DNA of 64,000 bases from assembly GCF_030823375.1 (NCBI RefSeq), contig NZ_JAUSXB010000001.1:3472001-3536000 (forward strand). The letters are read 5' to 3'. A model generated the notes under the pieces. The model saw only the letters and a program-made list of their open reading frames with translations, was not told the origin of the DNA and did not search any database. Position numbers and translations under genes: made by a program. How positions within the stretch are numbered: the stretch's first letter is position 1; every line of letters begins with the position of its first letter. This DNA comes from Pseudarthrobacter siccitolerans (GTDB taxonomy: Bacteria > Actinomycetota > Actinomycetes > Actinomycetales > Micrococcaceae). Positions 1 to 64,000 of the stretch are shown piece by piece.

Positions 1-253
1 TTATTGGCCCAGTTCTGTTGGATTCAGGATAATCATGGAAAAAGCCTGTCAAGTGCTGAAGGACCACCCTCACATCAGTCCTGTATTGTTGCCCGGCGTA
101 CCAACGGACAAAGGCGGGCGTCAGCGAATCCAATTCCCGGATGTTGCGGGTTGAGGCCAACGCGACTTCCGGCTTAACGTTCAGGGCAGGGTTCCGGGAA
201 CGCTTCCTGACACTGCTTCCATCGCCCGCCTCCCGGTCGCTCTTTCTGGCCAC
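1..253 (-). CDS. Partial unknown protein running off the left edge
   Basis: An open frame without stops runs leftward from a GTG at 253 to the window edge, giving 84 residues that begin MARKSDREAGDG. A purine-rich stretch (AAAGGTGGGG) lies just before the GTG and fits a ribosome binding site; a second in-frame GTG is at 265. Third codon positions are strongly G/C, as in neighbouring genes, so I think it is real. It is downstream of, and in the same frame as, the TAXI-type gene that stops at 359. The visible part is basic at its N-terminus, then has aromatic and hydrophobic residues (FVRWYAG, VVLQHLTGFF). I do not recognise the family. Confidence 0.5.
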   Translation of the reverse strand, partial: MARKSDREAGDGSSVRKRSRNPALNVKPEVALASTRNIRELDSLTPAFVRWYAGQQYRTDVRVVLQHLTGFFHDYPESNRTGPI

Positions 254-358
254 GTTGATCCCCACCTTTGTTGCCGCGATTGCCTGTAGCCAAGACGCTA
301 CGGAGGGAACCCGGTCGGCCGCTATGACGGCGGACTGTATGTGGACAACGCAAAGACG

Positions 359-1387
359 TTACCCGTGGAGCTCCCGGTATGCGGCGGCTGCTGCGGGGTG
401 CAGCGGCAGGCCTGCCGTGTTGATGAGGGATTCCGGGCTGAGGAACTGGACACCCAGGCTGGACTGTGGAATGAGCTCCTCCGCGTGGCCCACCAAAAGC
501 TCCACGGTTCGCTTCACCGTAGCGGCCGCCAGGTCGCTTCGGCACAGCAGCAGGTTGGTCACACCAACTGTCCACACTGCGGGAAGTCCTTCGTACGCTC
601 CTGCCGGAATCAGTACCCGGTCGTAGAAGGCGCCGTACCTTGTGCGCAGGGAAGGAAGCAGTACGGAGAGATCCAGGAAACTGAGTCCCACGTCGTGATG
701 GGCGGCAGCGATGGCGGCAGTGGGAACGCCGCCGGACCAGAACAAGGCATCCACTGACCCGCCGCGAAGTGCTGTCAGGCCATCGTTCAGTCCCAGATTC
801 AAGACGGTAACCGCCTGTCCGCCAGAGCCGGGGGAACCCGCGCCGGCGGCCACGGACGTGAGGCGGGCTGCTTCGAGCAGGCGCGGTGTGGTCAGGGAAG
901 TACCGGACCCCGGCTCACCCACGGCCACCGTCCTGCCCGCCAGTTCGGCAATGCTGCGGATGCCGTCGGCCTGCCGGACCGCGCAGTGGACATAATTCTC
1001 GTAGACCCGCCCGAGGGCTGTGATTCCCGCTTCGGATGCGATCTTCGCCGCTGCCCTTTCGGCCGCAGCGTCAGCAAGGGCGACGGCGAAGGTGGCCCGC
1101 CCGCCGAGGAGGTGCTCGAGGTTGTCCAGGCTGCCGCCGGTAGGCAGCGCGGTGGCTTGCCGGGCCACCCCATTGCGCTGAAGCGAGGCGGCAAGCAGGG
1201 TGGCGAACTCGAGGTAGAAGCCGCCTGGCTCGCCGCCTGCCACAACAAGCGAATCCAGCCGGTCTTCCGGAGTGCAGGCGCCCAGAGCCGGGAGCAGAAT
1301 CCCGGCCAACCCGGCTGCAACACCGGCCTTGAAGATTCCACGCCTGGACACGGAGGGTGCATCCAGAGGGTAAGAAAGTTCACTCAT
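359..1387 (-). CDS. TAXI family solute-binding lipoprotein (Tat signal)
   Basis: 342-residue extracytoplasmic binding protein of the TAXI (TRAP-associated extracytoplasmic immunogenic) type. The N-terminus has a twin-arginine motif (SRRGIFK, R15-R16), a hydrophobic stretch and a lipobox ending at Cys38 (ALGAC), so a Tat-exported lipoprotein is expected. The body has TAXI-like features: AGGEPGGFYLEFA near the N-terminus and a later VAVGEPGSGTSLTTPRLLEAA segment that in this family shapes the ligand pocket. I chose the ATG at 1387 because it overlaps the kinase stop by 8 bp and starts the signal peptide; a longer frame would run through the kinase gene. No TRAP membrane subunits lie nearby, and it is the third gene of a regulator-kinase-binding protein operon, so it may serve sensing. 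Confidence 0.8.
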   Translation of the reverse strand: MSELSYPLDAPSVSRRGIFKAGVAAGLAGILLPALGACTPEDRLDSLVVAGGEPGGFYLEFATLLAASLQRNGVARQATALPTGGSLDNLEHLLGGRATFAVALADAAAERAAAKIASEAGITALGRVYENYVHCAVRQADGIRSIAELAGRTVAVGEPGSGTSLTTPRLLEAARLTSVAAGAGSPGSGGQAVTVLNLGLNDGLTALRGGSVDALFWSGGVPTAAIAAAHHDVGLSFLDLSVLLPSLRTRYGAFYDRVLIPAGAYEGLPAVWTVGVTNLLLCRSDLAAATVKRTVELLVGHAEELIPQSSLGVQFLSPESLINTAGLPLHPAAAAAYRELHG

Positions 1388-2834
1388 GCGAGGCCGCCTG
1401 CCCGTTAGGGTGCCCGGCCCGAACCTCGGCGGCACGCGGAAACTCCAGGCAAGCGAGCAGGCCGTGGGGCTGAGCCTCAGCCAGTAGAAGACGTCCGCCA
1501 TTCGCCACGGCCAGCTTGTCCACGATGGTCATGCCCAGGCCGTTGCCGCCCACGGCCCGGTGCTGCTGTGAGCGCCAAAACCGCTGTGTGGCAACGGACC
1601 GTTCCTCGGGTGAAAGCCCCGGCCCGTCGTCGGAGACTTCTATCACCACAGTGTTGCCCCGCATGCGGACAGAAACTGCAATGTTGGCGGGGCCGGCGTA
1701 TTTGATGGCGTTGTTCAGCAGTTCACCAACCATCTGGGCAAGGTCGTCAGCGCGGCAGGTGACGAGTGCCGGCTGTGGGGGCGGGTTCTCGAGGAAAATG
1801 GAGGCTCCTGCGAGCCGTGCAGCGGGTTCTGCCCGTTCGGTTTCTCCCTGCAGGATGGGGAACGGGTCAAGGGGGGTGCGGTCCTTGTCGGAGATCCTGG
1901 CGGGCGGGGCGCCTGCGGAGTCCTCGAAAGCCCGGTACTCGGCTGCGGCAAGCTTCAGCACACCATCAAGGATCTTTTCCAAACGTTCGAGCTCGGTGAC
2001 AACGGCGGCAGCAGCGGCCTGCTCCTTAGCTGTTTTCAATTCCAGTTGCAGCAGGTCGATCCGCAGCCGCAGCGCTCCCACCGGGTTGCGGAGCTCATGG
2101 GACGTGTCAGCAATGAGCTGGCGCTGGGACTCGATGCTGTCGCTGACACTGTGCGCCATGGCGGTGAAGGAGCGGCTTAATTCCCTCAGCTCAGGCGGGC
2201 CTTCCTCCGGCAGCCGGCCGCTCCGGCCGGTAGTTTCGAGTTCGGCGACGGCGGCATTAAGCCGGTGAACCGGGCGCAGTACCCAGCGGGTCACCCGGGC
2301 CGCGGCGATCAGGAGTATGGCCGCGAGGGCGGCCGCAGCCAGTCCGACGGCGAGCCAGCGCTCGCGCAGTTTCTGCCGTGCAGCGGCCTGGTTGACGTCC
2401 AGGACGGCCGCCCCGAGTACCTGGCTGGCACTTCCGAAGGAGCGGGAGATTACAGCCGAGCCTGTGCCGAAGGGTTGGAGCGGCGCCAGGGCAGTGTCAT
2501 TGAGGTTAAGGCTGGCCCTGGCCAGGGCATCCCGCACATCCGCCCGGTCTTCGCTGAGGCCGCCGGAGCGCAGGGTCCCCTGCTGCAGCCGGATCAGGAC
2601 CCCTTCCCCGTAGAGCTCGGAGTATCTGTCCATTTCAGCCTGCAGCTGGGTGGCGTCGCCGCCGTCGGCCCCGGCGTCGAAGGCAACCTGGGCGAGCCGG
2701 TTGAGGGAGGCAGCCCTGTTGATCTGGAGTTCCTGCGTGAGTTCCCTGCCGGCGGAGGCCAGGATGGTGTTGGAAGCAATGAGGACCAGGAGGACGGACA
2801 GGACGCTCAGGACCCCGAGGACACGGAGCCTCAC
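1380..2834 (-). CDS. Two-component sensor histidine kinase
   Basis: 484-residue membrane kinase. Order: TM1 about 5-27, an extracytoplasmic sensor region about 28-160, TM2 about 161-180, a HAMP-like linker about 181-235, the H-box DTSHELRN with phospho-acceptor His246, then the ATPase domain with N-box (NNAIKY), G1 (DDGPG) and G2 (GNGLGMTI). It starts with GTG at 2834, overlapping the response regulator stop as GTGA, so the pair is translationally coupled. The TAXI binding protein is the next gene downstream. The divergent neighbour is a carboxylate-type transporter, so sensing of an organic acid like Tct/Dct systems is a reasonable inference, not shown by sequence. Confidence 0.9.
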   Translation of the reverse strand: MRLRVLGVLSVLSVLLVLIASNTILASAGRELTQELQINRAASLNRLAQVAFDAGADGGDATQLQAEMDRYSELYGEGVLIRLQQGTLRSGGLSEDRADVRDALARASLNLNDTALAPLQPFGTGSAVISRSFGSASQVLGAAVLDVNQAAARQKLRERWLAVGLAAAALAAILLIAAARVTRWVLRPVHRLNAAVAELETTGRSGRLPEEGPPELRELSRSFTAMAHSVSDSIESQRQLIADTSHELRNPVGALRLRIDLLQLELKTAKEQAAAAAVVTELERLEKILDGVLKLAAAEYRAFEDSAGAPPARISDKDRTPLDPFPILQGETERAEPAARLAGASIFLENPPPQPALVTCRADDLAQMVGELLNNAIKYAGPANIAVSVRMRGNTVVIEVSDDGPGLSPEERSVATQRFWRSQQHRAVGGNGLGMTIVDKLAVANGGRLLLAEAQPHGLLACLEFPRAAEVRAGHPNGQAASHE

Positions 2835-3499
2835 GCAGGATCCGCCTCGATGCGATAGCCGACGCCGCGGACGTTGATGATAAAGCCCGGAAGCCCGAGC
2901 TTGGCCCGGAGCCCCGTTAGGTGCACATCCAGGGCCCGCGAGGAGGCGACGAACGCATCACCCCACAGGGAGTCCAGGATCTGCTCCCGGGTCACCACCG
3001 AGCCGGCATGGCCCGCCAGGAGTGCGAGCAGGTCGAATTCCGTGGCTGTCAGGGGAAGGTCTTCCTTATCGAGGACAGCCACCCGGCGTTCGAGGTCCAC
3101 TTCCAGTTTCCCGAGCGTGATGACCCGCCGCCTGGTGTCCTGCGACCTGGCCGCCCGGCGGGTCACCGCCTCAATGCGGGCCAGCAGCTCCACCAGCTTT
3201 ACGGGTTTGACCAGGTAGTCGTCGGCTCCGGAGCGCAGGCCCAGCACCACGCTCCGTTCGTCGTCCCGGGCGGTGAGGATCAGGATGGGGACAGGGGTCA
3301 CCCGGCGCAGCTTCCGCAGGACCTCGAGGCCGTCAATATCAGGAAGGCCCAGGTCCAGCAGGATGACTTCGAACCGGCGATGCTCGAGGAGGGCGTCGGC
3401 GCCGCGGGAAACCCTGCTTGAGGTATGCCCGGCAGAAACTACCGCCGCTTCGAGGGCGGATGCCATGGCGTCGTCGTCCTCGACGATGAGCACATCCAT
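2831..3499 (-). CDS. OmpR/PhoB-family response regulator
   Basis: 222 residues. The receiver domain has the acidic pair (EDD, 7-9), phospho-acceptor Asp49 (LLDLGLPD), Thr76 (LTARD) and Lys98 (LVKPV). The C-terminal winged helix shows the usual LTATEFDLL and the terminal VRGVGYRIE signature. It is the first gene of a three-gene minus-strand operon with kinase and TAXI protein, divergent from the MHS transporter. The shared 3500-3747 region is the likely place of action. Confidence 0.93.
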   Translation of the reverse strand: MDVLIVEDDDAMASALEAAVVSAGHTSSRVSRGADALLEHRRFEVILLDLGLPDIDGLEVLRKLRRVTPVPILILTARDDERSVVLGLRSGADDYLVKPVKLVELLARIEAVTRRAARSQDTRRRVITLGKLEVDLERRVAVLDKEDLPLTATEFDLLALLAGHAGSVVTREQILDSLWGDAFVASSRALDVHLTGLRAKLGLPGFIINVRGVGYRIEADPA

Positions 3500-3664
3500 A
3501 GCCAGTTCCTGTTCCTTTTCGAGTGGCGTGGTGTCACGGGTCCCCGCACCGCTGTGCCTGCCCTTGGCAGATTACCCCCTTCCCCGAATCTCCGCGTGGC
3601 GGGGGACCCGGCAGAACCCCCAATAGAAAAGAAAACCTAAGGAAGTGTTAGGAATTCGGGTTTC

Positions 3665-3714
3665 GCTTGGGCTGTGCCCTGGCTCACGAATAGCTTGGGT
3701 AAGGTCCTCAAGCT
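3665..3714. promoter_or_regulatory. Possible response-regulator binding region
   Basis: In the 248-bp gap between the response regulator and the transporter leader ORF, the heptamer GCTTGGG occurs twice in direct orientation (3665-3671 and 3693-3699, 28 bp apart). The second copy lies inside an inverted repeat AGCTTG-N11-CAAGCT (3692-3714). OmpR-family regulators usually bind direct repeats, so this is a candidate site. I see no convincing -35/-10 pair. Confidence 0.3.
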
Positions 3715-3747
3715 TTGCGGGGGGATGAACAACCTCAAGGAGGAACC

Positions 3748-3831
3748 ATGAGCAACGCTGCCATGGACAGCACAAAAATCAGGCCGGAGCGGACAGCGGG
3801 GGCCGCGCAGCCAAGGAAGGTTCAGCGATGA
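3748..3831 (+). CDS. 27-residue leader ORF ahead of the MHS transporter
   Basis: ATG at 3748 follows a strong ribosome binding site (AAGGAGG, spacing 5 bases). The 27 codons encode a hydrophilic, basic peptide (MSNAAMDSTK then RPERTAGAAQ, ending KVQR). Its TGA overlaps the transporter start as ATGA at 3828-3831. The good ribosome binding site and exact stop/start overlap argue for translation and coupling. It has no membrane segment, so it is not a typical small transporter subunit. Function unknown; it may act only as a coupling leader. Confidence 0.55.
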   Translation: MSNAAMDSTKIRPERTAGAAQPRKVQR

Positions 3832-5222
3832 GCACCCAGCAAACCGCAGCAGTCAGCGAATCAGCGCAGACGCGCCGGGCAGTCAGCAACATCCTCAAAG
3901 GCTCCGCCGGAAACCTGGTGGAGTGGTACGACCTCTACGTCTACACCGTCTTTGCCGCCTACTTCCAGTCGCACTTCTTCAACTCCAAGGATGACCTCCA
4001 GGCCGGCCTGGAAGCGATGGCAGTGTTCTCGACGTCGTTCCTGATGCGGCCCATCGGCGCCTGGTTCTTCGGACGGTACGCGGACCGGAAGGGCCGCAAG
4101 GCAGCACTGACCCTCAGCGTGACGCTGATGTCTGCCGGTTCCTTCGCGATCGCGGTCCTGCCCACCACCCAGCAGGTGGGCGTCTGGGCCTTGATCCTGC
4201 TCATCCTGATCCGCCTCATCCAGGGGTTCTCCGTGGGCGGCGAGTACGGTACCAGCGCCACCTACATGTCAGAGGCCGCAACGTCGAAGCGCCGTGGCTT
4301 CTTCTCCAGCTTCCAGTACGTCACCCTGATCGGCGGGCAGATGCTGGCCCTGCTGGTGCTGGTCATCCTGCAGAACGCCCTTGCCAAGGACGCGCTCACC
4401 GAGTGGGGCTGGCGCATCCCGTTCGCTATCGGGGGCGTGGCCGCGCTGGTGGTTCTGTGGCTGCGGCGTTCAATGGAAGAGACGGTTTCAGAAGAACAGG
4501 TACAGGCGGCGAAAACGCCAGTGGCAGCAGGGGTTGCCCAGCCCGGCACCATGAAGCTGCTGTTTACCCAGTACTGGAAGCCGCTGCTGATCTGCATCGG
4601 CGTCACCCTGGGCGGCACGGTGGCGTTCTACACGTACACCAACTTCATCCTGAAGTTCATGAACGATACGTCCGGCATCGCCAAGACCGACACCTCCGTG
4701 ATCAACTTCTGGGCACTGTTCATCTTTATGCTCCTGCAGCCTGTCTACGGCATCATCTCGGACAAAGTGGGCCGCAAGCCGCTGCTGCTCTGGTTCGGCA
4801 TCACCGGGGTCCTGTTCACCTGGCCGCTGCTCGCCACCCTGTCCAACACCAAGGATCCGTTCACCGCCTTCCTGCTCATGATGGGCGGACTGCTGATCGT
4901 GGGTGGCTACACCTCCATCAACGCCCTGGTGAAGGCTGAACTGTTCCCCGCTTCCATCCGTGCCCTCGGCGTCGGCCTGGGCTACGCAGTCGCCAACTCC
5001 CTGTTCGGCGGCACCGTCCCGCTCATCGGTTCCGCCTTCCAGAAGGCCGAACGGGTGGACCTGTTCTTCACGTATGTCACGGTAGCCATTGCCATCTCGC
5101 TGCTGGTTTACATCTTCGCGCTGAAGAACAAGAAGGCGACCCACCTGGACCAGGAACAGGGCCACGCCTGGGTGCAGGCGCCCAAGGACGGCGACAAGGA
5201 AAAGGACTCCGTGGGCGCTTAG
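3828..5222 (+). CDS. MHS-family MFS transporter (carboxylate-type)
   Basis: 464-residue 12-TM major facilitator of the metabolite:H+ symporter family. Family marks: AGNLVEWYDLYVYTVFA in TM1, the loop-2 motif GRYADRKGRKAAL, RLIQGFSVGGEYGTSATYMSEA in TM4, and a second DKVGRKPLLL motif between TM8 and TM9. KgtP- and citrate/dicarboxylate-type permeases share these; the substrate cannot be read from sequence. The start overlaps a 27-codon leader ORF. It is divergent from a two-component/TAXI operon that probably controls it. A strong hairpin follows the stop. Confidence 0.88.
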   Translation: MSTQQTAAVSESAQTRRAVSNILKGSAGNLVEWYDLYVYTVFAAYFQSHFFNSKDDLQAGLEAMAVFSTSFLMRPIGAWFFGRYADRKGRKAALTLSVTLMSAGSFAIAVLPTTQQVGVWALILLILIRLIQGFSVGGEYGTSATYMSEAATSKRRGFFSSFQYVTLIGGQMLALLVLVILQNALAKDALTEWGWRIPFAIGGVAALVVLWLRRSMEETVSEEQVQAAKTPVAAGVAQPGTMKLLFTQYWKPLLICIGVTLGGTVAFYTYTNFILKFMNDTSGIAKTDTSVINFWALFIFMLLQPVYGIISDKVGRKPLLLWFGITGVLFTWPLLATLSNTKDPFTAFLLMMGGLLIVGGYTSINALVKAELFPASIRALGVGLGYAVANSLFGGTVPLIGSAFQKAERVDLFFTYVTVAIAISLLVYIFALKNKKATHLDQEQGHAWVQAPKDGDKEKDSVGA

Positions 5223-5246
5223 CCTCCACGAGGAGAAACAGAGGAA

Positions 5247-5278
5247 GTACGACGGCGGGTGGCCACCCGCCGTCGTAC
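5247..5278. terminator. Perfect 32-bp palindrome after the transporter
   Basis: GTACGACGGCGGGTGG is followed immediately by its reverse complement, a 16-bp stem with no spare loop bases, 25 bp after the transporter stop. There is no T-tract, but actinobacterial terminators often lack one. Confidence 0.7.
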
Positions 5279-5435
5279 CCTTCCCGGCAAGAACCTCGCT
5301 TGGGATCCTGCGCGCCTGGTGCGAGATCCAAATGAATGCAAAGCGTGACCGTCCAGGCATCGCCCCTGGCCGTCGTCGCTGTTTCACTGGATGCAGGCGG
5401 GTGTCCGCCTGGTGATGCCGGGGGAGGCAACTGCA

Positions 5436-6698
5436 GTGATTCGTATCCAGCGGACCATGGTGTTCGGCGCCGTCCTGGCCGTGACGGGTTGCGCGGCCCC
5501 GGCGCCGCCGGAGCTACTCACGGCGGACGGCGTCGAACGGGCTGCCGTGGACAGGGCCGCCTTCCGCGCGGAACTCGCTGCCTTCCGGACTTCCGCCTTC
5601 ACGCTGGGTGATGCCCTGCTGGCCGGCGGGGGAGAGGGCAACGTGGTTGCGTCGCCGGGCAGCCTGCTGCTCGCGCTGGCGATGCTGCGGGCCGGTGCCT
5701 CAGGGGAAGCCGCAGCAGAGATGGACGCCGTGCTCGGGCTCCCTGATGCCGGCCGGGACGAGGCCATGAACGCCTTGCTCGCGTCCTTGGAAGAATACGA
5801 TGGTGACCCGGGCTCCGTTGACGAAGAGAACCCTCCTGCCAAGCCGCTGATGCATACCGCGAACGGGTTGTTTGTGGACAGGAATGTTTCCACGGGTGAC
5901 GACTTCCTGGAGACGCTGGCGAAGCACTACGGCACCGGCGTGTACCCGGTGGACTTCCGCGACGAGGCAGCCACCAAGCCGGCCATGGACGCCTGGGTCA
6001 ACAGGAACACCGGCGGCCGGATTGAGAAGGCGCCGGCCCGGTACGACACCAGGAACACCTTCAGCCTCCTCAACACCGTTTATTTTGCCGCGGCCTGGGA
6101 TGTCCCGTTCAGTGCCGAGGCCACGTCGGATGAACCGTTCGCAACGGCGCAGGGGACTGTCACCGTGCCCATGATGCATGGCCTGCAGCACATGGCGTTC
6201 GCCGAGGGCCCCGGCTGGCAGGCGGTGGACCTGCCGTACGGCGAAGGGTTCGTGATGCGGCTGGTGCTTCCCGCCAAGGAGTCCGACGGCGCTGCTGCCG
6301 CCATCAACGCGGGCCTGTTGGCCGGGGTGTCAGCTGCCTTGGAGACTGCAGAACCGGAGGTCATCGAACTGGCGCTGCCCACCTGGGACCACAAGAGCAG
6401 CTTTGATGTGCGGGCGGTCCTCGAGCAACTGGGCCTCCACAAAACCTTGGAGACGACGACCGGTTTTGATGCCATCCAGCCGGGCCTGATGCTCACCCAG
6501 GCCGCGCAGGACGCCAACATCACGGTGGCCGAGAAGGGAACGGTGGCCGCCGCCGTCACCCAGATCAACGGCATGGTGACCAGTGCCCCGGCCCAGCCCG
6601 AAAAGTCCATCACCTTCGACCGGCCGTTCCACTACCAGATTGTGCATGTGGAGAGTGGCCTGCCGCTGTTTATGGGGAAGGTCGCAGACCCGCGCTGA
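5436..6698 (+). CDS. Serpin family protease inhibitor, predicted lipoprotein
   Basis: 420 residues from the GTG at 5436, which has GGGGGAGG upstream and begins a lipoprotein signal with Cys19 (AVTGC); an ATG at 5391 would give a poor leader. The fold is full-length serpin: early segment (NVVASPGSLLLALAMLRAGA), TANGLFVD, LLNTVYFAAAWDVPF, the PMMHG strand, the hinge starting at Glu366, and the C-terminal FDRPFHYQIVH...GLPLFMGKV block. The hinge reads E-K-G-T-V-A-A-A-V, with Gly and Thr at the P15/P14-like positions and small residues after, the pattern of inhibitory serpins. The exact P1 is unclear (Met/Val/Thr region). It probably sits on the outer face of the membrane and traps serine proteases; target unknown. 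Confidence 0.88.
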   Translation: MIRIQRTMVFGAVLAVTGCAAPAPPELLTADGVERAAVDRAAFRAELAAFRTSAFTLGDALLAGGGEGNVVASPGSLLLALAMLRAGASGEAAAEMDAVLGLPDAGRDEAMNALLASLEEYDGDPGSVDEENPPAKPLMHTANGLFVDRNVSTGDDFLETLAKHYGTGVYPVDFRDEAATKPAMDAWVNRNTGGRIEKAPARYDTRNTFSLLNTVYFAAAWDVPFSAEATSDEPFATAQGTVTVPMMHGLQHMAFAEGPGWQAVDLPYGEGFVMRLVLPAKESDGAAAAINAGLLAGVSAALETAEPEVIELALPTWDHKSSFDVRAVLEQLGLHKTLETTTGFDAIQPGLMLTQAAQDANITVAEKGTVAAAVTQINGMVTSAPAQPEKSITFDRPFHYQIVHVESGLPLFMGKVADPR

Positions 6699-6730
6699 TG
6701 GATGGCTGCGGCAGACCCGCGCTGTCAGGG

Positions 6731-7042
6731 TTAGCGGCTGGACTTTGCAGCAGCGCGCCGGACGATCCCGCCGTAAGCTCCGAACAGGCGCGGCAGCACA
6801 ACATACACGGCAGCCGGAACCACCACGAGGGTGAGCGCCAGGGCGCGCAGAACCGGATGCCAGCCTTCCGTCAGTGGGGCGCTCAGCAGCATACCCACGG
6901 CTACAAGGGGGAAGATGGCAAGCCAGGTGATGACTGCGCGGACGTGGATGGACGGCGCGGGTGGAGCAGGCGGGGCGGACAGAACCGCGGCTGTGGTGGC
7001 CGCTGTTGTGAGGGCGGGGGCGGGAACGGTGGTGTTGTTCAC
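6731..7042 (-). CDS. Small two-TM membrane protein
   Basis: 103 residues from a GTG at 7042, with GGAG at a good distance upstream; a TTG at 7054 is possible but lies in that site. It has a Thr/Ala/Pro-rich N-terminal tail and two hydrophobic helices (ITWLAIFPLVAVGMLL and LALTLVVVPAAVYVVL), then a basic end. No family recognised. It diverges from the TetR gene across a region with two palindromes, so it is a likely target of that repressor. Confidence 0.65.
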   Translation of the reverse strand: MNNTTVPAPALTTAATTAAVLSAPPAPPAPSIHVRAVITWLAIFPLVAVGMLLSAPLTEGWHPVLRALALTLVVVPAAVYVVLPRLFGAYGGIVRRAAAKSSR

Positions 7043-7051
7043 GGGAATCTC

Positions 7052-7119
7052 CAACTAAACGGTTGCTTTGTTGGGATCGAGACTAGACCTGCAGCCGGCA
7101 AAGTGCAACTACCTAGTTG
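7052..7119. promoter_or_regulatory. Candidate TetR operators in divergent region
   Basis: Two related palindromes lie between the small membrane protein and the TetR gene: CAACT-N4-GGTTG at 7052-7065 and CAACTA-CC-TAGTTG at 7106-7119. The second is perfect. Position between a TetR gene and its divergent neighbour suggests autoregulation. Confidence 0.5.
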
Positions 7120-7139
7120 GAAACGCGTAGAATAGCGTC

Positions 7140-7748
7140 ATGGCCTGGAATACTGAACGAACCAAAGCGCTGCTGCTGGCTGCCGCCACGGAGGAATTCA
7201 GTGAAAAGGGCCTGGCCGGCGCGCGCGTGGACCGGATCGCAGCCGCCGCGGGCGTCAACAAGGAGCGCATCTACCAGTACTTCGGCAAGAAGGACGATCT
7301 GTTCGACGCCGTCCTGGCCGCGGAACTGGTGCGCGTCATGACCGAGGTCCCCATCGAGGGCAACGGCCCCGCGGCCGTGGGAGATTACGCCGCGAAGCTT
7401 TTTGACCGCCACACCAAGGACAGCGCCCTGGCCCGGCTGCTGTTCTGGGAAGGGCTGGAGCGCGGCCGCAACACCGTGGACCGGGCCACCCGGGCAGACC
7501 ACTGCGCCGCCAAGGTGGACCAGATGCTCCGGGTTCTGCCGGGCATCGACCGCACCGATGCAGCGGACCTGGTCCTCACTATCGTGACGCTCTGCGACGG
7601 CTGGACCGTCCTGCCGCAAATCGACGCACTCCTGGCCGGCGCCGCGCCGGACCGGCTGGAACGCCGCCGGGCCTTTATTGCCCGTACCGCCATGCTGACG
7701 GCCGAAGCCCTCCTGGCAGAAGCCCCCGCGGCTGCGGCCAGTCAGTAG
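7140..7748 (+). CDS. TetR/AcrR-family transcriptional regulator
   Basis: 202 residues. The N-terminal helix-turn-helix (about 10-55) reads AAATEEFSEKGLAGARVDRIA, then AGVNKERIYQYFGKKDDLF, the standard TetR recognition helix and YFxxKxxL end. The C-terminal ligand domain is not diagnostic. It is divergent from a two-TM protein with palindromes in between and convergent with the pyridoxal kinase gene (18 bp apart). Confidence 0.9.
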   Translation: MAWNTERTKALLLAAATEEFSEKGLAGARVDRIAAAAGVNKERIYQYFGKKDDLFDAVLAAELVRVMTEVPIEGNGPAAVGDYAAKLFDRHTKDSALARLLFWEGLERGRNTVDRATRADHCAAKVDQMLRVLPGIDRTDAADLVLTIVTLCDGWTVLPQIDALLAGAAPDRLERRRAFIARTAMLTAEALLAEAPAAAASQ

Positions 7749-7766
7749 GCGAATGCGGCCGACAGG

Positions 7767-8624
7767 TTAGCGCGGGCCGCCCTGCCACAGGGCATCGAAC
7801 GGTGCGCCCGAGGCCACGCGGTTCCGGATTCCGGCGGTGACGAAGGCCTTCGCCGCGCGTGCGGCCTCCAGCGGCGCCGCACCCTTGGCAAGCTCGGCGG
7901 TCACGGCGGCTGCGAGGGAGCAGCCGGCACCGGACACGGCCACCTCGCCCACCTTCTCCGCGCGCAGCACCTCGAGGGTTTCGCCGTCATAGAAAACGTC
8001 GACGGCGTCCGGGCCTTCCAGCCGCACCCCGCCCTTGGCGAGCACCGCCGCACCGCTGATTTCGTGGATGCGGACGGCCGCCGCCTTCAGCGACTCCACG
8101 TCCGTGATCGTCAGGCCGGACAGGGACTCGGCCTCGAAATGGTTCGGTGTCACAAACGTGGCCAGCGGAAGGATCTGCGCCTTGAGCGCCTGGTCCGTGT
8201 CCAGCGCGTGCCCGGGCTCCTGGCCCTTGCAGATCAACACGGGATCCAGGACCACGTTGCGGAACTGGCCGCCGTCGAGGGCGCCCGCCACGGTGCTGAT
8301 GGTCGCCGGGCTGCCCAGCATGCCGATCTTCACCGTGTCCAGCACGGAGGGCGCGCCGGACGACGGGCCGTACGCCGCCGTGGTCGCCTCCAGCTGGTCG
8401 GCAATCACCTGCTGGTCCACCGGCACAAAGCGGTGGTTCCAGCTGTCGTTCGGGTTGAAGGACACGATGCAGGTCAGGTTGGCGATGCCAAAGACCCCCA
8501 GCTCCTGGAAGGTCTTCAGGTCTGCCTGCGCGCCGGCACCGCCGGTGGCTTCGGAACCGGCGATCGTCAGGACGACGGCGGGAGCTGCAGCGGGGGACTG
8601 GACATCGGCGGTAACGGAAGTCAT
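7767..8624 (-). CDS. pdxK: Pyridoxal kinase of the ThiD-like two-cysteine class
   Basis: 285-residue ribokinase-fold kinase. The ThiD/PdxK N-terminus is clear (LTIAGSEATGGAGAQADLKTFQE). The NPNDSWNH loop matches Bacillus subtilis PdxK rather than HMP kinases. In place of the usual GTGD catalytic Asp it has GAGC (Cys235), and the lid has LDPVLICKG with Cys132. This Cys pair is the mark of the ThiD-like pyridoxal kinases described in Staphylococcus and Bacillus. Expected reaction: phosphorylation of pyridoxal/pyridoxine to salvage vitamin B6. A role in HMP phosphorylation cannot be excluded. It stands alone, without thiamine genes nearby. Confidence 0.75.
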   Translation of the reverse strand: MTSVTADVQSPAAAPAVVLTIAGSEATGGAGAQADLKTFQELGVFGIANLTCIVSFNPNDSWNHRFVPVDQQVIADQLEATTAAYGPSSGAPSVLDTVKIGMLGSPATISTVAGALDGGQFRNVVLDPVLICKGQEPGHALDTDQALKAQILPLATFVTPNHFEAESLSGLTITDVESLKAAAVRIHEISGAAVLAKGGVRLEGPDAVDVFYDGETLEVLRAEKVGEVAVSGAGCSLAAAVTAELAKGAAPLEAARAAKAFVTAGIRNRVASGAPFDALWQGGPR

Positions 8625-8735
8625 GGCACCATCCTGCCATCCGGCGCCGGCCGCCCGCCTTGTGTGTCTGAACAGCGCCTTTCCCTGAACCCGTTCAATG
8701 CGACAACGGGGCCGGAATTCTTGCCCAAGGAGCCT

Positions 8736-9485
8736 TCAGGCCTTGAGTGTGGCGTCGAGCAGGGCCCGCAGCTCCCGGAAATGACGCTCCGTAGCCTCCG
8801 GATGGAAGGCTGAGGTGTCTGCCATCGAGTAGCCGTGGGATGCGCCGGGGTAGATCTCGTTCGATGCTTCAAGGCCCGCAGCCTGGAGCGCCTCACCCAG
8901 CCGGGCGACGGCGTCGGGGGCCATGCTCTGGTCATGGTCCGCGTGGCCGAACACAAACCGGGCGCGGGCGTTGCCCAGGGCCAGGTGGGGGCTGTCCGGG
9001 GCGTCCGTCGCCAGGCCGCCGCCATGGAAACCGCCACACGCCGCCACCACGTCCGGCCGTGCGGTGGCGGTACGCACCGCAAGCCTGGCTCCCATGCAGT
9101 AGCCGAAGGCACCGATGGGACCCGGCGCTGCGCCGTCGATCGCCCCAAGCGCCTTGACCCACGCATCGATGTCAGCCACGGCTTTGTCCGGAGTGAGGCG
9201 GCCCACCCGCGGGAACGCGGCCTTGCCGGCGGCCGCCCTGCCCTCCGCCGTGGCCATGTCCGCCGCAGGAGCGAGCTCGCCGGCCTTGCCTTCCCGGTAA
9301 AAGACGTTCGGGGCCAGGACAACGTAGCCCCAGTCGGCCACCCGCTGGGCCATGTCCTGGATGCGGGGGCGCAGGCCGAACGCGTCCATGTAGAGGATTA
9401 CGCCCGGAAAGGGGCCGGTGCCAGTGGACGGACGGGCCACCAGGGCTTCGGCGGTGCCTGCTGCGGCGGGGATTTCGATGAGCAT
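8736..9485 (-). CDS. Dienelactone hydrolase family alpha/beta hydrolase
   Basis: 249 residues with the DLH triad visible: nucleophile Cys130 in GYCMGAR (the cysteine form typical of dienelactone hydrolases), Asp in GHADHDQ around 183-185, and His217 in GASHGY. The N-terminal PGVILYMDAFGLRPRIQDMAQR segment is also family-typical. The natural substrate is unclear, because no chlorocatechol genes are near; many homologues act as general carboxyl esterases. Confidence 0.85.
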   Translation of the reverse strand: MLIEIPAAAGTAEALVARPSTGTGPFPGVILYMDAFGLRPRIQDMAQRVADWGYVVLAPNVFYREGKAGELAPAADMATAEGRAAAGKAAFPRVGRLTPDKAVADIDAWVKALGAIDGAAPGPIGAFGYCMGARLAVRTATARPDVVAACGGFHGGGLATDAPDSPHLALGNARARFVFGHADHDQSMAPDAVARLGEALQAAGLEASNEIYPGASHGYSMADTSAFHPEATERHFRELRALLDATLKA

Positions 9486-9521
9486 CCGCTCAGGATATCG
9501 GAACCGGCATGGGCGCCCTGC

Positions 9522-10862
9522 TCATGAGTAATACCGGCCCAGGGTCTCGGCCTTGAACTCGAAGAAGGTGCCGGCTTCGATGGCCAGCCGTGCATCGTCC
9601 ACCATCTTCACCACGAACCGCTCATTGTGGATGGAGATCAGCGTGGCGGAGACCATCTCCTTGGCCTTGAACAGGTGGTGGATGTACGCCCGCGAGTAAT
9701 GGGTGCACGCGTAGCAATCGCAGCCCTCCTGGAGCGGGCCGAAATCGCGCTTGTACTTGGCGCCCGAAAGGTTGAAGCGGCCCTGCGGCGTGTAGAACGC
9801 GGAGTTCCGGGCCACGCGGGTAGGTGAGACGCAGTCGAAAGTGTCTGCGCCGTTTTCGATGGCCGTGAAGATATCGTCCGGCTCGGAGATGCCCAGCAGA
9901 TGGCGCGGTTTGTCCTCCGGCAGTTCCTCGTTGCACCACCGGACGATCGTGCCCAGGTTCTCCTTCTCGAGGGCCCCGCCGATGCCGAAACCGTCAAATG
10001 GCATGGCGCCCAGATCCCGGCAGGCTTTCCGGCGCAGGTCCTCGTACTGGGCCCCCTGGATCACGCCGAACAGTGCCTGGTACGGCTTGCCCTCACGGGC
10101 CGAGGTCAGCCGGAAGTGCTCCTCGATGCAGCGCAGCGCCCACAGCCGCGTTCGCTCCAGCGATTCCTCCTGGTACCCGCGGGAGTTCTGCAGGGTGGTC
10201 AGCTCGTCGAAGGCGAACATGATGTCCGCGCCGATCTGGTGCTGGACCCGCATCGAGATCTCGGGGGAGAAGCGGTGCTTGTCACCGTTCAGGTGGCTCT
10301 TGAACCAGACGCCGTCGTCGTCGATATGGGCCAGGCGTTCCTTGCCGGGAGCTACGGCGTCATCGGGCCCGGAAGCGTCCACCGATTTCATGTCGATGAC
10401 TTTCTTGAACCCCGAGCCCAGGCTCATCACCTGGAATCCGCCGGAGTCCGTGAACGTGGGCCCGGACCAGTTCATGAACGCGCCGAGGCCGCCGGCTTCA
10501 TCGAGGATGTCCGCTCCCGGCTGCAGGTACAGGTGGTAGGCGTTGGCCAGCAGTGCCTGCGCGCCAAGGTCAGCCATCGATTCGGGCAGCACCGCCTTCA
10601 CCGTGGCCTTTGTTCCGACGGCGATGAACGCGGGCGTCCGGATTTCTCCGTGGGGCGTCGTGATGGTGCCGGTGCGGCCCAGGAATGCACCGCCGTTGGA
10701 CTCCAGTTGGGCAGCCGACGGCGGGCACGTTTCGGCAAGGCGGGAGCCTACTCGGAAGCCGAACTCGGACTGCCGGGAGAGCGCGCCAGGCAGCGCGGCT
10801 TCCCTGGCTGGGGCAGCCGCCGGGGCAGCGGGGGACGGAGCGGAAACAGGGTTGGCTGGCAC
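9522..10862 (-). CDS. tgt: Queuine/archaeosine-type tRNA-ribosyltransferase
   Basis: 446 residues. Tgt exchanges guanine for a 7-deazaguanine base at position 34 of GUN-anticodon tRNAs. Visible: TPAFIAVGTKATVK near the N-terminus, DSGGFQVMSLG (catalytic Asp region), GISEPDDIF, the second Asp in DTFDCVSPTRVAR, and the zinc site CDCYACTHYSRAYIHHLF. A 50-60 residue Ala/Pro-rich N-terminal extension follows the assigned GTG start at 10862, which has no clear ribosome binding site; a later start is possible. No queuosine synthesis genes are near, consistent with salvage of queuine or a precursor. Confidence 0.9.
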   Translation of the reverse strand: MPANPVSAPSPAAPAAAPAREAALPGALSRQSEFGFRVGSRLAETCPPSAAQLESNGGAFLGRTGTITTPHGEIRTPAFIAVGTKATVKAVLPESMADLGAQALLANAYHLYLQPGADILDEAGGLGAFMNWSGPTFTDSGGFQVMSLGSGFKKVIDMKSVDASGPDDAVAPGKERLAHIDDDGVWFKSHLNGDKHRFSPEISMRVQHQIGADIMFAFDELTTLQNSRGYQEESLERTRLWALRCIEEHFRLTSAREGKPYQALFGVIQGAQYEDLRRKACRDLGAMPFDGFGIGGALEKENLGTIVRWCNEELPEDKPRHLLGISEPDDIFTAIENGADTFDCVSPTRVARNSAFYTPQGRFNLSGAKYKRDFGPLQEGCDCYACTHYSRAYIHHLFKAKEMVSATLISIHNERFVVKMVDDARLAIEAGTFFEFKAETLGRYYS

Positions 10863-10894
10863 CGTACCAGTGTGCCAGCAATCGGGCAGGTCCC

Positions 10895-11620
10895 TCAGCT
10901 CACCGGTTCTGATGTGGGGTAGTTCTCAGCCCGCCAGGAGTCCCAGGATGTGCGGATCGCGTCCACCCTGGCGGCACCCAGGCCGTAGGTGGAAACAATC
11001 ACCAGCGATCCGCCGTCGGGCCGGACGTCCGCGATTTTTGGCTGGTCGGCAACTATCAGCAGGCCGTCGCCGCGATCCGCGTAGCTGTGGACCGTGAGGC
11101 CCACCTGGTGATTGCTCCGGTACCAGACTTTCCCGGAGATCTTCTCGCCGGTGGCCAATGTCAGCCCGTAGTCCTCGCCCGGCGCCGGCACATCCGAGAG
11201 GCCGAGCTTTTCAATGCCGGAGCCTGGTCCGCCGGGAACTTGCAGGAACAAGGTGTGGCGCTTGCCGTGCGGGTGGTGTTCCAAGGCGAAACGGAGTTGC
11301 TGCAGGAATGTCAGCCAGCCCTGGGTGATGTCCTCGTCCCACGCAGCCCATTCCGAATTGTGGTCCAGCGCTGCCCGGGTGATGCTAACGCGGGTTCCGT
11401 TGGGCTCCGGATGGAGCTCGAAGACGTCGCCGCCGTGGACCGTGAAGCTCGTGTGGTCCGGTGATTCCTCTTCGTCCCCGGAAAAGTAGATCTGATTGAT
11501 CTCGGCGTCCAGGTCCTCGGCCTGCCAGCCGTGCCATTGGGCCACCCTGGCCGGTTCGCGCAGCATCGTCCAGACCTGCGGCGCGTCAGCATTGATCACA
11601 ACGCTCAGATTGTTCGTCAT
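10895..11620 (-). CDS. SRPBCC (START-like) domain protein
   Basis: 241 residues. The N-terminal part (LSVVINADAPQVWTMLREPARVAQWHGW) and the later WAAWDEDITQGWLTFLQQL segment are typical of AHSA1/Bet v1-like SRPBCC proteins, which hold a hydrophobic ligand in a helix-grip pocket. The C-terminal half (about 140-241) continues into a second, beta-rich region with LVIVSTYG that I do not recognise. The function is unknown; the gene stands alone between tgt and a hypothetical gene. Confidence 0.75.
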   Translation of the reverse strand: MTNNLSVVINADAPQVWTMLREPARVAQWHGWQAEDLDAEINQIYFSGDEEESPDHTSFTVHGGDVFELHPEPNGTRVSITRAALDHNSEWAAWDEDITQGWLTFLQQLRFALEHHPHGKRHTLFLQVPGGPGSGIEKLGLSDVPAPGEDYGLTLATGEKISGKVWYRSNHQVGLTVHSYADRGDGLLIVADQPKIADVRPDGGSLVIVSTYGLGAARVDAIRTSWDSWRAENYPTSEPVS

Positions 11621-11680
11621 AGCCCCGAATGTACAACTCCGGCCCGGCGCCGGATAGGGGTTATTTGTTCACGGCCGAAG

Positions 11681-12697
11681 TCAGGCCCGGACGGCCTCAA
11701 GTTCGTTGCTGATGCGGCGCTCAAGCTCACCCGGACCGATGGTTTCCGAGCCTCCGTGGGCCCGCAGGAACAGCAGGGATTCGAGCCGCAGGAGCCGCCA
11801 TTCCCGCTCGGCGTCATGATTGGAGTTGTCGATGGACCGGAAGATTTCCTTGTCGTACAGGTTGGGCTCGTTGAGCGAGCGCTGCCGGACCTTGGCCGCC
11901 ATCCTGGCCTTGAAGGCGTCCGTTTCCTGGTTTTCCGGGGTGCGGATCAGCTTCTCGTAGACCTCCGCCCGCTCCTCCTGGCCGTTCTGCCGGCAGATGT
12001 AGCTGGCCAGGGCCAGGGAGGCTTCCACGGAGGCCCACCGGCCGGGATTCCCGTCATATGGCAGGACGTTAAGCAGGTCCGCGACGGCCAACGAACCATC
12101 GGCGTCCTTGAGGGTGACAAACAGTTCGTGCGCGAGGTCGCTGAGGTCCTTAAGGCAGCTGCCCGACTTGAAGTTGACCCCTTTCGCCAGCCGGTCGGCC
12201 AGCAGCAGAACGCCCTCCGCATCCGGGTGGGCTTCGGCCGCAGCTTCCACCACTGATTCCGGCGTACCCTTCGGCGCCGGGATCAGGGCGAGTTCCTCCT
12301 CGCCGGGGCCGGTTGCCGCCGGGGGAACCGGGGGCAAGGGAGGTACGACGACGGCGGGGGCCGCAGGTGCCGCAGCCGCCTCTTCGCCGGGCTGCCCGGG
12401 CGTGGCTTCCCCTGCCGGCCCAACCACCTCGACCGGACCGGCCTGCAGCGGAAGCTGCGTGACGGCGTCGGCCTCTCCGCCCACAACAGTCACCGCGGTG
12501 CCCACGGCGATGCGCAGGGTCCCGCCGCCTGACAGGCTGGCGAGTACCAGTGCCGGCGCGCCGAAGTCGTCTGATTCAAGCTCAACCTGGCTGATTTCCG
12601 CTGTCCGCTCACCGCCGGGCAGCAGGATGTGGCTGCCGGTGGTCAGAGATCCAGCCTGCTGTTCGCTGTAGTTACGGGCGGCTGGTGTTTCGGTCAT
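11681..12697 (-). CDS. Hypothetical protein with Pro/Ala linker
   Basis: 338 residues in two parts. Residues 1-100 are beta-rich (GSHILLPGGERTAEISQVELESDD) and may be a small beta-barrel. A Pro/Ala-rich linker (about 100-140, PAAPAVVVPPLPPVPPAA) leads to a helical region with repeat-like helices (LAKGVNFKSGSCLKDLSDLAHELFV; LASYICRQNGQEERAEVYEKLI). No family recognised with certainty. Upstream ATG at 12697 has a reasonable position and no competing start. Confidence 0.65.
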   Translation of the reverse strand: MTETPAARNYSEQQAGSLTTGSHILLPGGERTAEISQVELESDDFGAPALVLASLSGGGTLRIAVGTAVTVVGGEADAVTQLPLQAGPVEVVGPAGEATPGQPGEEAAAAPAAPAVVVPPLPPVPPAATGPGEEELALIPAPKGTPESVVEAAAEAHPDAEGVLLLADRLAKGVNFKSGSCLKDLSDLAHELFVTLKDADGSLAVADLLNVLPYDGNPGRWASVEASLALASYICRQNGQEERAEVYEKLIRTPENQETDAFKARMAAKVRQRSLNEPNLYDKEIFRSIDNSNHDAEREWRLLRLESLLFLRAHGGSETIGPGELERRISNELEAVRA

Positions 12698-12784
12698 GGG
12701 AGTCCTTAAGTTCTCTTGCGGTCCGCCCTACAGTCTACAAAGGAGGGCACCGGAAGTCGGGGACGCCGGGTGCGGCCGAGGGTG

Positions 12785-13324
12785 TCAGAACCCCACGCCC
12801 GCGAAGGCCAGCGCCTGCCGGATCAGGCCGCCGCGGCCGCCCGTGAACTCCAGCTGCACGCCGGGGCTCAGCACTTCCTCGGGGGTCATCCAGGTCAGCT
12901 CCAGTGCGTCCTGGCGTGGCTCGCATTCGCCCGTCACCGGGATCACGTAGGCCAGGGACACGGCGTGTTGCCGCTCATCGGTGAAACCGGTCTGGGACGG
13001 GGCCGGGAAGTACTCCGCCACCGTGAAGGGGACCGGGCTGATGGGCAGCTGCGGGAACGCCAGCGGACCAAGGTCCTTCTCCATGTGCCGGAGCAGGGCT
13101 GCCCGGATGGTCTCGCGGTAGATGACCCGCCCGGACACCAGCGAGCGGACCATGGTGCCGTCCTCGTCAGCCTGGAGCAGGGTTCCCACTTCGTTGACGA
13201 AACCCAGCGGATCCAGCCGGACAGGCACAGCCTCGACGTACACCATGGGCAGCCGCCCGCGCGCCTCAAAAAGGTCTTCTTCGGAGAGCCAGCCGGGATT
13301 CGGGTCAGGTGTGCGCACGTTCAT
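12785..13324 (-). CDS. DUF4916 / Nudix-like protein with degenerate Nudix box
   Basis: 179 residues of the actinobacterial Nudix-like family (DUF4916 type). The stretch SGRVIYRETIRAALLRHMEKDLG lines up with the Nudix box G-x5-E-x7-R-E-U-x-E-E-x-G. Here the E after R is His, and the E-E metal pair is Lys-Asp. The loss of these metal-binding glutamates suggests no or changed hydrolase activity. Eight bases separate it from the VOC gene end, so they are close neighbours on one strand. Confidence 0.7.
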   Translation of the reverse strand: MNVRTPDPNPGWLSEEDLFEARGRLPMVYVEAVPVRLDPLGFVNEVGTLLQADEDGTMVRSLVSGRVIYRETIRAALLRHMEKDLGPLAFPQLPISPVPFTVAEYFPAPSQTGFTDERQHAVSLAYVIPVTGECEPRQDALELTWMTPEEVLSPGVQLEFTGGRGGLIRQALAFAGVGF

Positions 13325-13333
13325 GCTTAAGTT

Positions 13334-14068
13334 CTACCCCATGGGACGGCGCTCGGAGATCCACACCGTGGCCGGCACGTGGGCCGTGCCGGGCCCGGCG
13401 TCCGGGTTGGGCACGTGGAGGGTGCTCCCAAAGGCCTCCTCGGTCATGGTTGCCTCAAAGCCCGCGGCGGCGAGGCGGACCCGCAACGGTTCCAGGCCGC
13501 CGTCGTACTCAAAGCCCAACCCGGGGCGTGGCGGGCCCGCTGCCGGACGCACCAGCAGGACCCCTCCGTTCTTGGCCGTGAAGTCGGCGGTTTCGTCAGC
13601 GTCAGGCACCGGGCGCGGACGGGCGCCGATGTGCTGCAGCGTCCGGGCTGCCGCCGCGGCGTCCTCGGTGAACCAGACCCCGACGACGGCGAGGGCCGCG
13701 TCGGCATCAGCGCACTGGGCCATGTGGGCGGCATGGTCAGCCAGGAAAGTGAATCCGTCCGGCGCAGTGATCCTGCAGGTTTCGCCGTGGTCCGCCGTGA
13801 TGATTTCCGCGGGTGAGGTTCCATCGTCCTGGGCCGAGAGGTTGGTGCGGCGGGCGAACTCGGCGAGATCACCCACCTCCACTGTGAACGCGGTGGTTCC
13901 GTCCTCTTCGGCTCCGTCCGGTACTTCATGGAGGGCAAGACGGCCCGAACCGGAGTCAAAGACGCGGAACCCGCCGTCGCCCTCGGTCAGAACCAGACCC
14001 AGTGTGGTGAGGAGCCGGTCCCAGGACTCGATGGCGGAGGTGAAATGCAGTGGGCGCACGCGGAGCAT
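13334..14068 (-). CDS. VOC (glyoxalase-like) family protein
   Basis: 244 residues from the ATG at 14068; a longer frame reaches 14371 but crosses the divergent gene and has non-coding composition. Two tandem beta-alpha-beta-beta-beta modules are suggested: one starts MLRVRPLHFTSAIESWDRLLTTLGLVL, the next at about residue 120 (ADADAALAVVGVWFTEDAAAAARTLQHIG). This is the vicinal oxygen chelate fold; ligand and activity unknown. Confidence 0.75.
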   Translation of the reverse strand: MLRVRPLHFTSAIESWDRLLTTLGLVLTEGDGGFRVFDSGSGRLALHEVPDGAEEDGTTAFTVEVGDLAEFARRTNLSAQDDGTSPAEIITADHGETCRITAPDGFTFLADHAAHMAQCADADAALAVVGVWFTEDAAAAARTLQHIGARPRPVPDADETADFTAKNGGVLLVRPAAGPPRPGLGFEYDGGLEPLRVRLAAAGFEATMTEEAFGSTLHVPNPDAGPGTAHVPATVWISERRPMG

Positions 14069-14139
14069 TAGTGGTCCTTCGTTTCGGGAAACCGGGTATG
14101 GCCATGTTGCCACGACCGGGACGCAGGCAGAATAGGGCC

Positions 14140-14739
14140 ATGGCTGTTGAACTCGAGGAACTGCTGGTGCCGGACGCCGCCGCCTGGCGTGGCTGGCTGG
14201 AGGAAAACCACAGGACCAGCCCCGGCGTGTGGGTGGTCCTGCACAAGAAGGGCGGGCAGGTGACGGAGTTGGACTACGCCGCCGCCCTTGACGAGGCCCT
14301 GTGCTTCGGCTGGATCGACGGCCAGGGCAAAAGCAGGGACGCAGAAAGCTCCCTCCAGCGGATGACCCCACGCGGACCCAGGAGCGTATGGTCGGCCCGT
14401 AACGTCACGCATGTGGCGCGGCTGGAAGCCGCAGGCCGGATGACCGAGGCGGGCCGGGCAGCCGTGAACGCCGCCAAGGAAGACGGCCGCTGGGACAAGG
14501 CCTATGAGGGGCAGGCGGCGGCCGAAGTTCCGGCGGACCTGGCCGCCGCCATCGCCGCCGTTCCGGCCGCCCAGGCGATGTTCGATGTCCTTACCAAAAC
14601 CAACCGCTTTGCCCTGATTTACCGGACCAACTCGGTCAAACAGGCTGCCACCCGCGAACGTAAAATTGCGGGGTTTGTGGAGATGCTGGCCCGTGGTGAG
14701 GCGCCGTACCCGCAGAAAAAGCGTCCAGCCGGGCTGTAA
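14140..14739 (+). CDS. YdeI/OmpD-associated family protein
   Basis: 199 residues from the ATG at 14140. Family features: W-rich start (AAWRGWLEENHRTSPGVWVVLHKKG), DEALCFGWIDGQGKSRD, RMTPRGPRSVWSARN, and the C-terminal NSVKQAATRERKIAGFVEMLARGE. This family has been linked to bacteriocin resistance in E. coli YdeI but is otherwise uncharacterised. Divergent from the VOC gene (71 bp between). Confidence 0.8.
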   Translation: MAVELEELLVPDAAAWRGWLEENHRTSPGVWVVLHKKGGQVTELDYAAALDEALCFGWIDGQGKSRDAESSLQRMTPRGPRSVWSARNVTHVARLEAAGRMTEAGRAAVNAAKEDGRWDKAYEGQAAAEVPADLAAAIAAVPAAQAMFDVLTKTNRFALIYRTNSVKQAATRERKIAGFVEMLARGEAPYPQKKRPAGL

Positions 14740-14794
14740 CAGTAATTGGGTCCTTGTGTTCGGACGCCTAGGGTAGAAGGTTTAATTGCGCTGG

Positions 14795-14820
14795 TGCCGC
14801 CTCCTCATCCGGGGGCGGCA
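14795..14820. terminator. Hairpin after the YdeI-like gene
   Basis: TGCCGCC (14795-14801) and GGCGGCA (14814-14820) form a 7-bp GC-rich stem followed by TTTGTGTGTT, 55 bp past the YdeI-like stop. A weak intrinsic terminator is likely. Confidence 0.5.
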
Positions 14821-14849
14821 TTTGTGTGTTCGGCGACGGAACGAAAACC

Positions 14850-15113
14850 ATGATCCGCAACCCCTTCAAAAATCCCAGGCAAACTTTCCCGGGCCGCCCC
14901 CTTTGGTGGCCAGCCGGGCGGCCGTTGCCGCCCTGGTGGTGGTCCTCACCCTGGTGTCCGGCAATGCCGGGAAGGGGCCGGCTGCCACGACGCCGCAGAC
15001 ACTCACCTCGCTCGTCTTTCCGCCGAAGCACCAAGGACGTGGGGCTCGCTGCAGTGGGCGGCTCCGTGAACGTCAAGAACGGCACAGTCACGCCGCTCGC
15101 GGGTATCCGCTGA
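14850..15113 (+). pseudogene. Frameshifted remnant of a small exported protein gene
   Basis: An ATG at 14850 opens MIRNPFKNPRQ in one frame. After about 14890 coding character moves to another frame, which gives a hydrophobic, membrane-like stretch (VASRAAVAALVVVLTLVSG) with strongly G/C third positions. Near 15030 it returns to the first frame (TKDVGLAAVGGSVNVKNG) and stops at 15113. The continuous first-frame translation has a Trp/Pro/Arg-rich middle that looks non-coding. The simplest reading is a small secreted or membrane protein gene broken by two frameshifts. It fills most of the 389-bp gap before the convergent ABC ATPase gene. A sequencing error cannot be excluded. Confidence 0.4.
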
Positions 15114-15128
15114 GGCTTCTGGGACGCG

Positions 15129-16391
15129 TCAGGGTTCGATGGGAAAGGCGACGCCTTCGCCGACTACCCGAAGGCACAGTTCCATCCCGGGCCGGGCGAT
15201 GGAGGCGTTCCAGTGCCGGATGGTGATGATCTCGCCGCCGCCGGGGTAACGGTGGTCGCCTCCGCTGGCAAGTTCCGGGGGAACCGCCAGCTTGAGCCGC
15301 ACGGTGGTTTCCGGACCGAAGTAGTCGGTGTCCACCACCACGCCGCGGATGGGGCCATCCTCGGCGATGCGGATCTGTTCCGGCCGCAGCATCAGCTGGA
15401 CCCTGCCCTGTGCGGGAGGCCGGCGGACGGGGATGCCGCCGAGTGAACAGGTGGCGAGCGAACCTTCCATCCACGCGTCCAGGATGACGGCGTCGCCCAG
15501 GAACTCGGCAGTGGCGCGGTCAGCCGGGCGTGTATAGACCACAAAGGGGTTACCGATCTGCGCAAGCTTCCCGCCGCGCATCACCGCCACCTGGTCGGCG
15601 AAGGACAAAGCTTCAGCCTGGTCATGGGTCACGAGGATGGTGGTCACGCCGGCCTTGTTCAGGACCTTGGCCACTGCCCGCCTGGTGGCTACCCGCAGGC
15701 CGGCGTCGAGGGCGGAGAACGGCTCGTCGAGGAGCATCAGTTCCGGTTCGCGTGCCAGGGCCCGGGCCAGGGCAACGCGCTGCTGCTGGCCGCCCGACAA
15801 CTGGTGGGGGCGCCTCTTGGCCATGTCCGGATCCAGCGACACCATCTCCAGCAGCTCGCGAACACGGTCTTCCACTGCCCTTCGGCCGCCGGGCAGTTTT
15901 GCCGGGTCAAGTCCGAAGGCAACGTTTTTGCCCACGCTCAGGTGGGGGAACAGGGCGCCGTCCTGGGCCACGTAGCCGATGTGCCGTTTGTGCGCCGGTA
16001 CCCAGGCGCCGTCCCCGGCGACCTTCGCACCGTTGAGCGAGATGCTGCCGGTTACCGGATGATCAAACCCTGCGATCAGCCGCAGCAGCGTGGTCTTGCC
16101 AGAGCCGGACGGGCCAACGATGGCGGTGGTGCCGCCCCGGGCGATGGAAAGATTAACGCCCTTGAGGACAGACTGGCTGCCGAAATTCCGGGTGACGTCC
16201 GTGATGACCAGGTGACTGTCCGTGGAGGTAGCCACGGAGGGGGCGACCCGCGGTTCCGGCAGCCGCGAGGGCGCCTGATCGGCCGGTGCTTGATCGGCCG
16301 GTTCTTGATGGGCCGGCACTTGTTGGCTGGGTGCCGTTTGCTTCGCTGCTTTTCGGATCGGGGCTTGTTCGATCGGCGCTTGTTCGATCAC
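15129..16391 (-). CDS. fbpC: Iron(III)-type ABC transporter ATP-binding protein
   Basis: 420 residues. Walker A GPSGSGKTT, signature LSGGQQQRVALARALA, Walker B LMLLDEPFSALD, H-loop VTHDQAEALS, then a C-terminal regulatory OB-type region, as in FbpC/PotA-like ATPases. I place the start at the GTG 16391, which overlaps the permease stop as GTGA; an ATG at 16511 lies inside the permease gene. This start gives an unusual 60-residue N-terminal tail made of repeated IEQAP and ADQAP-like units before the ATPase core at VITDVTRNFG. A later GTG near 16235 would remove the tail but has no ribosome binding site. It completes a three-gene ferric iron importer. Confidence 0.82.
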   Translation of the reverse strand: MIEQAPIEQAPIRKAAKQTAPSQQVPAHQEPADQAPADQAPSRLPEPRVAPSVATSTDSHLVITDVTRNFGSQSVLKGVNLSIARGGTTAIVGPSGSGKTTLLRLIAGFDHPVTGSISLNGAKVAGDGAWVPAHKRHIGYVAQDGALFPHLSVGKNVAFGLDPAKLPGGRRAVEDRVRELLEMVSLDPDMAKRRPHQLSGGQQQRVALARALAREPELMLLDEPFSALDAGLRVATRRAVAKVLNKAGVTTILVTHDQAEALSFADQVAVMRGGKLAQIGNPFVVYTRPADRATAEFLGDAVILDAWMEGSLATCSLGGIPVRRPPAQGRVQLMLRPEQIRIAEDGPIRGVVVDTDYFGPETTVRLKLAVPPELASGGDHRYPGGGEIITIRHWNASIARPGMELCLRVVGEGVAFPIEP

Positions 16392-17977
16392 TGTCCGGCT
16401 ACTTTCTTGGACTGCTGGAAGAGGAGGTAGGTCATGGGGGCGGAGAGCAGGATCATCAGCAGTGCGTAGGGAGCTGCTCCCGCGTAGTCGATCTCGCTGC
16501 TCTTGCTCCAAAACTCGGTGGCCAGCGTGCGGGTCCCGTTGGGGGACAGGAGCAGGGTTGCGGTGAGCTCGTTGGCGATGGCCAGGAAAACCAGGGCGGC
16601 CCCGCCCGCGGCTGCGGGAGCGCTGAGCCGCAGCGTCACCCGGATGAAGGCGAGCAGCGGTGGCTTGCCCAGTGCCTGCGCGGCCTCATCAAGTTCCTTG
16701 GGCGCCTGGGAAAGCCCGGCACGGAGGTTCACGAGCGCCCGGGGGAGGAACAGCAGGACATACGCCGCCACCAGTACGCCGGCAGTCTGGTACATCCCCG
16801 GCACCACACGGATGCTGACGGTCACGAAGGCCAGGCCCACCACGATGCCCGGCAGCGAACTGGTGATGTAGTTGGAGAGCTCCAGGGATTTACTGAACCA
16901 GCCGGGATGCCGGACGGCGAGATAGGCCATCGGGAACGCCACTGCCGTGGTGGCAACTGCACCCGCCAGGCCGTAACCAAGCGTGGACAGGAGGGCCGGG
17001 AGGAACTCGTCGGCAGCCCACGCCTCCGGTCCGCCTGCCACCGTCCAACGCACCACGAAATACAGCGGCAGCCCCACAGCCAGTGCGGTCAGTGCCAGCA
17101 GGAAGGCCTGGGCCGGAACCTGGTACCCGCGCAGCGGAAGCCGCAGCGCTCTGGCCTGGGCCCCCGATCCGATCCGGGCGTACCTCGCCGTGCCGCGGCT
17201 GCGGACCTCGGCCAGGAGCAGGAGGAGGCAGAAGAACACGAGGACGCTGGCCAGCATGTTCCCGGCGGCACCATTGAACGTGGACTGGTACTGGGTCATG
17301 ATCGCGGTGGTGAACGTATCGAACCGGATCATGGCGAACGCGCCGTATTCGGCGAGCAGGTGCAGCCCCACCAGCAGCGCCCCGCCGGTCATGGCAATCC
17401 GGAGCTGGGGGAGCACCACCCGGAAGAACGTGCGCCACGCCCCAAGCCCCAGCGCAGCGGCCGACTGCTCGATGGCCGGGTCCAGCCGGCTCAGGGAGGC
17501 GGCGGCCGGGATGTACACCAGCGGGAAGTAGGACAGCGTGGCAATCAGCACGCCCGAGCCCAGGCCGCCCATCGAGGGAACGGCCGAGACCCAGCCGTAG
17601 CTGTTGACGAAGGCGGGGATGGCCAGCGGGGCAGCCAGGAGGACAGCCCACATTTTGCGTCCCCGCAGCCTGGTCCGTTCAACCAGCCACGCGCCAGCCA
17701 CGCCCAGCAACAGGCACAGCGGAATGGTGGCCGCCATGAGCAGGATGGTGTTCAGCAACAGCTCGGTAACCCGCGGCCGGAAGATCAGTTCGACGGCGGT
17801 CTCCCAGCCGGTTGCCACGGTCATGTACACCACGTACCCCAGCGGGACGAGGGAAAAGAGGGCGATCAGCACCGCCAGCACGGACACTGCAGAAACGCCG
17901 AAAGGCGGGCGGGGACTTTTGCCCCGGCCCGCCGTCGTCGTGCTCCTTTGGGGGGGAGCCGATAGATCGGAAGTCAC
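16388..17977 (-). CDS. fbpB: Iron(III)-type ABC transporter permease (double-length)
   Basis: 529 residues, about 12 TM helices, made of two fused permease halves as in FbpB/SfuB. The two cytoplasmic EAA-like loops are visible as QSAAALGLGAWRTFFRVVLPQL and DEAAQALGKPPLLAFIRVTL, which contact the ATPase. The gene starts 5 bp after the binding protein stop and its stop overlaps the ATPase start, so all three are co-transcribed. It should move Fe3+ handed over by the binding protein. Confidence 0.88.
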   Translation of the reverse strand: MTSDLSAPPQRSTTTAGRGKSPRPPFGVSAVSVLAVLIALFSLVPLGYVVYMTVATGWETAVELIFRPRVTELLLNTILLMAATIPLCLLLGVAGAWLVERTRLRGRKMWAVLLAAPLAIPAFVNSYGWVSAVPSMGGLGSGVLIATLSYFPLVYIPAAASLSRLDPAIEQSAAALGLGAWRTFFRVVLPQLRIAMTGGALLVGLHLLAEYGAFAMIRFDTFTTAIMTQYQSTFNGAAGNMLASVLVFFCLLLLLAEVRSRGTARYARIGSGAQARALRLPLRGYQVPAQAFLLALTALAVGLPLYFVVRWTVAGGPEAWAADEFLPALLSTLGYGLAGAVATTAVAFPMAYLAVRHPGWFSKSLELSNYITSSLPGIVVGLAFVTVSIRVVPGMYQTAGVLVAAYVLLFLPRALVNLRAGLSQAPKELDEAAQALGKPPLLAFIRVTLRLSAPAAAGGAALVFLAIANELTATLLLSPNGTRTLATEFWSKSSEIDYAGAAPYALLMILLSAPMTYLLFQQSKKVAGQ

Positions 17978-17981
17978 GAAA

Positions 17982-19046
17982 TTACAGGAGTCCTGCCTTG
18001 GTCATCAGATCGGTGACCTTTTCGGAGTTGAGCTTGGCGGGGTCCACGGTGGGCGCCTGCAGGTCTGCGATCGGGACCAGCTTCTCGTTGGCCGGAACAT
18101 CAGAGGCAATGGCGTACTCGAAGGAGGTGCCGGTCTTCAGCACTTCCTGGCCCTTCTTGCCGGTGATGAACTTCAGGAAAGCCTGGGCGGCTGCTTCATT
18201 CTTGGACGTCTTCAGCACGCCACCGCCGGAGATGGAGACGAAAGCGCCCGGATCCTGGTTCTTGAAGTAGTACGGCGTGACGTTCTTGGAGTTCTCGCCG
18301 GTCTTGGCCTGGTCGCCATAGTAGTAGTAGTGGTAGATCAAGGCGGCGTCCACTTCACCTGCGTTGACTGCCTTCATGGCGGTGCTGTTGCCCTTGTAGG
18401 CCTTGAAGTTTTCCTTCATGCCTGTGAGCCACTCCCCGGTGGCGGCTTCGCCCTTGAGCTCGAGCAGTGCCGACACGATGGCCTGGAAGTCGGCGCCGGT
18501 AGGCGAAGCGGCCCACTTGCCCTTCCACTCGGGCTTGGCCAGGTCAAGCATGGACTTGGGCAGCTGGTCCTCGGTCAGCTTGGCCTTGTCGTAGACCAGG
18601 ACGGTGGAGCGGGCCGCAATGCCGGTCCACTTTCCGGTGGAAGGCCGGAACTCTTGGGGAACCTGCTCCGTTGTGGCCTTGTCCACATCCGCAAAGAGAC
18701 CCGCGTTTTCAACCTGGGTCATGGCCGGGGAGTTCTCGGTGAGGAACACGTCCGCCGGGGAGGCCGCGCCCTCCTGGATGATCTGGTTGGACAGCTCAGT
18801 GTCCGAACCCTGGCGCATGGTGACCTTGACGCCGGTTTCGGCTGTGAAGGCGTCGACCCATTCCTTGGTCAGGCTCTCGTGCTGGGCGTTGTAAACCGTG
18901 ATTTCGCCGGAGACTGCGCCGCCGGAGGCGGAAGCGGCAGGTGAACCGGTGGAGGCGGGCGTGCCGCTGCCGGCGCAGGCGGTCAGGCCGAGTGCGGCGC
19001 TGGCGGCGAGTGCGATGCCGGCCAGTGCGCTGTTGCGAATCTTCAT
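17982..19046 (-). CDS. fbpA: Iron(III) ABC transporter substrate-binding lipoprotein
   Basis: 354 residues. Signal peptide with lipobox Cys24 (GLTAC), a Ser/Thr/Ala-rich linker, then the FbpA-type fold: EITVYNAQHESLT at the start, SPADVFLTENSP, ARSTVLVYDK, and the tyrosine cluster YHYYYY (238-243), which in this family ligates ferric iron. First gene of the operon; an IdeR/DtxR-like box lies about 85 bp upstream, which supports iron as the cargo. Confidence 0.9.
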   Translation of the reverse strand: MKIRNSALAGIALAASAALGLTACAGSGTPASTGSPAASASGGAVSGEITVYNAQHESLTKEWVDAFTAETGVKVTMRQGSDTELSNQIIQEGAASPADVFLTENSPAMTQVENAGLFADVDKATTEQVPQEFRPSTGKWTGIAARSTVLVYDKAKLTEDQLPKSMLDLAKPEWKGKWAASPTGADFQAIVSALLELKGEAATGEWLTGMKENFKAYKGNSTAMKAVNAGEVDAALIYHYYYYGDQAKTGENSKNVTPYYFKNQDPGAFVSISGGGVLKTSKNEAAAQAFLKFITGKKGQEVLKTGTSFEYAIASDVPANEKLVPIADLQAPTVDPAKLNSEKVTDLMTKAGLL

Positions 19047-19129
19047 TGAGGGCGCTGCTTTCTGGGAAAGATTTGGGGCGGACCACGGTCCCGGTGAACC
19101 CTGGAGAAGGGAACCTCACCTGAGAAACT

Positions 19130-19148
19130 GTAGGGTAGGCAACCCTAA
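19130..19148. promoter_or_regulatory. DtxR/IdeR-type iron box
   Basis: The 19-mer GTAGGGTAGGCAACCCTAA matches the DtxR/IdeR consensus (TTAGGTTAGSCTAACCTAA) at 15 of 19 positions and is itself nearly palindromic. It sits upstream of the ferric iron importer, where an iron-loaded repressor would block transcription. Confidence 0.75.
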
Positions 19149-19211
19149 GGCGTAACCCGGAAAGCGCTTAAAGTGAGCAGTGTCACATCAATTACGGAAC
19201 TGTTGCGTGCC

Positions 19212-20414
19212 CTAATCCAATGCGGCGATGGATGCGGCGGCCTCGATTGCCATCCACGCCTGCAGTTGGGTGGAGAGCTCGACGCCGGCGCCCGCCGGGG
19301 AGGGTGCGCCCCGGTCCTCCGCGTGCAGGGGAAAGGCGAGTCTTCCGGGTTGTTCCTCGCGGTTGCCATTGCCGGCGGCGGGCCGCCTTCCTGCCCAGAA
19401 AGCCTGCGCGGTGCCGGTGACAAGCCGCGCGGCGGTGGCGCGGGCCTGCCGGGGGAGCCGCGGATCTGCTGCGGCGAGCGCAAGGTAACGGCACAAGATC
19501 CCGGTGAACAGGCCGCCGTCGCCCGTTCCCTCGCAGCGCAGGACGGTCAGTTGGCCAGCAGCTGCGCCGCCGTCATTGCCCCCTCCTGCCGGAACTGTCA
19601 GGTGCCGGTCCACCGCCTCCACCAGCATGGCTGCCCTGGCCAGGTTCGCCTCCCCGCCCAGCTCAAGCAGCGCACCCAGGACCGGGCCCTGGTTGTAGGT
19701 GTAGACCGCCCGCTCGGTCAGCACGTTCCCGTCGGGGCTAAGCCGGACGCCGTCGAGGTACAGGCCCTGCCCCGGGTCGAAGAGGGTTACGTCCAGCCAG
19801 TCCAGCAGTGACTGCGCCTTGGCCCGCTGCCCTGTGCGGGCGTAGAAGAGGGCGACAGGTGCGGTGGCGGGCGTGTTTTTGAAGTCGCGCTTCTTGCTCC
19901 AGAAGGAACCGCCGCCCAGGTCATCGGTGCAGGCGGCGTCGAACTGGAGCGTGAGCGTCTTGCGGACCGCCGCGTTGCGCCGCCGCCCGGGCCGGCGCGT
20001 TTCCTGGGCCAGTGCGTCGAGCCGGAGGGTGGCGAGGGCAAGCCAGGCCATGTCGTCGTAGTAGTTGTTGACAACTGTGAGGCCGTTGCGCAGCCGGATC
20101 CCGGTGACCAGCCGGGAAGCGAGCCTTCCGGCGCTGGGATGTTCCGGGCCGTTGAACCTGGCGGCAGGAGTGGCGCCTTTGCCCAGCTCGCGGCGGCCCG
20201 CATCCACCAGGCAGTCAACATAGTGGGCCTGCCACCAGTAGTGCCAGGGCTGGAGCAGCTTGCCCTTCACGTCGTCGCGCCAGCGGGGGGCGGGCCTCTG
20301 GATGCCGCCAAGATGGGTGCCCGGCAGGAAGAACAACCTCCTGCCGAAGAGTCCGGTGACAGACCGTGCGGCCTCGTTGGCCCTTTCGTGCCAGTCAACG
20401 GGAGAGGAAGTCAT
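19212..20414 (-). CDS. Glycoside hydrolase family 76 protein
   Basis: 400 residues from the ATG at 20414, with AGGGTGGAAG upstream. The (alpha/alpha)6 family hallmark, an Asp-Asp pair, is present in NNYYDDMAWLALA. Other family segments: QPWHYWWQAHYVDCLVDA, the SFWSKKRDFKNTPATAPVALFYARTG block, and TYNQGPVLGALLEL. GH76 enzymes cleave alpha-1,6-mannan. No signal peptide is visible, so it may be cytoplasmic or its substrate is internal. It stands alone, divergent from the acyl-CoA pair. Confidence 0.82.
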   Translation of the reverse strand: MTSSPVDWHERANEAARSVTGLFGRRLFFLPGTHLGGIQRPAPRWRDDVKGKLLQPWHYWWQAHYVDCLVDAGRRELGKGATPAARFNGPEHPSAGRLASRLVTGIRLRNGLTVVNNYYDDMAWLALATLRLDALAQETRRPGRRRNAAVRKTLTLQFDAACTDDLGGGSFWSKKRDFKNTPATAPVALFYARTGQRAKAQSLLDWLDVTLFDPGQGLYLDGVRLSPDGNVLTERAVYTYNQGPVLGALLELGGEANLARAAMLVEAVDRHLTVPAGGGNDGGAAAGQLTVLRCEGTGDGGLFTGILCRYLALAAADPRLPRQARATAARLVTGTAQAFWAGRRPAAGNGNREEQPGRLAFPLHAEDRGAPSPAGAGVELSTQLQAWMAIEAAASIAALD

Positions 20415-20482
20415 GGCTTCCACCCTAGCCGGGCGTACGGCAGCGCCGGGAAGGCCGGATAGTGCGTGGACCCGATAATTTC

Positions 20483-20500
20483 AGTTAACATTCACTAACT
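20483..20500. promoter_or_regulatory. Candidate operator AGTTA-N8-TAACT
   Basis: A perfect inverted repeat AGTTA-N8-TAACT lies 48 bp before the SDR start in an otherwise AT-richer stretch, the right place for a TetR-type repressor of a fatty or branched acyl-CoA operon. The regulator is not adjacent. Confidence 0.45.
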
Positions 20501-20548
20501 AATGCTCCGCGGGCTTCTGCCGGAGCAGGCCCGCATCAAGGAGGATGT

Positions 20549-21358
20549 ATGGACGTCACAGGCAGCGTTGCGTTGATCACGGGAGGCGCCTCGGGCCTGG
20601 GGGCAGCTACTGCCCGCAGGCTGTTCGACGCCGGCGCCTCAGTGGTGCTTGTTGACCTCCCCTCCTCTGCCGGGCAGGCGTTCGCCGAAGAGCTGAATGG
20701 TGGGACCGCGAATCCCATCCGAAGCCCCAAAAAGTCCGCCGTGTTTATGCCCGCGGACGTCACCAGCGAACCGGAGGTTCAGGCCGCCGTCGATACCGCC
20801 ACACAACTGGGCCCGTTGCGCATCGTGGTTAACTGCGCCGGAATCGCCACCCCCGGCAAAGTGCTGGGCCGGGAGGGCGTGCTTCCGTTGGAAGCGTTCA
20901 ACCGGGTCATCCAGGTCAACCTCGTAGGGACGTTTAACGTGCTGCGGCTGGCAGCGGCCGCCATGGTGGCCAATGAACCGGCCAGCACGGAACTGGGCGG
21001 ACCGGAGCGCGGCGTCATCATCAATACCGCCTCGGTAGCAGCCTTTGAAGGGCAGATCGGACAGCCTGCCTACGCTGCTTCCAAAGGTGCGGTAGCGGCG
21101 ATGACGCTGCCCATCGCCCGCGAATTGGCGCGCTCCCTGATCCGGGTGGTCACCATCGCGCCGGGAATCTTCGAAACGCCCATGATGGCCGGATTGCCGC
21201 AGGAAGCGCAGGATTCTTTAGGCGCCCAGGTGCCGCACCCCTCCAGGCTGGGCAAACCGGCCGAGTACGCCAACCTGGTAGCGCATATCGTGGACAACGC
21301 CATGCTGAACGGGGAAACCATCCGGCTGGACGGCGCCATCCGGATGGGACCGAAATGA
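20549..21358 (+). CDS. SDR 3-hydroxyacyl-CoA dehydrogenase (HSD17B10-like)
   Basis: 269 residues. Rossmann motif TGGASGLG near the N-terminus, NCAGIA (NNAG-like), Ser in [10 protein letters not shown], and the YAASKG catalytic Tyr/Lys pair. The overall pattern ([19 protein letters not shown]; ending DGAIRMGPK) is that of type II 3-hydroxyacyl-CoA dehydrogenases acting on 3-hydroxy-2-methylbutyryl-CoA or related substrates. Good ribosome binding site (AAGGAGG). Its stop overlaps the acyl-CoA dehydrogenase start as ATGA, so both act in one beta-oxidation-like route. Confidence 0.85.
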
Positions 21359-22560
21359 CCACGGCCGGAACGGTAACCCTGCCCCCGGCGGATTTCTTCG
21401 CCGTCGAATCCCTGCTGAACCAGGCGGAACGGGACAAGCTGGCTGAACTGCGGGATTTCCTGGCAAGGGAGATCGCCCCGTACGCGGGGGACTGGTGGAA
21501 CAAGGCCGAGTTTCCCGCGCACATCCTGCCTAAACTCGCGGCCCTGCAGCTCAGCACGCCTGCGCAGCGCGGCTACAGCCACCTGTTCGCCGGCCTGGTG
21601 ATCGCCGAGATGACGCGCGTGGACACGTCCATTGCCACCTTCTTCCTGGTCCATCACGATCTCTTCGTTGAGTCGCTGTACGCCTTCGGCAGTGCCGATC
21701 AAAAGCGACGGCTGCTGGACGACGCCTCGAACCTGCGCATCACCGGTGCGTTCGCCCTGACGGAACCGAACCATGGTTCTGATGTGGCCGGCGGCATGGA
21801 AACCCGCGCCAGGCGGATATCTTCCACCACCGGCAGGCCCGACGACACCGGGGACACCTGGGTGCTGAACGGCGCCAAGCGGTGGATCGGCAACGGGACG
21901 TTCTGCGACTATATGCTGGTGTGGGGCCGGGACGAGGCGGACGGATCGGTGCGCGGCTTCATCGTTGATGCCACCCTGCCCGGGATCACCCGGACGCGGA
22001 TCGAAAACAAGATCGCGCTGCGGACGGTGCAGAATGCGGACATCGTCTTCGATGACGTGAGCGTGGCCGAGGCGGACCGCTTCACCGCCATCAGCAGCTT
22101 CGATGACACCAATGAGCTGCTGCGCGGCTCGCGCATCATGGTGGCCTGGCAGGCTGTGGGCCAGCAGTTGGCGGCGTTCGACGTCGCCCGGCAGTACGCC
22201 GTCGAGCGCCGCCAGTTCGGCCGCCCGCTGGCACAGTTCCAGCTGGTCCAGCAGCAGCTGGTGACCATGCTGGGCAACGCCGTGGCAAGCATGGGCATGA
22301 TGGCCGGGCTCGCCAGGCTGCAGGAGAACGGCGCTGCGGACATGCCGCAGGTGGCGCTGGCCAAGTCCTACCTGAGCGCGCGGATGCGTGAGACCGTGGC
22401 GCTGGGCAGGTCCATCCTGGGCGGCAACGGGATCGTCATCGACTACAGGATGGCGAAGATTTTCTCAGACGCGGAGGCCATCTACACCTACGAAGGATCG
22501 TTCGAGATCAACACCCTGATCGTGGGCCGCGCCATCACCGGGCTTTCGGCGATTGTCTAG
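21355..22560 (+). CDS. Acyl-CoA dehydrogenase family protein
   Basis: 401-residue FAD enzyme. Family features: [18 protein letters not shown] (flavin/substrate loop), [21 protein letters not shown], the [20 protein letters not shown] helix, [42 protein letters not shown] at the C-terminus. The YEGSFEIN segment carries the catalytic Glu as in glutaryl-CoA dehydrogenase and its relatives. It is translationally coupled to the SDR, suggesting sequential oxidation steps of one acyl-CoA. The substrate chain is not deducible. Its end overlaps the convergent DUF1684 gene end by 4 bp. Confidence 0.85.
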
Positions 22561-23402
22561 TCCTCGGTGGTTGAGCCTGTCGAAACCGGATAAGGCTGCA
22601 TCTCGCCTGCCTCCACACGCACGTCCAGGGAGTTGTTCCTCACCGGCATGGGGCAGGTTCCGTACGGCGTAAAGGCGCTGGGATAGTTGATGGCCCGGTT
22701 GAAATCGAGCACTACCGACCCGTCCGGGCGGGGCCGCGGCACGGCGAGCTTGCGCCAGTCATCGGTGGTTTCGCCGTTTGTTTCATCATGGAATGTGAGT
22801 GTCAGGGCGCCAAGCTTCTCCTCCTCCGCCTGGAGCCGGACTTCGTGCTTACCGCCGGGAACACGGAACACCACCTCGCCCACCGTGCGATGGACGCCGT
22901 CCACCAAGGGGTTGGCGGTGGCGATTGGCACGGCCACAGGCTCCGGATAGGGCTCGAACCTGCCGATGACTTCCCAATCCGGGTTGTACCTGTACGTGGG
23001 AACGCCCCGGAACTCCGTGAAAACGGGGGATCCAGCATCCCGGGTGCGGATGGCGTAGCGGCCTCCCCGCATGGCCAGCTCAACAACCACCTGGGCGCCG
23101 TCTTCGCCGCCGTACCGGACCCACATCAGGGACGCTTCGTCCGCGAGGGCCGCGGAAATCGTCCCCTCCACCGCTTGCCCTGTCTCCACCAGCGACAACC
23201 CGTCGGCGGGCGTTGCGGTGAGTGCCGCCGTCGTACCGTCCGTGGACCAGAGCCCAGGCACCAGTTCGACGGCGGCCGGGGAGTTTTCGAGCCATTGGAA
23301 GGAGGTGAGGGTCAACCACCCGTGGCGGGCTGCCAGGGCCTTGTTCCGGTTGTCGCGGAAGCGCTGCCAGCGCTCCACCTGGCTGGCTGGAGTGGTGCTC
23401 AT
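22557..23402 (-). CDS. DUF1684 domain-containing protein
   Basis: 281 residues of the DUF1684 family: RFRDNRNKALAARHGWLTLTSFQWL near the start, RDAGSPVFTEFRGVPTYRYNPDW in the middle, and VLDFNRAINYPSAFTPYGTCP near the end. The biochemical role of the family is not known. The last nine residues (VSTGSTTED) are encoded by a copy of a repeat that also occurs in the lhr gene, so the C-terminus may have been altered by it. Confidence 0.85.
   Translation of the reverse strand: MSTTPASQVERWQRFRDNRNKALAARHGWLTLTSFQWLENSPAAVELVPGLWSTDGTTAALTATPADGLSLVETGQAVEGTISAALADEASLMWVRYGGEDGAQVVVELAMRGGRYAIRTRDAGSPVFTEFRGVPTYRYNPDWEVIGRFEPYPEPVAVPIATANPLVDGVHRTVGEVVFRVPGGKHEVRLQAEEEKLGALTLTFHDETNGETTDDWRKLAVPRPRPDGSVVLDFNRAINYPSAFTPYGTCPMPVRNNSLDVRVEAGEMQPYPVSTGSTTED
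22565..22587. repeat. Dispersed repeat copy, coding for the DUF1684 C-terminus
   Basis: Reverse strand reads GGTTTCGACAGGCTCAACC followed by ACCG. The same 23-mer occurs with one difference at 36942-36964 inside lhr. I recall this motif as frequent in Arthrobacter and related genomes; its count here must be checked in the full genome. Confidence 0.6.
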
Positions 23403-23506
23403 GGTTCCTTTCGTACGTCATTTCCGGCTGCAACTGCAACTAACCCTCCTTCATTCCGGAGCGGAGCCGGAGTCGGATTGAACCACAACGTGGTCCGCCC
23501 TGTTGA

Positions 23507-24067
23507 ATGGACGCCGTGGACATACTTGCGGGAGTCAGCAGCGACTGGCTCAAAAACCTGACCTGGATCGTGGCACTGGCTTTCGCGGCGGTGGTGCTGC
23601 TGTTAAGGCGGTTTCGGCGTCCGGATCAGGCCCTGTTCGCCGGCGTCCACGTATTCATTGCCGGCAGCCTGGCAGCCGGCATCTACGTCCTCAACCATCT
23701 GGGCGAAGGCAGGTGGGGTGGGGACAAGGAAGCCAATCTCGATCCGCCGTCGCTCTCGGAAACGCCCATGGTGGGGCAGTTCCTGGCACCGCTGGACGGG
23801 ACGCTCAGCGGTGTGGCCGACGTCGTCAACGAGTTCGTGGACTTCCGCGCCGCCTTTCCGGTGGCACTGGACTTTTTTGTTGCGGCCGGCTGGGCCCTTG
23901 CTGCCGCCGTTCCGGTGGGGCTGTGCGTCCTGATCGCCAACGCGTGGGAAACCAAACGCCGGAAGGCTGAACTTGCTGCCTCCAGGAAGGAGCTTGCCCA
24001 GCTGCGGGCTGAGCTCGAGGGCGTCAAGCAGCACATTGGTTATCGTTCCGGAGCTGACATTATCTGA
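23507..24067 (+). CDS. Hypothetical three-TM protein with C-terminal coiled coil
   Basis: 186 residues. TM helices about 17-34 (LTWIVALAFAAVVLLL), 44-63 (FAGVHVFIAGSLAAGIYVL) and 115-138 (VALDFFVAAGWALAAAVPVGLCVLI), then a charged helical tail (ETKRRKAELAASRKELAQLRAELEGVKQHI) with heptad spacing of leucines, likely a coiled coil facing the cytoplasm. Family not recognised. It precedes ppc by 113 bp, with its own promoter region between. Confidence 0.6.
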   Translation: MDAVDILAGVSSDWLKNLTWIVALAFAAVVLLLRRFRRPDQALFAGVHVFIAGSLAAGIYVLNHLGEGRWGGDKEANLDPPSLSETPMVGQFLAPLDGTLSGVADVVNEFVDFRAAFPVALDFFVAAGWALAAAVPVGLCVLIANAWETKRRKAELAASRKELAQLRAELEGVKQHIGYRSGADII

Positions 24068-24180
24068 GACGGATTCCCCCGAGGTGCCGGACTGCGGGTA
24101 GCATCTTTAGCTAGTAACGTGGCTCACAGTATCCAGCGCAGTGTACGAGCCAAGTCCGAAACCCTCGAAAGATAGCTTCC

Positions 24181-27003
24181 ATGGCTCACACTGCCGCACA
24201 TCCCGAATCAGACCTTGCCTCCGAACTGAGGGCAGACGTCCGCCGTGTCTCCACCCTCCTCGGCGAATCCCTGGTCCGCCAGCACGGACCTGAACTCCTG
24301 GACCTCGTGGAGCAGGTCCGCCTCCTCACCAAGGAATCCAAGGAAGCCGCCCGCGGCGGTGCCGATGCCACCGGCCCCTGGAGCGCGCACGACGTCGTAG
24401 CCCAGGTCCGCGAACTCCTCGGCTCCCTGCCCATCGAGCAAGCCACGGACCTGGTGCGTGCCTTCGCGTTCTACTTCCACCTCGCCAACGCCGCCGAGCA
24501 GGTCCACCGGGTGCGGGGCCTGCGGACCCGCGCGGAGAAGGATGGGTGGCTGGCCAAAACCGTCAACGAGATTGCCGCCCAGGCAGGGCCCGGCGTCCTC
24601 CAGGAGGTAGTCAACGGGCTTGATGTCCGGCCCATTTTCACTGCCCACCCCACTGAGGCCTCCCGCCGCTCCGTCCTGGACAAGATCCGCAAGCTTTCCG
24701 ATGTGCTGGCCCAGCCCACGGCCGAAGGAACCACGGCCCGCCGCCGCCAGGACCGCCAGCTGGCGGAAATCATCGATCAGATGTGGCAGACGGATGAGCT
24801 CCGCCAGGTCCGGCCCACTCCCGTGGACGAGGCCCGCAACGCCATCTACTACCTGGGCGGCATCCTCACTGACGCGATGCCCGAGATGCTGGCGGAGTTC
24901 TCCGAACTGCTGGGCGAACACGGCGTCACCCTCGCGTCCAAGGAAGCCCCCATCCGCTTCGGATCCTGGATCGGCGGCGACCGCGATGGCAACCCCAACG
25001 TCACCGCGGCCGTGACGCGGGAAATCCTGCAGATCCAAAACCAGCACGCAGTCCGGATCAGCATAGCCATGATCGATGAGCTGATCTCCATCCTCTCCAA
25101 CTCCACGGCGCTCGCGGGGGCGGACAAGCAACTGCTCGAGTCCATCGACGCGGACCTTGGGAAGCTGCCGGGCCTGGACCGGCGGGTACTGGAGCTGAAC
25201 GCGCAGGAGCCCTACCGGCTGAAGCTCACCTGCATCAAGGCCAAGCTCATCAACACCGGCAAGCGGGTGGCGGCCAATTCAAACCACGAGCACGGCCGGG
25301 ACTACAGCGGCACCGACGAACTCCTGGCGGACCTCGAACTGTTGGAACTCTCGCTCCGCAACCACTCGGCGTCGCTGGCTGCGGACGGTGCCCTGGCCCG
25401 GGTCCGCCGCGCCATCGCCTCCTTTGGCCTGCACCTGGCCACGCTGGACATCCGCGAACACGCCGACCACCACCACGATGCCGTGGGACAGCTCATGGAC
25501 CGTATTGGTGGGCCCGGGCTCCGCTACGCCGAACTCAGCCGTGAGGAACGCTTCGAGGTTCTCGGCTCCGAACTCGCCTCACGCCGTCCGCTGTCCGGCC
25601 ACCCGATCAAGCTCGACGGCGCAGCTGACGGCACGTACGACGTCTTCCGCGAGATCCGCCGCGCCCTGCGCGCCTATGGGCCGGACGTCATCGAGACCTA
25701 CATCATTTCGATGACCCGCGGCGCGGACGACGTCCTCGCCGCCGCCGTCCTGGCCCGTGAAGCCGGCCTGGTGAACCTCTTCGGCGAAAAGCCCTACGCC
25801 AAGATCGGGTTCGCGCCGCTGCTGGAAACAGTCGAGGAACTTCGTGCCTCCGCGGAGATCGTGGACCAGTTGCTGTCCGATCCGTCCTACCGCGAACTGG
25901 TGCGGCTGCGCGGGGATGTCCAGGAGATCATGCTGGGCTACTCGGACTCCAACAAGGAATCCGGCGTGATGACCAGCCAGTGGGAAATCCACAAGACCCA
26001 GCGCAAGTTGCGGGACGTCGCCGCCAAGCACGGTGTGCGCGTGCGCCTGTTCCATGGGCGCGGTGGATCCGTAGGCCGGGGCGGTGGACCCACCTATGAC
26101 GCCATCCTTGCCCAGCCCAACGGCGTCCTGGAAGGCGAAATCAAGTTCACCGAGCAGGGTGAAGTCATCTCGGACAAGTACTCGCTGCCCGAACTGGCCC
26201 GCGAAAACCTCGAACTGTCCCTCGCCGCGGTGCTCCAGGGTTCCGCCCTGCACCGGGATCCGCGGACCTCCGCAGACCAGCGCGAACGGTACGGGCACGT
26301 CATGGAAACCATCTCCGATGCCGCCTTTGACCAGTACCGGAAGCTGATCGATGATCCGGACCTGCCGGCCTACTTCCTGTCCTCCACCCCCGTGGAGCAG
26401 CTGGGCTCGCTGAACATCGGCTCCCGCCCCTCAAAGCGCCCGGATTCCGGGGCGGGGCTCGGCGGCCTGCGGGCCATCCCGTGGGTGTTCGGCTGGACCC
26501 AGTCCCGCCAGATCGTACCCGGCTGGTTCGGCGTCGGCTCCGGACTCAAGGCAGCCCGCGAAGCCGGCAACTCCGCCCAGCTGGTGGAGATGTGGGAGAA
26601 CTGGCACTTCTTCCGCTCCGTGCTCTCCAACGTGGAAATGACGCTTGCCAAGACCGATATGGACATCGCCGGCTACTACGTGTCCACCCTGGTTCCGGAA
26701 GAGCTGCACCACATCTTCCGGGCCATCCGGGAGGAATACGAGCTGACCGTGGCCGAGGTCCAGAACCTGACGGGCGAGAGGCTGCTCCTGGACGCCCAGC
26801 CCACGCTGAAGCGCTCCCTCGAGATCCGCGACCAGTACCTGGACCCCATCAGCTACCTGCAGGTGGAACTCCTCCGCCGTGTGCGTGCGGAAGCTGCGAA
26901 CAAGGCCGACACCATCAGCGGCGGCGAAATCGACGAGCGCCTCCAGCGGGCCATGTTGATCACCGTCAATGGCGTGGCGGCAGGCCTCCGCAACACCGGG
27001 TAA
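24181..27003 (+). CDS. ppc: Phosphoenolpyruvate carboxylase
   Basis: 940 residues, full length for the bacterial enzyme. It carboxylates PEP to oxaloacetate and feeds the TCA cycle. Active-site blocks: [15 protein letters not shown] (catalytic His), [71 protein letters not shown] and the R-rich [12 protein letters not shown]. The C-terminus ends AAGLRNTG, the expected NTG end. It stands alone and is followed by a nested hairpin region. Confidence 0.97.
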
Positions 27004-27012
27004 CGGCCAACC

Positions 27013-27096
27013 CTCTCTCACTTGATGCTGGTTTTCCCTTAACGCTCTCTCGCTCACGAGAGAGCGTTACGGCTTTCCCCGCATTAAGTGAGAGAG
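27013..27096. terminator. Nested hairpin region after ppc
   Basis: Inner hairpin: TAACGCTCTCTCG (27040-27052), loop CTCA, CGAGAGAGCGTTA (27057-27069), a perfect 13-bp stem. Outer arms: CTCTCTCACTTGATGC (27013-27028) and GCATTAAGTGAGAGAG (27081-27096) pair over 16 bp with one mismatch. GAGAGAGCGTT occurs twice within the region. It probably terminates ppc; the doubled structure suggests a repeat family. Confidence 0.7.
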
Positions 27097-27117
27097 CGTT
27101 TGGATAGGGTTGAAGGC

Positions 27118-27423
27118 ATGCCATCGTTCCAGACCCGCCTGAAGATCACCGGCCTGCGTCCCGGCAACCCGCCTGAAGCCGTGATGGACGCAGCGGTGGA
27201 GGCGTTGGGAACACGCCACCACGTGGAGGCGAACCAGTTGCAGCTGGCGGGCGGCGTGCCGCAGTTGAACCTGCGCTTCCTTGTCGAAGCCACTGAATAC
27301 AGCGGCGAGAACCGGCAGGCGCTGGACTCGGCGGCCATGATGCGGGACGCCGTCGAACGCGTTGCGCTGACCGGCTCGCTGATGGTGCTGCGGCGCAGCC
27401 GCGGCCGCTGGACGCCTCTCTAG
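27118..27423 (+). CDS. Hypothetical protein (101 residues)
   Basis: ATG at 27118 follows GTTGAAGG, a fair ribosome binding site; a longer frame from 27088 would start inside the hairpin repeat. The protein has beta-alpha character (MPSFQTRLKITGLRPG; PEAVMDAAVEALG; HVEANQLQLAGGVPQLNLRFLVEA) and a basic end. Family not recognised; it converges with the DedA gene, 5 bp apart. Confidence 0.6.
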   Translation: MPSFQTRLKITGLRPGNPPEAVMDAAVEALGTRHHVEANQLQLAGGVPQLNLRFLVEATEYSGENRQALDSAAMMRDAVERVALTGSLMVLRRSRGRWTPL

Positions 27424-27428
27424 GTCCG

Positions 27429-28049
27429 CTATGCCAGGGGAGGCTCTGGCTCCTCTACCGGGGAGCGGTTGCCCCGGCGGCGCGTGACGATAATTCCGAC
27501 GACGACGCCGATCACCAGCCCCAGCGCCACCCCGATCAGCGAGCTGGCCCAGAACGGCAGGCGGGTGGCCGAGCCGGTGAAGTAGCCCAGGCCCACCAGC
27601 CAGCACGCCCAGAGGAGTGCCCCGAGCCCGGCGCACAGGCTGAAGCCTCGGACCGAAACGTTGGCGATGCCTGCGGCAGCCGAGGTGGCCAGCCGTCCAC
27701 CGGGGATGAACCTGGCCCCGATGATGGCGCCGTAAGTGGAAGAGCGTCCTGCCTTGGCGAGTGCCGCGTGAATTCCGGTATGGATGCGCCGGCCCCACTG
27801 CCAGCGGTCAAGAACGTGGCTCAGCCGCCGCCGGAACAGCTGGAACACCACCATGTCGCCGAGCCAGGAGGCCAGGGCGGACAGGGCGGCCACCAGGAAC
27901 ACGTTGGCGCGGCCGTCCGCGGACAGTGCCCCGCCGGTGATCACCACCATCTCGGACGGGATGGGCGGAAAGATGGCGTCGCCCAGCACGACGGGGATGA
28001 TCCAGAAATAGATGGCCGTCCCCCAGCTGTCAGCGCTGCCGAAGTCCAT
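27429..28049 (-). CDS. DedA/VTT-family membrane protein
   Basis: 206 residues from an ATG at 28049; the longer frame runs into the pseudouridine synthase gene. The family motif is present as GARFIPGGRLATSAAAG (F/Y-x-x-R-x-x-PG-x-R), with the early FPPIPSEMVVITGGAL reentrant segment and acidic D in WLGDMVVFQLFRR. Four to five membrane segments. DedA proteins recycle lipid carriers such as undecaprenyl phosphate or flip phospholipids; which applies here is not known. Confidence 0.85.
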   Translation of the reverse strand: MDFGSADSWGTAIYFWIIPVVLGDAIFPPIPSEMVVITGGALSADGRANVFLVAALSALASWLGDMVVFQLFRRRLSHVLDRWQWGRRIHTGIHAALAKAGRSSTYGAIIGARFIPGGRLATSAAAGIANVSVRGFSLCAGLGALLWACWLVGLGYFTGSATRLPFWASSLIGVALGLVIGVVVGIIVTRRRGNRSPVEEPEPPLA

Positions 28050-28089
28050 TGCCACAAGGTACCGCACATTCGTCGTGCTGGAACCGGGG

Positions 28090-29067
28090 TCAGGAGCCGG
28101 CGGCCTCGCTGAGCTCCAGCCGGCTGCGGTACTCCACCGGTTTTCCGGAGATCGGATCCAGAAACCGGATGCCGCGGGCGAGAAGCTGCAGGGGTTTGCT
28201 GTAGTCGTCCGGAGCCTTGTCCAGCAGGTCGGGGTAGAAGGCGTCGTTGATGATGCCCAGCCCCAGCGAGGCCATGTGCACCCGCAGTTGGTGCGTCTTG
28301 CCGGTGTGCGGTTCCAGCCGGTACAGCGCGCGGCGGGTATTGTTACTCGACACGGCAACGGCGGCGCTTGCGGCACCCGGCGCCGTGCCGCCGTCGAACG
28401 CTTCCAGCTGCTCAATCCGCGTCTCCGCGTTAGGTTCGCCGTCGATGACTTCGGCGAGCAGGTAGCTGCGCGACTTGGTCATCCGGTTTCGCACCACCAC
28501 GGGAAATTCGACGGCGGGATACCCCTCGGCGGGCTCGGCTGCGGACACGCACTCGTATTCCTTCTGGACCTGGCGTTTCTCAAAAAGCACCTGGTACCTG
28601 CCGCGGGTTGACGGGTTGGTGGAGAACAGGAGCACCCCTGCCGTCATCCTGTCCAGCCGGTGCATGGGAATCAGGTCCGGCAGGTTCAACTGGTTCCGCA
28701 GGCGCACGAGCGCAGATTCCTGGATGTAGGTCCCGCCGGGGGTGGTAGGCAGGAAGTGCGGCTTGTCCACCACCAGCAGGTGCTCGTCCTGATGCAGGAT
28801 GCCCAGCTCCACGGGGATCCGGGTCTCCGGCGGCAGGGTGCGGTAGTACCAGATAAAGGTATGGTCGGCCAGGGGAGTGGCCCGGTCCAAGGGAACGCCG
28901 CCCTCGCCAACGATCTCGCCGGCGTCGAACCTGTCCTCGATGCCCTGCGGATCGATGTGCCCCCAGCGGTGCATCATGTAGTCCATTGCGGTGTCCCACG
29001 GCCCCTCGCCGGGAAGGCGCAGGCGGGTGGCATTCACGCCGTCGCGGACGGGAAGGGGGGATTGCAT
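28090..29067 (-). CDS. RluA-family pseudouridine synthase
   Basis: 325 residues (ATG 29067; a GTG directly before it is also possible). The catalytic motif HRLDRMTAGVLLFS holds the nucleophilic Asp. KEYECVSAAEP, TGKTHQLRVHMASLGLGIINDAFYP are further RluA-type blocks. It converts uridine to pseudouridine in rRNA or tRNA. No N-terminal S4 domain is seen. The specific target base is not deducible. Confidence 0.88.
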   Translation of the reverse strand: MQSPLPVRDGVNATRLRLPGEGPWDTAMDYMMHRWGHIDPQGIEDRFDAGEIVGEGGVPLDRATPLADHTFIWYYRTLPPETRIPVELGILHQDEHLLVVDKPHFLPTTPGGTYIQESALVRLRNQLNLPDLIPMHRLDRMTAGVLLFSTNPSTRGRYQVLFEKRQVQKEYECVSAAEPAEGYPAVEFPVVVRNRMTKSRSYLLAEVIDGEPNAETRIEQLEAFDGGTAPGAASAAVAVSSNNTRRALYRLEPHTGKTHQLRVHMASLGLGIINDAFYPDLLDKAPDDYSKPLQLLARGIRFLDPISGKPVEYRSRLELSEAAGS

Positions 29068-29138
29068 CACCGGACAATTCTACGTGGCCCTGTTGCAGGA
29101 CCGCCGCGACCGCCTCCCAACCGATCACAAAAAAGTTC

Positions 29139-29156
29139 TTGACAATAAAAGTTGTC
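29139..29156. promoter_or_regulatory. ArsR-type operator overlapping a -35 element
   Basis: TTGACA (29139-29144) overlaps the perfect inverted repeat GACAA-N6-TTGTC (29141-29156), 18 bp before the start of the helix-turn-helix gene. This geometry fits an autorepressor. No good -10 hexamer is visible. Confidence 0.45.
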
Positions 29157-29173
29157 GGCAAGAGACTTGAAGC

Positions 29174-29839
29174 ATGTTGGAGATAGCAGTCATCGAGGAC
29201 CCCGCGGCGGCCGAAGCTTCCCTGGATCCTGTCCGTACGCGCATCCTGCATGAACTGTCCCGCCCGGGGTCGGCCACGCAGGTCGCCGTGAAGGTGGGGC
29301 TGCCCCGGCAGAAAGTCAACTACCACCTCAAGGCGCTTGAGCGGCACGGCCTCGTGGAGCTGGTGGAGGAGCGGCGCAAGGGCAATGTAACTGAGCGGGT
29401 GCTCCAGGCCACTGCGGCGTCCTACCTGATCTCGCCGCAGGCCCTTTCCGCGGTATCGCCGGATCCGCACCGCTTTTCGGACCGTTTCTCGGCTTTTTGG
29501 CTGCTGGCACTTGCCGGCCGGATGGTCCAGGAGATGGGCAGGCTGATCGCGGGGGCTGCCGCGGCCCGGCAAAAGCTGGCCACGTTCGCCATCGACGGCG
29601 AGATCACCTTCCGGAGCGCCGCCGACCGCGCCGCCTTTGCGGAGGAACTGGGCGTGGCGGTCACACGGCTCGTGGACAAGTATCACGATGGCGGCACCCG
29701 GCCCGGAGCCTCCGGCGGCAGGGCGCACCGGCTGGTGGTGGCGCTGCACCCTGTCCTCAAGACAACCGTCCTCAAGACAACCAGGGAGAACCCGGAAAGC
29801 CCGGCAATCCCCAAAGCAAAGGAGCAGGACAATGACTGA
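29174..29839 (+). CDS. ArsR-like helix-turn-helix regulator
   Basis: 221 residues. The winged helix covers about 15-75: DPVRTRILHELSRPGSATQVAVKVGLPRQKVNYHLKALERHGLVELVEERRKGN is the HTH_20/ArsR pattern, split here across start, recognition helix (RQKVNYHLKAL) and wing. The C-terminal 140 residues are an effector or dimer region without cysteines typical of metal sensors. Its end overlaps the SRPBCC gene by 8 bp. The pair resembles regulator/AHSA1 pairs common in actinobacteria. Confidence 0.85.
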   Translation: MLEIAVIEDPAAAEASLDPVRTRILHELSRPGSATQVAVKVGLPRQKVNYHLKALERHGLVELVEERRKGNVTERVLQATAASYLISPQALSAVSPDPHRFSDRFSAFWLLALAGRMVQEMGRLIAGAAAARQKLATFAIDGEITFRSAADRAAFAEELGVAVTRLVDKYHDGGTRPGASGGRAHRLVVALHPVLKTTVLKTTRENPESPAIPKAKEQDND

Positions 29840-30524
29840 TAAGCGCGAATTCGAGATTGTCTACGACGCCGAACTGCCCGGCACGCCGGAGCGGGTGTGG
29901 GAGGCAGTGACTGCAGGCACGCCCGCCTGGATGTTCCCCACCGACCAGTGGCCCGCGGTCAGGACGGTCGAGGAATACCCCAACCACCTCGTTTCCAGGA
30001 TGGACGGCCCGGACGGCTGGTTCAACCAGCTCGAGCACGTCCTGGAGCCGCTCGACGGTGGCCGCGCCCGCCTGCACTACGTACACAGCGGCATCTTCGC
30101 GGACAACTGGGACGAGCAGTACGACGGCGCCTCCCGCCACACAGAATTCTATCTCCACACGCTGGGCCAGTACCTGCAGTACTTCGATGGCCGCCCCGTG
30201 GTCTTCACGGACATCCAGGCGCCCCCGGCTTCGCAGACTGCCGACGGCTTTGTTCAGCTGCGACGTGCACTGGGCGTTGAGCCCGCCGGACAGGGGTCGC
30301 AGGTGAAACTGGAGCTCGACGGCGTGGGCCGGCTCAGCGGGGAAGTGGACTTCTCCAACGAACACTTCCTGGGGATCCGCACCTCCGATGCGCTGTACCG
30401 GTTCTTCGGGCGCAACGCCTTTGGTGCGCCGGTGGGAATGACCGTTCACGATTTCAGCGGGGCCGGGGATCCGGAAACCACCGGCAAGGCGTGGGGCAAC
30501 TTCCTGGAAAAGGTGTACGCCTAA
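29832..30524 (+). CDS. SRPBCC (AHSA1-type) domain protein
   Basis: 230 residues; the ATG at 29832 overlaps the upstream regulator stop, so they are translated together. N-terminal EIVYDAELPGTPERVWEAVTAG is the START-like strand and first helix; the middle HYVHSGIF...TEFYLHTLGQYLQYFDGRP is typical of the AHSA1 group. A C-terminal segment (about 150-230) appears to be a second small domain. Function unknown; partnered regulator suggests response to a small hydrophobic ligand. Confidence 0.82.
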   Translation: MTDKREFEIVYDAELPGTPERVWEAVTAGTPAWMFPTDQWPAVRTVEEYPNHLVSRMDGPDGWFNQLEHVLEPLDGGRARLHYVHSGIFADNWDEQYDGASRHTEFYLHTLGQYLQYFDGRPVVFTDIQAPPASQTADGFVQLRRALGVEPAGQGSQVKLELDGVGRLSGEVDFSNEHFLGIRTSDALYRFFGRNAFGAPVGMTVHDFSGAGDPETTGKAWGNFLEKVYA

Positions 30525-30571
30525 GGCGCCCTGAACGGGCAGCGACGCACAAAACACAGATCGACCCGCAC

Positions 30572-30611
30572 AATACCTGGCGCGACGGATGTATCAGCCA
30601 CGTCAGGTATT
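30572..30611. terminator. Terminator hairpin after the SRPBCC gene
   Basis: AATACCTGGCG (30572-30582) pairs with CGTCAGGTATT (30601-30611) over 11 bp with one G-T pair, loop 18 bases, followed by TTGCG. Lies between convergent genes and may serve both. Confidence 0.45.
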
Positions 30612-30654
30612 TTGCGTGCAGCAGGGGAATAGGCGCGCCGAAGAGGGGGGGGCG

Positions 30655-31230
30655 TCAGGCAGCCCAGCCGCGCGCCACGGCGTCCAGGGCCGAGGTGTAG
30701 GCTGCGGCCCAGTCCGCGTCCGGCGGGCCCACCTCCGCCAGCTCCAGGCTCACCAGGCCGTGCACCTGGCCCCAGATTGCGAAGGCGACCTTTTCCACGG
30801 GTTCAGCCCGCAGGGCCCCCGCCGCCTGGGCGGAAGCCACCGCCTCCATCAGCGGTTCCATGGCACCGGCGGCAACTTCGGCACTCGGCTGGCAATCCAC
30901 GTAAGCGGCCAGTGCACCGCCGAACATCAGCCGGTAGAGAGCGCGGTGCTCCAGCGCCCACGTCCGGTAGGCCACTCCGAGGCCCTGCAGCCCAGCCGGC
31001 GCCGCGGCCACCTGCGAGTCCCGGAAAGACCGGAACCCGTCGTCCACCACGGCGGTGAGGAGTTGGGACTTCCCGCCAAACAGTGAATAGACGGCGGTGG
31101 TGGACGTCCCCGCGGCCGACGCAACATCCCGCAGCGTCACCCTGGCCGGCCCTTCCCGGTTCACCAGCTCGGCGGTGACCGCCAGCAGTTCCTGCCGCAG
31201 GGAATCGTTATGGATCACGGGTCTTGCCAT
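30655..31230 (-). CDS. TetR-family regulator (WHG-type C-terminal domain)
   Basis: 191 residues from the ATG at 31230 (an ATG at 31239 is also possible). HTH: NREGPARVTLRDVASAAGTSTTAVYSLFGGKSQLL. The C-terminal part (ALEHRALYRLMFGGAL; FAIWGQVHGLVSLELAEVG) carries the W-x-x-x-H-G pattern of the TetR_C_33/WHG group. Divergent from a DUF4188 gene across a dense palindromic operator, so self- and neighbour-repression are likely. Confidence 0.88.
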   Translation of the reverse strand: MARPVIHNDSLRQELLAVTAELVNREGPARVTLRDVASAAGTSTTAVYSLFGGKSQLLTAVVDDGFRSFRDSQVAAAPAGLQGLGVAYRTWALEHRALYRLMFGGALAAYVDCQPSAEVAAGAMEPLMEAVASAQAAGALRAEPVEKVAFAIWGQVHGLVSLELAEVGPPDADWAAAYTSALDAVARGWAA

Positions 31231-31240
31231 GGGTCCCATT

Positions 31241-31289
31241 GTTTCATAACCTTGTTTCGTAACCCCGTTATGAAACGAGGTTATGAAAC
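31241..31289. promoter_or_regulatory. Four-half-site TetR operator
   Basis: Half-sites GTTTCATAAC (31241-31250) and GTTTCGTAAC (31254-31263) are followed by GTTATGAAAC (31267-31276) and GGTTATGAAAC (31279-31289). The outer pair is a perfect inverted repeat of 11 bp, the inner pair one mismatch. Lies exactly between the TetR gene and the DUF4188 gene. Confidence 0.75.
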
Positions 31290-31317
31290 TCAATTGCCTG
31301 AACTCAAGGAGCTTCCC

Positions 31318-31821
31318 ATGGTGCAAAGTGTCTTTCCGGGCCGGTTCACCGCCGATCCCGGCCGGGAATCAGTGACGGTCTTCCTGATCGGCATGCGCGC
31401 CAACCGGTGGTGGAAGCTGGGAACCGTCGGCAAGGTGGCGAGCGCCATGCCGCGAATGCTCCAGCAGCTGGCGGGGGACCCGGCGTCGGGAATGCTGGGG
31501 TACGAGCAGTGGTTCGGCCAGACCACCATGCTGCTCAGCTACTGGGAAAGCCCGGAGCACCTGCGAAAATTCGCCGTGGACCGGGAGTCCCCCCACCTGG
31601 AGCCCTGGCGGCGGTTTATGAAGGAGACTGCAGGCAGCGGTGACGTGGGCGTGTGGCATGAGACCTACCAGGCGCCTGCCGCAGGAATCGAAGTAATCTA
31701 CAACGGGATGCCGCTCTTTGGGCTGGCCAAGGCCACTGCCCATGTTCCGGTGGGAGCCGGGACCAATACCGCGAAGCAGCGGATGGCCCGCCCCGGCCGG
31801 CAGTCTCCCGTCAGGCAATAG
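31318..31821 (+). CDS. DUF4188 (monooxygenase-like) protein
   Basis: 167 residues from the ATG at 31318, with AAGGAG upstream. Family pattern: VFPGRFTADPG, FLIGMRANRWWKLG, MLGYEQWFGQTTMLLSYWESPEHLRKFA, VGVWHETYQAPAAGIEVIYNGMPLFGLAKA. DUF4188 proteins have a dimeric alpha/beta barrel and are related to small monooxygenases and chlorite dismutase-like folds; activity unknown. Presumed target of the divergent TetR. Its last 11 bp overlap the convergent MocR gene end. Confidence 0.8.
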   Translation: MVQSVFPGRFTADPGRESVTVFLIGMRANRWWKLGTVGKVASAMPRMLQQLAGDPASGMLGYEQWFGQTTMLLSYWESPEHLRKFAVDRESPHLEPWRRFMKETAGSGDVGVWHETYQAPAAGIEVIYNGMPLFGLAKATAHVPVGAGTNTAKQRMARPGRQSPVRQ

Positions 31822-33361
31822 CCACGGCAGGTGCGTTCTTGAGGGTCCGCCGGAGCTGAGGGGCTGCATCCAGGCGGTCCTGGGCTGACCTCAGGGCCAG
31901 GACGGCCGTTTCCAGTTTTTCCGGCGGCAGCGTGAACGGCACTCGGAGATAGCGCTCGAAGGCGCCGCCAATGCCGAACCGCGGCCCTGCCGCCAGCCTG
32001 ATCCCAAAGTCGGGAGCGATCACTGTCAGGGCGGTGCTGATGGGAGCCTGAAGCCTGCACCATGCGGACAAACCACCGGAAGGGTAGAGCGTTTCCCACT
32101 CCGGCAGGTGCCCGGCGAGGAGATCCAGCAGGGCTTTCCGGTTATCCCTGAGTGCGGCGAGCCTGGCGGGCAGCGGTTCGTCCATGGCCCGGACCAGATG
32201 GGCAGCGGCCAGTTGTTCCATCACCGGCCCGCCCAGATCCAGGGAGGTCCGCGCCGCCGCAAACTGCTGGATCAGGTCCTGCGAGGCCCGGATCCACCCC
32301 GTGCGCAAGCCGCCCCAATGGGACTTGCTGAGCGAGCCGATGGTGACTACCGCCGAACTGAAGGCCGCCACTGGCGTGGTGCCGACGCCGTCGAGGTTCA
32401 GCTCCCGCAGGGTTTCGTCCACCACCAGCGTGGTCCCGGCGGCCGCAGCTGCACGAACAAGCTGGCGGCGTTCAGGGTCCGCCATGAGCTGGCCCGTGGG
32501 GTTGTGGAAGTCCGGCACCAGATACGCCAGCCTGGGCCGCTGCTGCGCCAGCGCGGTCTGCAGCCCGTGCATGTCCCAGGTGATCGTGGGGCGGCCGCCT
32601 GATTTACCGGCCGGGGCTGAAAAGGCCACAGGGACGGCGCGGCAACCGGCTGCGCGGACGGCGTCCAGGGCGTTCGGGTAGCTGGGGTGTTCCACCAGCA
32701 CCCGGTCCTGCCGGCTGGTGAGGGCGCGAAGGACGATGTTCAGAGCGTGCTGCGCGCCGGACGTCACCAGGACCTGGTCCGCAGTTGTAGGTACACCGGC
32801 CGCTGTGTACCGTGCCGCCACCGCTTCGCGCAGGGGGAGCAGGCCCATGGCGTCGTACCCGAAGCCCGGGAGCAGGGCCGGAAGCTCGGTCAGGGCCGCG
32901 GCGAACGCCCGGTGCACCAGTTCGCCGCTGGCCGGCAGGGACGAATACGCGAGGTCGATCAGTCCCGCCGGTGCTGCCAATCCGGGTGCGGCGAGTCCAG
33001 GCGCCAGGCCTGCCGCCGCGAGTCCCGGACTGCCAGGGCCGGAACCATCAGGCAACGGGCGGCCAAGTGCCGTGGTGCCTGCCGCCGTCGTGCGTGGAAT
33101 CCTGGTCCGGCTCCTGCTGCCCTGTCCGCTGCTGAGGAATCCCTGGTCGCGGAGCAGGCCGTAGGCCGCCGTGACCGTGGTCCGGCTGACGGCCAGGGTA
33201 TCGGCGAGGGCGCGCTCGCTCGGGAGCGCAGTGTCCAGCGCTACTCTCCCGTCCAGGACGAGCAGGCGCACGACGTCGGCCAGCTCGCGGTAGGCGGGCG
33301 AGGCGCCGAGGTTCCACGTGCCCAGGAGGCGGGCAAGGGCTGAGGCGGTAAGGGAAGCCAT
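31811..33361 (-). CDS. MocR-type PLP-dependent transcriptional regulator (YczR-like)
   Basis: 516 residues: an N-terminal GntR winged helix (about 20-95; LPSERALADTLAVSRTTVTAAYGLLRDQGFL), a variable Ala/Gly/Pro linker, then a fold type I aminotransferase-like domain with the PLP lysine in IGSLSKSHWGGLRTGWIRA near residue 345. Such proteins bind PLP as effector or cofactor. It is divergent from a YczE-type membrane protein, the arrangement of Bacillus subtilis yczR-yczE, so it probably controls that gene. Confidence 0.88.
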   Translation of the reverse strand: MASLTASALARLLGTWNLGASPAYRELADVVRLLVLDGRVALDTALPSERALADTLAVSRTTVTAAYGLLRDQGFLSSGQGSRSRTRIPRTTAAGTTALGRPLPDGSGPGSPGLAAAGLAPGLAAPGLAAPAGLIDLAYSSLPASGELVHRAFAAALTELPALLPGFGYDAMGLLPLREAVAARYTAAGVPTTADQVLVTSGAQHALNIVLRALTSRQDRVLVEHPSYPNALDAVRAAGCRAVPVAFSAPAGKSGGRPTITWDMHGLQTALAQQRPRLAYLVPDFHNPTGQLMADPERRQLVRAAAAAGTTLVVDETLRELNLDGVGTTPVAAFSSAVVTIGSLSKSHWGGLRTGWIRASQDLIQQFAAARTSLDLGGPVMEQLAAAHLVRAMDEPLPARLAALRDNRKALLDLLAGHLPEWETLYPSGGLSAWCRLQAPISTALTVIAPDFGIRLAAGPRFGIGGAFERYLRVPFTLPPEKLETAVLALRSAQDRLDAAPQLRRTLKNAPAVAIA

Positions 33362-33365
33362 CAGG

Positions 33366-33403
33366 CCAGTATTTCAAACTGGCTATATATTTCAAGGCCA
33401 GTT
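33366..33403. promoter_or_regulatory. Candidate MocR (YczR-like) binding repeats
   Basis: The 61-bp divergent gap holds CCAGT-N7-ACTGG (33366-33382), two direct copies of TATTTCAA (33370-33377 and 33388-33395, 18 bp apart) and a third GGCCAG element (33396-33401). MocR proteins bind closely spaced direct repeats, so these are good candidates. Confidence 0.55.
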
Positions 33404-33422
33404 CTTCGGCAGACTTGGGAGC

Positions 33423-34058
33423 ATGTTGCCCCGCAGACTCCTCCAGCTCTTTATCGGCCTCGCCATGTACGGCACTTCCCTCGCGATGTTCATCCGCGCC
33501 GGGCTCGGCCTGGACCCGTGGGATGTTTTCCACCAGGGCGTGGCCGGCAGGACCGGGCTTAGCATCGGCGTGGTGGTCATCATCGTCAGCTTCCTGGTGC
33601 TGCTGCTGTGGATTCCACTGCGCCAGCGGCCCGGGTTCGGCACGCTGTGCAACGCTGTGCTGGTGGGCGTCTTCGCGGACATCGGCCTTGCCCTGATCCC
33701 GGTCTTCTCCCACTTGGGTGGCCGGATCGGCATGCTCGCAGGCGCCGTCCTGCTCAACGGGATTGCCTCCGCCTGCTACATCGGCGCGCGGTTCGGTCCC
33801 GGCGCCCGCGACGGATTGATGACCGGGCTGGCACGGCGCACCGGCTGGTCCGTCCGTTTGTCCCGGACCTTGATTGAGGTTGTTGTCCTGGCCGTCGGCT
33901 GGTTCCTGGGCGGCTCGGTGGGAGTGGGGACGGTGGTCTATGCCCTCGCTATTGGACCCCTGGTCCAGCTGTTGCTGCCGGTGTTCATGGTGCCCGCAGC
34001 CCTGCCCGAACCTGATCAGCACGACCATCAGGATGCCGGCACCAGCGTCCGGGGCTGA
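33423..34058 (+). CDS. YczE/YitT-type membrane protein
   Basis: 211 residues from an ATG at 33423, about five TM helices. Early FIRAGLGLDPWDVFHQGVA and middle GFGTLCNAVLVGVFADIGLALIP match the YczE family, as does GARDGLMTGLARRTGWSVRLSRTLIEV. The function of the family is not known; the link with PLP-binding YczR regulators suggests transport of a B6-related or amino compound (inference). Confidence 0.82.
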   Translation: MLPRRLLQLFIGLAMYGTSLAMFIRAGLGLDPWDVFHQGVAGRTGLSIGVVVIIVSFLVLLLWIPLRQRPGFGTLCNAVLVGVFADIGLALIPVFSHLGGRIGMLAGAVLLNGIASACYIGARFGPGARDGLMTGLARRTGWSVRLSRTLIEVVVLAVGWFLGGSVGVGTVVYALAIGPLVQLLLPVFMVPAALPEPDQHDHQDAGTSVRG

Positions 34059-34063
34059 TACTG

Positions 34064-34894
34064 CTATGACAGAAGTGGCTGGCAGCGCGGGCAGAAGTAG
34101 ATGTCCCGTTCTTCCTCGCCGTTGGGTTTACCGAGGGCGCCGCGCTGTATTGGGGTTCCGCACTTGAGGCAGGCCCGGTGCTCCCGGCCGTAAACCCAGT
34201 AGCCCGGCCGCCCTGCCATCCTCCCGACCGGCATTCCTTTGGGATTGAGGATGGTGACACGGCGGCCGGAACCGAGGTTGACCTCAAGCAGCTGCTTCGC
34301 GTCGGTCATCATGGTGCGGACATCCTCCACGGCGGACACGGGTGTGGCCGGATGCACGCCGGACAGGAAACAGGTTTCACAGCGGTAGATGTTGCCGATC
34401 CCGGCGAGGTTGCGCTGGTCCAAAAGTGCCACCCCGATGGGGACGTCCGGAGCCGCCCGGACCCGAAGTTCTGCCTCGTCCAGGTCCCAGTCCGGACCCA
34501 GCAGGTCCGGGCCCAGAAACCCCACGATGGAGTCCTCCTCTGACGTGGCCACCACTTCCACAACCCCAAGGGAGAAGCCGACGGCGTCCGCCACGGGGGT
34601 GCGCAGCACGCACCGGGCCGTGAACCCGGGTTTACGCCACCTGCCACCGGGCGGATAGACCTGCCAGGCGCCCTCCATCTTGAGGTGCGAGTGGATGGTG
34701 AGTTTCTTGTCCTCCGGGCTTACCACCCGCATCAGCAGGTGCTTGCCGCGGGGCACCACTTCGGCCACGGTCCATCCCGCCAGGTTCAGCGTGGCGAAGC
34801 GGGGAACACGAAAGTCCGAGGCAATCAGCTTCTGCCCTGCCAGTGCCTGGTGCAGCTGGTTGGCTGCGCGCCAGACCGAATCGCCCTCAGGCAC
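34064..34894 (-). CDS. nei: Fpg/Nei-family DNA glycosylase
   Basis: 276 residues from a GTG at 34894 that overlaps the lhr stop by 8 bp. The mature N-terminus is PEGD, with catalytic Pro2 and Glu3; the conserved Lys follows in VPRGKHLLM. Helix-two-turn-helix region DQRNLAGIGNIYRCETCFLSG, and a zinc finger CLKC...FCPRC at the C-terminus. The SVWRAANQLHQALAGQ segment resembles actinobacterial Nei2/Nei1 more than Fpg. It excises oxidised pyrimidines and has AP lyase activity. Coupling to Lhr suggests a shared DNA repair operon. Confidence 0.85.
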   Translation of the reverse strand: MPEGDSVWRAANQLHQALAGQKLIASDFRVPRFATLNLAGWTVAEVVPRGKHLLMRVVSPEDKKLTIHSHLKMEGAWQVYPPGGRWRKPGFTARCVLRTPVADAVGFSLGVVEVVATSEEDSIVGFLGPDLLGPDWDLDEAELRVRAAPDVPIGVALLDQRNLAGIGNIYRCETCFLSGVHPATPVSAVEDVRTMMTDAKQLLEVNLGSGRRVTILNPKGMPVGRMAGRPGYWVYGREHRACLKCGTPIQRGALGKPNGEEERDIYFCPRCQPLLS

Positions 34895-37800
34895 GGACCC
34901 TCAGCCCCTTGGGGGTGGAGTAGGCGCCGGCCGCGCTGAGGGCGGCAGCAACCGGCGTATCCAGGATCCCGTGCCCGTTCACTTTCTCCATGATCAGCTT
35001 GTCCACGGCGCCGCGGGTCACCACACCTACCAGCGCGGAACCGGCCGCGGCCAGGACGGCGTCGTCGTCGCTGAAGGCCAGCAGGGTTTTGCCGCCCCGT
35101 TCCACGTAGAGGACCAGCGCACCATCCACCAGCACCACGAGGGCCCCGGCCTTGCGCCCGGGGCGGTGCCCGGTTCCGGCGTCGTCGTGCTGGGCGGGCC
35201 AGGGGAGGGCCGCACCATAGGGGTTGGCGGGATCGGTGGCAGCCAGGGCGAGGGCAACGGGTTCGGGCTTGGCGAGCTGGCTGTCCTCCGAATACGAACG
35301 CAGGCGGTCTACCGTTGCCGGGACGGCGAACTGAGCCGCGCCCAGGTGTTCGATGAAGTAGCCGCGGCGGCAGCGGCCGGCTTCCTCCAGCCGGGCCAGG
35401 ACTTTGTACATCAGGCCGAATCCGCCGAGGATCTGTTCCGCCATCACTGAACCGCGGGTTACCACGCCGTAGCGGTCCAGCAGGAGCTCTGCGGTGGCGC
35501 GCGCGTGGATGGTGGGGTCCAGCTCGGGCTGCGGAAGCGCGGACCAGCGGCCTGCCGCCATAGGCGGTGTGGCCACTGCAGCTGAGGACGAGCCGTAGCG
35601 GCCACTGCCCAGGCCTGCCGAACCCATCAGCCCCGTCCCATGGGAGCGGCCCAGCCGGCTCAGGCGAGGGGCACGGGCGCGCGGAGCGCGGGCAACCTGC
35701 CGGTGTGCGGTATGTCCGCCGGCGATCAGGGCCCGGACCGGCGCGAAGGTGTCACCGGTGATGCGGCCGGCCCATGCCAGGTCCCACAGGGCGGTAACAA
35801 CTTCCTGGTCGTTAAGGACGGAGTCCATCCCCCCGGCGACGTCCGTCAGCTGCCGGAAGAAGTAGCCGCCGCCGTTGTTGCGCAGGTGTTCCAGGAGCCG
35901 CAACTGGGCGTCCCCTGGTTCGTAGCCGATGGCCGGGTTCAGGGTCAGCTCCGCCGAATCGGCCAGGTGCAGGCTGATCCACCCGTCGTTTCCGGGCAAG
36001 GCGCCTGCTCCGGACCAGAGAACCTCGCCGGCGGCCATGAGTTCGTCGAGCATGGCGGGCTGATAGTTGGACACCCGGCTGGCCAGGACCAGGGGCTCCC
36101 AGGCTGAGGCGGGAACGGGAACTCCGGAGAGCTGGTCGATGGCAGTGACGATGCCGTCCAGCCCGCGGAGCGCCGGTTGCCCGCGGCCGCCGCCGGGAGT
36201 CCGGACGTGCTGCCATGCAGGCAGGAACCGGCCGTAGGCGGACCCGTCCACCGGTTCCACCTCGGCACGCAAGGCCGCCAAAGACCGCCGCCGCAGCTTG
36301 CGGAGCACCTCGGCATCACACCACTCACTAATGCTGGTGTGATGGTGTGCTTCGGGGCGTTGTGGATCAGCGCCGTGTATTTCTGAGCCCGGGGTTTCAG
36401 TGCTTTGGGTATCAGCGCCGTGTATTTCTGAGCCCGGGGTTTCAGTGCTTTGGGTATCAGCCGTTGGTGCAACAGGCTGACCTGTTTCAGCGGGCGCTTC
36501 AGGTGCCGGTGCATGCAGTGCCGGTATTTCGGGTGCCGGTGAATCGCCCGCATGGGGCCGGAACTCGCCTTCCACCACCCGGCCGTCCGCTGCCAGGCGT
36601 TTCAGGGCAGTCGTTACCACGGCCACGCCCAGGCCCAAGCGGGCTGCCGCTTCGGCCGCCGTGAAAGGTCCGTGGGTCCGTGCGTAACGGGATACAAGGT
36701 CGCCCAAAGGATCCGCCACGGGCTCGATGAACGCGAGCGGAACCCCCATGGGCAGGGGCACCCCGATGGCATCCCGAAGCCGGGCGGCGTCCTCAACCGC
36801 GGCGAACCGTTCCACGCCGGCGATGTTGACCTTGATGGCGCGGTTGGCGCGCTGCAGGGCAAGCAAGTGGGCGGTGGCTGATTCAGTACTGGCGTGGGCG
36901 GTATCGGCTTGCCGGGGGTCGGCCTCAGGTTCAGCGGGCCAGGTTTCGACGGGCTCAACCACCGAGGGCTGGGTTTGGGCGGGCTCAACCACCGGGGGCT
37001 GGGTTTGGGCAGGCTTGGTTTCGCCAGGCTCAATCGCCGGTTCCAGCCGGGCGGCTGCTTCCGCCGGCGCCAATGGGCCAAGGAGGCGCAGCAGGTCGGC
37101 GACGCCCTCGAGCCCGCGCGCACGGCGGTCCGGCGCCAGGCGCTGCAACTCCCGCTCAGTGGCCTCGATGACTTTGGCGTCCAACAGCTCCCGCAGTTCG
37201 ACGCGGCCCAGCAGTTCGTTCAGGAGCGTGGAATCCAGGGCCAGGGCAGCAGCCCGCCGCTCCGCGAGCGGTGAATCACCCTCGTAAAGGAACTGGGCGA
37301 CATATCCGAACAGGAGCGACTTGGCGAAGGGCGAGGGCTGCGAGGTGGTGGTCTGGACAATCCGTAGCTCGCGCCGCTCCACGGACGCTGCGATGTCCTT
37401 CAGCGCGGGAAGGTCGTAGACGTCCTGCAGGCATTCCCGAACTGTCTCCAGCACGATGGGGAACGTGGGGTACTTCCTGGCGACATCCAGCAGCTGGGCG
37501 GACCGCTGCCGCTGCTGCCACAACGGCTGCCGCTTGCCAGGGGTCTGCCGCGGCAGCAGCAGGGCCCGCGCCGCGCATTCACGGAAGCGCGAGGCGAAGA
37601 GCGCGCTGCCGCCCACTTCCGCGGTGACAATCTGCTCCAGCTCCTCCGGATCAAACAGGAACAGTTCGGCGCCGGGCGGCTCGTCCTCCATCATGGGCAC
37701 CCGCAGCACGATCCCGTCGTCGGCGGCCATGGCGGAGCCGTTCAGGCCGTACCGCTGGTGCAGCCGCTGGCCCACGGCGAGCGCCCACGGAGCGTGCACG

Positions 37801-40088
37801 GGCATCCCGAAGGGGCTGTGCAGGATCACCCGCCAGTCGCCCAGTTCGTCGTGGAACCGTTCCACCACCAGGGTGGTGTCGTTGGGGACCACCTCGGTGG
37901 CCTGTTTCTGTTCGCTGAGGTATTGGATGAGGTTGTTGGCCGCGAAGTCGTCCAGGCCGCTGGCCTTGCAGCGCTCGGTGGCGGGGCTGACGTCGGACGC
38001 TGACAGTTCGCGGACGAACGCGCCCAGGGCGCGGCCCAGGTCCACCGGCCGGCCGAGGGAATCGCCCTTCCAGAAGGGCAGCTTTCCAGGCTGGCCGAAC
38101 GCGGGGGAAACGAGTACGCGGTCGTGCGTAATGTCCTCGATTTTCCAGCTCGTGGCACCGAGGGCGAAGATGTCGCCGACACGGGATTCGTACACCATCT
38201 CCTCGTCCAGCTCGCCCACCCGGCGGCCGCCCTTGGGCGCAGGCGCGGGCTTGCCGTCCGTGGAAGGGGACGAGGTCCCCTCCCCCTCGGTGCCGATAAT
38301 GTAGACGCCGAAAAGCCCGCGGTCCGGGATGGTGCCGCCGGAAGTGACGGCCAGGCGCTGGGCTCCCGGCCTGCCTTCGATGGTGCCTGCGTTGCGGTCC
38401 CAGATGATCCTGGGGCGCAGCTCGGCAAACTCGTCAGACGGATAGCGGCCGGCCAGCAGGTCAAGCGTGGCCTCGAACGCCGACCGGGGGAGGGACGCGA
38501 ACGGGGCTGAACGCCGGATGGTGGCGAACCATTCCTCAACTTCTATGCTGCCCAGAGCCGTGGCGGCCACGGTCTGCTGGGCGAGGATGTCCAGGGGATT
38601 GGCTGGAATGCTGAGGCGCTCGATTTTTCCCGCCAGCATACGTTCCACAGTGATGGCCGTGTGGACCAGGTCTGCGCGGTGCTTCGGGAAGAGGAAACCT
38701 TGGGAAACTTCGCCCACCTGGTGCCCGGCACGGCCCACACGCTGCAGGCCGCTGGCCACCGATGGGGGCGATTCCACCTGCACCACCAGGTCCACCGCAC
38801 CCATGTCGATGCCGAGTTCCAGTGACGAGGTGGCCACAACGCACCGCAGCCGGCCGGACTTCAGGTCGTCCTCAATCAGGGCCCGCTGGTCTTTGGAGAC
38901 GGAGCCGTGGTGTGCGCGCGCCAGCACCGAATCCGCCCCGGCCGAGCTTCCCGCCTGCGCCATCAGGTGCGCGGGAGTAGCCGTGGACGCGGGAACGCCG
39001 GGTGCTGCCTGCTGCGGCGCGGGATCGTCCCAGCCGCCGCCCGCCGCCACCAGTTGCCGTTCGGCGTAGATCTCGTTGAGCCGCGCGGTGAGCCGTTCGG
39101 ACAGGCGGCGGGAGTTGGCAAAAACAATGGTGGACTGGTTGGCCAGCACCAGGTCCACGATTTTTTCCTCCACATGCGGCCAGATGGACGCCTGGGGCTG
39201 CAGCCCGGACGCGGGACCGGAATCGAAGGCGCCGGCGGCGCCCTGGAGGTCTGACATATCTTCAACGGGGACGGAGACGGTAAGGTCCCAGTTCTTCTTC
39301 GCGGGCGGCGCAACGATTTCCACCGGCGCGGTCCCGGCAAGGAATTGGGCTACCAGTTCCCTGGGTTCAACGGTGGCGGAGAGTCCGATCCGCTGTGCCG
39401 GTGCGGGCAGGAGCGCATCCAGCCGCTCCAGCGAGACGGCGAGGTGGGCGCCGCGCTTGGTCCCGGCTACGGCATGGACCTCATCGATAATGATGGTGTC
39501 CACCTCGGTGAGGGTTTCGCGGGCGCGGGAGGTGAGCATCAGGAACAGCGATTCCGGTGTTGTGATCAGGATGTCCGGCGGGGTGCTCAGCAGCGCGCGG
39601 CGATCTGCTGCGGTGGTGTCACCGGACCGTACGCCCACCGTAATTAAGGGTGCGGGAAGCCCGAGCCGCTTGGCGGTCTGGGTGATGCCGATGAGCGGCG
39701 AGCGCAGGTTCCGCTCCACGTCCACGCCCAGTGCTTTCAAGGGGGAGATGTACAGGACGCGGGTTTTCCGTTTGGGGGCCCCGGGACGCCTTCCTTTCGC
39801 GGGTGCCTCCGGCTCCGGGACGGCAGGGATGGGGATTTCCGGCGAGGCGGATCCTGCTGCCAGCAGCCGGTCCAAAGCCCAGAGGAACGCCGCCAGGGTT
39901 TTGCCCGAGCCGGTGGGGGCAACCACCAGCGCATGCGAGCCCGAAGAGATGGCCTGCCATGCACCGTACTGGGCAGGAGTCGGCTCTGAAAAGGCGCCGA
40001 GGAACCACTCGCGGGTGGGCCTGCTGAACTGCCCCATGGGCGTGGAGACTGAGGTCCCGCCCGGCGTCGAGCCCTGTTCCTGCTGCAT
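34887..40088 (-). CDS. lhr: Lhr-type ATP-dependent DNA/RNA helicase
   Basis: 1733 residues from an ATG at 40088; upstream codons of the longer frame are Pro/Arg-rich and lack coding character. Superfamily 2 motifs: Q-like region PTPAQYGAWQAI, Walker A VAPTGSGKT (58-64 region), motif II IIDEVHA, motif III LSATVE, motif IV-VI RRLSERL, VATSSLELGID, QRVGRAGHQVG. The large C-terminal body has Lhr-core winged helix and beta-barrel parts. It is longer than the usual 1500-1600 residues because of a Glu/Pro/Ala-rich insert (about residues 1010-1070) and a Thr/Ser/Gly repeat linker (about 1190-1240), both made of DNA repeats. Lhr unwinds RNA-DNA hybrids and is induced by DNA damage in mycobacteria. Operon with nei. 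Confidence 0.93.
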   Translation of the reverse strand: MQQEQGSTPGGTSVSTPMGQFSRPTREWFLGAFSEPTPAQYGAWQAISSGSHALVVAPTGSGKTLAAFLWALDRLLAAGSASPEIPIPAVPEPEAPAKGRRPGAPKRKTRVLYISPLKALGVDVERNLRSPLIGITQTAKRLGLPAPLITVGVRSGDTTAADRRALLSTPPDILITTPESLFLMLTSRARETLTEVDTIIIDEVHAVAGTKRGAHLAVSLERLDALLPAPAQRIGLSATVEPRELVAQFLAGTAPVEIVAPPAKKNWDLTVSVPVEDMSDLQGAAGAFDSGPASGLQPQASIWPHVEEKIVDLVLANQSTIVFANSRRLSERLTARLNEIYAERQLVAAGGGWDDPAPQQAAPGVPASTATPAHLMAQAGSSAGADSVLARAHHGSVSKDQRALIEDDLKSGRLRCVVATSSLELGIDMGAVDLVVQVESPPSVASGLQRVGRAGHQVGEVSQGFLFPKHRADLVHTAITVERMLAGKIERLSIPANPLDILAQQTVAATALGSIEVEEWFATIRRSAPFASLPRSAFEATLDLLAGRYPSDEFAELRPRIIWDRNAGTIEGRPGAQRLAVTSGGTIPDRGLFGVYIIGTEGEGTSSPSTDGKPAPAPKGGRRVGELDEEMVYESRVGDIFALGATSWKIEDITHDRVLVSPAFGQPGKLPFWKGDSLGRPVDLGRALGAFVRELSASDVSPATERCKASGLDDFAANNLIQYLSEQKQATEVVPNDTTLVVERFHDELGDWRVILHSPFGMPVHAPWALAVGQRLHQRYGLNGSAMAADDGIVLRVPMMEDEPPGAELFLFDPEELEQIVTAEVGGSALFASRFRECAARALLLPRQTPGKRQPLWQQRQRSAQLLDVARKYPTFPIVLETVRECLQDVYDLPALKDIAASVERRELRIVQTTTSQPSPFAKSLLFGYVAQFLYEGDSPLAERRAAALALDSTLLNELLGRVELRELLDAKVIEATERELQRLAPDRRARGLEGVADLLRLLGPLAPAEAAARLEPAIEPGETKPAQTQPPVVEPAQTQPSVVEPVETWPAEPEADPRQADTAHASTESATAHLLALQRANRAIKVNIAGVERFAAVEDAARLRDAIGVPLPMGVPLAFIEPVADPLGDLVSRYARTHGPFTAAEAAARLGLGVAVVTTALKRLAADGRVVEGEFRPHAGDSPAPEIPALHAPAPEAPAETGQPVAPTADTQSTETPGSEIHGADTQSTETPGSEIHGADPQRPEAHHHTSISEWCDAEVLRKLRRRSLAALRAEVEPVDGSAYGRFLPAWQHVRTPGGGRGQPALRGLDGIVTAIDQLSGVPVPASAWEPLVLASRVSNYQPAMLDELMAAGEVLWSGAGALPGNDGWISLHLADSAELTLNPAIGYEPGDAQLRLLEHLRNNGGGYFFRQLTDVAGGMDSVLNDQEVVTALWDLAWAGRITGDTFAPVRALIAGGHTAHRQVARAPRARAPRLSRLGRSHGTGLMGSAGLGSGRYGSSSAAVATPPMAAGRWSALPQPELDPTIHARATAELLLDRYGVVTRGSVMAEQILGGFGLMYKVLARLEEAGRCRRGYFIEHLGAAQFAVPATVDRLRSYSEDSQLAKPEPVALALAATDPANPYGAALPWPAQHDDAGTGHRPGRKAGALVVLVDGALVLYVERGGKTLLAFSDDDAVLAAAGSALVGVVTRGAVDKLIMEKVNGHGILDTPVAAALSAAGAYSTPKGLRVRA
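36366..36455. repeat. Two tandem 45-bp repeats inside lhr
   Basis: Two identical 45-bp units (36366-36410 and 36411-36455) encode two copies of the 15-residue unit TQSTETPGSEIHGAD on the lhr strand. The unit length is a multiple of three, so copy number can change without breaking the frame. They lie in a linker between folded parts. Confidence 0.9.
36942..37041. repeat. Cluster of dispersed-repeat copies inside lhr
   Basis: GGTTTCGACGGGCTCAACC plus ACCG at 36942-36964, a shorter GGGCTCAACCACCG at 36981-36994, and a diverged GGTTTCGCCAGGCTCAATC copy from 37018. They encode the PVVEPAQTQ / SVVEPVETW insert in Lhr. The same element ends the DUF1684 gene at 22565-22587. Confidence 0.65.
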
Positions 40089-40167
40089 GCCTCCATCATG
40101 CCCTAACCCACTGACAGCCCACCCGGCTTCCGGCCGGCCCTGACACCGGGCTGGCGTGCGCGGCTGC

Positions 40168-41718
40168 TCAACCCTTCCCTGCGGCGGGGAGGTTCCTGGT
40201 GGCCGGCCCCTCAAGGAGCTTTCCTTCGTTGCTGAAGCGGGAGCCGTGGAGCGGGCAGTCCCAGGTCTGTTCGCTGTCGTTCCAGTGCACGATCCCGCCC
40301 AGGTGCGTGCAGACGGCGGACAGCTTGCAGGTGGTTCCGTCCACGGTGGAGACGGCAACCGGACGGGTGCCCTCACGGTATACCTGCCCTTGGCCGTCCT
40401 CCGGGACCACGGGGGCGGGCGGTGCCGGCAACTGGTCTTTGTCCTTTTTCAGGACCTTGGCACCCTCGGTTTTCAGCCCTTCGGCAGCGAGCTGCCCCCA
40501 GCCGGAAGCCAGCTTGGCCGCCACCCCGGCATTGAGGGAAATGGCTGAGAAAGCGCCGGCCGGGGACGTGACACGGTGGTGGATGGTGTCAGCCCACGGC
40601 ACATGCCCGCCCAGGATGTCCGCAGCAATTCCCAAAGAAGCGGCGACGGCGTTGGTCATGCCCCACTTGTTGTACCCTGTGCCGAAGTAGACGTGGCCCT
40701 TGCCCCGGGGCAGCTTGCCAAAGAAGGGCATCAGATTGACTGCCATGTAATCCTGCGCGGACCAGGTGTGGGTCACCTGCGAGCCGGGGTACTGCTGGCC
40801 GGCCCAGTCGAGGAGGCTCCCAAGGTGGTGTTTTTCGGACCTCGCCCGGCCCACGTGGTGGCCGTGGCCGCCCACCAGCAGCAGCCTGCGGCCGTCCGTC
40901 TCGTAGTCCCGCAGGGAATGCGTGGGCTGTTCCACTGAGATGTACATTCCCGGGGGCGGGGCCTGGTCCTCCTGCAGCTGCAGTGCGGCCGCGTAGGAGC
41001 GGCTCGGCTTCAGCTTGGCGAAGTACATCCCGCGGTCCAGCACGGGGATGCCGGTGGCCAGCACCACTTCGTTTGCGGTGACGGTGCCGCGGTCCGTGTG
41101 GACCGTGGCAGGGCGGCCGCCGGTGACATCCTGCAACCGGACCCCGCCCACCACGGAACCGCCACGGCTGCGGATGTCGGCCACGAGGGTGTCCAGCACG
41201 TCGACAGGATGGATCTGCGCCTGGTCCGCGAGGCGTACGGCCCCGTGGACAGGGAACGGCAGGCCGGCGTCGCGCACGTATTCCACGTCCAGCCCGGCGG
41301 TGGAGGCGGCGCTGACTTCCTCGCGCAGTTTCTCGGTGCCCTGCGCGGAAGCCGCATACGTATAGGCATCCCGGACCTGGTAGGGGACGTTGTGCTCGTC
41401 GAGGTACCGCAGGAGCCAGGCCTGGCCTTCCCGGTTGCCGTCCACGTATGCCTGGACCTGCTTCTGCGAGTACTGGCCGGACAGCCGGGACAGGAAAGTC
41501 CCCTGCAGCAGCGTCAGTTTGGCGGTGGTGTTCCCGGTAGTCACCGCGCCGGGGAACCGTGCCTCCAGCACCAGGACGTTCTGCCCGGAACGGGCCAGCA
41601 GGAGCGCGGTCACCAGGCCGGTGAGCCCGGCCCCCGCCACTACGGTGTCGTAAGTGCCTCCGGGCTCGAAGGGGTCAGAAGTGAATGCTTCCCGGCCGTC
41701 CAACCAAATCGACGTCAT
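40168..41718 (-). CDS. FAD-dependent oxidoreductase with C-terminal Rieske domain
   Basis: 516 residues. N-terminal FAD domain of the DAO type: TVVAGAGLTGLVTALLLARSGQNVLVLEA (GxGxxG), TTGNTTAKLTLLQGTFLSRL. The C-terminal 80 residues are a Rieske [2Fe-2S] domain, with CTHLGG and CPLHGS ligand motifs (C-x-H...C-x-x-H). The family is widespread in soil actinobacteria, function unknown; the Rieske cluster probably passes electrons to or from FAD. Stands alone. Confidence 0.88.
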   Translation of the reverse strand: MTSIWLDGREAFTSDPFEPGGTYDTVVAGAGLTGLVTALLLARSGQNVLVLEARFPGAVTTGNTTAKLTLLQGTFLSRLSGQYSQKQVQAYVDGNREGQAWLLRYLDEHNVPYQVRDAYTYAASAQGTEKLREEVSAASTAGLDVEYVRDAGLPFPVHGAVRLADQAQIHPVDVLDTLVADIRSRGGSVVGGVRLQDVTGGRPATVHTDRGTVTANEVVLATGIPVLDRGMYFAKLKPSRSYAAALQLQEDQAPPPGMYISVEQPTHSLRDYETDGRRLLLVGGHGHHVGRARSEKHHLGSLLDWAGQQYPGSQVTHTWSAQDYMAVNLMPFFGKLPRGKGHVYFGTGYNKWGMTNAVAASLGIAADILGGHVPWADTIHHRVTSPAGAFSAISLNAGVAAKLASGWGQLAAEGLKTEGAKVLKKDKDQLPAPPAPVVPEDGQGQVYREGTRPVAVSTVDGTTCKLSAVCTHLGGIVHWNDSEQTWDCPLHGSRFSNEGKLLEGPATRNLPAAGKG

Positions 41719-41806
41719 CCCAGTTCAGCCTGCCTTTGGTCCGGGCCCTGGCGGGCCGTTTTGTGATGTGTCTGTTATCGGCATGATCTATGCGTGGCAT
41801 ATTTGC

Positions 41807-41818
41807 TAAGTATACTTA
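41807..41818. promoter_or_regulatory. Perfect palindrome TAAGTATACTTA
   Basis: A 12-bp perfect palindrome in an AT-rich patch 79 bp before the DUF4383 start. It may be an operator or overlap a -10 region; no regulator gene is adjacent. Confidence 0.4.
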
Positions 41819-41896
41819 TGATGTCGGTGTTTAAGTCGATGGTTCAGGCGCAACCCGGCAGCCATGATGTGAACGTAAACGACAACAGGAGTAATC

Positions 41897-42367
41897 ATGA
41901 CGAGCATGAGTTCGGACGGTCGCACCGCAGGCCGTACCAACATCCAAAAAGCAACCCTTGCAGTGGGCGCAGTGTTCCTCCTGGTGGGCGTCCTCGGGTT
42001 CATCCCGGGCATCACCAGCAATTATGAAACCTTGGGATTCGCCGGCCACGATTCTGACGCTTTGCTCCTGGGCATCTTCCAGGTGTCCATACTTCACAAC
42101 ATCGTCCACCTGCTCTTTGGCGTAGCCGGCATCGCCCTGGCCCGCAACGCTGCACAGTCGAGGAACTACCTGGTGGTGGGTGGCGCCATCTACCTCGTCC
42201 TCTGGCTCTACGGCCTGCTGATCGGCCATGACACGCCGGCAAACTTCGTCCCGGTGAACACTGCGGACAACTGGCTGCACTTCGTCCTGGGCGTGGGCAT
42301 GATCGGCCTGGGCCTGGCACTGTCCCGCGGCACCGCACGTGCCGGCCGTGCCACCACGGCTCATTAG
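41897..42367 (+). CDS. DUF4383 four-TM membrane protein
   Basis: 156 residues with four hydrophobic helices (about 22-42, 67-85, 95-112, 127-145). DUF4383 pattern: GVLGFIPGIT, GIFQVSILHNIVHLLFGVAGIAL, NTADNWLHFVLGVGMIGLG, with conserved His and Asn at the membrane. Good AGGAG site. Function unknown; the family is frequent in actinobacteria and often linked with stress genes. A strong terminator follows. Confidence 0.88.
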   Translation: MTSMSSDGRTAGRTNIQKATLAVGAVFLLVGVLGFIPGITSNYETLGFAGHDSDALLLGIFQVSILHNIVHLLFGVAGIALARNAAQSRNYLVVGGAIYLVLWLYGLLIGHDTPANFVPVNTADNWLHFVLGVGMIGLGLALSRGTARAGRATTAH

Positions 42368-42391
42368 TAAGACAGCCCACCAGTTCACCAA

Positions 42392-42451
42392 CCGCCCGAA
42401 GGGCGGAATTAAGCTGCAGGCGGCCCGGCACTTGCCGGACCGCCTGCAGCT
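42392..42451. terminator. Strong terminator after DUF4383 gene
   Basis: AGCTGCAGGCGG (42412-42423) pairs with CCGCCTGCAGCT (42440-42451), with an inner CCGGCA/TGCCGG extension, followed by GTCTTTACT. A small CCGCCC/GGGCGG hairpin lies just before (42392-42406). It can serve both convergent genes. Confidence 0.85.
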
Positions 42452-42481
42452 GTCTTTACTCACGAACGTTGTTCCGGAACC

Positions 42482-43114
42482 TTAAGCCGGCTGGAAAGCC
42501 CCAATGGCCAGCAGCGTAATCTCCGCGTTGCTGCAGGCCTTGGTGGGCTGGGGCAGGAACAGCGATGCTGTGTCCTCCGGCGGGTAAATCCGGTAGCCGG
42601 CGGCGTCCACCATGGCGCAGTCGGGATAGTTTCCGGCCTGCGTGTAGCGCAGGACGGCCGTGCCCGCCTGGCCGGGTGCCAGCAAAACATCGGCAGGCGC
42701 GGTGGTTTCGTCGCGGGTGGCCGGCGCGCCAATGGGGGCCCCGGCAGCATCGGCGGCCAGGGATACGCCGGCGAAACCCCGGAGGACACACGGTTCGGAA
42801 CCGGTGTTGGTGAGGTTGAGCTTCATGTAGACGCTGCCTGCGGCCCCGCCGCCGGACGCATCGGTGGCCGCGGAGAGGCTGGCTGCCTTGCAGAGTCCCG
42901 GTCCTGCCGGGGGAGCGGTCGCCGGGGCAGTTGCCGACGGCGGTGCGGACTGGGCCGGCGACGCGGATGTTGCGCCGGGGCTGGCGGAACTGGTGCCCGG
43001 CGGCGTCGTCGTCGATGATTGCGGCTGGCTGGGGCCGCACCCGCTAAGCAGCAGTGCGGCGGCCGCGGCCGTCGTCGTGATGGCAAGCCCGTGTGAAATT
43101 CGCTGAGACCTCAT
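42482..43114 (-). CDS. DUF4232 lipoprotein
   Basis: 210 residues from an ATG at 43114, with GAAGGTGG upstream. Signal peptide with lipobox Cys26 (LLLSGC), then a Ser/Thr/Pro/Ala-rich stalk (about 27-75) and a beta-sandwich with conserved LTNTGSEPCVLRGFAGVSL and ALRY-type segments of DUF4232, including a Cys pair (EPCVL...YPDCAMV). Anchored outside the membrane; function not known. Confidence 0.82.
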   Translation of the reverse strand: MRSQRISHGLAITTTAAAAALLLSGCGPSQPQSSTTTPPGTSSASPGATSASPAQSAPPSATAPATAPPAGPGLCKAASLSAATDASGGGAAGSVYMKLNLTNTGSEPCVLRGFAGVSLAADAAGAPIGAPATRDETTAPADVLLAPGQAGTAVLRYTQAGNYPDCAMVDAAGYRIYPPEDTASLFLPQPTKACSNAEITLLAIGAFQPA

Positions 43115-43216
43115 GGCACCACCTTCGCGGCAGTGGTGGGCCGCGTCAACGATGCGGCGAGGTGGCGCGCCGATTTGATGCCCGGATCGTGATGATCCGG
43201 GCATCAAGGCCCTTCC

Positions 43217-43966
43217 CTACCGGGCTGCCTCCGCCGAAGGCTTGCGGCGTGCGCTGCTGCGGAAGTACGCCGCACCTCCGAGCGCCAGGCCGCCGATGCC
43301 GGCTGCCAGGCCCGCCCAGCTGCGGGCGTCCGCCCCGCTGTCCGTCACCGCAGCCTGTTCGGTGGACGGGGAGGGGTTGGAGTGAGAGGTTGCAGCGGTG
43401 TCCCCGTGTCCGGTGCCGGCTGCCCCGGTGACGGTGATCGAGGGCGCCGGAGCTTTCAGGGAGTGCGGGTCCTGGCCGTCCTTGGCGATTTCCGACCAGT
43501 CCGTCTGCCCGGTTTCGCAGCTCTGGAGGGTGGGGAAGTACAGCGTGCTGCCGGCCGCGTCCGGGAGCTTCACGGAGAGCACCAGGGCATCGCGGAGTTC
43601 GTGGGCCAGGGGCGCCTTGGCGGTGTAGACGATCTGGCTGGTCCGTTTTGTGATGGACGTGCCGTCAGCCAGTTTCCTGGGCTCGGCGAGCTGTTCGGTG
43701 ACCTTCTCCACGCTCCAGCTGGGATTGACAGTGGGCTGGGCATCGTTGAGTTCCTGCGGCAGCGTGATGGCCACTTTGGTGGTGCCTGAGGTGTCGCAGC
43801 CGTGCGGAATCGCGAAGGTCAGCAGGGCGTACGAGTTGGCATCGGTCTTGTCCGGCGTCACACCGACATGTGCCGAAGCCCCGCCCGCAACGGCGAGCAG
43901 CAGGGCTGCAGCGCCTGCGGTGGCGGCGCTTGTTTGCAGGGTACGGCGAAGTGCTGGGTTGTTCAT
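43217..43966 (-). CDS. YcnI-family (DUF1775) copper-binding membrane protein
   Basis: 249 residues from an ATG at 43966. Sec signal cleaved before His33 (ASA-HVGV), so the mature protein starts with His; in the family this His and conserved Trp (Trp84, NPSWSVEKV) bind Cu(II). After the DUF1775 domain comes a linker and a C-terminal anchor (WAGLAAGIGGLALGGAAYF) with a basic tail. Likely part of copper handling at the cell surface. It follows a membrane protein gene by 83 bp on the same strand. Confidence 0.88.
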   Translation of the reverse strand: MNNPALRRTLQTSAATAGAAALLLAVAGGASAHVGVTPDKTDANSYALLTFAIPHGCDTSGTTKVAITLPQELNDAQPTVNPSWSVEKVTEQLAEPRKLADGTSITKRTSQIVYTAKAPLAHELRDALVLSVKLPDAAGSTLYFPTLQSCETGQTDWSEIAKDGQDPHSLKAPAPSITVTGAAGTGHGDTAATSHSNPSPSTEQAAVTDSGADARSWAGLAAGIGGLALGGAAYFRSSARRKPSAEAAR

Positions 43967-44049
43967 GGCGTTGCCTTTCCGGTGCGCCCCCGGAAGTCGA
44001 ACGGGCGCGCAAAAGTATGGGGTGCCGCCGCCGGCGTGCGGGGCGGTTT

Positions 44050-44673
44050 CTAGCGGGAAATTACGACGGCGGAAGGCGGGCCGCGCCGGCTGTCCTGCCT
44101 GAGGTTCCGCCAGGGACGCCGCGGGGCAGCGGTGGCGGGAAAGGAGGCGAAAACCGGCGGGACAGCGTCGGGCGCCACGGCGCCGGGGAGGGCAGCCAGC
44201 GGCCGCAGCCAGGCGGCAAGTGTCCACAGGGCTGCTTCGCCCTTGGCCAGCAGGAGCGCGCAAGCCAGCGTTGCCAGGGCGTGCGCAGCCACCATCAGGG
44301 GCAGGGTTGTACCTTCCGCGGCGTGGACGTGGACCACCGCCGAAGCCAGCACGTCAGCCCCGGCCCGATGTCCGGGATGAAGTACGGCCGCAGCTGGATT
44401 TATGGTGCCGGGGGAACCGAAGGCCGTAAACAGCTCGTGCAGCGCCAGTTGCCCGCCGCCCAGCAGGGCGGCCATGGCCCGGAACCCGAGCCGCCGGCGG
44501 GTGGCGGCAGTACTGCCGAGGGCGGTCAGTGCCAGGACTGCCAGCAGGATGGCGGGGGCGGGCAGTTCCCCGCCGCCGGCAAGGTGGGCACCGGAGGCGA
44601 GCGCCAGGATGACGGTGGCCACGGCGGACGCGCGGAGGAGGTGGAAGGGCACGCGTGGACGCTGCGTTTGCAC
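44050..44673 (-). CDS. Membrane protein upstream of ycnI
   Basis: 207 residues from a GTG at 44673 with GGGAGGATCC upstream. Five hydrophobic helices (about 11-29, 35-53, 66-80, 103-118, 125-145). His-containing positions (ASGAHLAGG, LALHELF, AVVHVHAAEG, LMVAAHAL) are prominent, as might suit metal contact in the membrane. No family recognised with certainty. Position directly before the copper-binding YcnI gene suggests a joint role. Confidence 0.65.
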   Translation of the reverse strand: MQTQRPRVPFHLLRASAVATVILALASGAHLAGGGELPAPAILLAVLALTALGSTAATRRRLGFRAMAALLGGGQLALHELFTAFGSPGTINPAAAVLHPGHRAGADVLASAVVHVHAAEGTTLPLMVAAHALATLACALLLAKGEAALWTLAAWLRPLAALPGAVAPDAVPPVFASFPATAAPRRPWRNLRQDSRRGPPSAVVISR

Positions 44674-44762
44674 GGATCCTCCCTCCCGGTTCCGAATCCG
44701 GGCGCGGGCAGGCGGCGCCCGGTCAGATACCGTTCAGATTCTACCGGTGATCACCGGTCAGG

Positions 44763-45830
44763 TCAGGCTCCGGCCAGCAGTTCGGCCAGCACGTCTGCCG
44801 CGGTGCCGTGCCGGAGCAGCGGCGCCGACTGGCCGGCCCACAGGGACATCAGGTCCGTGTTCCCGAGGGCGGCAGCCTGCGGACGGAACCGTCCCGTCAG
44901 CCAGTTCTGTACCGGAAACGGGGCCACCGTGCCGGCTTCTTCGAGCGCGCCAATGATCCGGTTGGGAATGCCGCGGGCCAACCGGCCGCTGAGGGTGCGG
45001 GTCAGCACTGTATGGGCAGCAGCGGGGCTGCGGAGCACGTCACGGTAAGCGGGCACAGCGGCGGATTCTTGCGTGGCAAGGAATGCCGTCCCCACCTGGA
45101 CAGCATCGGCGCCGAGTGCCCTGGCGGCAGTGAAACCGCGGCGGTCCGCGATTCCGCCGGCGGCGATGACGGGGATGGAAACGGCGTCGGCCACCTGGGG
45201 GACAAGCGCGAACGTACCTATCAGCGACTCCTCCGCGGGCTTCAGGAAGGACACCCGGTGGCCGCCGGACTCTAGGCCGCTGGCCACCACCGCGTCAACA
45301 CCGCCAGCCTCCAGCGCCACTGCTTCGGCAACGGTGGTGGCGGTGCCGGCTACCTTGATGCCGCGGCTGTGGGCTTCCTCCACAACATCCGCCGCAGGCA
45401 CACCGAAGACAAAGCTGACGACGGCGGGACGTGCCTCCAGCACCGCTTCCACCTGTTCGCCGTAGTCCGGCATGTACCGGGCCGGCATGTCGGGCAGGGG
45501 GATGCCCAGTTCCTCGAAGTACGGTTTCAGGGCGGCGGTGTATCTTTCGAAGTCTTCCTGTGGAACGGCGTTGGTTTCGGTGCCGTTGGGAACCCACAGA
45601 TTCAGGGCAAACGGCTTACCCGTGGCCGCGCGGAGTTCGGCTGCCGTCTTTCGGATGGCGGCGCCGTCGTACCCGTAGAGACCGAAGGAACCCAGCCCGC
45701 CGCCGTCGCTCACTGCCGCGGTGAGTGCCACCGAGGAGACTCCGCCGAACGGGCCGAGGACCACGGGCGCTTCAAGGCCCAGGAGGTTCGTGAGCCGGTT
45801 GGAGCTGGCGAAAGGTTGATGTGTTGTCAT
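44763..45830 (-). CDS. Nitronate monooxygenase-like flavoenzyme
   Basis: 355-residue TIM barrel with FMN. Early LGLEAPVVLGPFGGVSSVALTAAVSDGGGLGSFG, middle VVASGLESGGHRVSF and IPVIAAGGIADRRGFTAARALGADAVQVGTAFLAT are the NMO/2-nitropropane dioxygenase signatures. It may oxidise nitronates or act as an NAD(P)H:quinone reductase; class I NMO motifs are only partly present. Stands alone with a 72-residue gene upstream. Confidence 0.85.
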   Translation of the reverse strand: MTTHQPFASSNRLTNLLGLEAPVVLGPFGGVSSVALTAAVSDGGGLGSFGLYGYDGAAIRKTAAELRAATGKPFALNLWVPNGTETNAVPQEDFERYTAALKPYFEELGIPLPDMPARYMPDYGEQVEAVLEARPAVVSFVFGVPAADVVEEAHSRGIKVAGTATTVAEAVALEAGGVDAVVASGLESGGHRVSFLKPAEESLIGTFALVPQVADAVSIPVIAAGGIADRRGFTAARALGADAVQVGTAFLATQESAAVPAYRDVLRSPAAAHTVLTRTLSGRLARGIPNRIIGALEEAGTVAPFPVQNWLTGRFRPQAAALGNTDLMSLWAGQSAPLLRHGTAADVLAELLAGA

Positions 45831-45901
45831 GGCAGGCTCCTGGAGGTGTTACTGCTGGCGTGGACCCAGTCTTCCAGCCAGCGGCGCTGCGCCCAAGCCG
45901 G

Positions 45902-46120
45902 TTATGACCCTGCAGCCGCGAGGTCATACCCGTCAGAGATGTGGAAGAGGCGCCGGCCTCCCACAGGCGTACTGACCCACACCACCTCCCCGTCCGCAGT
46001 GCGGTCATCCACCAGTCCGGCATAGGCCGGCAGGCCGTTCCTGCTCAGTTCCACGGGTTCGCCCACCTGTACGTCTTCCCAGCGGCCCGGGCCTTTGACG
46101 CGATTCATCATCGAAGCCAC
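45902..46120 (-). CDS. Hypothetical protein (72 residues)
   Basis: Small protein from a GTG at 46120 (or ATG at 46111); AAAGAAAG lies upstream. It begins with a basic stretch (MNRVKGPGRWEDVQVGEPVELSR) and has beta-rich character with a VSTPVGGRRLFHISDGYDL end. No family known to me. Base composition and codon third positions fit a real gene. Confidence 0.55.
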   Translation of the reverse strand: MASMMNRVKGPGRWEDVQVGEPVELSRNGLPAYAGLVDDRTADGEVVWVSTPVGGRRLFHISDGYDLAAAGS

Positions 46121-46343
46121 GCTTTCTTTCTTTGGTTGCAGATCCTGCTGATCCGGCCGGTTGTGCCGGTCCCTCCATCAAACCGGCCGGGCGCAGCGCC
46201 CTTCAATGGAGGAGTGGCCACGCCCGTTGCCGGGACTTTGTGCACGGCTCCAACCCTTCGGCGTCCCGGTTGAGGAGGTGTACCCGGCGATCGGGGCGGG
46301 GCTAGACTGCTGGCGTAGATGTCGGCGACCCTGAGGAGTAGTT

Positions 46344-46688
46344 ATGGAACACACCCGCAGCCAGCAGGAAAAGGCCGTTACCGCCGGTGACCTTGGCCGC
46401 AGCCACATTGGCCAGACCATCAGCTTCCAGCCGAACGAGTTCACCGTTGTCTTTGGCAAGATCGCTGGAATCGCACGGACGGAGGCCATGGTTTACCTGT
46501 CCCTGGACGGAGTGGGGAACGGCACCCACTTGAAGGATGAATACGACCTCCCGCTCACGCACGAGGTTTACCTGCCCGTGGATGTCCTCACCAACGCCGA
46601 ATCCACCATCAAGGATCTGTTCGGCAAGGTCCAGGAGAACCTGCGCGGAACGGGCCACAAGGGCGAGGACCAGACGGACCGGCTCTAG
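46344..46688 (+). CDS. Hypothetical protein (114 residues)
   Basis: ATG at 46344, preceded by GAGGAGTAG. A mixed alpha/beta protein (GQTISFQPNEFTVVFGKIAGI; MVYLSLDGVGNGTHL; EYDLPLTHEVYLPVDV) with a charged C-terminal helix. No family known. A perfect 16-bp-stem terminator follows directly, which supports an expressed gene. Confidence 0.65.
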   Translation: MEHTRSQQEKAVTAGDLGRSHIGQTISFQPNEFTVVFGKIAGIARTEAMVYLSLDGVGNGTHLKDEYDLPLTHEVYLPVDVLTNAESTIKDLFGKVQENLRGTGHKGEDQTDRL

Positions 46689-46701
46689 CGGACCCAGACG
46701 A

Positions 46702-46737
46702 GGGAAGCCCCGGCGGCCAGCGCCGCCGGGGCTTCCC
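46702..46737. terminator. 16-bp-stem terminator
   Basis: GGGAAGCCCCGGCGGC (46702-46717), loop CAGC, GCCGCCGGGGCTTCCC (46722-46737). Perfect stem between convergent genes; serves the 114-residue gene and probably the LacI gene. Confidence 0.88.
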
Positions 46738-46784
46738 CACGTCCTGCCGATGACACCTTCGCGATCCACCTCAAGGCGGGTCGG

Positions 46785-47864
46785 TCAAGCCGGATCATGT
46801 GTCCGCGGGCGTGATGCAGGCGCGGGCCCTGTGGACGCCCGGATGGTCAGGTGTGTGGGCATGACCGCAAGCTGGCGGCCGGAGCGGCCCGGAACGGGAT
46901 TCAGCTGGGAAAGCAGCATTGACACAGCCACCCGGCCTGCCTGTTCGATGGGACTGGCGATGGTGGTCAGCGGGGGATTGCAAAAGTCTGCGCCGAAGAT
47001 GTCATCAGATCCGATGATGCTGATGTCTTCGGGGACGCGGATACCCCGCTCGCGAAGCCGTTGGAGCATCCCGATCGCCAGCAGGTCATTGAACACAATG
47101 CACGCGGTGGCCCCGGTTCGCACCGCAGCATCTGCCGCCGCCGCACCGGACGTCGTCTTCGGAGTGAAGGGGCCGATGCGGTGCGTCTCCATGCCTCGAT
47201 GCGCGGACTCCTCCTCAAAGACGTTCCAACGCATCCGATTGGACCAGGACGTTGGCGGACCACTGACATAGCAAACCCGGTGGTGGCCCAGTGAGGCCAG
47301 GTGCTCCAGGGCCTGTACAACGGCCGACGGTGTGTCTATCACCACTGTGGGAGCGCTGGTGGACGCCCGGTTGATTGTCACCAGCGGCTGGGTCTCAGAC
47401 ACCTCGGTCAGTTGCTGGTCCGTCAGGCGGGAAGCTGCAAGGATAAAGCCGTCGGCAGAACGTCGCATCTTGTGAAGAGCTTCAAGCTCCATCTCGTTGG
47501 ACTCTTCCGTATCCACAAGGAGTTGTGTGTATCCCGCAGCCTTGAGCTGGTGCTGGGTGCCGCGGATGATGTCGAAGTAGAACGGGTTGGTGATGTCAGG
47601 CACGAGGACGGCGACCGCATTAGTGCGCCCTGAGCTGAGTCCCTGGGCCTGGGAGCTTGGCACGTAATTTAATTGTGCCGCTGCTTCTTCGATCCTTTCC
47701 CTGGTATGGCGGTTTACGCGGTCCGGTTTGGACAGTGCCCGGGAAACCGTCGACGTTGCTACCCCTGCGAGCTGGGCAACGTCCCGGATGGTGGGCACCT
47801 TTTCCTGGCCGGTGCGTCCAGGTGAATCCCGTGCCGCCCCCGATCCAGCTGTAGCCGAGGCCAT
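46785..47864 (-). CDS. LacI-family transcriptional regulator
   Basis: 359 residues. HTH VPTIRDVAQLAGVATSTVSRALSKPDRVNRHTRERI and hinge helix AAAQLNYVPSSQAQGL at about 23-80, then the periplasmic-binding-protein-like effector domain (NAVAVLVPDITNPFYFDIIRGTQ; PTVVIDTPSAVVQALEHL; AAIGMLQRLRERGIRVPEDISIIGSDD). Divergent from the hexuronate-type operon with two palindromes between, so it is the likely repressor and senses a sugar or sugar acid. Confidence 0.92.
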   Translation of the reverse strand: MASATAGSGAARDSPGRTGQEKVPTIRDVAQLAGVATSTVSRALSKPDRVNRHTRERIEEAAAQLNYVPSSQAQGLSSGRTNAVAVLVPDITNPFYFDIIRGTQHQLKAAGYTQLLVDTEESNEMELEALHKMRRSADGFILAASRLTDQQLTEVSETQPLVTINRASTSAPTVVIDTPSAVVQALEHLASLGHHRVCYVSGPPTSWSNRMRWNVFEEESAHRGMETHRIGPFTPKTTSGAAAADAAVRTGATACIVFNDLLAIGMLQRLRERGIRVPEDISIIGSDDIFGADFCNPPLTTIASPIEQAGRVAVSMLLSQLNPVPGRSGRQLAVMPTHLTIRASTGPAPASRPRTHDPA

Positions 47865-47959
47865 GGCCCATTCCTTTCGCCCGGCCAGCGCCGGTCAGGG
47901 GGTGAGAGGCGTCCCGGAAGCGGAACGTGTCTTCAATAGAACATCTTTTGGCAACTTTT

Positions 47960-47984
47960 GGCAACCGCTTGCCGCAACCGTTGC
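47960..47984. promoter_or_regulatory. LacI-type operator pair
   Basis: Palindrome GGCAA-CCGC-TTGCC (47960-47973) is directly followed by GCAAC-C-GTTGC (47974-47984). The central CG step with flanking GCAA/TTGC is the usual LacI-family form. They lie between the LacI gene and the operon it probably controls. Confidence 0.75.
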
Positions 47985-48071
47985 CTTGTTCCTAGACTGA
48001 GTCCCGAATCGCCTGCAGTGATATGCGCCACTTGACGTTGTGGCCATGTGGGTGTCCAAGAGGAGAAAACA

Positions 48072-49430
48072 ATGAGGTTTACATCGTCTTCAGGGCTCGC
48101 AGCAATCGTTACGGCTGCGGCATTGGCATTGACAGGCTGCGGTGGCGGCTCAGGAACCACTGGCACTGCCACAAACGCGGATGGGAAAGTGGACGGAACG
48201 GGCAAGACCCTGAACGTCCTCGTGAACGTGCTGAGCCAGTATCCCGAACAGCAGAAGCAGTGGCAGAGTGACATTGCCGCCAAGTTCAAGGCTGAAACCG
48301 GGGCCGACGTGAAGTTTGAAACCTTCGCGTCCGCCAACGATGAGCTCACCCGCATCCAGACCTCCGTAGTATCGGGCCAAGGCCCGGACGTCTACAGCCT
48401 CGGCACCACCTTTACCCCCACCGCCTATGCCACTAAGGCCTTTGTCACCCTTTCCGACGATGACTGGAAGGCTGTCGGCGGCAAAGACCGTTTCAACCCG
48501 GCCGCGCTGGGTATCTCCGGACCGGATAAGGATCACCAGGCCGGCATTCCCTTTGTCAGCCGTCCCTTCGTGATGGCCTATAACAAGGACCTGCTGGCAG
48601 CGGCCGGCATCGAGAAGCCCGCCACCAGCTGGGACGAGCTTGCCGAACAGGCCAAGAAAATGACCAAGGACGGCACCTTCGGCATCGCCACAGGCTACAA
48701 GGACAACTTCGACCCGTGGAAGTTCATCTGGGCCATGTCTGTCCAGGCCGGCAACCCCCTGGTGGACGGAAACAAGTTCAAGCTGGATGACCCCACCGTG
48801 AAGAAGGCCTACGAGACCTACTTCGGCTGGCTGACCGAAGACAAGGTGGTGGACCCGGCTTCGGTGGGCTGGAGCAACAGCAATGCCGTAGCAGCCTTCG
48901 CAAGCGGTAAGGCCGGCTACCTGATGATGACCACTTCCAGTTCCATTCCCACCCTGGACAAGTCGGAAGTGGCCGGCAAATACGAATACGCCCTGATGCC
49001 CACTATCGCCCCGGGTGAGACGAAGTCCAAGTCTGACGGCGATGCCGCAAGCATCCTCTCCGGCGACAACATCGTGGTTGCCGATTACTCAAAGCAAAAG
49101 GACCTCGCCTTCGCCTACATCAAGCTGATCACCTCCAAGGACGAGCAGCTGAACTACCAGAAGATTTTCGGCGACCTTCCCGCCAACGCAGAAGCTCTTG
49201 CAACTCTGACCGACCCGAAGCTCAAGCCGCTGGCCGAGGCTGCCGGGAAGTCCAAGGCGACGCCTTTCACCGGTGCATGGGGTGACATGCAACTTGGCCT
49301 CCTCAACGTCACGGTCCAGTCCGTTCCGGACCTGGCCGCCGGGAAGGTGGACGAAGCGGCCCTCGAGTCAAGGATCAAGGACTCACAGAACAAGGGCCAG
49401 GCCTCCCTGGACCGGGCCTCCAAGGGATAA
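48072..49430 (+). CDS. Sugar ABC transporter substrate-binding lipoprotein
   Basis: 452 residues from the ATG at 48072, with AGGAG upstream. Lipoprotein signal with Cys (LALTGC), then a family 1 (MalE/oligosaccharide) binding fold: LNVLVNVLSQYPEQQKQW, FETFASANDELTRIQTSVVSGQGPDVYSLGTTF, RPFVMAYNKDLLAAAGI, AAFASGKAGYLMMTT. First gene of a ten-gene operon. Binding proteins of this cluster usually take di- or oligosaccharides; in context, a uronic or aldonic acid-bearing saccharide is plausible. Confidence 0.9.
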   Translation: MRFTSSSGLAAIVTAAALALTGCGGGSGTTGTATNADGKVDGTGKTLNVLVNVLSQYPEQQKQWQSDIAAKFKAETGADVKFETFASANDELTRIQTSVVSGQGPDVYSLGTTFTPTAYATKAFVTLSDDDWKAVGGKDRFNPAALGISGPDKDHQAGIPFVSRPFVMAYNKDLLAAAGIEKPATSWDELAEQAKKMTKDGTFGIATGYKDNFDPWKFIWAMSVQAGNPLVDGNKFKLDDPTVKKAYETYFGWLTEDKVVDPASVGWSNSNAVAAFASGKAGYLMMTTSSSIPTLDKSEVAGKYEYALMPTIAPGETKSKSDGDAASILSGDNIVVADYSKQKDLAFAYIKLITSKDEQLNYQKIFGDLPANAEALATLTDPKLKPLAEAAGKSKATPFTGAWGDMQLGLLNVTVQSVPDLAAGKVDEAALESRIKDSQNKGQASLDRASKG

Positions 49431-49435
49431 GTCCC

Positions 49436-50449
49436 ATGTCAACTGACGCCTCCAACGAAGTCCGGCTTGCGGCGGAGTCCGCCGCAAGCCGGGCGGCCCG
49501 CTCGGCCGCTGACGTTTCCAGCCAGGAGCCCAACGGGCAGAGCAGCCCGCGCCGCAAAGGCCTGAGCGAACGCAACCGGCCACTCTGGATGCTGATCCCT
49601 GGCGGGGTCCTGATGATCATCATCATCGTGGTGCCCCTCCTGCTGGGCATCTTCATGTCCGCCCTCAACCTGGACCAGTACACGTTGCGCAAATGGGTCA
49701 GCGCGCCGTTCATCGGAGTTGAAAACTTCGTTGAAGCAATGACCAGTTCTCCGCTCCTGCACTCTGTCTGGCTGAGTGTCAGCTACTCACTGCTCGCTAT
49801 GGTGGTCACGCTTCCGCTGGGCATCGCTGCGGCTGTAGCAACCCAGAACGCCTTCAAGGGACGGGCCGTCATCAGGTCAATTTTCCTGATTCCGTACGTC
49901 CTGCCTTCGTTCGTTGTGGCAACGGTGTGGCGCACCATGTTGCAGCCTGACGGCATCGTGGACAGGGCCCTCGGAACGGTGGGGATCGACGTCGGACTCT
50001 GGCTGAACGGGCCACAGACATTCTGGACCCTGGTACTGGTCCAGATCTGGGCATCGTGGCCGTTCATTTACCTGCTGGCGCTCTCAGGACTCCAGGCCGT
50101 GGACCATGAGGTGCACGAGGCCTCGGCTCTAGACGGCGCCCTGTGGTGGAACAAGCTCCGGTATGTCGTGTTCCCCTACCTGAAGGGGCCCCTGTCGCTC
50201 GCCTTCCTGATTGGAATGCTGCACCACATCAACAACTTCACGCTGCCATTCGTCCTGTTCGGTGTCCCGGCCCCGGCTGACGTGGAAGTCCTGCCCATCC
50301 TTACGTATGTCACCAGTTTCCAGAGCTTCCGGTTCGGCTTGAGCGCGGCCATGGCCTTCATCTCCCTGGTACTGATTGCCATCCCGCTGTTCGTCTACCT
50401 CCGTGCTGTCAAACTCGACGACGCAGAAACACCAGGAGCCAAGAAATGA
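49436..50449 (+). CDS. ABC sugar permease (MalF-type)
   Basis: 337 residues. A 40-residue cytoplasmic tail, then six TM helices. The EAA loop is visible (HEVHEASALDGALWWNKLRYVVFPYLKGPL). It pairs with the MalG-type permease downstream, whose start overlaps its stop. It starts 5 bp after the binding protein stop. Confidence 0.9.
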   Translation: MSTDASNEVRLAAESAASRAARSAADVSSQEPNGQSSPRRKGLSERNRPLWMLIPGGVLMIIIIVVPLLLGIFMSALNLDQYTLRKWVSAPFIGVENFVEAMTSSPLLHSVWLSVSYSLLAMVVTLPLGIAAAVATQNAFKGRAVIRSIFLIPYVLPSFVVATVWRTMLQPDGIVDRALGTVGIDVGLWLNGPQTFWTLVLVQIWASWPFIYLLALSGLQAVDHEVHEASALDGALWWNKLRYVVFPYLKGPLSLAFLIGMLHHINNFTLPFVLFGVPAPADVEVLPILTYVTSFQSFRFGLSAAMAFISLVLIAIPLFVYLRAVKLDDAETPGAKK

Positions 50450-51369
50450 GCACCTCGACAGCCACCCGGCGGAGTACGGCAACCGCGGACCTTCCCCGTC
50501 CGGGTTCAAGGCGCCAGCACGAAGTCCTGCGGTTGCTCCCGGGACCCTTGCTTGCCATCATCCTGGTCTTCCTGGGCGCCCTGGTCCTGATTCCCGTCCT
50601 GTACATTTTCCTGGCGTCGGTGAACTCGGACATCGGCGTCGCCAACGGCGAATTCTGGCCGTCAAGCTTCACCCTTGAGAACTACTCGAAGATCTGGACC
50701 AGCGTCGGCCTTGCTACCGGGCTGGCCAACAGCGTTTTGGTGGCAGGTACGACGGCGGTTGTCTCGGCAGCCCTGTCGGTTTCGACCGCGTTCGTCCTGG
50801 TCCGCTACAGTTTCCGGGGCCGGCTCACTATCCTGCGCGGGCTCCTTGCACTGCAGTCAGTGCCAGGGACCCTGATGGTCCTTCCCGTTTTCGTGCTGTT
50901 CTCGTCGGCGTCAACATATCTGGGCATCCAGGTCATCGGGACGCAGTGGGGACTCTTCGTGACCTACCTGACGTTCGCCATGCCGTTCTCCACCTGGGTG
51001 ATGGTCACCTACCTGCGCGGGCTTCCCAAGGAACTTGAAGAAGCGGCCAAGATCGACGGCGCCAGCAACCTCGGTGTCCTGTTCAAGATCGTCCTGCCCC
51101 TGAGCTGGCCCGGCATCGTGGTCTCCGGCATCTTCGCTTTCCTCCTGGGATGGAACGACGTCCTGTTTGCCTCCGTCATGACCCGGCCGGAAAGCCAGAC
51201 CGCCGCCGTAGCCCTGCAAATCTTCGGTGCCTCCCAGGAGGGCGGCGCCATCCCGTTCTACGGCCAGATGATGGCGTCAGCACTGGTATGCGCCGCTCCC
51301 GTGGTCATTCTTTACCTGATTTTCCAGCGTTATCTAGTTGGCGGGCTCACCGCCGGAGGAGTTAAATAA
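50446..51369 (+). CDS. ABC sugar permease (MalG-type)
   Basis: 307 residues, six TM helices; EAA loop KELEEAAKIDGASNLGVLFKIVLPLSWPGI. Overlaps the partner permease by 4 bp (ATGA). No ATPase gene lies in the operon, so a shared MsiK-like ATPase elsewhere probably energises the importer. Confidence 0.9.
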   Translation: MSTSTATRRSTATADLPRPGSRRQHEVLRLLPGPLLAIILVFLGALVLIPVLYIFLASVNSDIGVANGEFWPSSFTLENYSKIWTSVGLATGLANSVLVAGTTAVVSAALSVSTAFVLVRYSFRGRLTILRGLLALQSVPGTLMVLPVFVLFSSASTYLGIQVIGTQWGLFVTYLTFAMPFSTWVMVTYLRGLPKELEEAAKIDGASNLGVLFKIVLPLSWPGIVVSGIFAFLLGWNDVLFASVMTRPESQTAAVALQIFGASQEGGAIPFYGQMMASALVCAAPVVILYLIFQRYLVGGLTAGGVK

Positions 51370-51371
51370 CC

Positions 51372-52220
51372 ATGGTTTCAGCCACCCAAACCTCGTGGGC
51401 CCTGTCCGGGTTCGGCGACGAGATCGACGACGACCCTGCCGTGCAGATCGCCGTCCTGCAGGCGCTCGGCGCGAGCTACATTGAGGTGCGCAGCGCGTGG
51501 GGCACGAACATCGTGGACCTGTCCGAAGACCAGCTCGCCGCCCTGGCCAAGTTGCTCGACGAGAAAGCCATGCGGGTTTCCGCGATCGCTTCGCCGATCG
51601 GGAAGGTGGATGTCAGCCTTCCCGTGGAGCATGAAGTGGAGCGCCTGCGCCGTGCGGTCAATGCCGCCAAGGTCCTGGATGCAAAATACATCCGCATTTT
51701 CTCCTTCTACTACGGCGAATCCGTTCCTGTGGACAGCATCCGCGATGCAGTCATCGAACGTATGCGCGCGCTCGCCGCCGTCGCCGAACAGGAAGGTGTG
51801 GTTCTGCTGCACGAAAACGAAAAGGATATCTTCGGGGATGTCCCGGACCGTGTGCTGGACATCATCGAAAGCGTCAATTCGCCGGCCTTGAAAGTGGCAT
51901 GGGACGCAGCCAACTTCGTGCAGGTGGGCGTCAAGCCGTTTGATGAGGCCTATGAAAAGCTGCGCCCGCACCTGGAGTACCTGCAGGTCAAGGACGCGCT
52001 CTTTTCCAATGGACATGTCGTTCCCGCAGGGGAGGGCGACGGCGATGTCCAGCGGACCGTGGAAGCGCTCAAGGCGGACGGCTTCACCGGCTTCGCCTCC
52101 CTGGAGCCGCACCTCGCGGGAGCCCACGGCCTCGGCGGATTCTCCGGCCCCACAGCGTTCGGCATCGCTGCCCGCGCATTTGCAAAAGTCACATCAGAAG
52201 CAGGAGTCCAGACAGTATGA
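51372..52220 (+). CDS. Sugar phosphate isomerase/epimerase (TIM barrel)
   Basis: 282 residues of the xylose isomerase-like TIM-barrel family. N-terminal LSGFGDEIDDDPAVQIAVLQALGASYIEVRSAW, middle VVLLHENEKDIFGDVPDRVLDI and LKVAWDAANFVQVGVKPFD, HLEYLQVKDALF, FTGFASLEPHLAG. The Glu/Asp/His residues that bind a divalent metal in this family are present (ENEK, WDAAN, VKD, SLEPH). Specific reaction not deducible. Overlaps the Gfo/Idh gene by 4 bp. Confidence 0.82.
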   Translation: MVSATQTSWALSGFGDEIDDDPAVQIAVLQALGASYIEVRSAWGTNIVDLSEDQLAALAKLLDEKAMRVSAIASPIGKVDVSLPVEHEVERLRRAVNAAKVLDAKYIRIFSFYYGESVPVDSIRDAVIERMRALAAVAEQEGVVLLHENEKDIFGDVPDRVLDIIESVNSPALKVAWDAANFVQVGVKPFDEAYEKLRPHLEYLQVKDALFSNGHVVPAGEGDGDVQRTVEALKADGFTGFASLEPHLAGAHGLGGFSGPTAFGIAARAFAKVTSEAGVQTV

Positions 52221-53383
52221 GTGAGATATTGAAGGTCGCCATCACGGGTTGTGGCGTCATTGGCCGAACCCATGCGGCCGCCCTGCATGAGTTTCCTGGA
52301 GCCACCATCGTCGCGCTCGTGGACGCGATCCCGGATGCCGCTGAATCCCTTGCTGACTTCATCCAAAAGAGCGGCCGCCCGAGGCCCTCGGTGCATGCGT
52401 CCCTGCAAGAGGCTTTTGCTGCCACCGACATTGACCTGGTGGCTTTGGCCACCCCCAGCGGATTGCACATCCAGCAGGGTCTTGAAGTCCTTGCGGCCGG
52501 CAAGCACGTCGTCATCGAAAAGCCGCTGGATGTAGACCTGAGCCGGGCACAGGAAATTGAGGCTGCCGCAAACGAGGCCGCGAGCCGGGGAATCGTCGCC
52601 TCGGTGATCAGCCAGCACCGGTTTGACCAAGCCAGCGTTGCTGTGGCAGACGCTGTCGCCAAAGGACGGTTTGGGAGGCTGACCTCGGCCATAGCCTCGG
52701 TCGCGTGGTGGCGCGGCCAGGCGTACTACGATTCCGGTGACTGGCGCGGCACGTGGTCCATGGACGGCGGCGGAGCCCTGATGAACCAGGGCGTCCACAC
52801 GGTTGACCTGCTGCTGTGGTTCATGGGCCGGCCGGTGGAGATCCACGCACACACCGCGCGTTTGGCACACGAACGCATCGAGGTGGAGGACACCGCCGTG
52901 GCTACCGTAACCTTCGAGAACGGCGGCATGGCCGTGCTGCACGCCACGACAGCCGCCTACCCCGGCCTGACCGTTCGGGTCCAGCTGATGGGGTCGGAAG
53001 GCTCCGCAGTGGTGGACAACGATCAGCTGCACTATTTCCACACCAGGGACGCCGGCGGCGTTTCCGCAGACATGGGGCTGCAGGGCGGGGGAAACCAGGC
53101 CTCGGAAGAACTGGCAAAGTACCCCGCAGAGGATTACGAGGCCAAAGATCCCACCGTGTATCCCGCGGGGCATATACGCCAGTACCGCGACATCATCACC
53201 GCCATCACCGAAGGCCGCCAGCCCGGAGTCACCGTCAGCGACGCCGTCAATGCCCTCGCCACCGTGCGGGCGGTCTACGTGTCAGCGACGCTCAACCAGG
53301 CAGTACTTTTCGACGATGTCCTGGCCGGCAAGTACAACGACCTCGAAGTCCGCACGGGCAACACTGCGGCAGAAAGCGCCTGA
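52217..53383 (+). CDS. Gfo/Idh/MocA-family oxidoreductase
   Basis: 388 residues. NAD(P) Rossmann motif at the N-terminus (LKVAITGCGVIGRTHAAAL), the EKPLD segment (VVIEKPLDVDLSRAQEI) with the conserved Lys, and the C-terminal beta-sheet domain with GGGALMNQGVHTVDLLLWFMG, containing the His/Asp catalytic region. These enzymes oxidise hydroxyls of sugars or inositols. Framed by two TIM-barrel proteins in the same operon. Confidence 0.85.
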   Translation: MSEILKVAITGCGVIGRTHAAALHEFPGATIVALVDAIPDAAESLADFIQKSGRPRPSVHASLQEAFAATDIDLVALATPSGLHIQQGLEVLAAGKHVVIEKPLDVDLSRAQEIEAAANEAASRGIVASVISQHRFDQASVAVADAVAKGRFGRLTSAIASVAWWRGQAYYDSGDWRGTWSMDGGGALMNQGVHTVDLLLWFMGRPVEIHAHTARLAHERIEVEDTAVATVTFENGGMAVLHATTAAYPGLTVRVQLMGSEGSAVVDNDQLHYFHTRDAGGVSADMGLQGGGNQASEELAKYPAEDYEAKDPTVYPAGHIRQYRDIITAITEGRQPGVTVSDAVNALATVRAVYVSATLNQAVLFDDVLAGKYNDLEVRTGNTAAESA

Positions 53384-53387
53384 AGCC

Positions 53388-54293
53388 ATGAAATTCTCAG
53401 TTTTCACAGCCTCCACACCTGACTGGACTCCCGAAGAAGCGGTCAGCCACCTTTCGGCCCAGGGCTGGGACGGAATAGAGTGGCGGATCACGGACCAGGC
53501 CGAGGCGGCTGAGGCCGGTTTCTGGGCCGGAAACAAGGCGACCGTCCCCCTGACAGGCCTTGAAGACAACCTTCAGCGGGTAGCCACTATCACCCGCGAC
53601 GCCGGCTTGGAGTTCTCCGGTCTGGGCGGCTATGCGCGGTGCGACAACCATGCCGACGTCGATCGCATGTTGGCCGCAACGGCAGCACTGGGAGCGGGCC
53701 AGGTACGTGTCACCACCCTTCCGCTGGGGACGGCGGAATGGGGAGGCGAAAAGCCCAGCGGGATTGCCTATCCTGTCCTGTTCGAGGCGGCCCGACGTGA
53801 CTTCGAATGGGTGGCTGAACGCGCCGCCCACCATGGCGTCAAAGCGCTGGTGGAACTGCACCACCGCACCATCACTGCGTCTGCTTCTTCTGCCCGGCGC
53901 CTGGTGGAAGGCCTGGACCCCAAGCACGTCGGGGTCATCCACGACCTCGGCAATCTGCTGATCGAGGGCCAGGAAGACTACCTTCCGGCCTTCGAACTTC
54001 TGGGGGAGTACCTGGCCCACATCCACGTCAAGAACGCCGTGTGGACACGTCAGGATGCGACTGACGAATCCGGCGCCGCAGTGTTCCGGAACGAGTGGGC
54101 GCCGCTGCAATCCGGACAGGGGAGCGTCCTGGAATACTTCAAGGCGCTGGCTGCCCATGGCTACGACGGCTGGGTCACAGTGGAAGACTTTTCCACAGAG
54201 CTTCCCTTGGCCGAACGGACGGCCGGCAATCTTGATTACCTGCGGCGTACGGCGGCTCTCGCCGGGCTCACCGCAGGCGCCGGAGCGCGTTGA
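53388..54293 (+). CDS. Sugar phosphate isomerase/epimerase (TIM barrel)
   Basis: 301 residues from an ATG at 53388 (longer frames cross the upstream gene). Second xylose isomerase-like barrel of the operon, not close to the first: MKFSVFTASTPDWTPEEAVSHLSAQGWDGIEWRI, ALVELHHRTITASASSARRLVEGL, VGVIHDLGNLLIEG, LAHIHVKNAVW, YDGWVTVEDFSTELPLAER. Metal ligands visible as VELHH, HDLGN, HVKN and VEDF. Reaction not deducible. Confidence 0.8.
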   Translation: MKFSVFTASTPDWTPEEAVSHLSAQGWDGIEWRITDQAEAAEAGFWAGNKATVPLTGLEDNLQRVATITRDAGLEFSGLGGYARCDNHADVDRMLAATAALGAGQVRVTTLPLGTAEWGGEKPSGIAYPVLFEAARRDFEWVAERAAHHGVKALVELHHRTITASASSARRLVEGLDPKHVGVIHDLGNLLIEGQEDYLPAFELLGEYLAHIHVKNAVWTRQDATDESGAAVFRNEWAPLQSGQGSVLEYFKALAAHGYDGWVTVEDFSTELPLAERTAGNLDYLRRTAALAGLTAGAGAR

Positions 54294-54297
54294 GACC

Positions 54298-55698
54298 ATG
54301 GCGCAGTCGATAGCAGCACACCCCGACCGGCTCCTGCCGGCAGAACCTGGCGTGCGGGAGATAGCCCGTTCCCTTTACAACCTCGTAGCCGGCCTGCCCA
54401 TCATCTCTCCGCATGGTCACGTGGATGCAGGGGTCATCGAAAACAACCTGCCGTTTCCCGACCCGGCCGCGCTCCTGGTCACACCGGACCACTACGTGAC
54501 CCGGTTGATCCACGCCGGCGGTGTCCCGATGGAGGAGTTGGGGCTCGGCGATTCGCCGGCCGGCTCGCGCCAGGTCTGGCACAACTTTTGTGCCGCATGG
54601 CCTGCCTTTGAGGGCACAGCCTCCGGGTACTGGATACGGCAGGAATTCGAGCATGTGTTCGGGCTTCACGAAGAGCCCACGGCGGAGAACGCGGACAGGA
54701 TCTACGACGCAATCTCGGCCAGGCTCGCCGAGCCCGGCTTCCGGCCACGGCAACTGTTCAAGGAATTCAACATCGAGGTGCTGGCCACCACGGACGATCC
54801 GCTGGACGCCCTGGACAGCCACGCAGCGCTGGCGCAGGACCCGGCCTTCGCCGGCCGCGTCCTGCCCACCTTCCGGCCGGACAAGTACCTCGACATTGCC
54901 CATCCAGCCTGGCTGGACAATGTGGAACGCCTCATCGCCGCCGGTTCGAGTGGTTCGGGATACGCCGGTTACATCAGTGCACTGGAGGCCCGGCGGCGCC
55001 ATTTCGTAGCAAACGGCGCTGTGTCTGCCGACCATGGGGTCCGCTCGCCTGCCACGCTGAAGCTGGATCAGTCAGACGCAGAGCGGCTCTTCGACCGTGC
55101 CCGCGCGGGCAAAGCCACCCCGGAGGACCGTGAAGCCTTCGAAGCCCACATGATGTACCAGATGGCCCGGATGTCAGTGGAGGACGGGTTGGTCATGACG
55201 ATCCACCCCGGTTCGTACCGAAATCATCACGGTCCCACTTTCGAGGCTTTTGGGGCGGATACCGGCCACGACATCCCCTTCGCCGTGAACTACACGGAGG
55301 CCATCCGGCCGCTGCTGCAGGACTTCGGCACGGCCAAGGATTTCCACCTGGTGCTGTTCACGCTGGACGAAACGGTGTTCTCGCGCGAACTGGCGCCTTT
55401 GGCCGGCTTCTACCCGTCGGTCTACATAGGCGCCCCCTGGTGGTTCCTGGATGCGCCGGACGCGATGCTCCGTTTCCGTTCCGCAGTCACGGAAACGGCC
55501 GGCTTCTCACGGTCCTCGGGATTCATCGATGACACCCGGGCGTTCTGCTCCATCCCCGCACGGCACGATACGTCGCGCCGGATCGAGTCAGCCTTCCTGG
55601 CACGACTGGTAGCAGAACACCGGATCAGCGAAGAACGGGCGCACGAACTGATCGTGGACATAGTGGATTCTTCCCCGAGAAGGGTCTTTAAGCTGTGA
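54298..55698 (+). CDS. uxaC: Glucuronate isomerase
   Basis: 466 residues from an ATG at 54298, 4 bp after the previous stop. Isomerises D-glucuronate to D-fructuronate (and galacturonate to tagaturonate). Family blocks: ISPHGHVDAGVI (metal His pair), FNIEVLATTDDPLDALDSH, RVLPTFRPDKYLDIAHPAWLD, MTIHPGSYRNHH, FAVNYTEAIRPLLQDFG, IGAPWWFLDAPDAMLRFR. Full length. It defines the operon as hexuronate catabolic. Confidence 0.93.
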   Translation: MAQSIAAHPDRLLPAEPGVREIARSLYNLVAGLPIISPHGHVDAGVIENNLPFPDPAALLVTPDHYVTRLIHAGGVPMEELGLGDSPAGSRQVWHNFCAAWPAFEGTASGYWIRQEFEHVFGLHEEPTAENADRIYDAISARLAEPGFRPRQLFKEFNIEVLATTDDPLDALDSHAALAQDPAFAGRVLPTFRPDKYLDIAHPAWLDNVERLIAAGSSGSGYAGYISALEARRRHFVANGAVSADHGVRSPATLKLDQSDAERLFDRARAGKATPEDREAFEAHMMYQMARMSVEDGLVMTIHPGSYRNHHGPTFEAFGADTGHDIPFAVNYTEAIRPLLQDFGTAKDFHLVLFTLDETVFSRELAPLAGFYPSVYIGAPWWFLDAPDAMLRFRSAVTETAGFSRSSGFIDDTRAFCSIPARHDTSRRIESAFLARLVAEHRISEERAHELIVDIVDSSPRRVFKL

Positions 55699-57134
55699 GC
55701 GCCAACAAGGTACCCGGGCTGAACCGGGCCCAGGTCGGCCTGCCAAAGGCTCCGGTTCGGATCGTCCACCTTGGACTTGGAGCATTCCACCGGTCACACG
55801 AAGCCTGGTATACACAACACGCCGGCGACGGCGGGGAGTGGGGAATCGCCGCTTTCACGGGGAGGCGGCCGGATGCAGCCCTGGCGCTGGCCGCCCAGGA
55901 CGGTCTGTTCACTCTCATTGAGCGCTCCGGCGACGGGGACGCTTTCGAAGTCATTGGAAGCATTGTCGAAGCGGTTGACGGCGCCGACGTCCGGCGCCTG
56001 CAGGAACTTGTTTCAGCCCCGGAAACCGTGATGGTCACCCTGACCATCACGGAAGCGGCTTACGGGCTGGACTCCACCGGTTCCTTTGACGCATCAGGCT
56101 TTGCCGGCGACCTTGCGGTCCTGGCAAGCGCAGCCGGTGCCGGCGGAACGCTGACGACGCCGCTGGGCCGGCTCGTTTCTGCCCTCGCCGCCCGCAGGGA
56201 GTCCGCTGCCGGACCGATCGCCGTCGTTAGTTGCGACAACCTGTCCGGTAACGGAGAGGTTGCCCGGCGCGCCATCACAGGACTGGCGGAAGCTTGGGAC
56301 GCGGGGCTTGCACGATGGATCGAGAAGAACGTCAGCTTCGTCAGCACGTCCGTGGACCGGATCACCCCGCGGACCACCGAAGCCGACATCGCCGAGGTGG
56401 AGGAGTCCTGCGGATACCGTGACAGCTCGCCCGTGGTGGCAGAACCCTTCCGTGACTGGGTCATCAGTGGGAATTTCCCGAAGGGCAGGCCCCGCTGGGA
56501 GGACGCCGGCGCCGTAGTGGTGGACGACCTCGAACCGTATGAGAACCGCAAGCTGTGGTTGCTCAACGGCGCCCATTCGCTTCTCGCCTACGCGGGCCAG
56601 TTGCGGGGACACACCACCGTGGCGCAGGCGTTGGAGGATCCGTCCTGCAGGAATGCTGTGGAGGCCTTCTGGGGCGAAGCCGCGGAGCACCTGCACGGAC
56701 AGGACCTGCGCATCCCCGAATACCTGGAAGCACTCCGCGCCCGTTTTGCCAACGGACGGATCGCTCACAATTTGTCCCAGATCGCCGCGGATGGTTCCAC
56801 GAAGCTCCGGATGAGGGCCGTGCCGGTCCTCGCAGCTGAAAGGTCACAGGGCCGGTCTGGTGCCGGCAGTTCCCTGATGCTTGCCGCGTGGATCGACTAC
56901 GTGGCCGAACAGAAAGAACTTAAGGATCCGAGGTCCGATTCAATCGCCGCTGCGAATCGGGCACAAGGAGCCGAAAGGATTGCCGCACTCCTCAATCTTG
57001 TCAGCGAGGGGCTTGGGGAAGATCCCCGGATCGTCGCCCTCGTCGCCCGCCAAAGCAGTACCTTCGCCAAAGACTCAACCACCGCCGCCGCCACGGCCGG
57101 ACCCGCCCACTTGGTTCCTGAAAGGAACAGCTGA
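55695..57134 (+). CDS. uxuB: Fructuronate reductase / mannitol dehydrogenase family
   Basis: 479 residues, GTG start overlapping uxaC as GTGA. Polyol dehydrogenase fold with an N-terminal NAD domain ([20 protein letters not shown]) and catalytic Lys in [24 protein letters not shown], the K-x-x-x-x-N-x-x-H pattern. [17 protein letters not shown] is also typical. Between glucuronate isomerase and mannonate dehydratase it must reduce fructuronate to mannonate (inference from context, well supported). Confidence 0.88.
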
Positions 57135-57139
57135 ATTTC

Positions 57140-58369
57140 ATGAAGATTGTCGCAGCAGACGTTTTTGTCACCAGTCCCTCCCGGAATTTCGTGACGCTCC
57201 GGATCACTACCGAGGATGGTGTGACCGGTATTGGTGACGCCACCCTGAACGGGCGTGAGCTGGCTGTGGCCGCGTATTTGAAGGAGCACGTGGCGCAGTT
57301 GCTGATCGGCAAGGACCCGCACCGGATTGAGGACACGTGGCAGTTCCTGTACCGGTCCTCGTACTGGCGGCGTGGCCCGGTGACGATGGCGGCGATTGCC
57401 GCGGTGGACATGGCGTTGTGGGATATCAAGGGCAAGATGGCGGGCATGCCGGTGTACCAGCTGTTGGGCGGGGCGTCCCGGAACGGGTTGCGCGCGTACG
57501 GGCACGCCTCAGGCGCGGACCTGCCGTCACTGTTTGACTCCGTGCGGGGGCACCTGGAGCTCGGGTACAAGTCGATCCGGATCCAGACCGCCGTCCCCGG
57601 GATCAAGGCCGTGTACGGGGTGGCCGCGCAGGCCCAGGCGTCGGGGGAGCGGTACGACTACGAGCCCGCCGGGCGCGGCGCATTCCCGGTGGAGGAGGAC
57701 TGGGACACCCGCGCCTACCTGCGTCACTTGCCGACGGTGTTTGAGGCGGTCCGGAACGAGTTCGGCCCGGAGATCCCGCTGCTGCACGACGGGCACCACC
57801 GCATGACGCCCATCCAGGCCGCCAAGCTGGGCAAAGCCTTGGAACCGTATGACCTGTTCTGGCTGGAGGACTGCACCCCGGCCGAAAACCAGGAGGGCCT
57901 GCGCCTGGTCCGCCAGCACACCACGACCCCGCTGGCCATCGGGGAGATCTTCAACACCGTGTACGACTACCAGACCCTGATCAAGGAACAGCTGATCGAC
58001 TACGTCCGGGCAGCGTCCACGCACTTCGGCGGAATCAGCCCGTTGAAGAAGGTCATGGACTTCGCCGCGCAGTACCAGATCAAGTCCGGCTTCCACGGCC
58101 CCACCGACATCTCGCCCGTGGGCTTCGCCGCGCAACTGCATGTGGGCCTGGCCATCCATAACTACGGCATCCAGGAATACATGCAGCACTCGGACAAGAC
58201 CAACGAGGTCTTCCACCAGTCCATGACCTTCGTGGACGGCTACCTGCACCCGGGCAACGAACCGGGCATCGGCGTCGAATTCAACGCAGAAGCCGCAGCC
58301 GCCTACCCCTACCAGCAGGCCTACCTGCCCTACAACCGCCTCATCGACGGAACGGTCCACGACTGGTGA
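57140..58369 (+). CDS. manD: D-mannonate dehydratase (ManD, enolase superfamily)
   Basis: 409 residues. Enolase-type: N-terminal capping domain and barrel with [36 protein letters not shown] (metal Asp/Glu), then IGEIFN with the third metal Glu, [11 protein letters not shown], and [11 protein letters not shown]. Early [16 protein letters not shown] and [15 protein letters not shown] region match ManD. It dehydrates D-mannonate to 2-keto-3-deoxygluconate. This replaces the unrelated UxuA. Its first half uses more G-ending codons than its neighbours. Confidence 0.93.
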
Positions 58370-60684
58370 GCACTTCCAAGACAGCAGCAACCGGCAAGCT
58401 CCGCATCGTCGTGATGGGAGTGTCCGGCTGCGGCAAGACCACCATCGGCGACCTTGTGGCACGGGAGCTCGGCGTCCCGTTCCTCGACGGCGACTCCCTC
58501 CACCCGGTAGAAAACGTCGCCAAAATGGCGGCGGGCACACCCCTGACGGATGAAGACCGCTGGCCCTGGCTCGCCACAGTCGGCGCCCAGCTGGCCAACG
58601 CGGGCGACGGCGGCATAGTCCTCGCCTGCTCAGCCCTGCGCCGCAGCTACCGCGACGCCATCCGCGCCCAGGCCCCGGACACCATCTTCCTGCACCTGCA
58701 CGGCACCAGAGAGGTCCTGCGGGCGCGTACTGAAGGGCGCACCGGCCACTTCATGCCGCCTGCCCTCCTCGAATCCCAGCTCGCCACGCTGGAACCGCTG
58801 GACGCAAGTGAAACCGGCGTTATCGTCGACATTTCTGCCCCGGTCAGGCAGGTGGTCCGGGAGGCACTCGCCGGGATTGCCGCCGTCGGGGGTCCTGCTG
58901 ACGTTTCCGGCACTGCCGGTGCCGCCAGCACCCGGCCGCGGCAGTTCGACGTCGACCTTCAGGCCGCGCCGTTCAATCTCGACGGCGACGCTGTCACCTG
59001 GGTGGAATCCACCATCGCCGGCATGACCCTCGAGGAAAAGATCGGCCAGCTGTTCATCAACCACAACAACGACTACTCCCCGGAGTACCTCGATGCTGTG
59101 CTGGAGGACTTCCACGTGGGCGGCATGCGGTACCGGCCCGGGCCCTCGGCCGCGGTGCAGGAGCATATCCGCTACGCGCAGTCCAAGACCCGGATCCCGC
59201 TGCTGGTGGCTTCCAACCCGGAAATGGGGGGAGCCGGAAGCTGCGACGACGGAACGTTTGTGTCCACACACCTGCAGGCCGGCTCGCATCCGGACAAGTC
59301 CATCGCCCGGCAGATGGGGCAGGTAGCCGGGGTGGAAACCGCCGCGCTGGGCTGCAACTGGGCCTTCGCCCCGATCGTGGACATCCACTACAACTGGCGG
59401 AACACGGTCATCTCCACCCGCGCCTTCGGCAACACCCCGGAAATTGTGGTGGAGCGGGCCAAGGAATACTTCGAAGGCATCAGCGAATCACCCACGGTAT
59501 GCGCCATGAAGCACTTCCCCGGCGACGGCGTGGACGAGCGTGACCAGCACGTGGTCACTTCCTACAACACCTTCACCTATGAGGAATGGAACCGGACCTA
59601 CGGGCACGTGTACCGCGAGATGATCGGCCACGGCGTGCAGTCCATCATGGTGGGGCACATCGGGGCGCCTGACCTGTCCCGGCACTTCCGGCCCGGCCTG
59701 GCGGACAGGGAGATCCTTCCCGCGACGCTGGCGCCCGAACTGCTGCAGGACCTGCTCCGCGGCGAACTCGGCTTCAACGGGCTGGTGCTCACCGACGCGT
59801 CGCAGATGGTGGGCCTCACCCAGGCCAGAAAGCGCAAGGACCTGGTGCCGGCCACCATCGCGGCCGGCTGTGACATGTTCCTGTTCTTCCGCAACCCCGC
59901 GGAGGACTTCGGGTACATGCTGGACGGCTACAAGTCCGGCGTCATCACCGAACAGCGCCTGCACGACGCACTGCGCAGGATCCTTGGGCTGAAGGCTTCC
60001 CTGGGGCTGCACCGTAAGTCCGCGGACCAGCTGGTTCCGCCTGCTGAGGCGCTCGCCGTGATCGGCAGCGACGCGCACCGGGCTATTGCGGCGCAGATCG
60101 CGGACAAGACCGTCACCTTGGTCAAGGACACTGCGAACAACCTCCCCATCACTCCACAGATGCATCCCCGGATCCGCCTGTACGGGATTTCCGGCGGTTC
60201 AGATTTCACCCGCGCCGACCCGCTGGCCTACCTGGAGACTGTCAAGGAAGAGCTCGAAGCCGCCGGCTTTGAAGTACACGTTTTCAAGACTGCGGAGCAG
60301 CGCGAAGCGGCGGGCGAGACCGGCATGAACTTCATGCGGGTCCTGTCGGAGGAAGCCACCGGCGATTACGCAGCGAAGTACGACGCCGCGTTTGTGTTCG
60401 CCAACGTAAAGGGCTTTGCCCAGGAGGCAGCCATCCGGATCAAGTGGTCCTCGCCAATGGCCGCGGAGATCCCGTGGTACGTCACTGAAGTGCCTACGGT
60501 GTTTGTTTCGCTCAACCAGCCCAACCACCTGATTGATGTGCCCATGGTCAAGACGGCGATCCATGCGCACGCCGGGTCCCGGGAAGCCATCCGGGCCACC
60601 GTTGCCAAGATCCAGGGCAAGTCTGAGTTCCAGGGCACGTTCAACGACAACGTGTTCTGCGGTTCGTTCGACACCCGGCTCTAG
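58366..60684 (+). CDS. Gluconokinase-GH3 glycosidase fusion protein
   Basis: 772 residues in one frame, GTG start overlapping manD as GTGA. Residues 1-175 are a complete gluconokinase: P-loop GVSGCGKT (18-25), [58 protein letters not shown] Gly/Ala/Ser/Thr linker (about 180-200) leads to a GH3 barrel (about 205-560) with [18 protein letters not shown] from 382 followed by RDQH (acid/base Asp-His area, as in NagZ-like GH3), and the TDASQM nucleophile at Asp477. A C-terminal alpha/beta domain (about 575-772) completes GH3. There is no signal peptide, so it acts in the cytoplasm. Expected: release of a sugar acid from an imported glycoside and phosphorylation of gluconate to 6-phosphogluconate. 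The fusion is unusual; family calls are firm, joint role is inferred. Confidence 0.88.
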
Positions 60685-60703
60685 GCGGAACCTTTAGCGG
60701 CCA

Positions 60704-60750
60704 ACACAACAATGGCGGCCAGCGAGATTCGCTGGCCGCCATTGTTGTGT
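60704..60750. terminator. 22-bp-stem operon terminator
   Basis: ACACAACAATGG... (60704-60725) pairs perfectly over 22 bp with 60729-60750, loop GAT. It closes the ten-gene sugar acid operon 20 bp after the last stop. Confidence 0.92.
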
Positions 60751-60769
60751 CCTGTCTGGTTGGCTGTGC

Positions 60770-60862
60770 TTAGCCTGCCTGCCCTTGCGCCGCGCGGGTG
60801 GTGAACGGGAGGACGAGCCGGGACGGGTGGCCGGCGTCGCGGTAGATCTTGTGGACGAACGC
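60770..60862 (-). pseudogene. C-terminal gene remnant
   Basis: The minus strand reads about 30 codons with almost only G/C third positions (FVHKIYRDAGHPSRLVLPF, then TTRAAQG) ending in TAA at 60770, but upstream of about 60862 coding character is lost and a terminator lies at 60909-60933. This looks like the 3' end of a deleted gene. I do not recognise the parent protein. Confidence 0.4.
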
Positions 60863-60908
60863 TGACAAACCCGTTTCTGCAACCGCAGGGAGACGGTGCA
60901 TTAACAAA

Positions 60909-60933
60909 GAAGGCCCCTCAGCGAGGGGCCTTC
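60909..60933. terminator. Terminator of the gentisate operon
   Basis: GAAGGCCCCTC (60909-60919), loop AGC, GAGGGGCCTTC (60923-60933). Perfect 11-bp stem, 35 bp downstream of the maleylpyruvate isomerase stop on the minus strand. Confidence 0.85.
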
Positions 60934-60967
60934 CTGTGGTTCGCCTACTGCTGCCCACCCTGGTGGC

Positions 60968-61735
60968 CTAAATCCACTTCGGCGGAGCCGGGACCTGGTT
61001 CTGTTCCTGGGTGCTTTCTGCTGTGCCGGGTCCGGTAGCCGTGACTCCGTGGGTGCCGCGGCCTGCTGCCCATTGGACGACGGCGGGGAGGGGTCCGGTG
61101 ATGATCGTCGGGTTGGTGGCGGTGGTGTCGCCGAACGTCAGGCCGGTGCCGGTGACTTTGATGAGGAGCCCGGTGTCGGTGCCGCGGGTGTGCCAGGCGC
61201 CGGTGATGTCCTTGAGCAGGCGTTCCAGCACGGGGGCCGGGAGGTCGCTGAAGGTGGCGCCGTTGGCCAGGTCCACGGCGTGGAGCCAGACTTCCCGGGT
61301 GCGCATCCACACGGTTTCCTCGGCCGGGATGGTCCGGCCCTGTGCGGTCTTGACCTTGTGGTGCCAGGCCTCGGCGGGCAGGTCGCGCCATTCAACGTTC
61401 AGGTGCACGGCGGAGTGGTCGAAGAGGTGCCGCAGGGCAATTGGGGAGAGGGTGGCGCCGAATTCGATCTCGTGGTTCCGCGCCTCCGGGGAGGAATACA
61501 TGGGGGTTTCTATGCCGGTTGCGGCCCATTCGATCAGGCGGGCGATGGCGCGGGCGTTGTAGCCCACGTGTGCCACGACGTGCCGGCGGGTCCAGCCGGG
61601 CAGCAGCGAGTCCCCGTCGAGCCCTGCGTCGGGGAGTTCGTTCAGCTTGCGGGCGAAGAACGCGGTGCCCCGGCGCGCCTGCAGCAGGGACTGCAGGAGC
61701 ACCGGGTCGGTGGTTTGGTCGGTGCGGGCAACCAT
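60968..61735 (-). CDS. genM: Mycothiol-dependent maleylpyruvate isomerase
   Basis: 255 residues of the MDMPI/DinB-like four-helix family. N-terminal GWTRRHVVAHVGYNARAI holds the metal His, and MRTREVWLHAVDLANGA provides the Glu and His ligands. It isomerises maleylpyruvate to fumarylpyruvate with mycothiol as cofactor, an actinobacterial thiol. The ATG overlaps the previous stop by one base (TGATG). Last gene of the gentisate operon. Confidence 0.92.
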   Translation of the reverse strand: MVARTDQTTDPVLLQSLLQARRGTAFFARKLNELPDAGLDGDSLLPGWTRRHVVAHVGYNARAIARLIEWAATGIETPMYSSPEARNHEIEFGATLSPIALRHLFDHSAVHLNVEWRDLPAEAWHHKVKTAQGRTIPAEETVWMRTREVWLHAVDLANGATFSDLPAPVLERLLKDITGAWHTRGTDTGLLIKVTGTGLTFGDTTATNPTIITGPLPAVVQWAAGRGTHGVTATGPGTAESTQEQNQVPAPPKWI

Positions 61736-62577
61736 CAGGCTTCCTTGATGACGCGGTTCTTCAGCTGGCCGAGGCCCTCGATGGTGGTGACCAGGACCTG
61801 GCCGTCCTGCAGGTAGCGTTTAGGGTCCTGCGCGTGGCCCACGCCGCCGGGGGTGCCGGTGGCGATCACGTCGCCGGGGTTCAGCGTGATGATGGTGGAG
61901 ATGTAGGAGACCAGGAACTCCGGGGTGAACACCAGGTCCGAGGTGGGGGTGGCCTGCTGAACGTCCCCGTCCACGGCCGAGGTCATCAGCGGGCCGGGGG
62001 TGAATTCGTCCCGGGTGACCAGGGCCGGTCCGAACGGCGTGGACTTCTCCCAGGTTTTGCCCTGCAGCCACTGGATGGTGCGGAACTGGTAGTCCCGCAT
62101 GGATACGTCGTTCAGGACGGCGTAGCCGGCGATGTGCGCGGGCGCGTCTGCTTCACTGATACGGCGGCCCTGCTTGCCAATCACGACGGCGAGTTCGGCT
62201 TCCCAGTCCACGGTGTCGGATTCCTGCGGCAGGGCCAGGTCATCGTTCGGGCCGATCAGGGACTCGGCGTACTTGGCGAACAGGGTGGGGTGGTCGGGGA
62301 CTTCCCGGCCCATTTCCTTGATGTGGTTGCGGTAGTTGTGGCCCACGCAGATGATCTTCCCCGGGGCGGGGACGACGGCGGCGAGGTCCGCGCCGTCCAC
62401 GGCGTGGGTTGCGCCGCTGGCTGCCTTCGCGGTGGTTTCCCAGTTGGGGTCCTGCAGCAGGGCGCCGACGTCGGCGAACCCGGGGATCTCGGTGAGCGTG
62501 TCCCCGTCCTGACGGACCGCCACCGTGCTCTTGCCGTTGCCGGTGCTGTCGTTCAGGCGGAGGGTGAGGAGTTTCAT
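61735..62577 (-). CDS. genF: Fumarylpyruvate hydrolase (FAH family)
   Basis: 280 residues. FAH fold with metal-binding DWEAELAVVIGKQGRRI, ICVGHNYRNHIKEMG near the middle, PGDVIATGTPGGVG near the end. In this operon it should split fumarylpyruvate into fumarate and pyruvate. Start and stop overlap with its neighbours by one base each, indicating tight translational coupling. Confidence 0.9.
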   Translation of the reverse strand: MKLLTLRLNDSTGNGKSTVAVRQDGDTLTEIPGFADVGALLQDPNWETTAKAASGATHAVDGADLAAVVPAPGKIICVGHNYRNHIKEMGREVPDHPTLFAKYAESLIGPNDDLALPQESDTVDWEAELAVVIGKQGRRISEADAPAHIAGYAVLNDVSMRDYQFRTIQWLQGKTWEKSTPFGPALVTRDEFTPGPLMTSAVDGDVQQATPTSDLVFTPEFLVSYISTIITLNPGDVIATGTPGGVGHAQDPKRYLQDGQVLVTTIEGLGQLKNRVIKEA

Positions 62578-63707
62578 TACTTGGTGCGTCCTTCGGTGTA
62601 GGTGCGGTTGAAGTTCAGACGCTCGAAGATCGGGGCGTCGCTGAAACGGAAGAGATCAAACCCGGTGTCGGCCTGGAGGGACCAGGCGGCCCAGGAGGGA
62701 ACGACGAAGAGGTCGCCCTTGGCCAGGTGCTTTGTTTCGCCGTTCAGGACCACGGACCCCGTGCCTTCGAAGACCTGCCAGACGCTGGAGCCCACCTCGT
62801 GAATGGTGTCCGTGGTGGCGCCGGCGCGGAGGCGGTGGAACTCGGCCCGGATGGTGGGCATCACGTCCCCGCCGGTGGTCGGGTTGGTGAACCGGACGGC
62901 GGCGTGGCCTTGGGAGACGGTGGCGGGGTGGCCCTCGTCCTCCAGGAGCAGCTGCTCGGTCAGGGCGGCGTCGGTGTGCTTCCAGCGGTACGCGGCGATG
63001 GGGGAGCTGGTGGTGTCATCCAGGCCCGAGAGGGGGCGCAGGCCGGGGTGGGCCCAGAGCCGTTCGGAGCGGGAGATGTCCGGGGTCGCTTCGTCGGTGA
63101 CGCGTTCGGTGCCGAACTCGAAGAACCCGGCGTCGGCGTAGTGGACGAACGGGATGTCCAGCCCGTCGATCCAGGCCATCGGCTCATCGGTGTCGTTGTG
63201 GTGGCCGTGGAAGTTCCAGCCCGGGGTCAGCAGGAAATCCCCGCGGGACATCCGCACGGGGTCCCCGTTCACCACGGTCCACACACCCTCGCCTTCGACC
63301 ACGAACCGGAACGCGTTCTGTGAGTGCCGGTGCTCGGGGGCGGTTTCCCGACCGCCCAGGTACTGGATCGCGGCCCACAATGTCGGGGTGGCGTAGGGGG
63401 TGCCGGCCAGGCCGGGGTTCGCCAGGGCGATGGCCCGGCGTTCCCCGCCGCGGCCCACCGGCACCAGGTCACCGGCCCGGGCAGCCAACGGGTACAGGTC
63501 ATTCCACCGCCACACATGCGGCACGGCCTTCGGGCTTGGGACCATCGGCATCAAATCGCCGATTTCCGTCCACAACGGAACCAGGTTCTCCTTGCCGAAA
63601 TCCTTGTACAGCTGCTCCAGCTGTACAGCCTCCTCCGGTGTGGGCTCCGGCAGGGCATGGCTCGCGGCCACTGACTCATGGGTCGCGTTCTCGGCGCTGA
63701 TCGACAC
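62577..63707 (-). CDS. genD: Gentisate 1,2-dioxygenase
   Basis: 376 residues from a GTG at 63707 with AGGAGG seven bases before it; an upstream start at 63770 has no such site. Bicupin ring-cleavage dioxygenase. First cupin: PEHRHSQNAFRFVVEGEG (iron His126/His128), WNFHGHHNDTDEPMAWIDGLDIPF; the second cupin (RLRAGATTDTIHEVGSSVWQVFEGTGSVV) lacks one canonical His pair, as usual. It opens gentisate to maleylpyruvate with Fe(II) and O2. Confidence 0.93.
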   Translation of the reverse strand: MSISAENATHESVAASHALPEPTPEEAVQLEQLYKDFGKENLVPLWTEIGDLMPMVPSPKAVPHVWRWNDLYPLAARAGDLVPVGRGGERRAIALANPGLAGTPYATPTLWAAIQYLGGRETAPEHRHSQNAFRFVVEGEGVWTVVNGDPVRMSRGDFLLTPGWNFHGHHNDTDEPMAWIDGLDIPFVHYADAGFFEFGTERVTDEATPDISRSERLWAHPGLRPLSGLDDTTSSPIAAYRWKHTDAALTEQLLLEDEGHPATVSQGHAAVRFTNPTTGGDVMPTIRAEFHRLRAGATTDTIHEVGSSVWQVFEGTGSVVLNGETKHLAKGDLFVVPSWAAWSLQADTGFDLFRFSDAPIFERLNFNRTYTEGRTK

Positions 63708-63801
63708 GAAAGGCCTCCTGGATAGGTCCGAACAGTTTTGGCGTAGTTCGACCCTATGGAGGGACGGCATGTGATCGCGAGCATATTCTGCTCTACAGAA
63801 T

Positions 63802-64000
63802 TAGCGGGGTTGGAAGTAATCAGTCCGGCTCGGCCGGGTTTGCTGCAATGTCGATCTCCAGCTGCCGGCAGGTCTCGTGCAGGGCGGCCACCAGGCCGCG
63901 GTCGAACACTGTGCGGAACCGGGTGGCAGGAGTGGCGACGCTGATCGCCCCCACCACGTTGCCGTGCCGGTTGTGCAGTGCGATGCCGAGGGCGCTCACG
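63802..64000 (-). CDS. genR: IclR-family regulator, C-terminal part (partial)
   Basis: The minus strand from the right edge reads the end of an IclR effector domain: ALGIALHNRHGNVVGAISVA, then TPATRFRTVFDRGLVAALHE, and stops at 63802. GNVVGAISVATP is the typical end of the IclR ligand domain. It lies 95 bp before genD on the same strand. In Corynebacterium glutamicum the genR IclR gene has the same position, so it is probably the pathway regulator. Confidence 0.8.

Follow-up and report, generated by a model that had tools for sequence, protein, structure and literature searches.

What might a bacterium gain from joining a gluconokinase-type (GntK) domain to a glycoside hydrolase family 3 (GH3) domain in one polypeptide, and on which compounds would the two halves act? 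These questions are raised by a 772-residue reading frame in the 64,000-nucleotide stretch of Pseudarthrobacter siccitolerans DNA analysed here (the window). The original prediction held that the GH3 half is a glycosidase that releases gluconate from an imported glycoside, and that the kinase half traps the gluconate as 6-phosphogluconate.

Reality and architecture of the joined frame

The frame (Table 1) opens with GTG, contains no internal stop and overlaps the stop codon of the upstream ManD gene by four bases (GTGA). Residues 14–169 match the gluconokinase model TIGR01313 with 181.8 bits against a cut-off of 113.75, residues 221–541 match Glyco_hydro_3 (PF00933) with 188.3 bits against a cut-off of 27, and the P-loop, a further motif from residue 382 and TDASQM from residue 476 are all present. 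AlphaFold2 returned two confident parts (mean pLDDT 88.3, pTM 0.72) with a disordered, low-confidence stretch, residues 177–191, between them, so that the two complete enzymes and intervening linker originally described were recovered. No signal peptide is apparent, again as first noted, since the P-loop already begins at residue 18, and the protein is apparently cytoplasmic.

Table 1. Window positions of the operon genes and of the parts and key residues of the joined frame
Feature	Position	Strand	Evidence
LacI-type regulator, divergent from operon	46785..47864	-	ORF, named by eye; homologues flank related operons
Sugar ABC transporter substrate-binding protein	48048..49430	+	PF01547, 113 bits
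ABC permease 1	49436..50449	+	PF00528
ABC permease 2	50446..51369	+	PF00528
TIM-barrel sugar isomerase/epimerase-like protein 1	51372..52220	+	PF01261
Gfo/Idh/MocA oxidoreductase	52217..53383	+	PF01408, PF22725
TIM-barrel sugar isomerase/epimerase-like protein 2	53391..54293	+	PF01261
Glucuronate isomerase UxaC	54292..55698	+	NF002794, 560 bits (cut-off 387)
Fructuronate reductase-like, UxuB family	55695..57134	+	NF011611, 248 bits, below cut-off 603; PF01232, PF08125
D-mannonate dehydratase ManD	57140..58369	+	NF043051, 684 bits (cut-off 550)
GntK-GH3 fusion protein, 772 aa	58366..60684	+	frame, Pfam/NCBIfam matches, homologues in genus
Kinase half, residues 13–175	58402..58890	+	TIGR01313; 3t61 gluconokinase, 181 bits; GntK invariant positions
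P-loop GVSGCGKTT, residues 18–26	58417..58443	+	within kinase half
Linker, residues 176–195	58891..58950	+	low pLDDT 177–191; length and sequence differ among species
GH3 half, residues 196–772, barrel and C-terminal domain	58951..60681	+	PF00933; 5vqd BglX; Foldseek 5vqe
Arg255, end of barrel strand 2 (strand 253–255)	59128..59130	+	clade-specific residue
Asp393-Gln-His395, Asp-His acid/base dyad by homology	59542..59550	+	Asp393 and His395 invariant in 107/107 sequences
Asp477, nucleophile by homology (TDASQM)	59794..59796	+	invariant in 107/107

Homologues of 754–786 residues carried both Pfam domains in all 120 matches listed of 2849, the domain search of homologues and neighbours being one that had been proposed at the outset. 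The fusion was found in 25 of the 37 genomes of the genus, its own included, and the halves lay in one joined frame at every one of 31 loci, although the linker is nearly absent at some and reaches some 35 residues at others. Taken together, these observations exclude sequencing error or chance, and the 31 joined loci rule out an artefact or frameshift at the linker, the outcome that would have undone the fusion as first reported. Residues 166–215 offer a single start codon in frame, a GTG (residue 213) that already belongs to the GH3 half. No GntK-GH3 architecture was described among the matches listed by literature searches, in keeping with the novelty originally claimed for it; the gluconokinases GntK and IdnK (3T61, 1KNQ) match nearly the whole kinase half, with motif positions kept, but are normally single-domain proteins, whereas the kinase in the window is ManD-linked and fused to GH3.

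The operon and the place of the kinase half

UxaC, the UxuB-like reductase and ManD lie together in the operon, which encodes a glucuronate pathway; with the ABC transporter genes alongside, the sugar-acid theme and the importer of the original prediction both stand. The kinase half goes with its upstream neighbour. Of 30 ManD loci in the order, 16 have a GntK gene next to ManD, as do 11 of the 23 that lie outside the genus, and within the genus GntK follows ManD at three loci that have no GH3 (L081, L087, L090), with a fourth (L089) retaining only the end of ManD. As the same kinase follows ManD where no GH3 sits, its task would be independent of the GH3 product. This bears directly on the proposal that gluconate is split off a gluconyl glycoside by hydrolysis in the GH3 half and then trapped as 6-phosphogluconate by the kinase half, perhaps by channelling. 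That the kinase half exceeds the gluconokinase cut-off with its motifs intact speaks in favour, as does a 6-phosphogluconate dehydrogenase gene directly downstream of the nearest unfused GH3 (on the same strand in L061); but a glucuronate operon, a kinase that tracks ManD rather than GH3, and GH3 relatives that accompany phosphoryl-handling enzymes and uronate genes (below) make release and trapping of gluconate very unlikely.

The kinase half could instead act one step after ManD, as a 2-keto-3-deoxygluconate (KDG) kinase replacing the PfkB-type KdgK. In its favour, GntK directly follows ManD with the four-base overlap, and in pieces of some 4.2 kb centred on ManD a PfkB kinase is missing from 14 of 16 GntK loci and GntK from three PfkB loci. 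It is nonetheless judged unlikely on several grounds. The window's own genome has PfkB kinases near Eda-like genes elsewhere (NCBIfam names them most closely as KDG or 5-dehydro-2-deoxygluconokinase, in each case below the cut-off); two loci (L226, L229) combine a PfkB kinase with Eda, ManD and GntK; and the fusion occurs in two genomes (G004, G030) that gave no Eda match. Nor do the sequences set these kinases clearly apart: 34 positions are invariant among 57 GntK sequences, whether fused, ManD-linked or other, and all are kept in the kinase half, and only residue 160 marks the ManD-linked GntKs at the threshold used, in a comparison that pooled two kinase lineages and would miss marks of a single one.

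A substrate earlier in the route is preferred here. In the available text of one study (PMC6978723), Lactobacillus suebicus has abundant GntK and its extracts show mannonate kinase activity, with the gene of the mannonate kinase left open; the uronate isomerase route of that organism shares UxaC, UxuB, mannonate kinase activity and GntK with the route in the window, but differs in that UxuA protein was, in the same text, not detected and GH3 goes unmentioned. The kinase half may thus phosphorylate mannonate or its C2 epimer gluconate, an assignment drawn from gene order and from this one paper on another organism.

A tree of the 31 fused kinase halves separates two lineages of 24 and 7 members, each with two unfused ManD-linked GntKs (support 100/99 and 84/92). 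Kinases of the second lineage are 54–60% identical to that of the window, and their GH3 halves 88–89% identical, which would reflect either one fusion followed by a swapped kinase or two separate fusions; two loci (L019, L036) combine a first-lineage kinase with a second-lineage-like junction and point to a swap. The same disparity, together with a linker unconstrained in length and sequence and the presence of the same genes (kinase and GH3) as separate genes in G315, could mean that the fusion has no functional significance, a GH3 gene having landed behind GntK and a stop codon having been lost, with the halves independent ever since. Against this improbable reading, no unfused copy was found among the 31 loci of the group, and the fusion has persisted across two-thirds of the genomes of the genus through either a kinase exchange or a second fusion.

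Family and partner genes of the GH3 half

The best match of the GH3 half among PDB sequences, by a wide margin, is BglX (BglP; 5VQD/5VQE), a metagenomic GH3 beta-glucoside phosphorylase: 398 bits over residues 198–772, nearly the whole half, with the next match at 138. BglX (5vqe) also ranks first by Foldseek (TM 0.92 by target, 36% identity). It shares the Asp-His dyad, the nucleophile, Arg392 and Arg490 with the fusion, but has no kinase domain, carries Met and Pro in place of Arg255 and Trp344, and falls in another clade of the tree. The catalytic residues, the loss of which had been named as a possible refutation, are thus in place in the GH3 half. Like the dyad and nucleophile, Arg392 and Arg490 never vary among the 107 family members compared; in the alignment of Bacillus subtilis NagZ they are Val and Gln. 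Asp-His dyads occur in GH3 hydrolases as well. A His-Asp acid/base dyad instead of Glu is given, in the available text of PMC8950772, as a trait of BglX/Nag3-type GH3 phosphorylases, and the GH3 half has both this dyad and full-length similarity to a characterised phosphorylase.

The GH3 half lies outside the clade of BglX and of the GH3 proteins coupled to beta-phosphoglucomutase (beta-PGM), with an SH-like support of 100 in a quick FastTree run that came with warnings about long branches and about unusual composition in the beta-PGM rows. Position 255 divides the family in the same way: all 93 members of the uronate clade (and L080) carry Arg there, and all 13 of the BglX/beta-PGM clade carry Met.

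Neighbourhoods were compared for 20 of the 24 matches from outside the genus that are not joined to GntK (G392, G245, G348 and G063 were left out). In eight of the 20 loci GH3 is fused in frame to a beta-PGM-like HAD protein (in f9, another family of the order). These fusions share with the protein in the window the GH3 family and an N-terminal phosphoryl-handling domain, but that domain is of the HAD type rather than a P-loop kinase, and they belong to the BglX clade rather than the uronate clade. A beta-PGM-like HAD gene lies directly beside GH3 in two further loci (L068, where it exceeds the TIGR01990 cut-off, and L070) and about 3 kb away in L077.

Of 79 other loci, 48 have a member of a separate HAD family on the same strand as GH3 and no more than 200 bp from it (in L063, for example, at 10735–11637). 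In the family of G144 this HAD partner and GH3 share precisely one set of 25 genomes out of 200. The HAD partner has all four HAD motifs. Beta-PGM models match none of 33 members and generic phosphatase models up to 13 of 33, weakly, and a fold search returned HAD phosphatases and beta-PGM alike (TM 0.20–0.62 by target, among the 50 matches listed); as the fold matches are only moderate and of both kinds, a phosphatase role is a family-level guess. Loci of the same GH3 clade as the GH3 half include UxuA in 34 of 79 and a GPH permease in 37 of 79. No more than 36 to 40 of the 79 showed uronate enzymes inside a 6-kb distance, and 12 had neither HAD, uronate gene nor GPH permease. Most of the loci behind this association are those nearest to the L063 GH3, which is 46% identical to that of the window. 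One locus (L083) carries a glucuronide transporter scoring over its cut-off.

Although its relatives are tied to such phosphoryl-handling partners, the GH3 half may be a plain beta-glucuronidase or other hydrolase that frees glucuronate without forming any sugar phosphate, its kinase acting as set out above. Judging from its genomes, the genus is without a known dedicated enzyme for a sugar 1-phosphate, which counts against phosphorolysis: beta-PGM stayed below cut-off in all of 59 relatives, and the HAD partner was found in none of the 37 genomes of the genus, nor within about 8 kb of the nearest unfused relatives (G315, G349). Hydrolysis would suit the uronate operon, glucuronidases occur in GH3 among other families (according to the available text of PMC10112845), and the best NCBIfam name of the GH3 half is beta-N-acetylhexosaminidase, although its score of 107 bits falls well short of the 207-bit cut-off of this NagZ model (NF003740). 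With a phosphorylase as nearest solved relative and with GH3 relatives paired or fused with HAD phosphoryl enzymes, hydrolysis nonetheless seems rather unlikely, and the term glycosidase first applied to this half is probably inapt.

If the GH3 half is a phosphorylase, the sugar in its -1 site could be glucose, with a glucosyl-glucuronate yielding beta-glucose 1-phosphate and glucuronate. BglX itself acts on beta-glucosides (PMC8950772), and phosphorylases for 3-O-beta-glucosyl-glucuronide (GH94; PMC11322510) and mannosyl-glucuronic acid (GH130; PMC8950772) are published. Glucose as donor is doubtful, however: the clades differ by the change from Met to Arg255 on the active-site side of the barrel, none of the 33 HAD partner proteins matches a beta-PGM model (though the fold search does not decide between phosphatase and beta-PGM), and no beta-PGM scored over cut-off in 59 relatives, all of which gave weaker HAD matches.

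A proposed glucuronide phosphorylase and its setting

The reading preferred here, held at a probability of roughly 45%, is that the GH3 half phosphorolyses a glucuronate-containing beta-glycoside, while the kinase half phosphorylates an aldonate further down the same pathway. The sequence data establish the joined frame, the motifs intact in both halves, their families, the operon and its conservation, while the phosphorolysis, both substrates and the purpose of the fusion are inferred. The fusion would then serve the breakdown of glucuronate glycosides as a cytoplasmic enzyme with two activities. An imported beta-glycoside containing glucuronic acid would be cleaved by a retaining mechanism, with phosphate as nucleophile, Asp477 as catalytic nucleophile and His395-Asp393 as acid/base, giving an aglycone and a sugar 1-phosphate, most simply beta-glucuronate 1-phosphate. 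UxaC and the UxuB-like reductase would convert glucuronate to mannonate, which ManD would turn into KDG; phosphorylation of mannonate or gluconate by the kinase half would open a second exit, beside ManD, to the pentose phosphate route. The fusion would thus couple the opening cleavage to a late reaction of the same route, aldonate phosphorylation, and supply both activities in equal amounts. A channel between the halves, a possibility raised by the original prediction, is probably not involved; what survives of that interpretation is the two-domain, apparently cytoplasmic protein, the sugar-acid theme and an operon with an importer, and what is disfavoured is hydrolysis followed by the trapping of gluconate. 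That the kinase half might instead transfer the phosphate of glucuronate 1-phosphate to ADP, recovering ATP, is extremely improbable.

More tentatively, and as less likely than not, the whole GH3 clade may consist of retaining beta-glucuronide phosphorylases that yield beta-glucuronate 1-phosphate, with the HAD protein acting in many bacteria as the phosphatase that frees glucuronate and the GntK-type half replacing it in Arthrobacter and its kin, where that HAD is missing. Among the matches listed by literature searches, no such activity with glucuronate as donor was described. Were this wider reading true, this clade and an uncharacterised HAD family would provide a phosphate-based opening of glucuronides beside the well-known hydrolases; the carriers include, judging by record titles, gut and animal-associated bacteria, so that the matter bears on microbial glucuronide deconjugation. 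Should the GH3 half prove a phosphorylase, the annotation beta-N-acetylhexosaminidase would be wrong, in name and in energetics, for many genes, copies of the fusion among them. The fusion also offers a single clonable protein in which phosphorolysis and the action of a GntK-type kinase on mannonate can be tested.

A single-chain pairing of glycosidase and kinase has a precedent in AgaSK of Ruminococcus gnavus, in which a GH36 alpha-galactosidase is joined to a sucrose kinase reported to work largely independently of the GH domain. According to the available text (PMC10112845), AgaSK differs from the fusion in belonging to GH36 rather than GH3, in placing the GH domain first, in the kinase being a sucrose kinase and in that kinase being able to use the product of the GH domain. 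Elsewhere in the operon, the Gfo/Idh/MocA oxidoreductase and two isomerase-like proteins (51372–54293) resemble the levoglucosan pathway LgdA-LgdB1-LgdB2-LgdC, as presented in the available text of PMC7676230, but with one Gfo/Idh-type gene in place of LgdA plus LgdC. A homologue of isomerase/epimerase-like protein 1 adjoins the unfused GH3 in L061, and in L065 lies about 5 kb away.

Two glucuronidases give no evidence on the enzyme: that of Lactobacillus brevis is named GH2 or GH30, rather than GH3, in the literature passages available, and H11G11-BG is not placed in GH3 in the available text of its paper (PMC4732671). The FGDFGND motif of the C7D2 transporter from the H11G11-BG locus is also found in the GPH permease of L063.

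The fusion protein and its operon

The fusion is real and conserved, sits in a glucuronate operon and is built from two known families. Its residues 14-169 match TIGR01313 (GntK/IdnK-type gluconokinase; 181.8 bits) and residues 221-541 match PF00933 (GH3 N-terminal domain; 188.3 bits) in hmmscan, and an AlphaFold2 model built on an alignment of 35 sequences is good in both parts (mean pLDDT 88.3, pTM 0.72), with low confidence for residues 177-191. The original prediction of a complete kinase and a complete GH3 enzyme in a single frame is thus borne out: both domains are matched, and the linker is open, without a stop, in 31/31 fusion loci. The architecture is widespread, occurring in 25 of the 37 genomes of the genus (our own genome counted); both domains are present in all 120 fusion homologues listed (from 2849 matches), whose hosts, by protein names, are Arthrobacter and Pseudarthrobacter. 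No GntK lies near GH3 in any of the 20 neighbourhoods covered, out of 24 GH3 relatives from other genera. Among the papers listed by searches of the open literature on gluconokinase with glycoside hydrolase, Arthrobacter and mannonate dehydratase, none deals with a GntK-GH3 fusion, and as far as the literature covered shows, the architecture is new. For Arthrobacter sp. PAMC25564, a published table gives a GH3 gene of 2313 bp, with a gene for a GH2 beta-glucuronidase some 3 kb away (PMC8171050); by its length this GH3 gene may be a copy of the fusion.

The operon runs from a solute-binding protein through two permeases, a TIM-barrel protein, a Gfo/Idh oxidoreductase, a second TIM-barrel protein, UxaC (560 bits against a cut-off of 387), a UxuB-like reductase (248 bits, under its cut-off of 603) and ManD (D-mannonate dehydratase; 684 bits against 550) to the fusion, its last gene. 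Because the functions of UxaC, UxuB and ManD are established, converting glucuronate via fructuronate and mannonate to 2-keto-3-deoxygluconate (KDG), this is an operon for the glucuronate pathway. In some genomes of the genus a GPH permease gene separates UxuB from ManD, and the L083 copy of this permease scores above the glucuronide transporter cut-off. The TIM-barrel and Gfo/Idh genes resemble LgdA, B1, B2 and C, a set reported to open levoglucosan through an oxidation, an elimination, a hydration and a reduction (PMC7676230); by that analogy, the operon may hold a second glycoside-opening route.

Three ManD copies of the genome are mutually 96-99% identical (a fourth, 59%), and the genes beside the window and L081 copies are more divergent than ManD itself (UxaC 80%, UxuB 62%), reflecting either recent conversion or strong constraint. 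In two genomes with the fusion, G004 and G030 (the latter 92% complete), the model for Eda, the KDPG aldolase (TIGR01182), finds no match at an E-value of 0.001, so KDG may have a different exit in these genomes.

Coordinates of the fusion and associated features
Feature	Locus	Coordinates	Strand	Remarks
GntK-GH3 fusion	window	58366-60684	+	one frame, 772 residues; start inside stop of ManD gene
Set resembling levoglucosan breakdown set	window	51372-54293		TIM-barrel, Gfo/Idh, TIM-barrel; upstream of GH3
ManD	window	57140-58369		
ManD	L081 (own genome)	8572-9801		
ManD	L105 (own genome)	7418-8647		
HAD partner	L063	10735-11637		motif VDSDGCAMDTMxxKH
6-phosphogluconate dehydrogenase	L061	8257-9726	same as GH3	directly downstream of closest unfused GH3
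Second GH3 of family	L157 (Streptococcus)	7819-9486		directly behind first
Second GH3 of family	L160 (Streptococcus)	7802-9514		directly behind first

The kinase half and the origin of the fusion

The kinase half travels with ManD. In the same genome, the last two genes of a second operon (L081) are ManD and an unfused GntK that shares 82% identity with the kinase half. ManD-GntK pairs without GH3 also occur in G010 and G008, and in G002 a GntK follows a ManD gene of which only the end is left. Across the order, GntK adjoins ManD in 16 of 30 ManD loci (in 11 of the 23 that come from other genera), the 30 loci being the best of matches spread over 93/297 genomes. In a tree of all 31 fused halves and 26 other GntKs, the fused halves split into two lineages (24 and 7) apart from other gluconokinases, each also including two unfused ManD-linked GntKs. 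Members of the second lineage are 54-60% identical to the window's protein in the kinase and 88-89% in the GH3 half; because two kinase lineages carry near-alike GH3 halves, either the kinase was exchanged or the fusion arose twice, as judged from these sequences.

Since ManD-linked and other GntKs have the same 34 invariant positions (57 sequences), an ordinary aldonate is favoured as the predicted substrate, likeliest mannonate or gluconate, with KDG second. A study of Lactobacillus suebicus reports phosphorylation of mannonate by cell extracts, abundant GntK and a uronate isomerase route to 6-phosphogluconate, the authors leaving the gene for mannonate phosphorylation unassigned (PMC6978723).

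The separate state is seen in G315, where GH3 adjoins TIM-barrel and Gfo/Idh genes (L061) and an operon of LacI-UxaC-UxuB-GPH-ManD-GntK begins about 9 kb away, its unfused GntK lying about 17 kb from GH3 (L239); in the Arthrobacter group, GH3 is placed behind GntK and joined to it.

The GH3 half as a candidate glucuronide phosphorylase

The wider significance lies in the family of the GH3 half, whose members are candidates for the phosphorolytic cleavage of glucuronides. Its best solved relative is BglX, a metagenomic beta-glucoside phosphorylase (398 bits; next, B. subtilis YbbD/NagZ, 138 bits), which Foldseek also ranks first (TM 0.92 by target). The dyad (Asp393/His395), the nucleophile (Asp477), Lys382, His383, Arg352, Arg392, His431 and Arg490 are invariant in 107/107 GH3 sequences; Arg392 and Arg490, which align with Val and Gln of NagZ, are candidate phosphate ligands. 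According to a review, GH3 phosphorylases of the BglX kind rely on a His-Asp dyad and yield beta-sugar 1-phosphates, with retention of the beta configuration (PMC8950772).

FastTree separates these 107 sequences, with SH-like support of 100 and with warnings for long branches and the unusual make-up of the beta-PGM (beta-phosphoglucomutase) rows, into a BglX/beta-PGM clade and a clade with uronate genes, a new HAD family and the GntK fusions. In the AlphaFold2 model barrel strand 2 ends at position 255, which is Met in 13/13 of the former and Arg in 93/93 of the latter (also in L080, outside that count), and position 344 is Trp in 3/13 and 93/93, respectively. The extra positive charge of Arg255, modelled on the active-site face, would suit a carboxylate in the donor site. 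Among the papers listed by searches of the open literature on GH3 phosphorylases, beta-PGM with GH3, glucuronidases (those for baicalin included), glucuronic acid 1-phosphate and glucuronide phosphorylases, none describes a GH3 phosphorylase whose donor is glucuronate; as acceptor, glucuronate is known for phosphorylases of GH94 (PMC11322510) and GH130 (PMC8950772).

Partner genes of the GH3 relatives point to a sugar phosphate. In 8 of 20 neighbourhoods a beta-PGM-like HAD is fused in frame to GH3 (L069, L071-L076 and L078; about 790-800 aa; one family of the order), in two it lies directly beside it (L068, 444 bits; L070, 124 bits) and in one about 3 kb away (L077); the L068 protein, at 207 bits, exceeds the TIGR01990 cut-off of 189.4. 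What a phosphorylase that cleaves beta-glucosides with retention should release is exactly the substrate of beta-PGM.

At least 79 GH3 loci emerged from a scan across named genomes, listed in order of similarity to the L063 GH3 (46% identical to the window's). Among the 79 listed, a separate HAD family lies within 6 kb of GH3 in 55 (in 48 of the 79 it shares the strand of GH3 and is no more than 200 bases away), a uronate enzyme occurs in 36 (strict cut) to 40 (loose cut), other neighbours are GPH permease (37), UxuA (34), Eda (14) and beta-PGM (1), and 12 have neither HAD, uronate gene nor GPH permease. This uncharacterised HAD family, tied to GH3 of the uronate clade and intact in 52 frames in the 79 loci listed, has the HAD motifs DSDG, S, K and GDxxGD. 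Generic phosphatase models give weak matches to at most 13 of 33 members, and beta-PGM models match none of the 33. Within the family of G144 (Actinomycetaceae, from near-identical loci), 25 of 200 genomes hold it, the same 25 that hold GH3. These features would suit a phosphatase acting on a sugar 1-phosphate for which there is no isomerisation to a 6-phosphate, such as glucuronate 1-phosphate.

Against phosphorolysis in the fusion itself, however, none of the 59 relatives' genomes has a beta-PGM over the cut-off (weaker HAD matches occur in all 59), the HAD partner is found in 0/37 genomes of the genus, and no HAD partner lies within about 8 kb of GH3 in the nearest unfused relatives, G315 (73%) and G349 (62%). 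In the Arthrobacter case, either another enzyme takes the sugar phosphate, or the GH3 half has become a hydrolase, or the kinase half plays a part.
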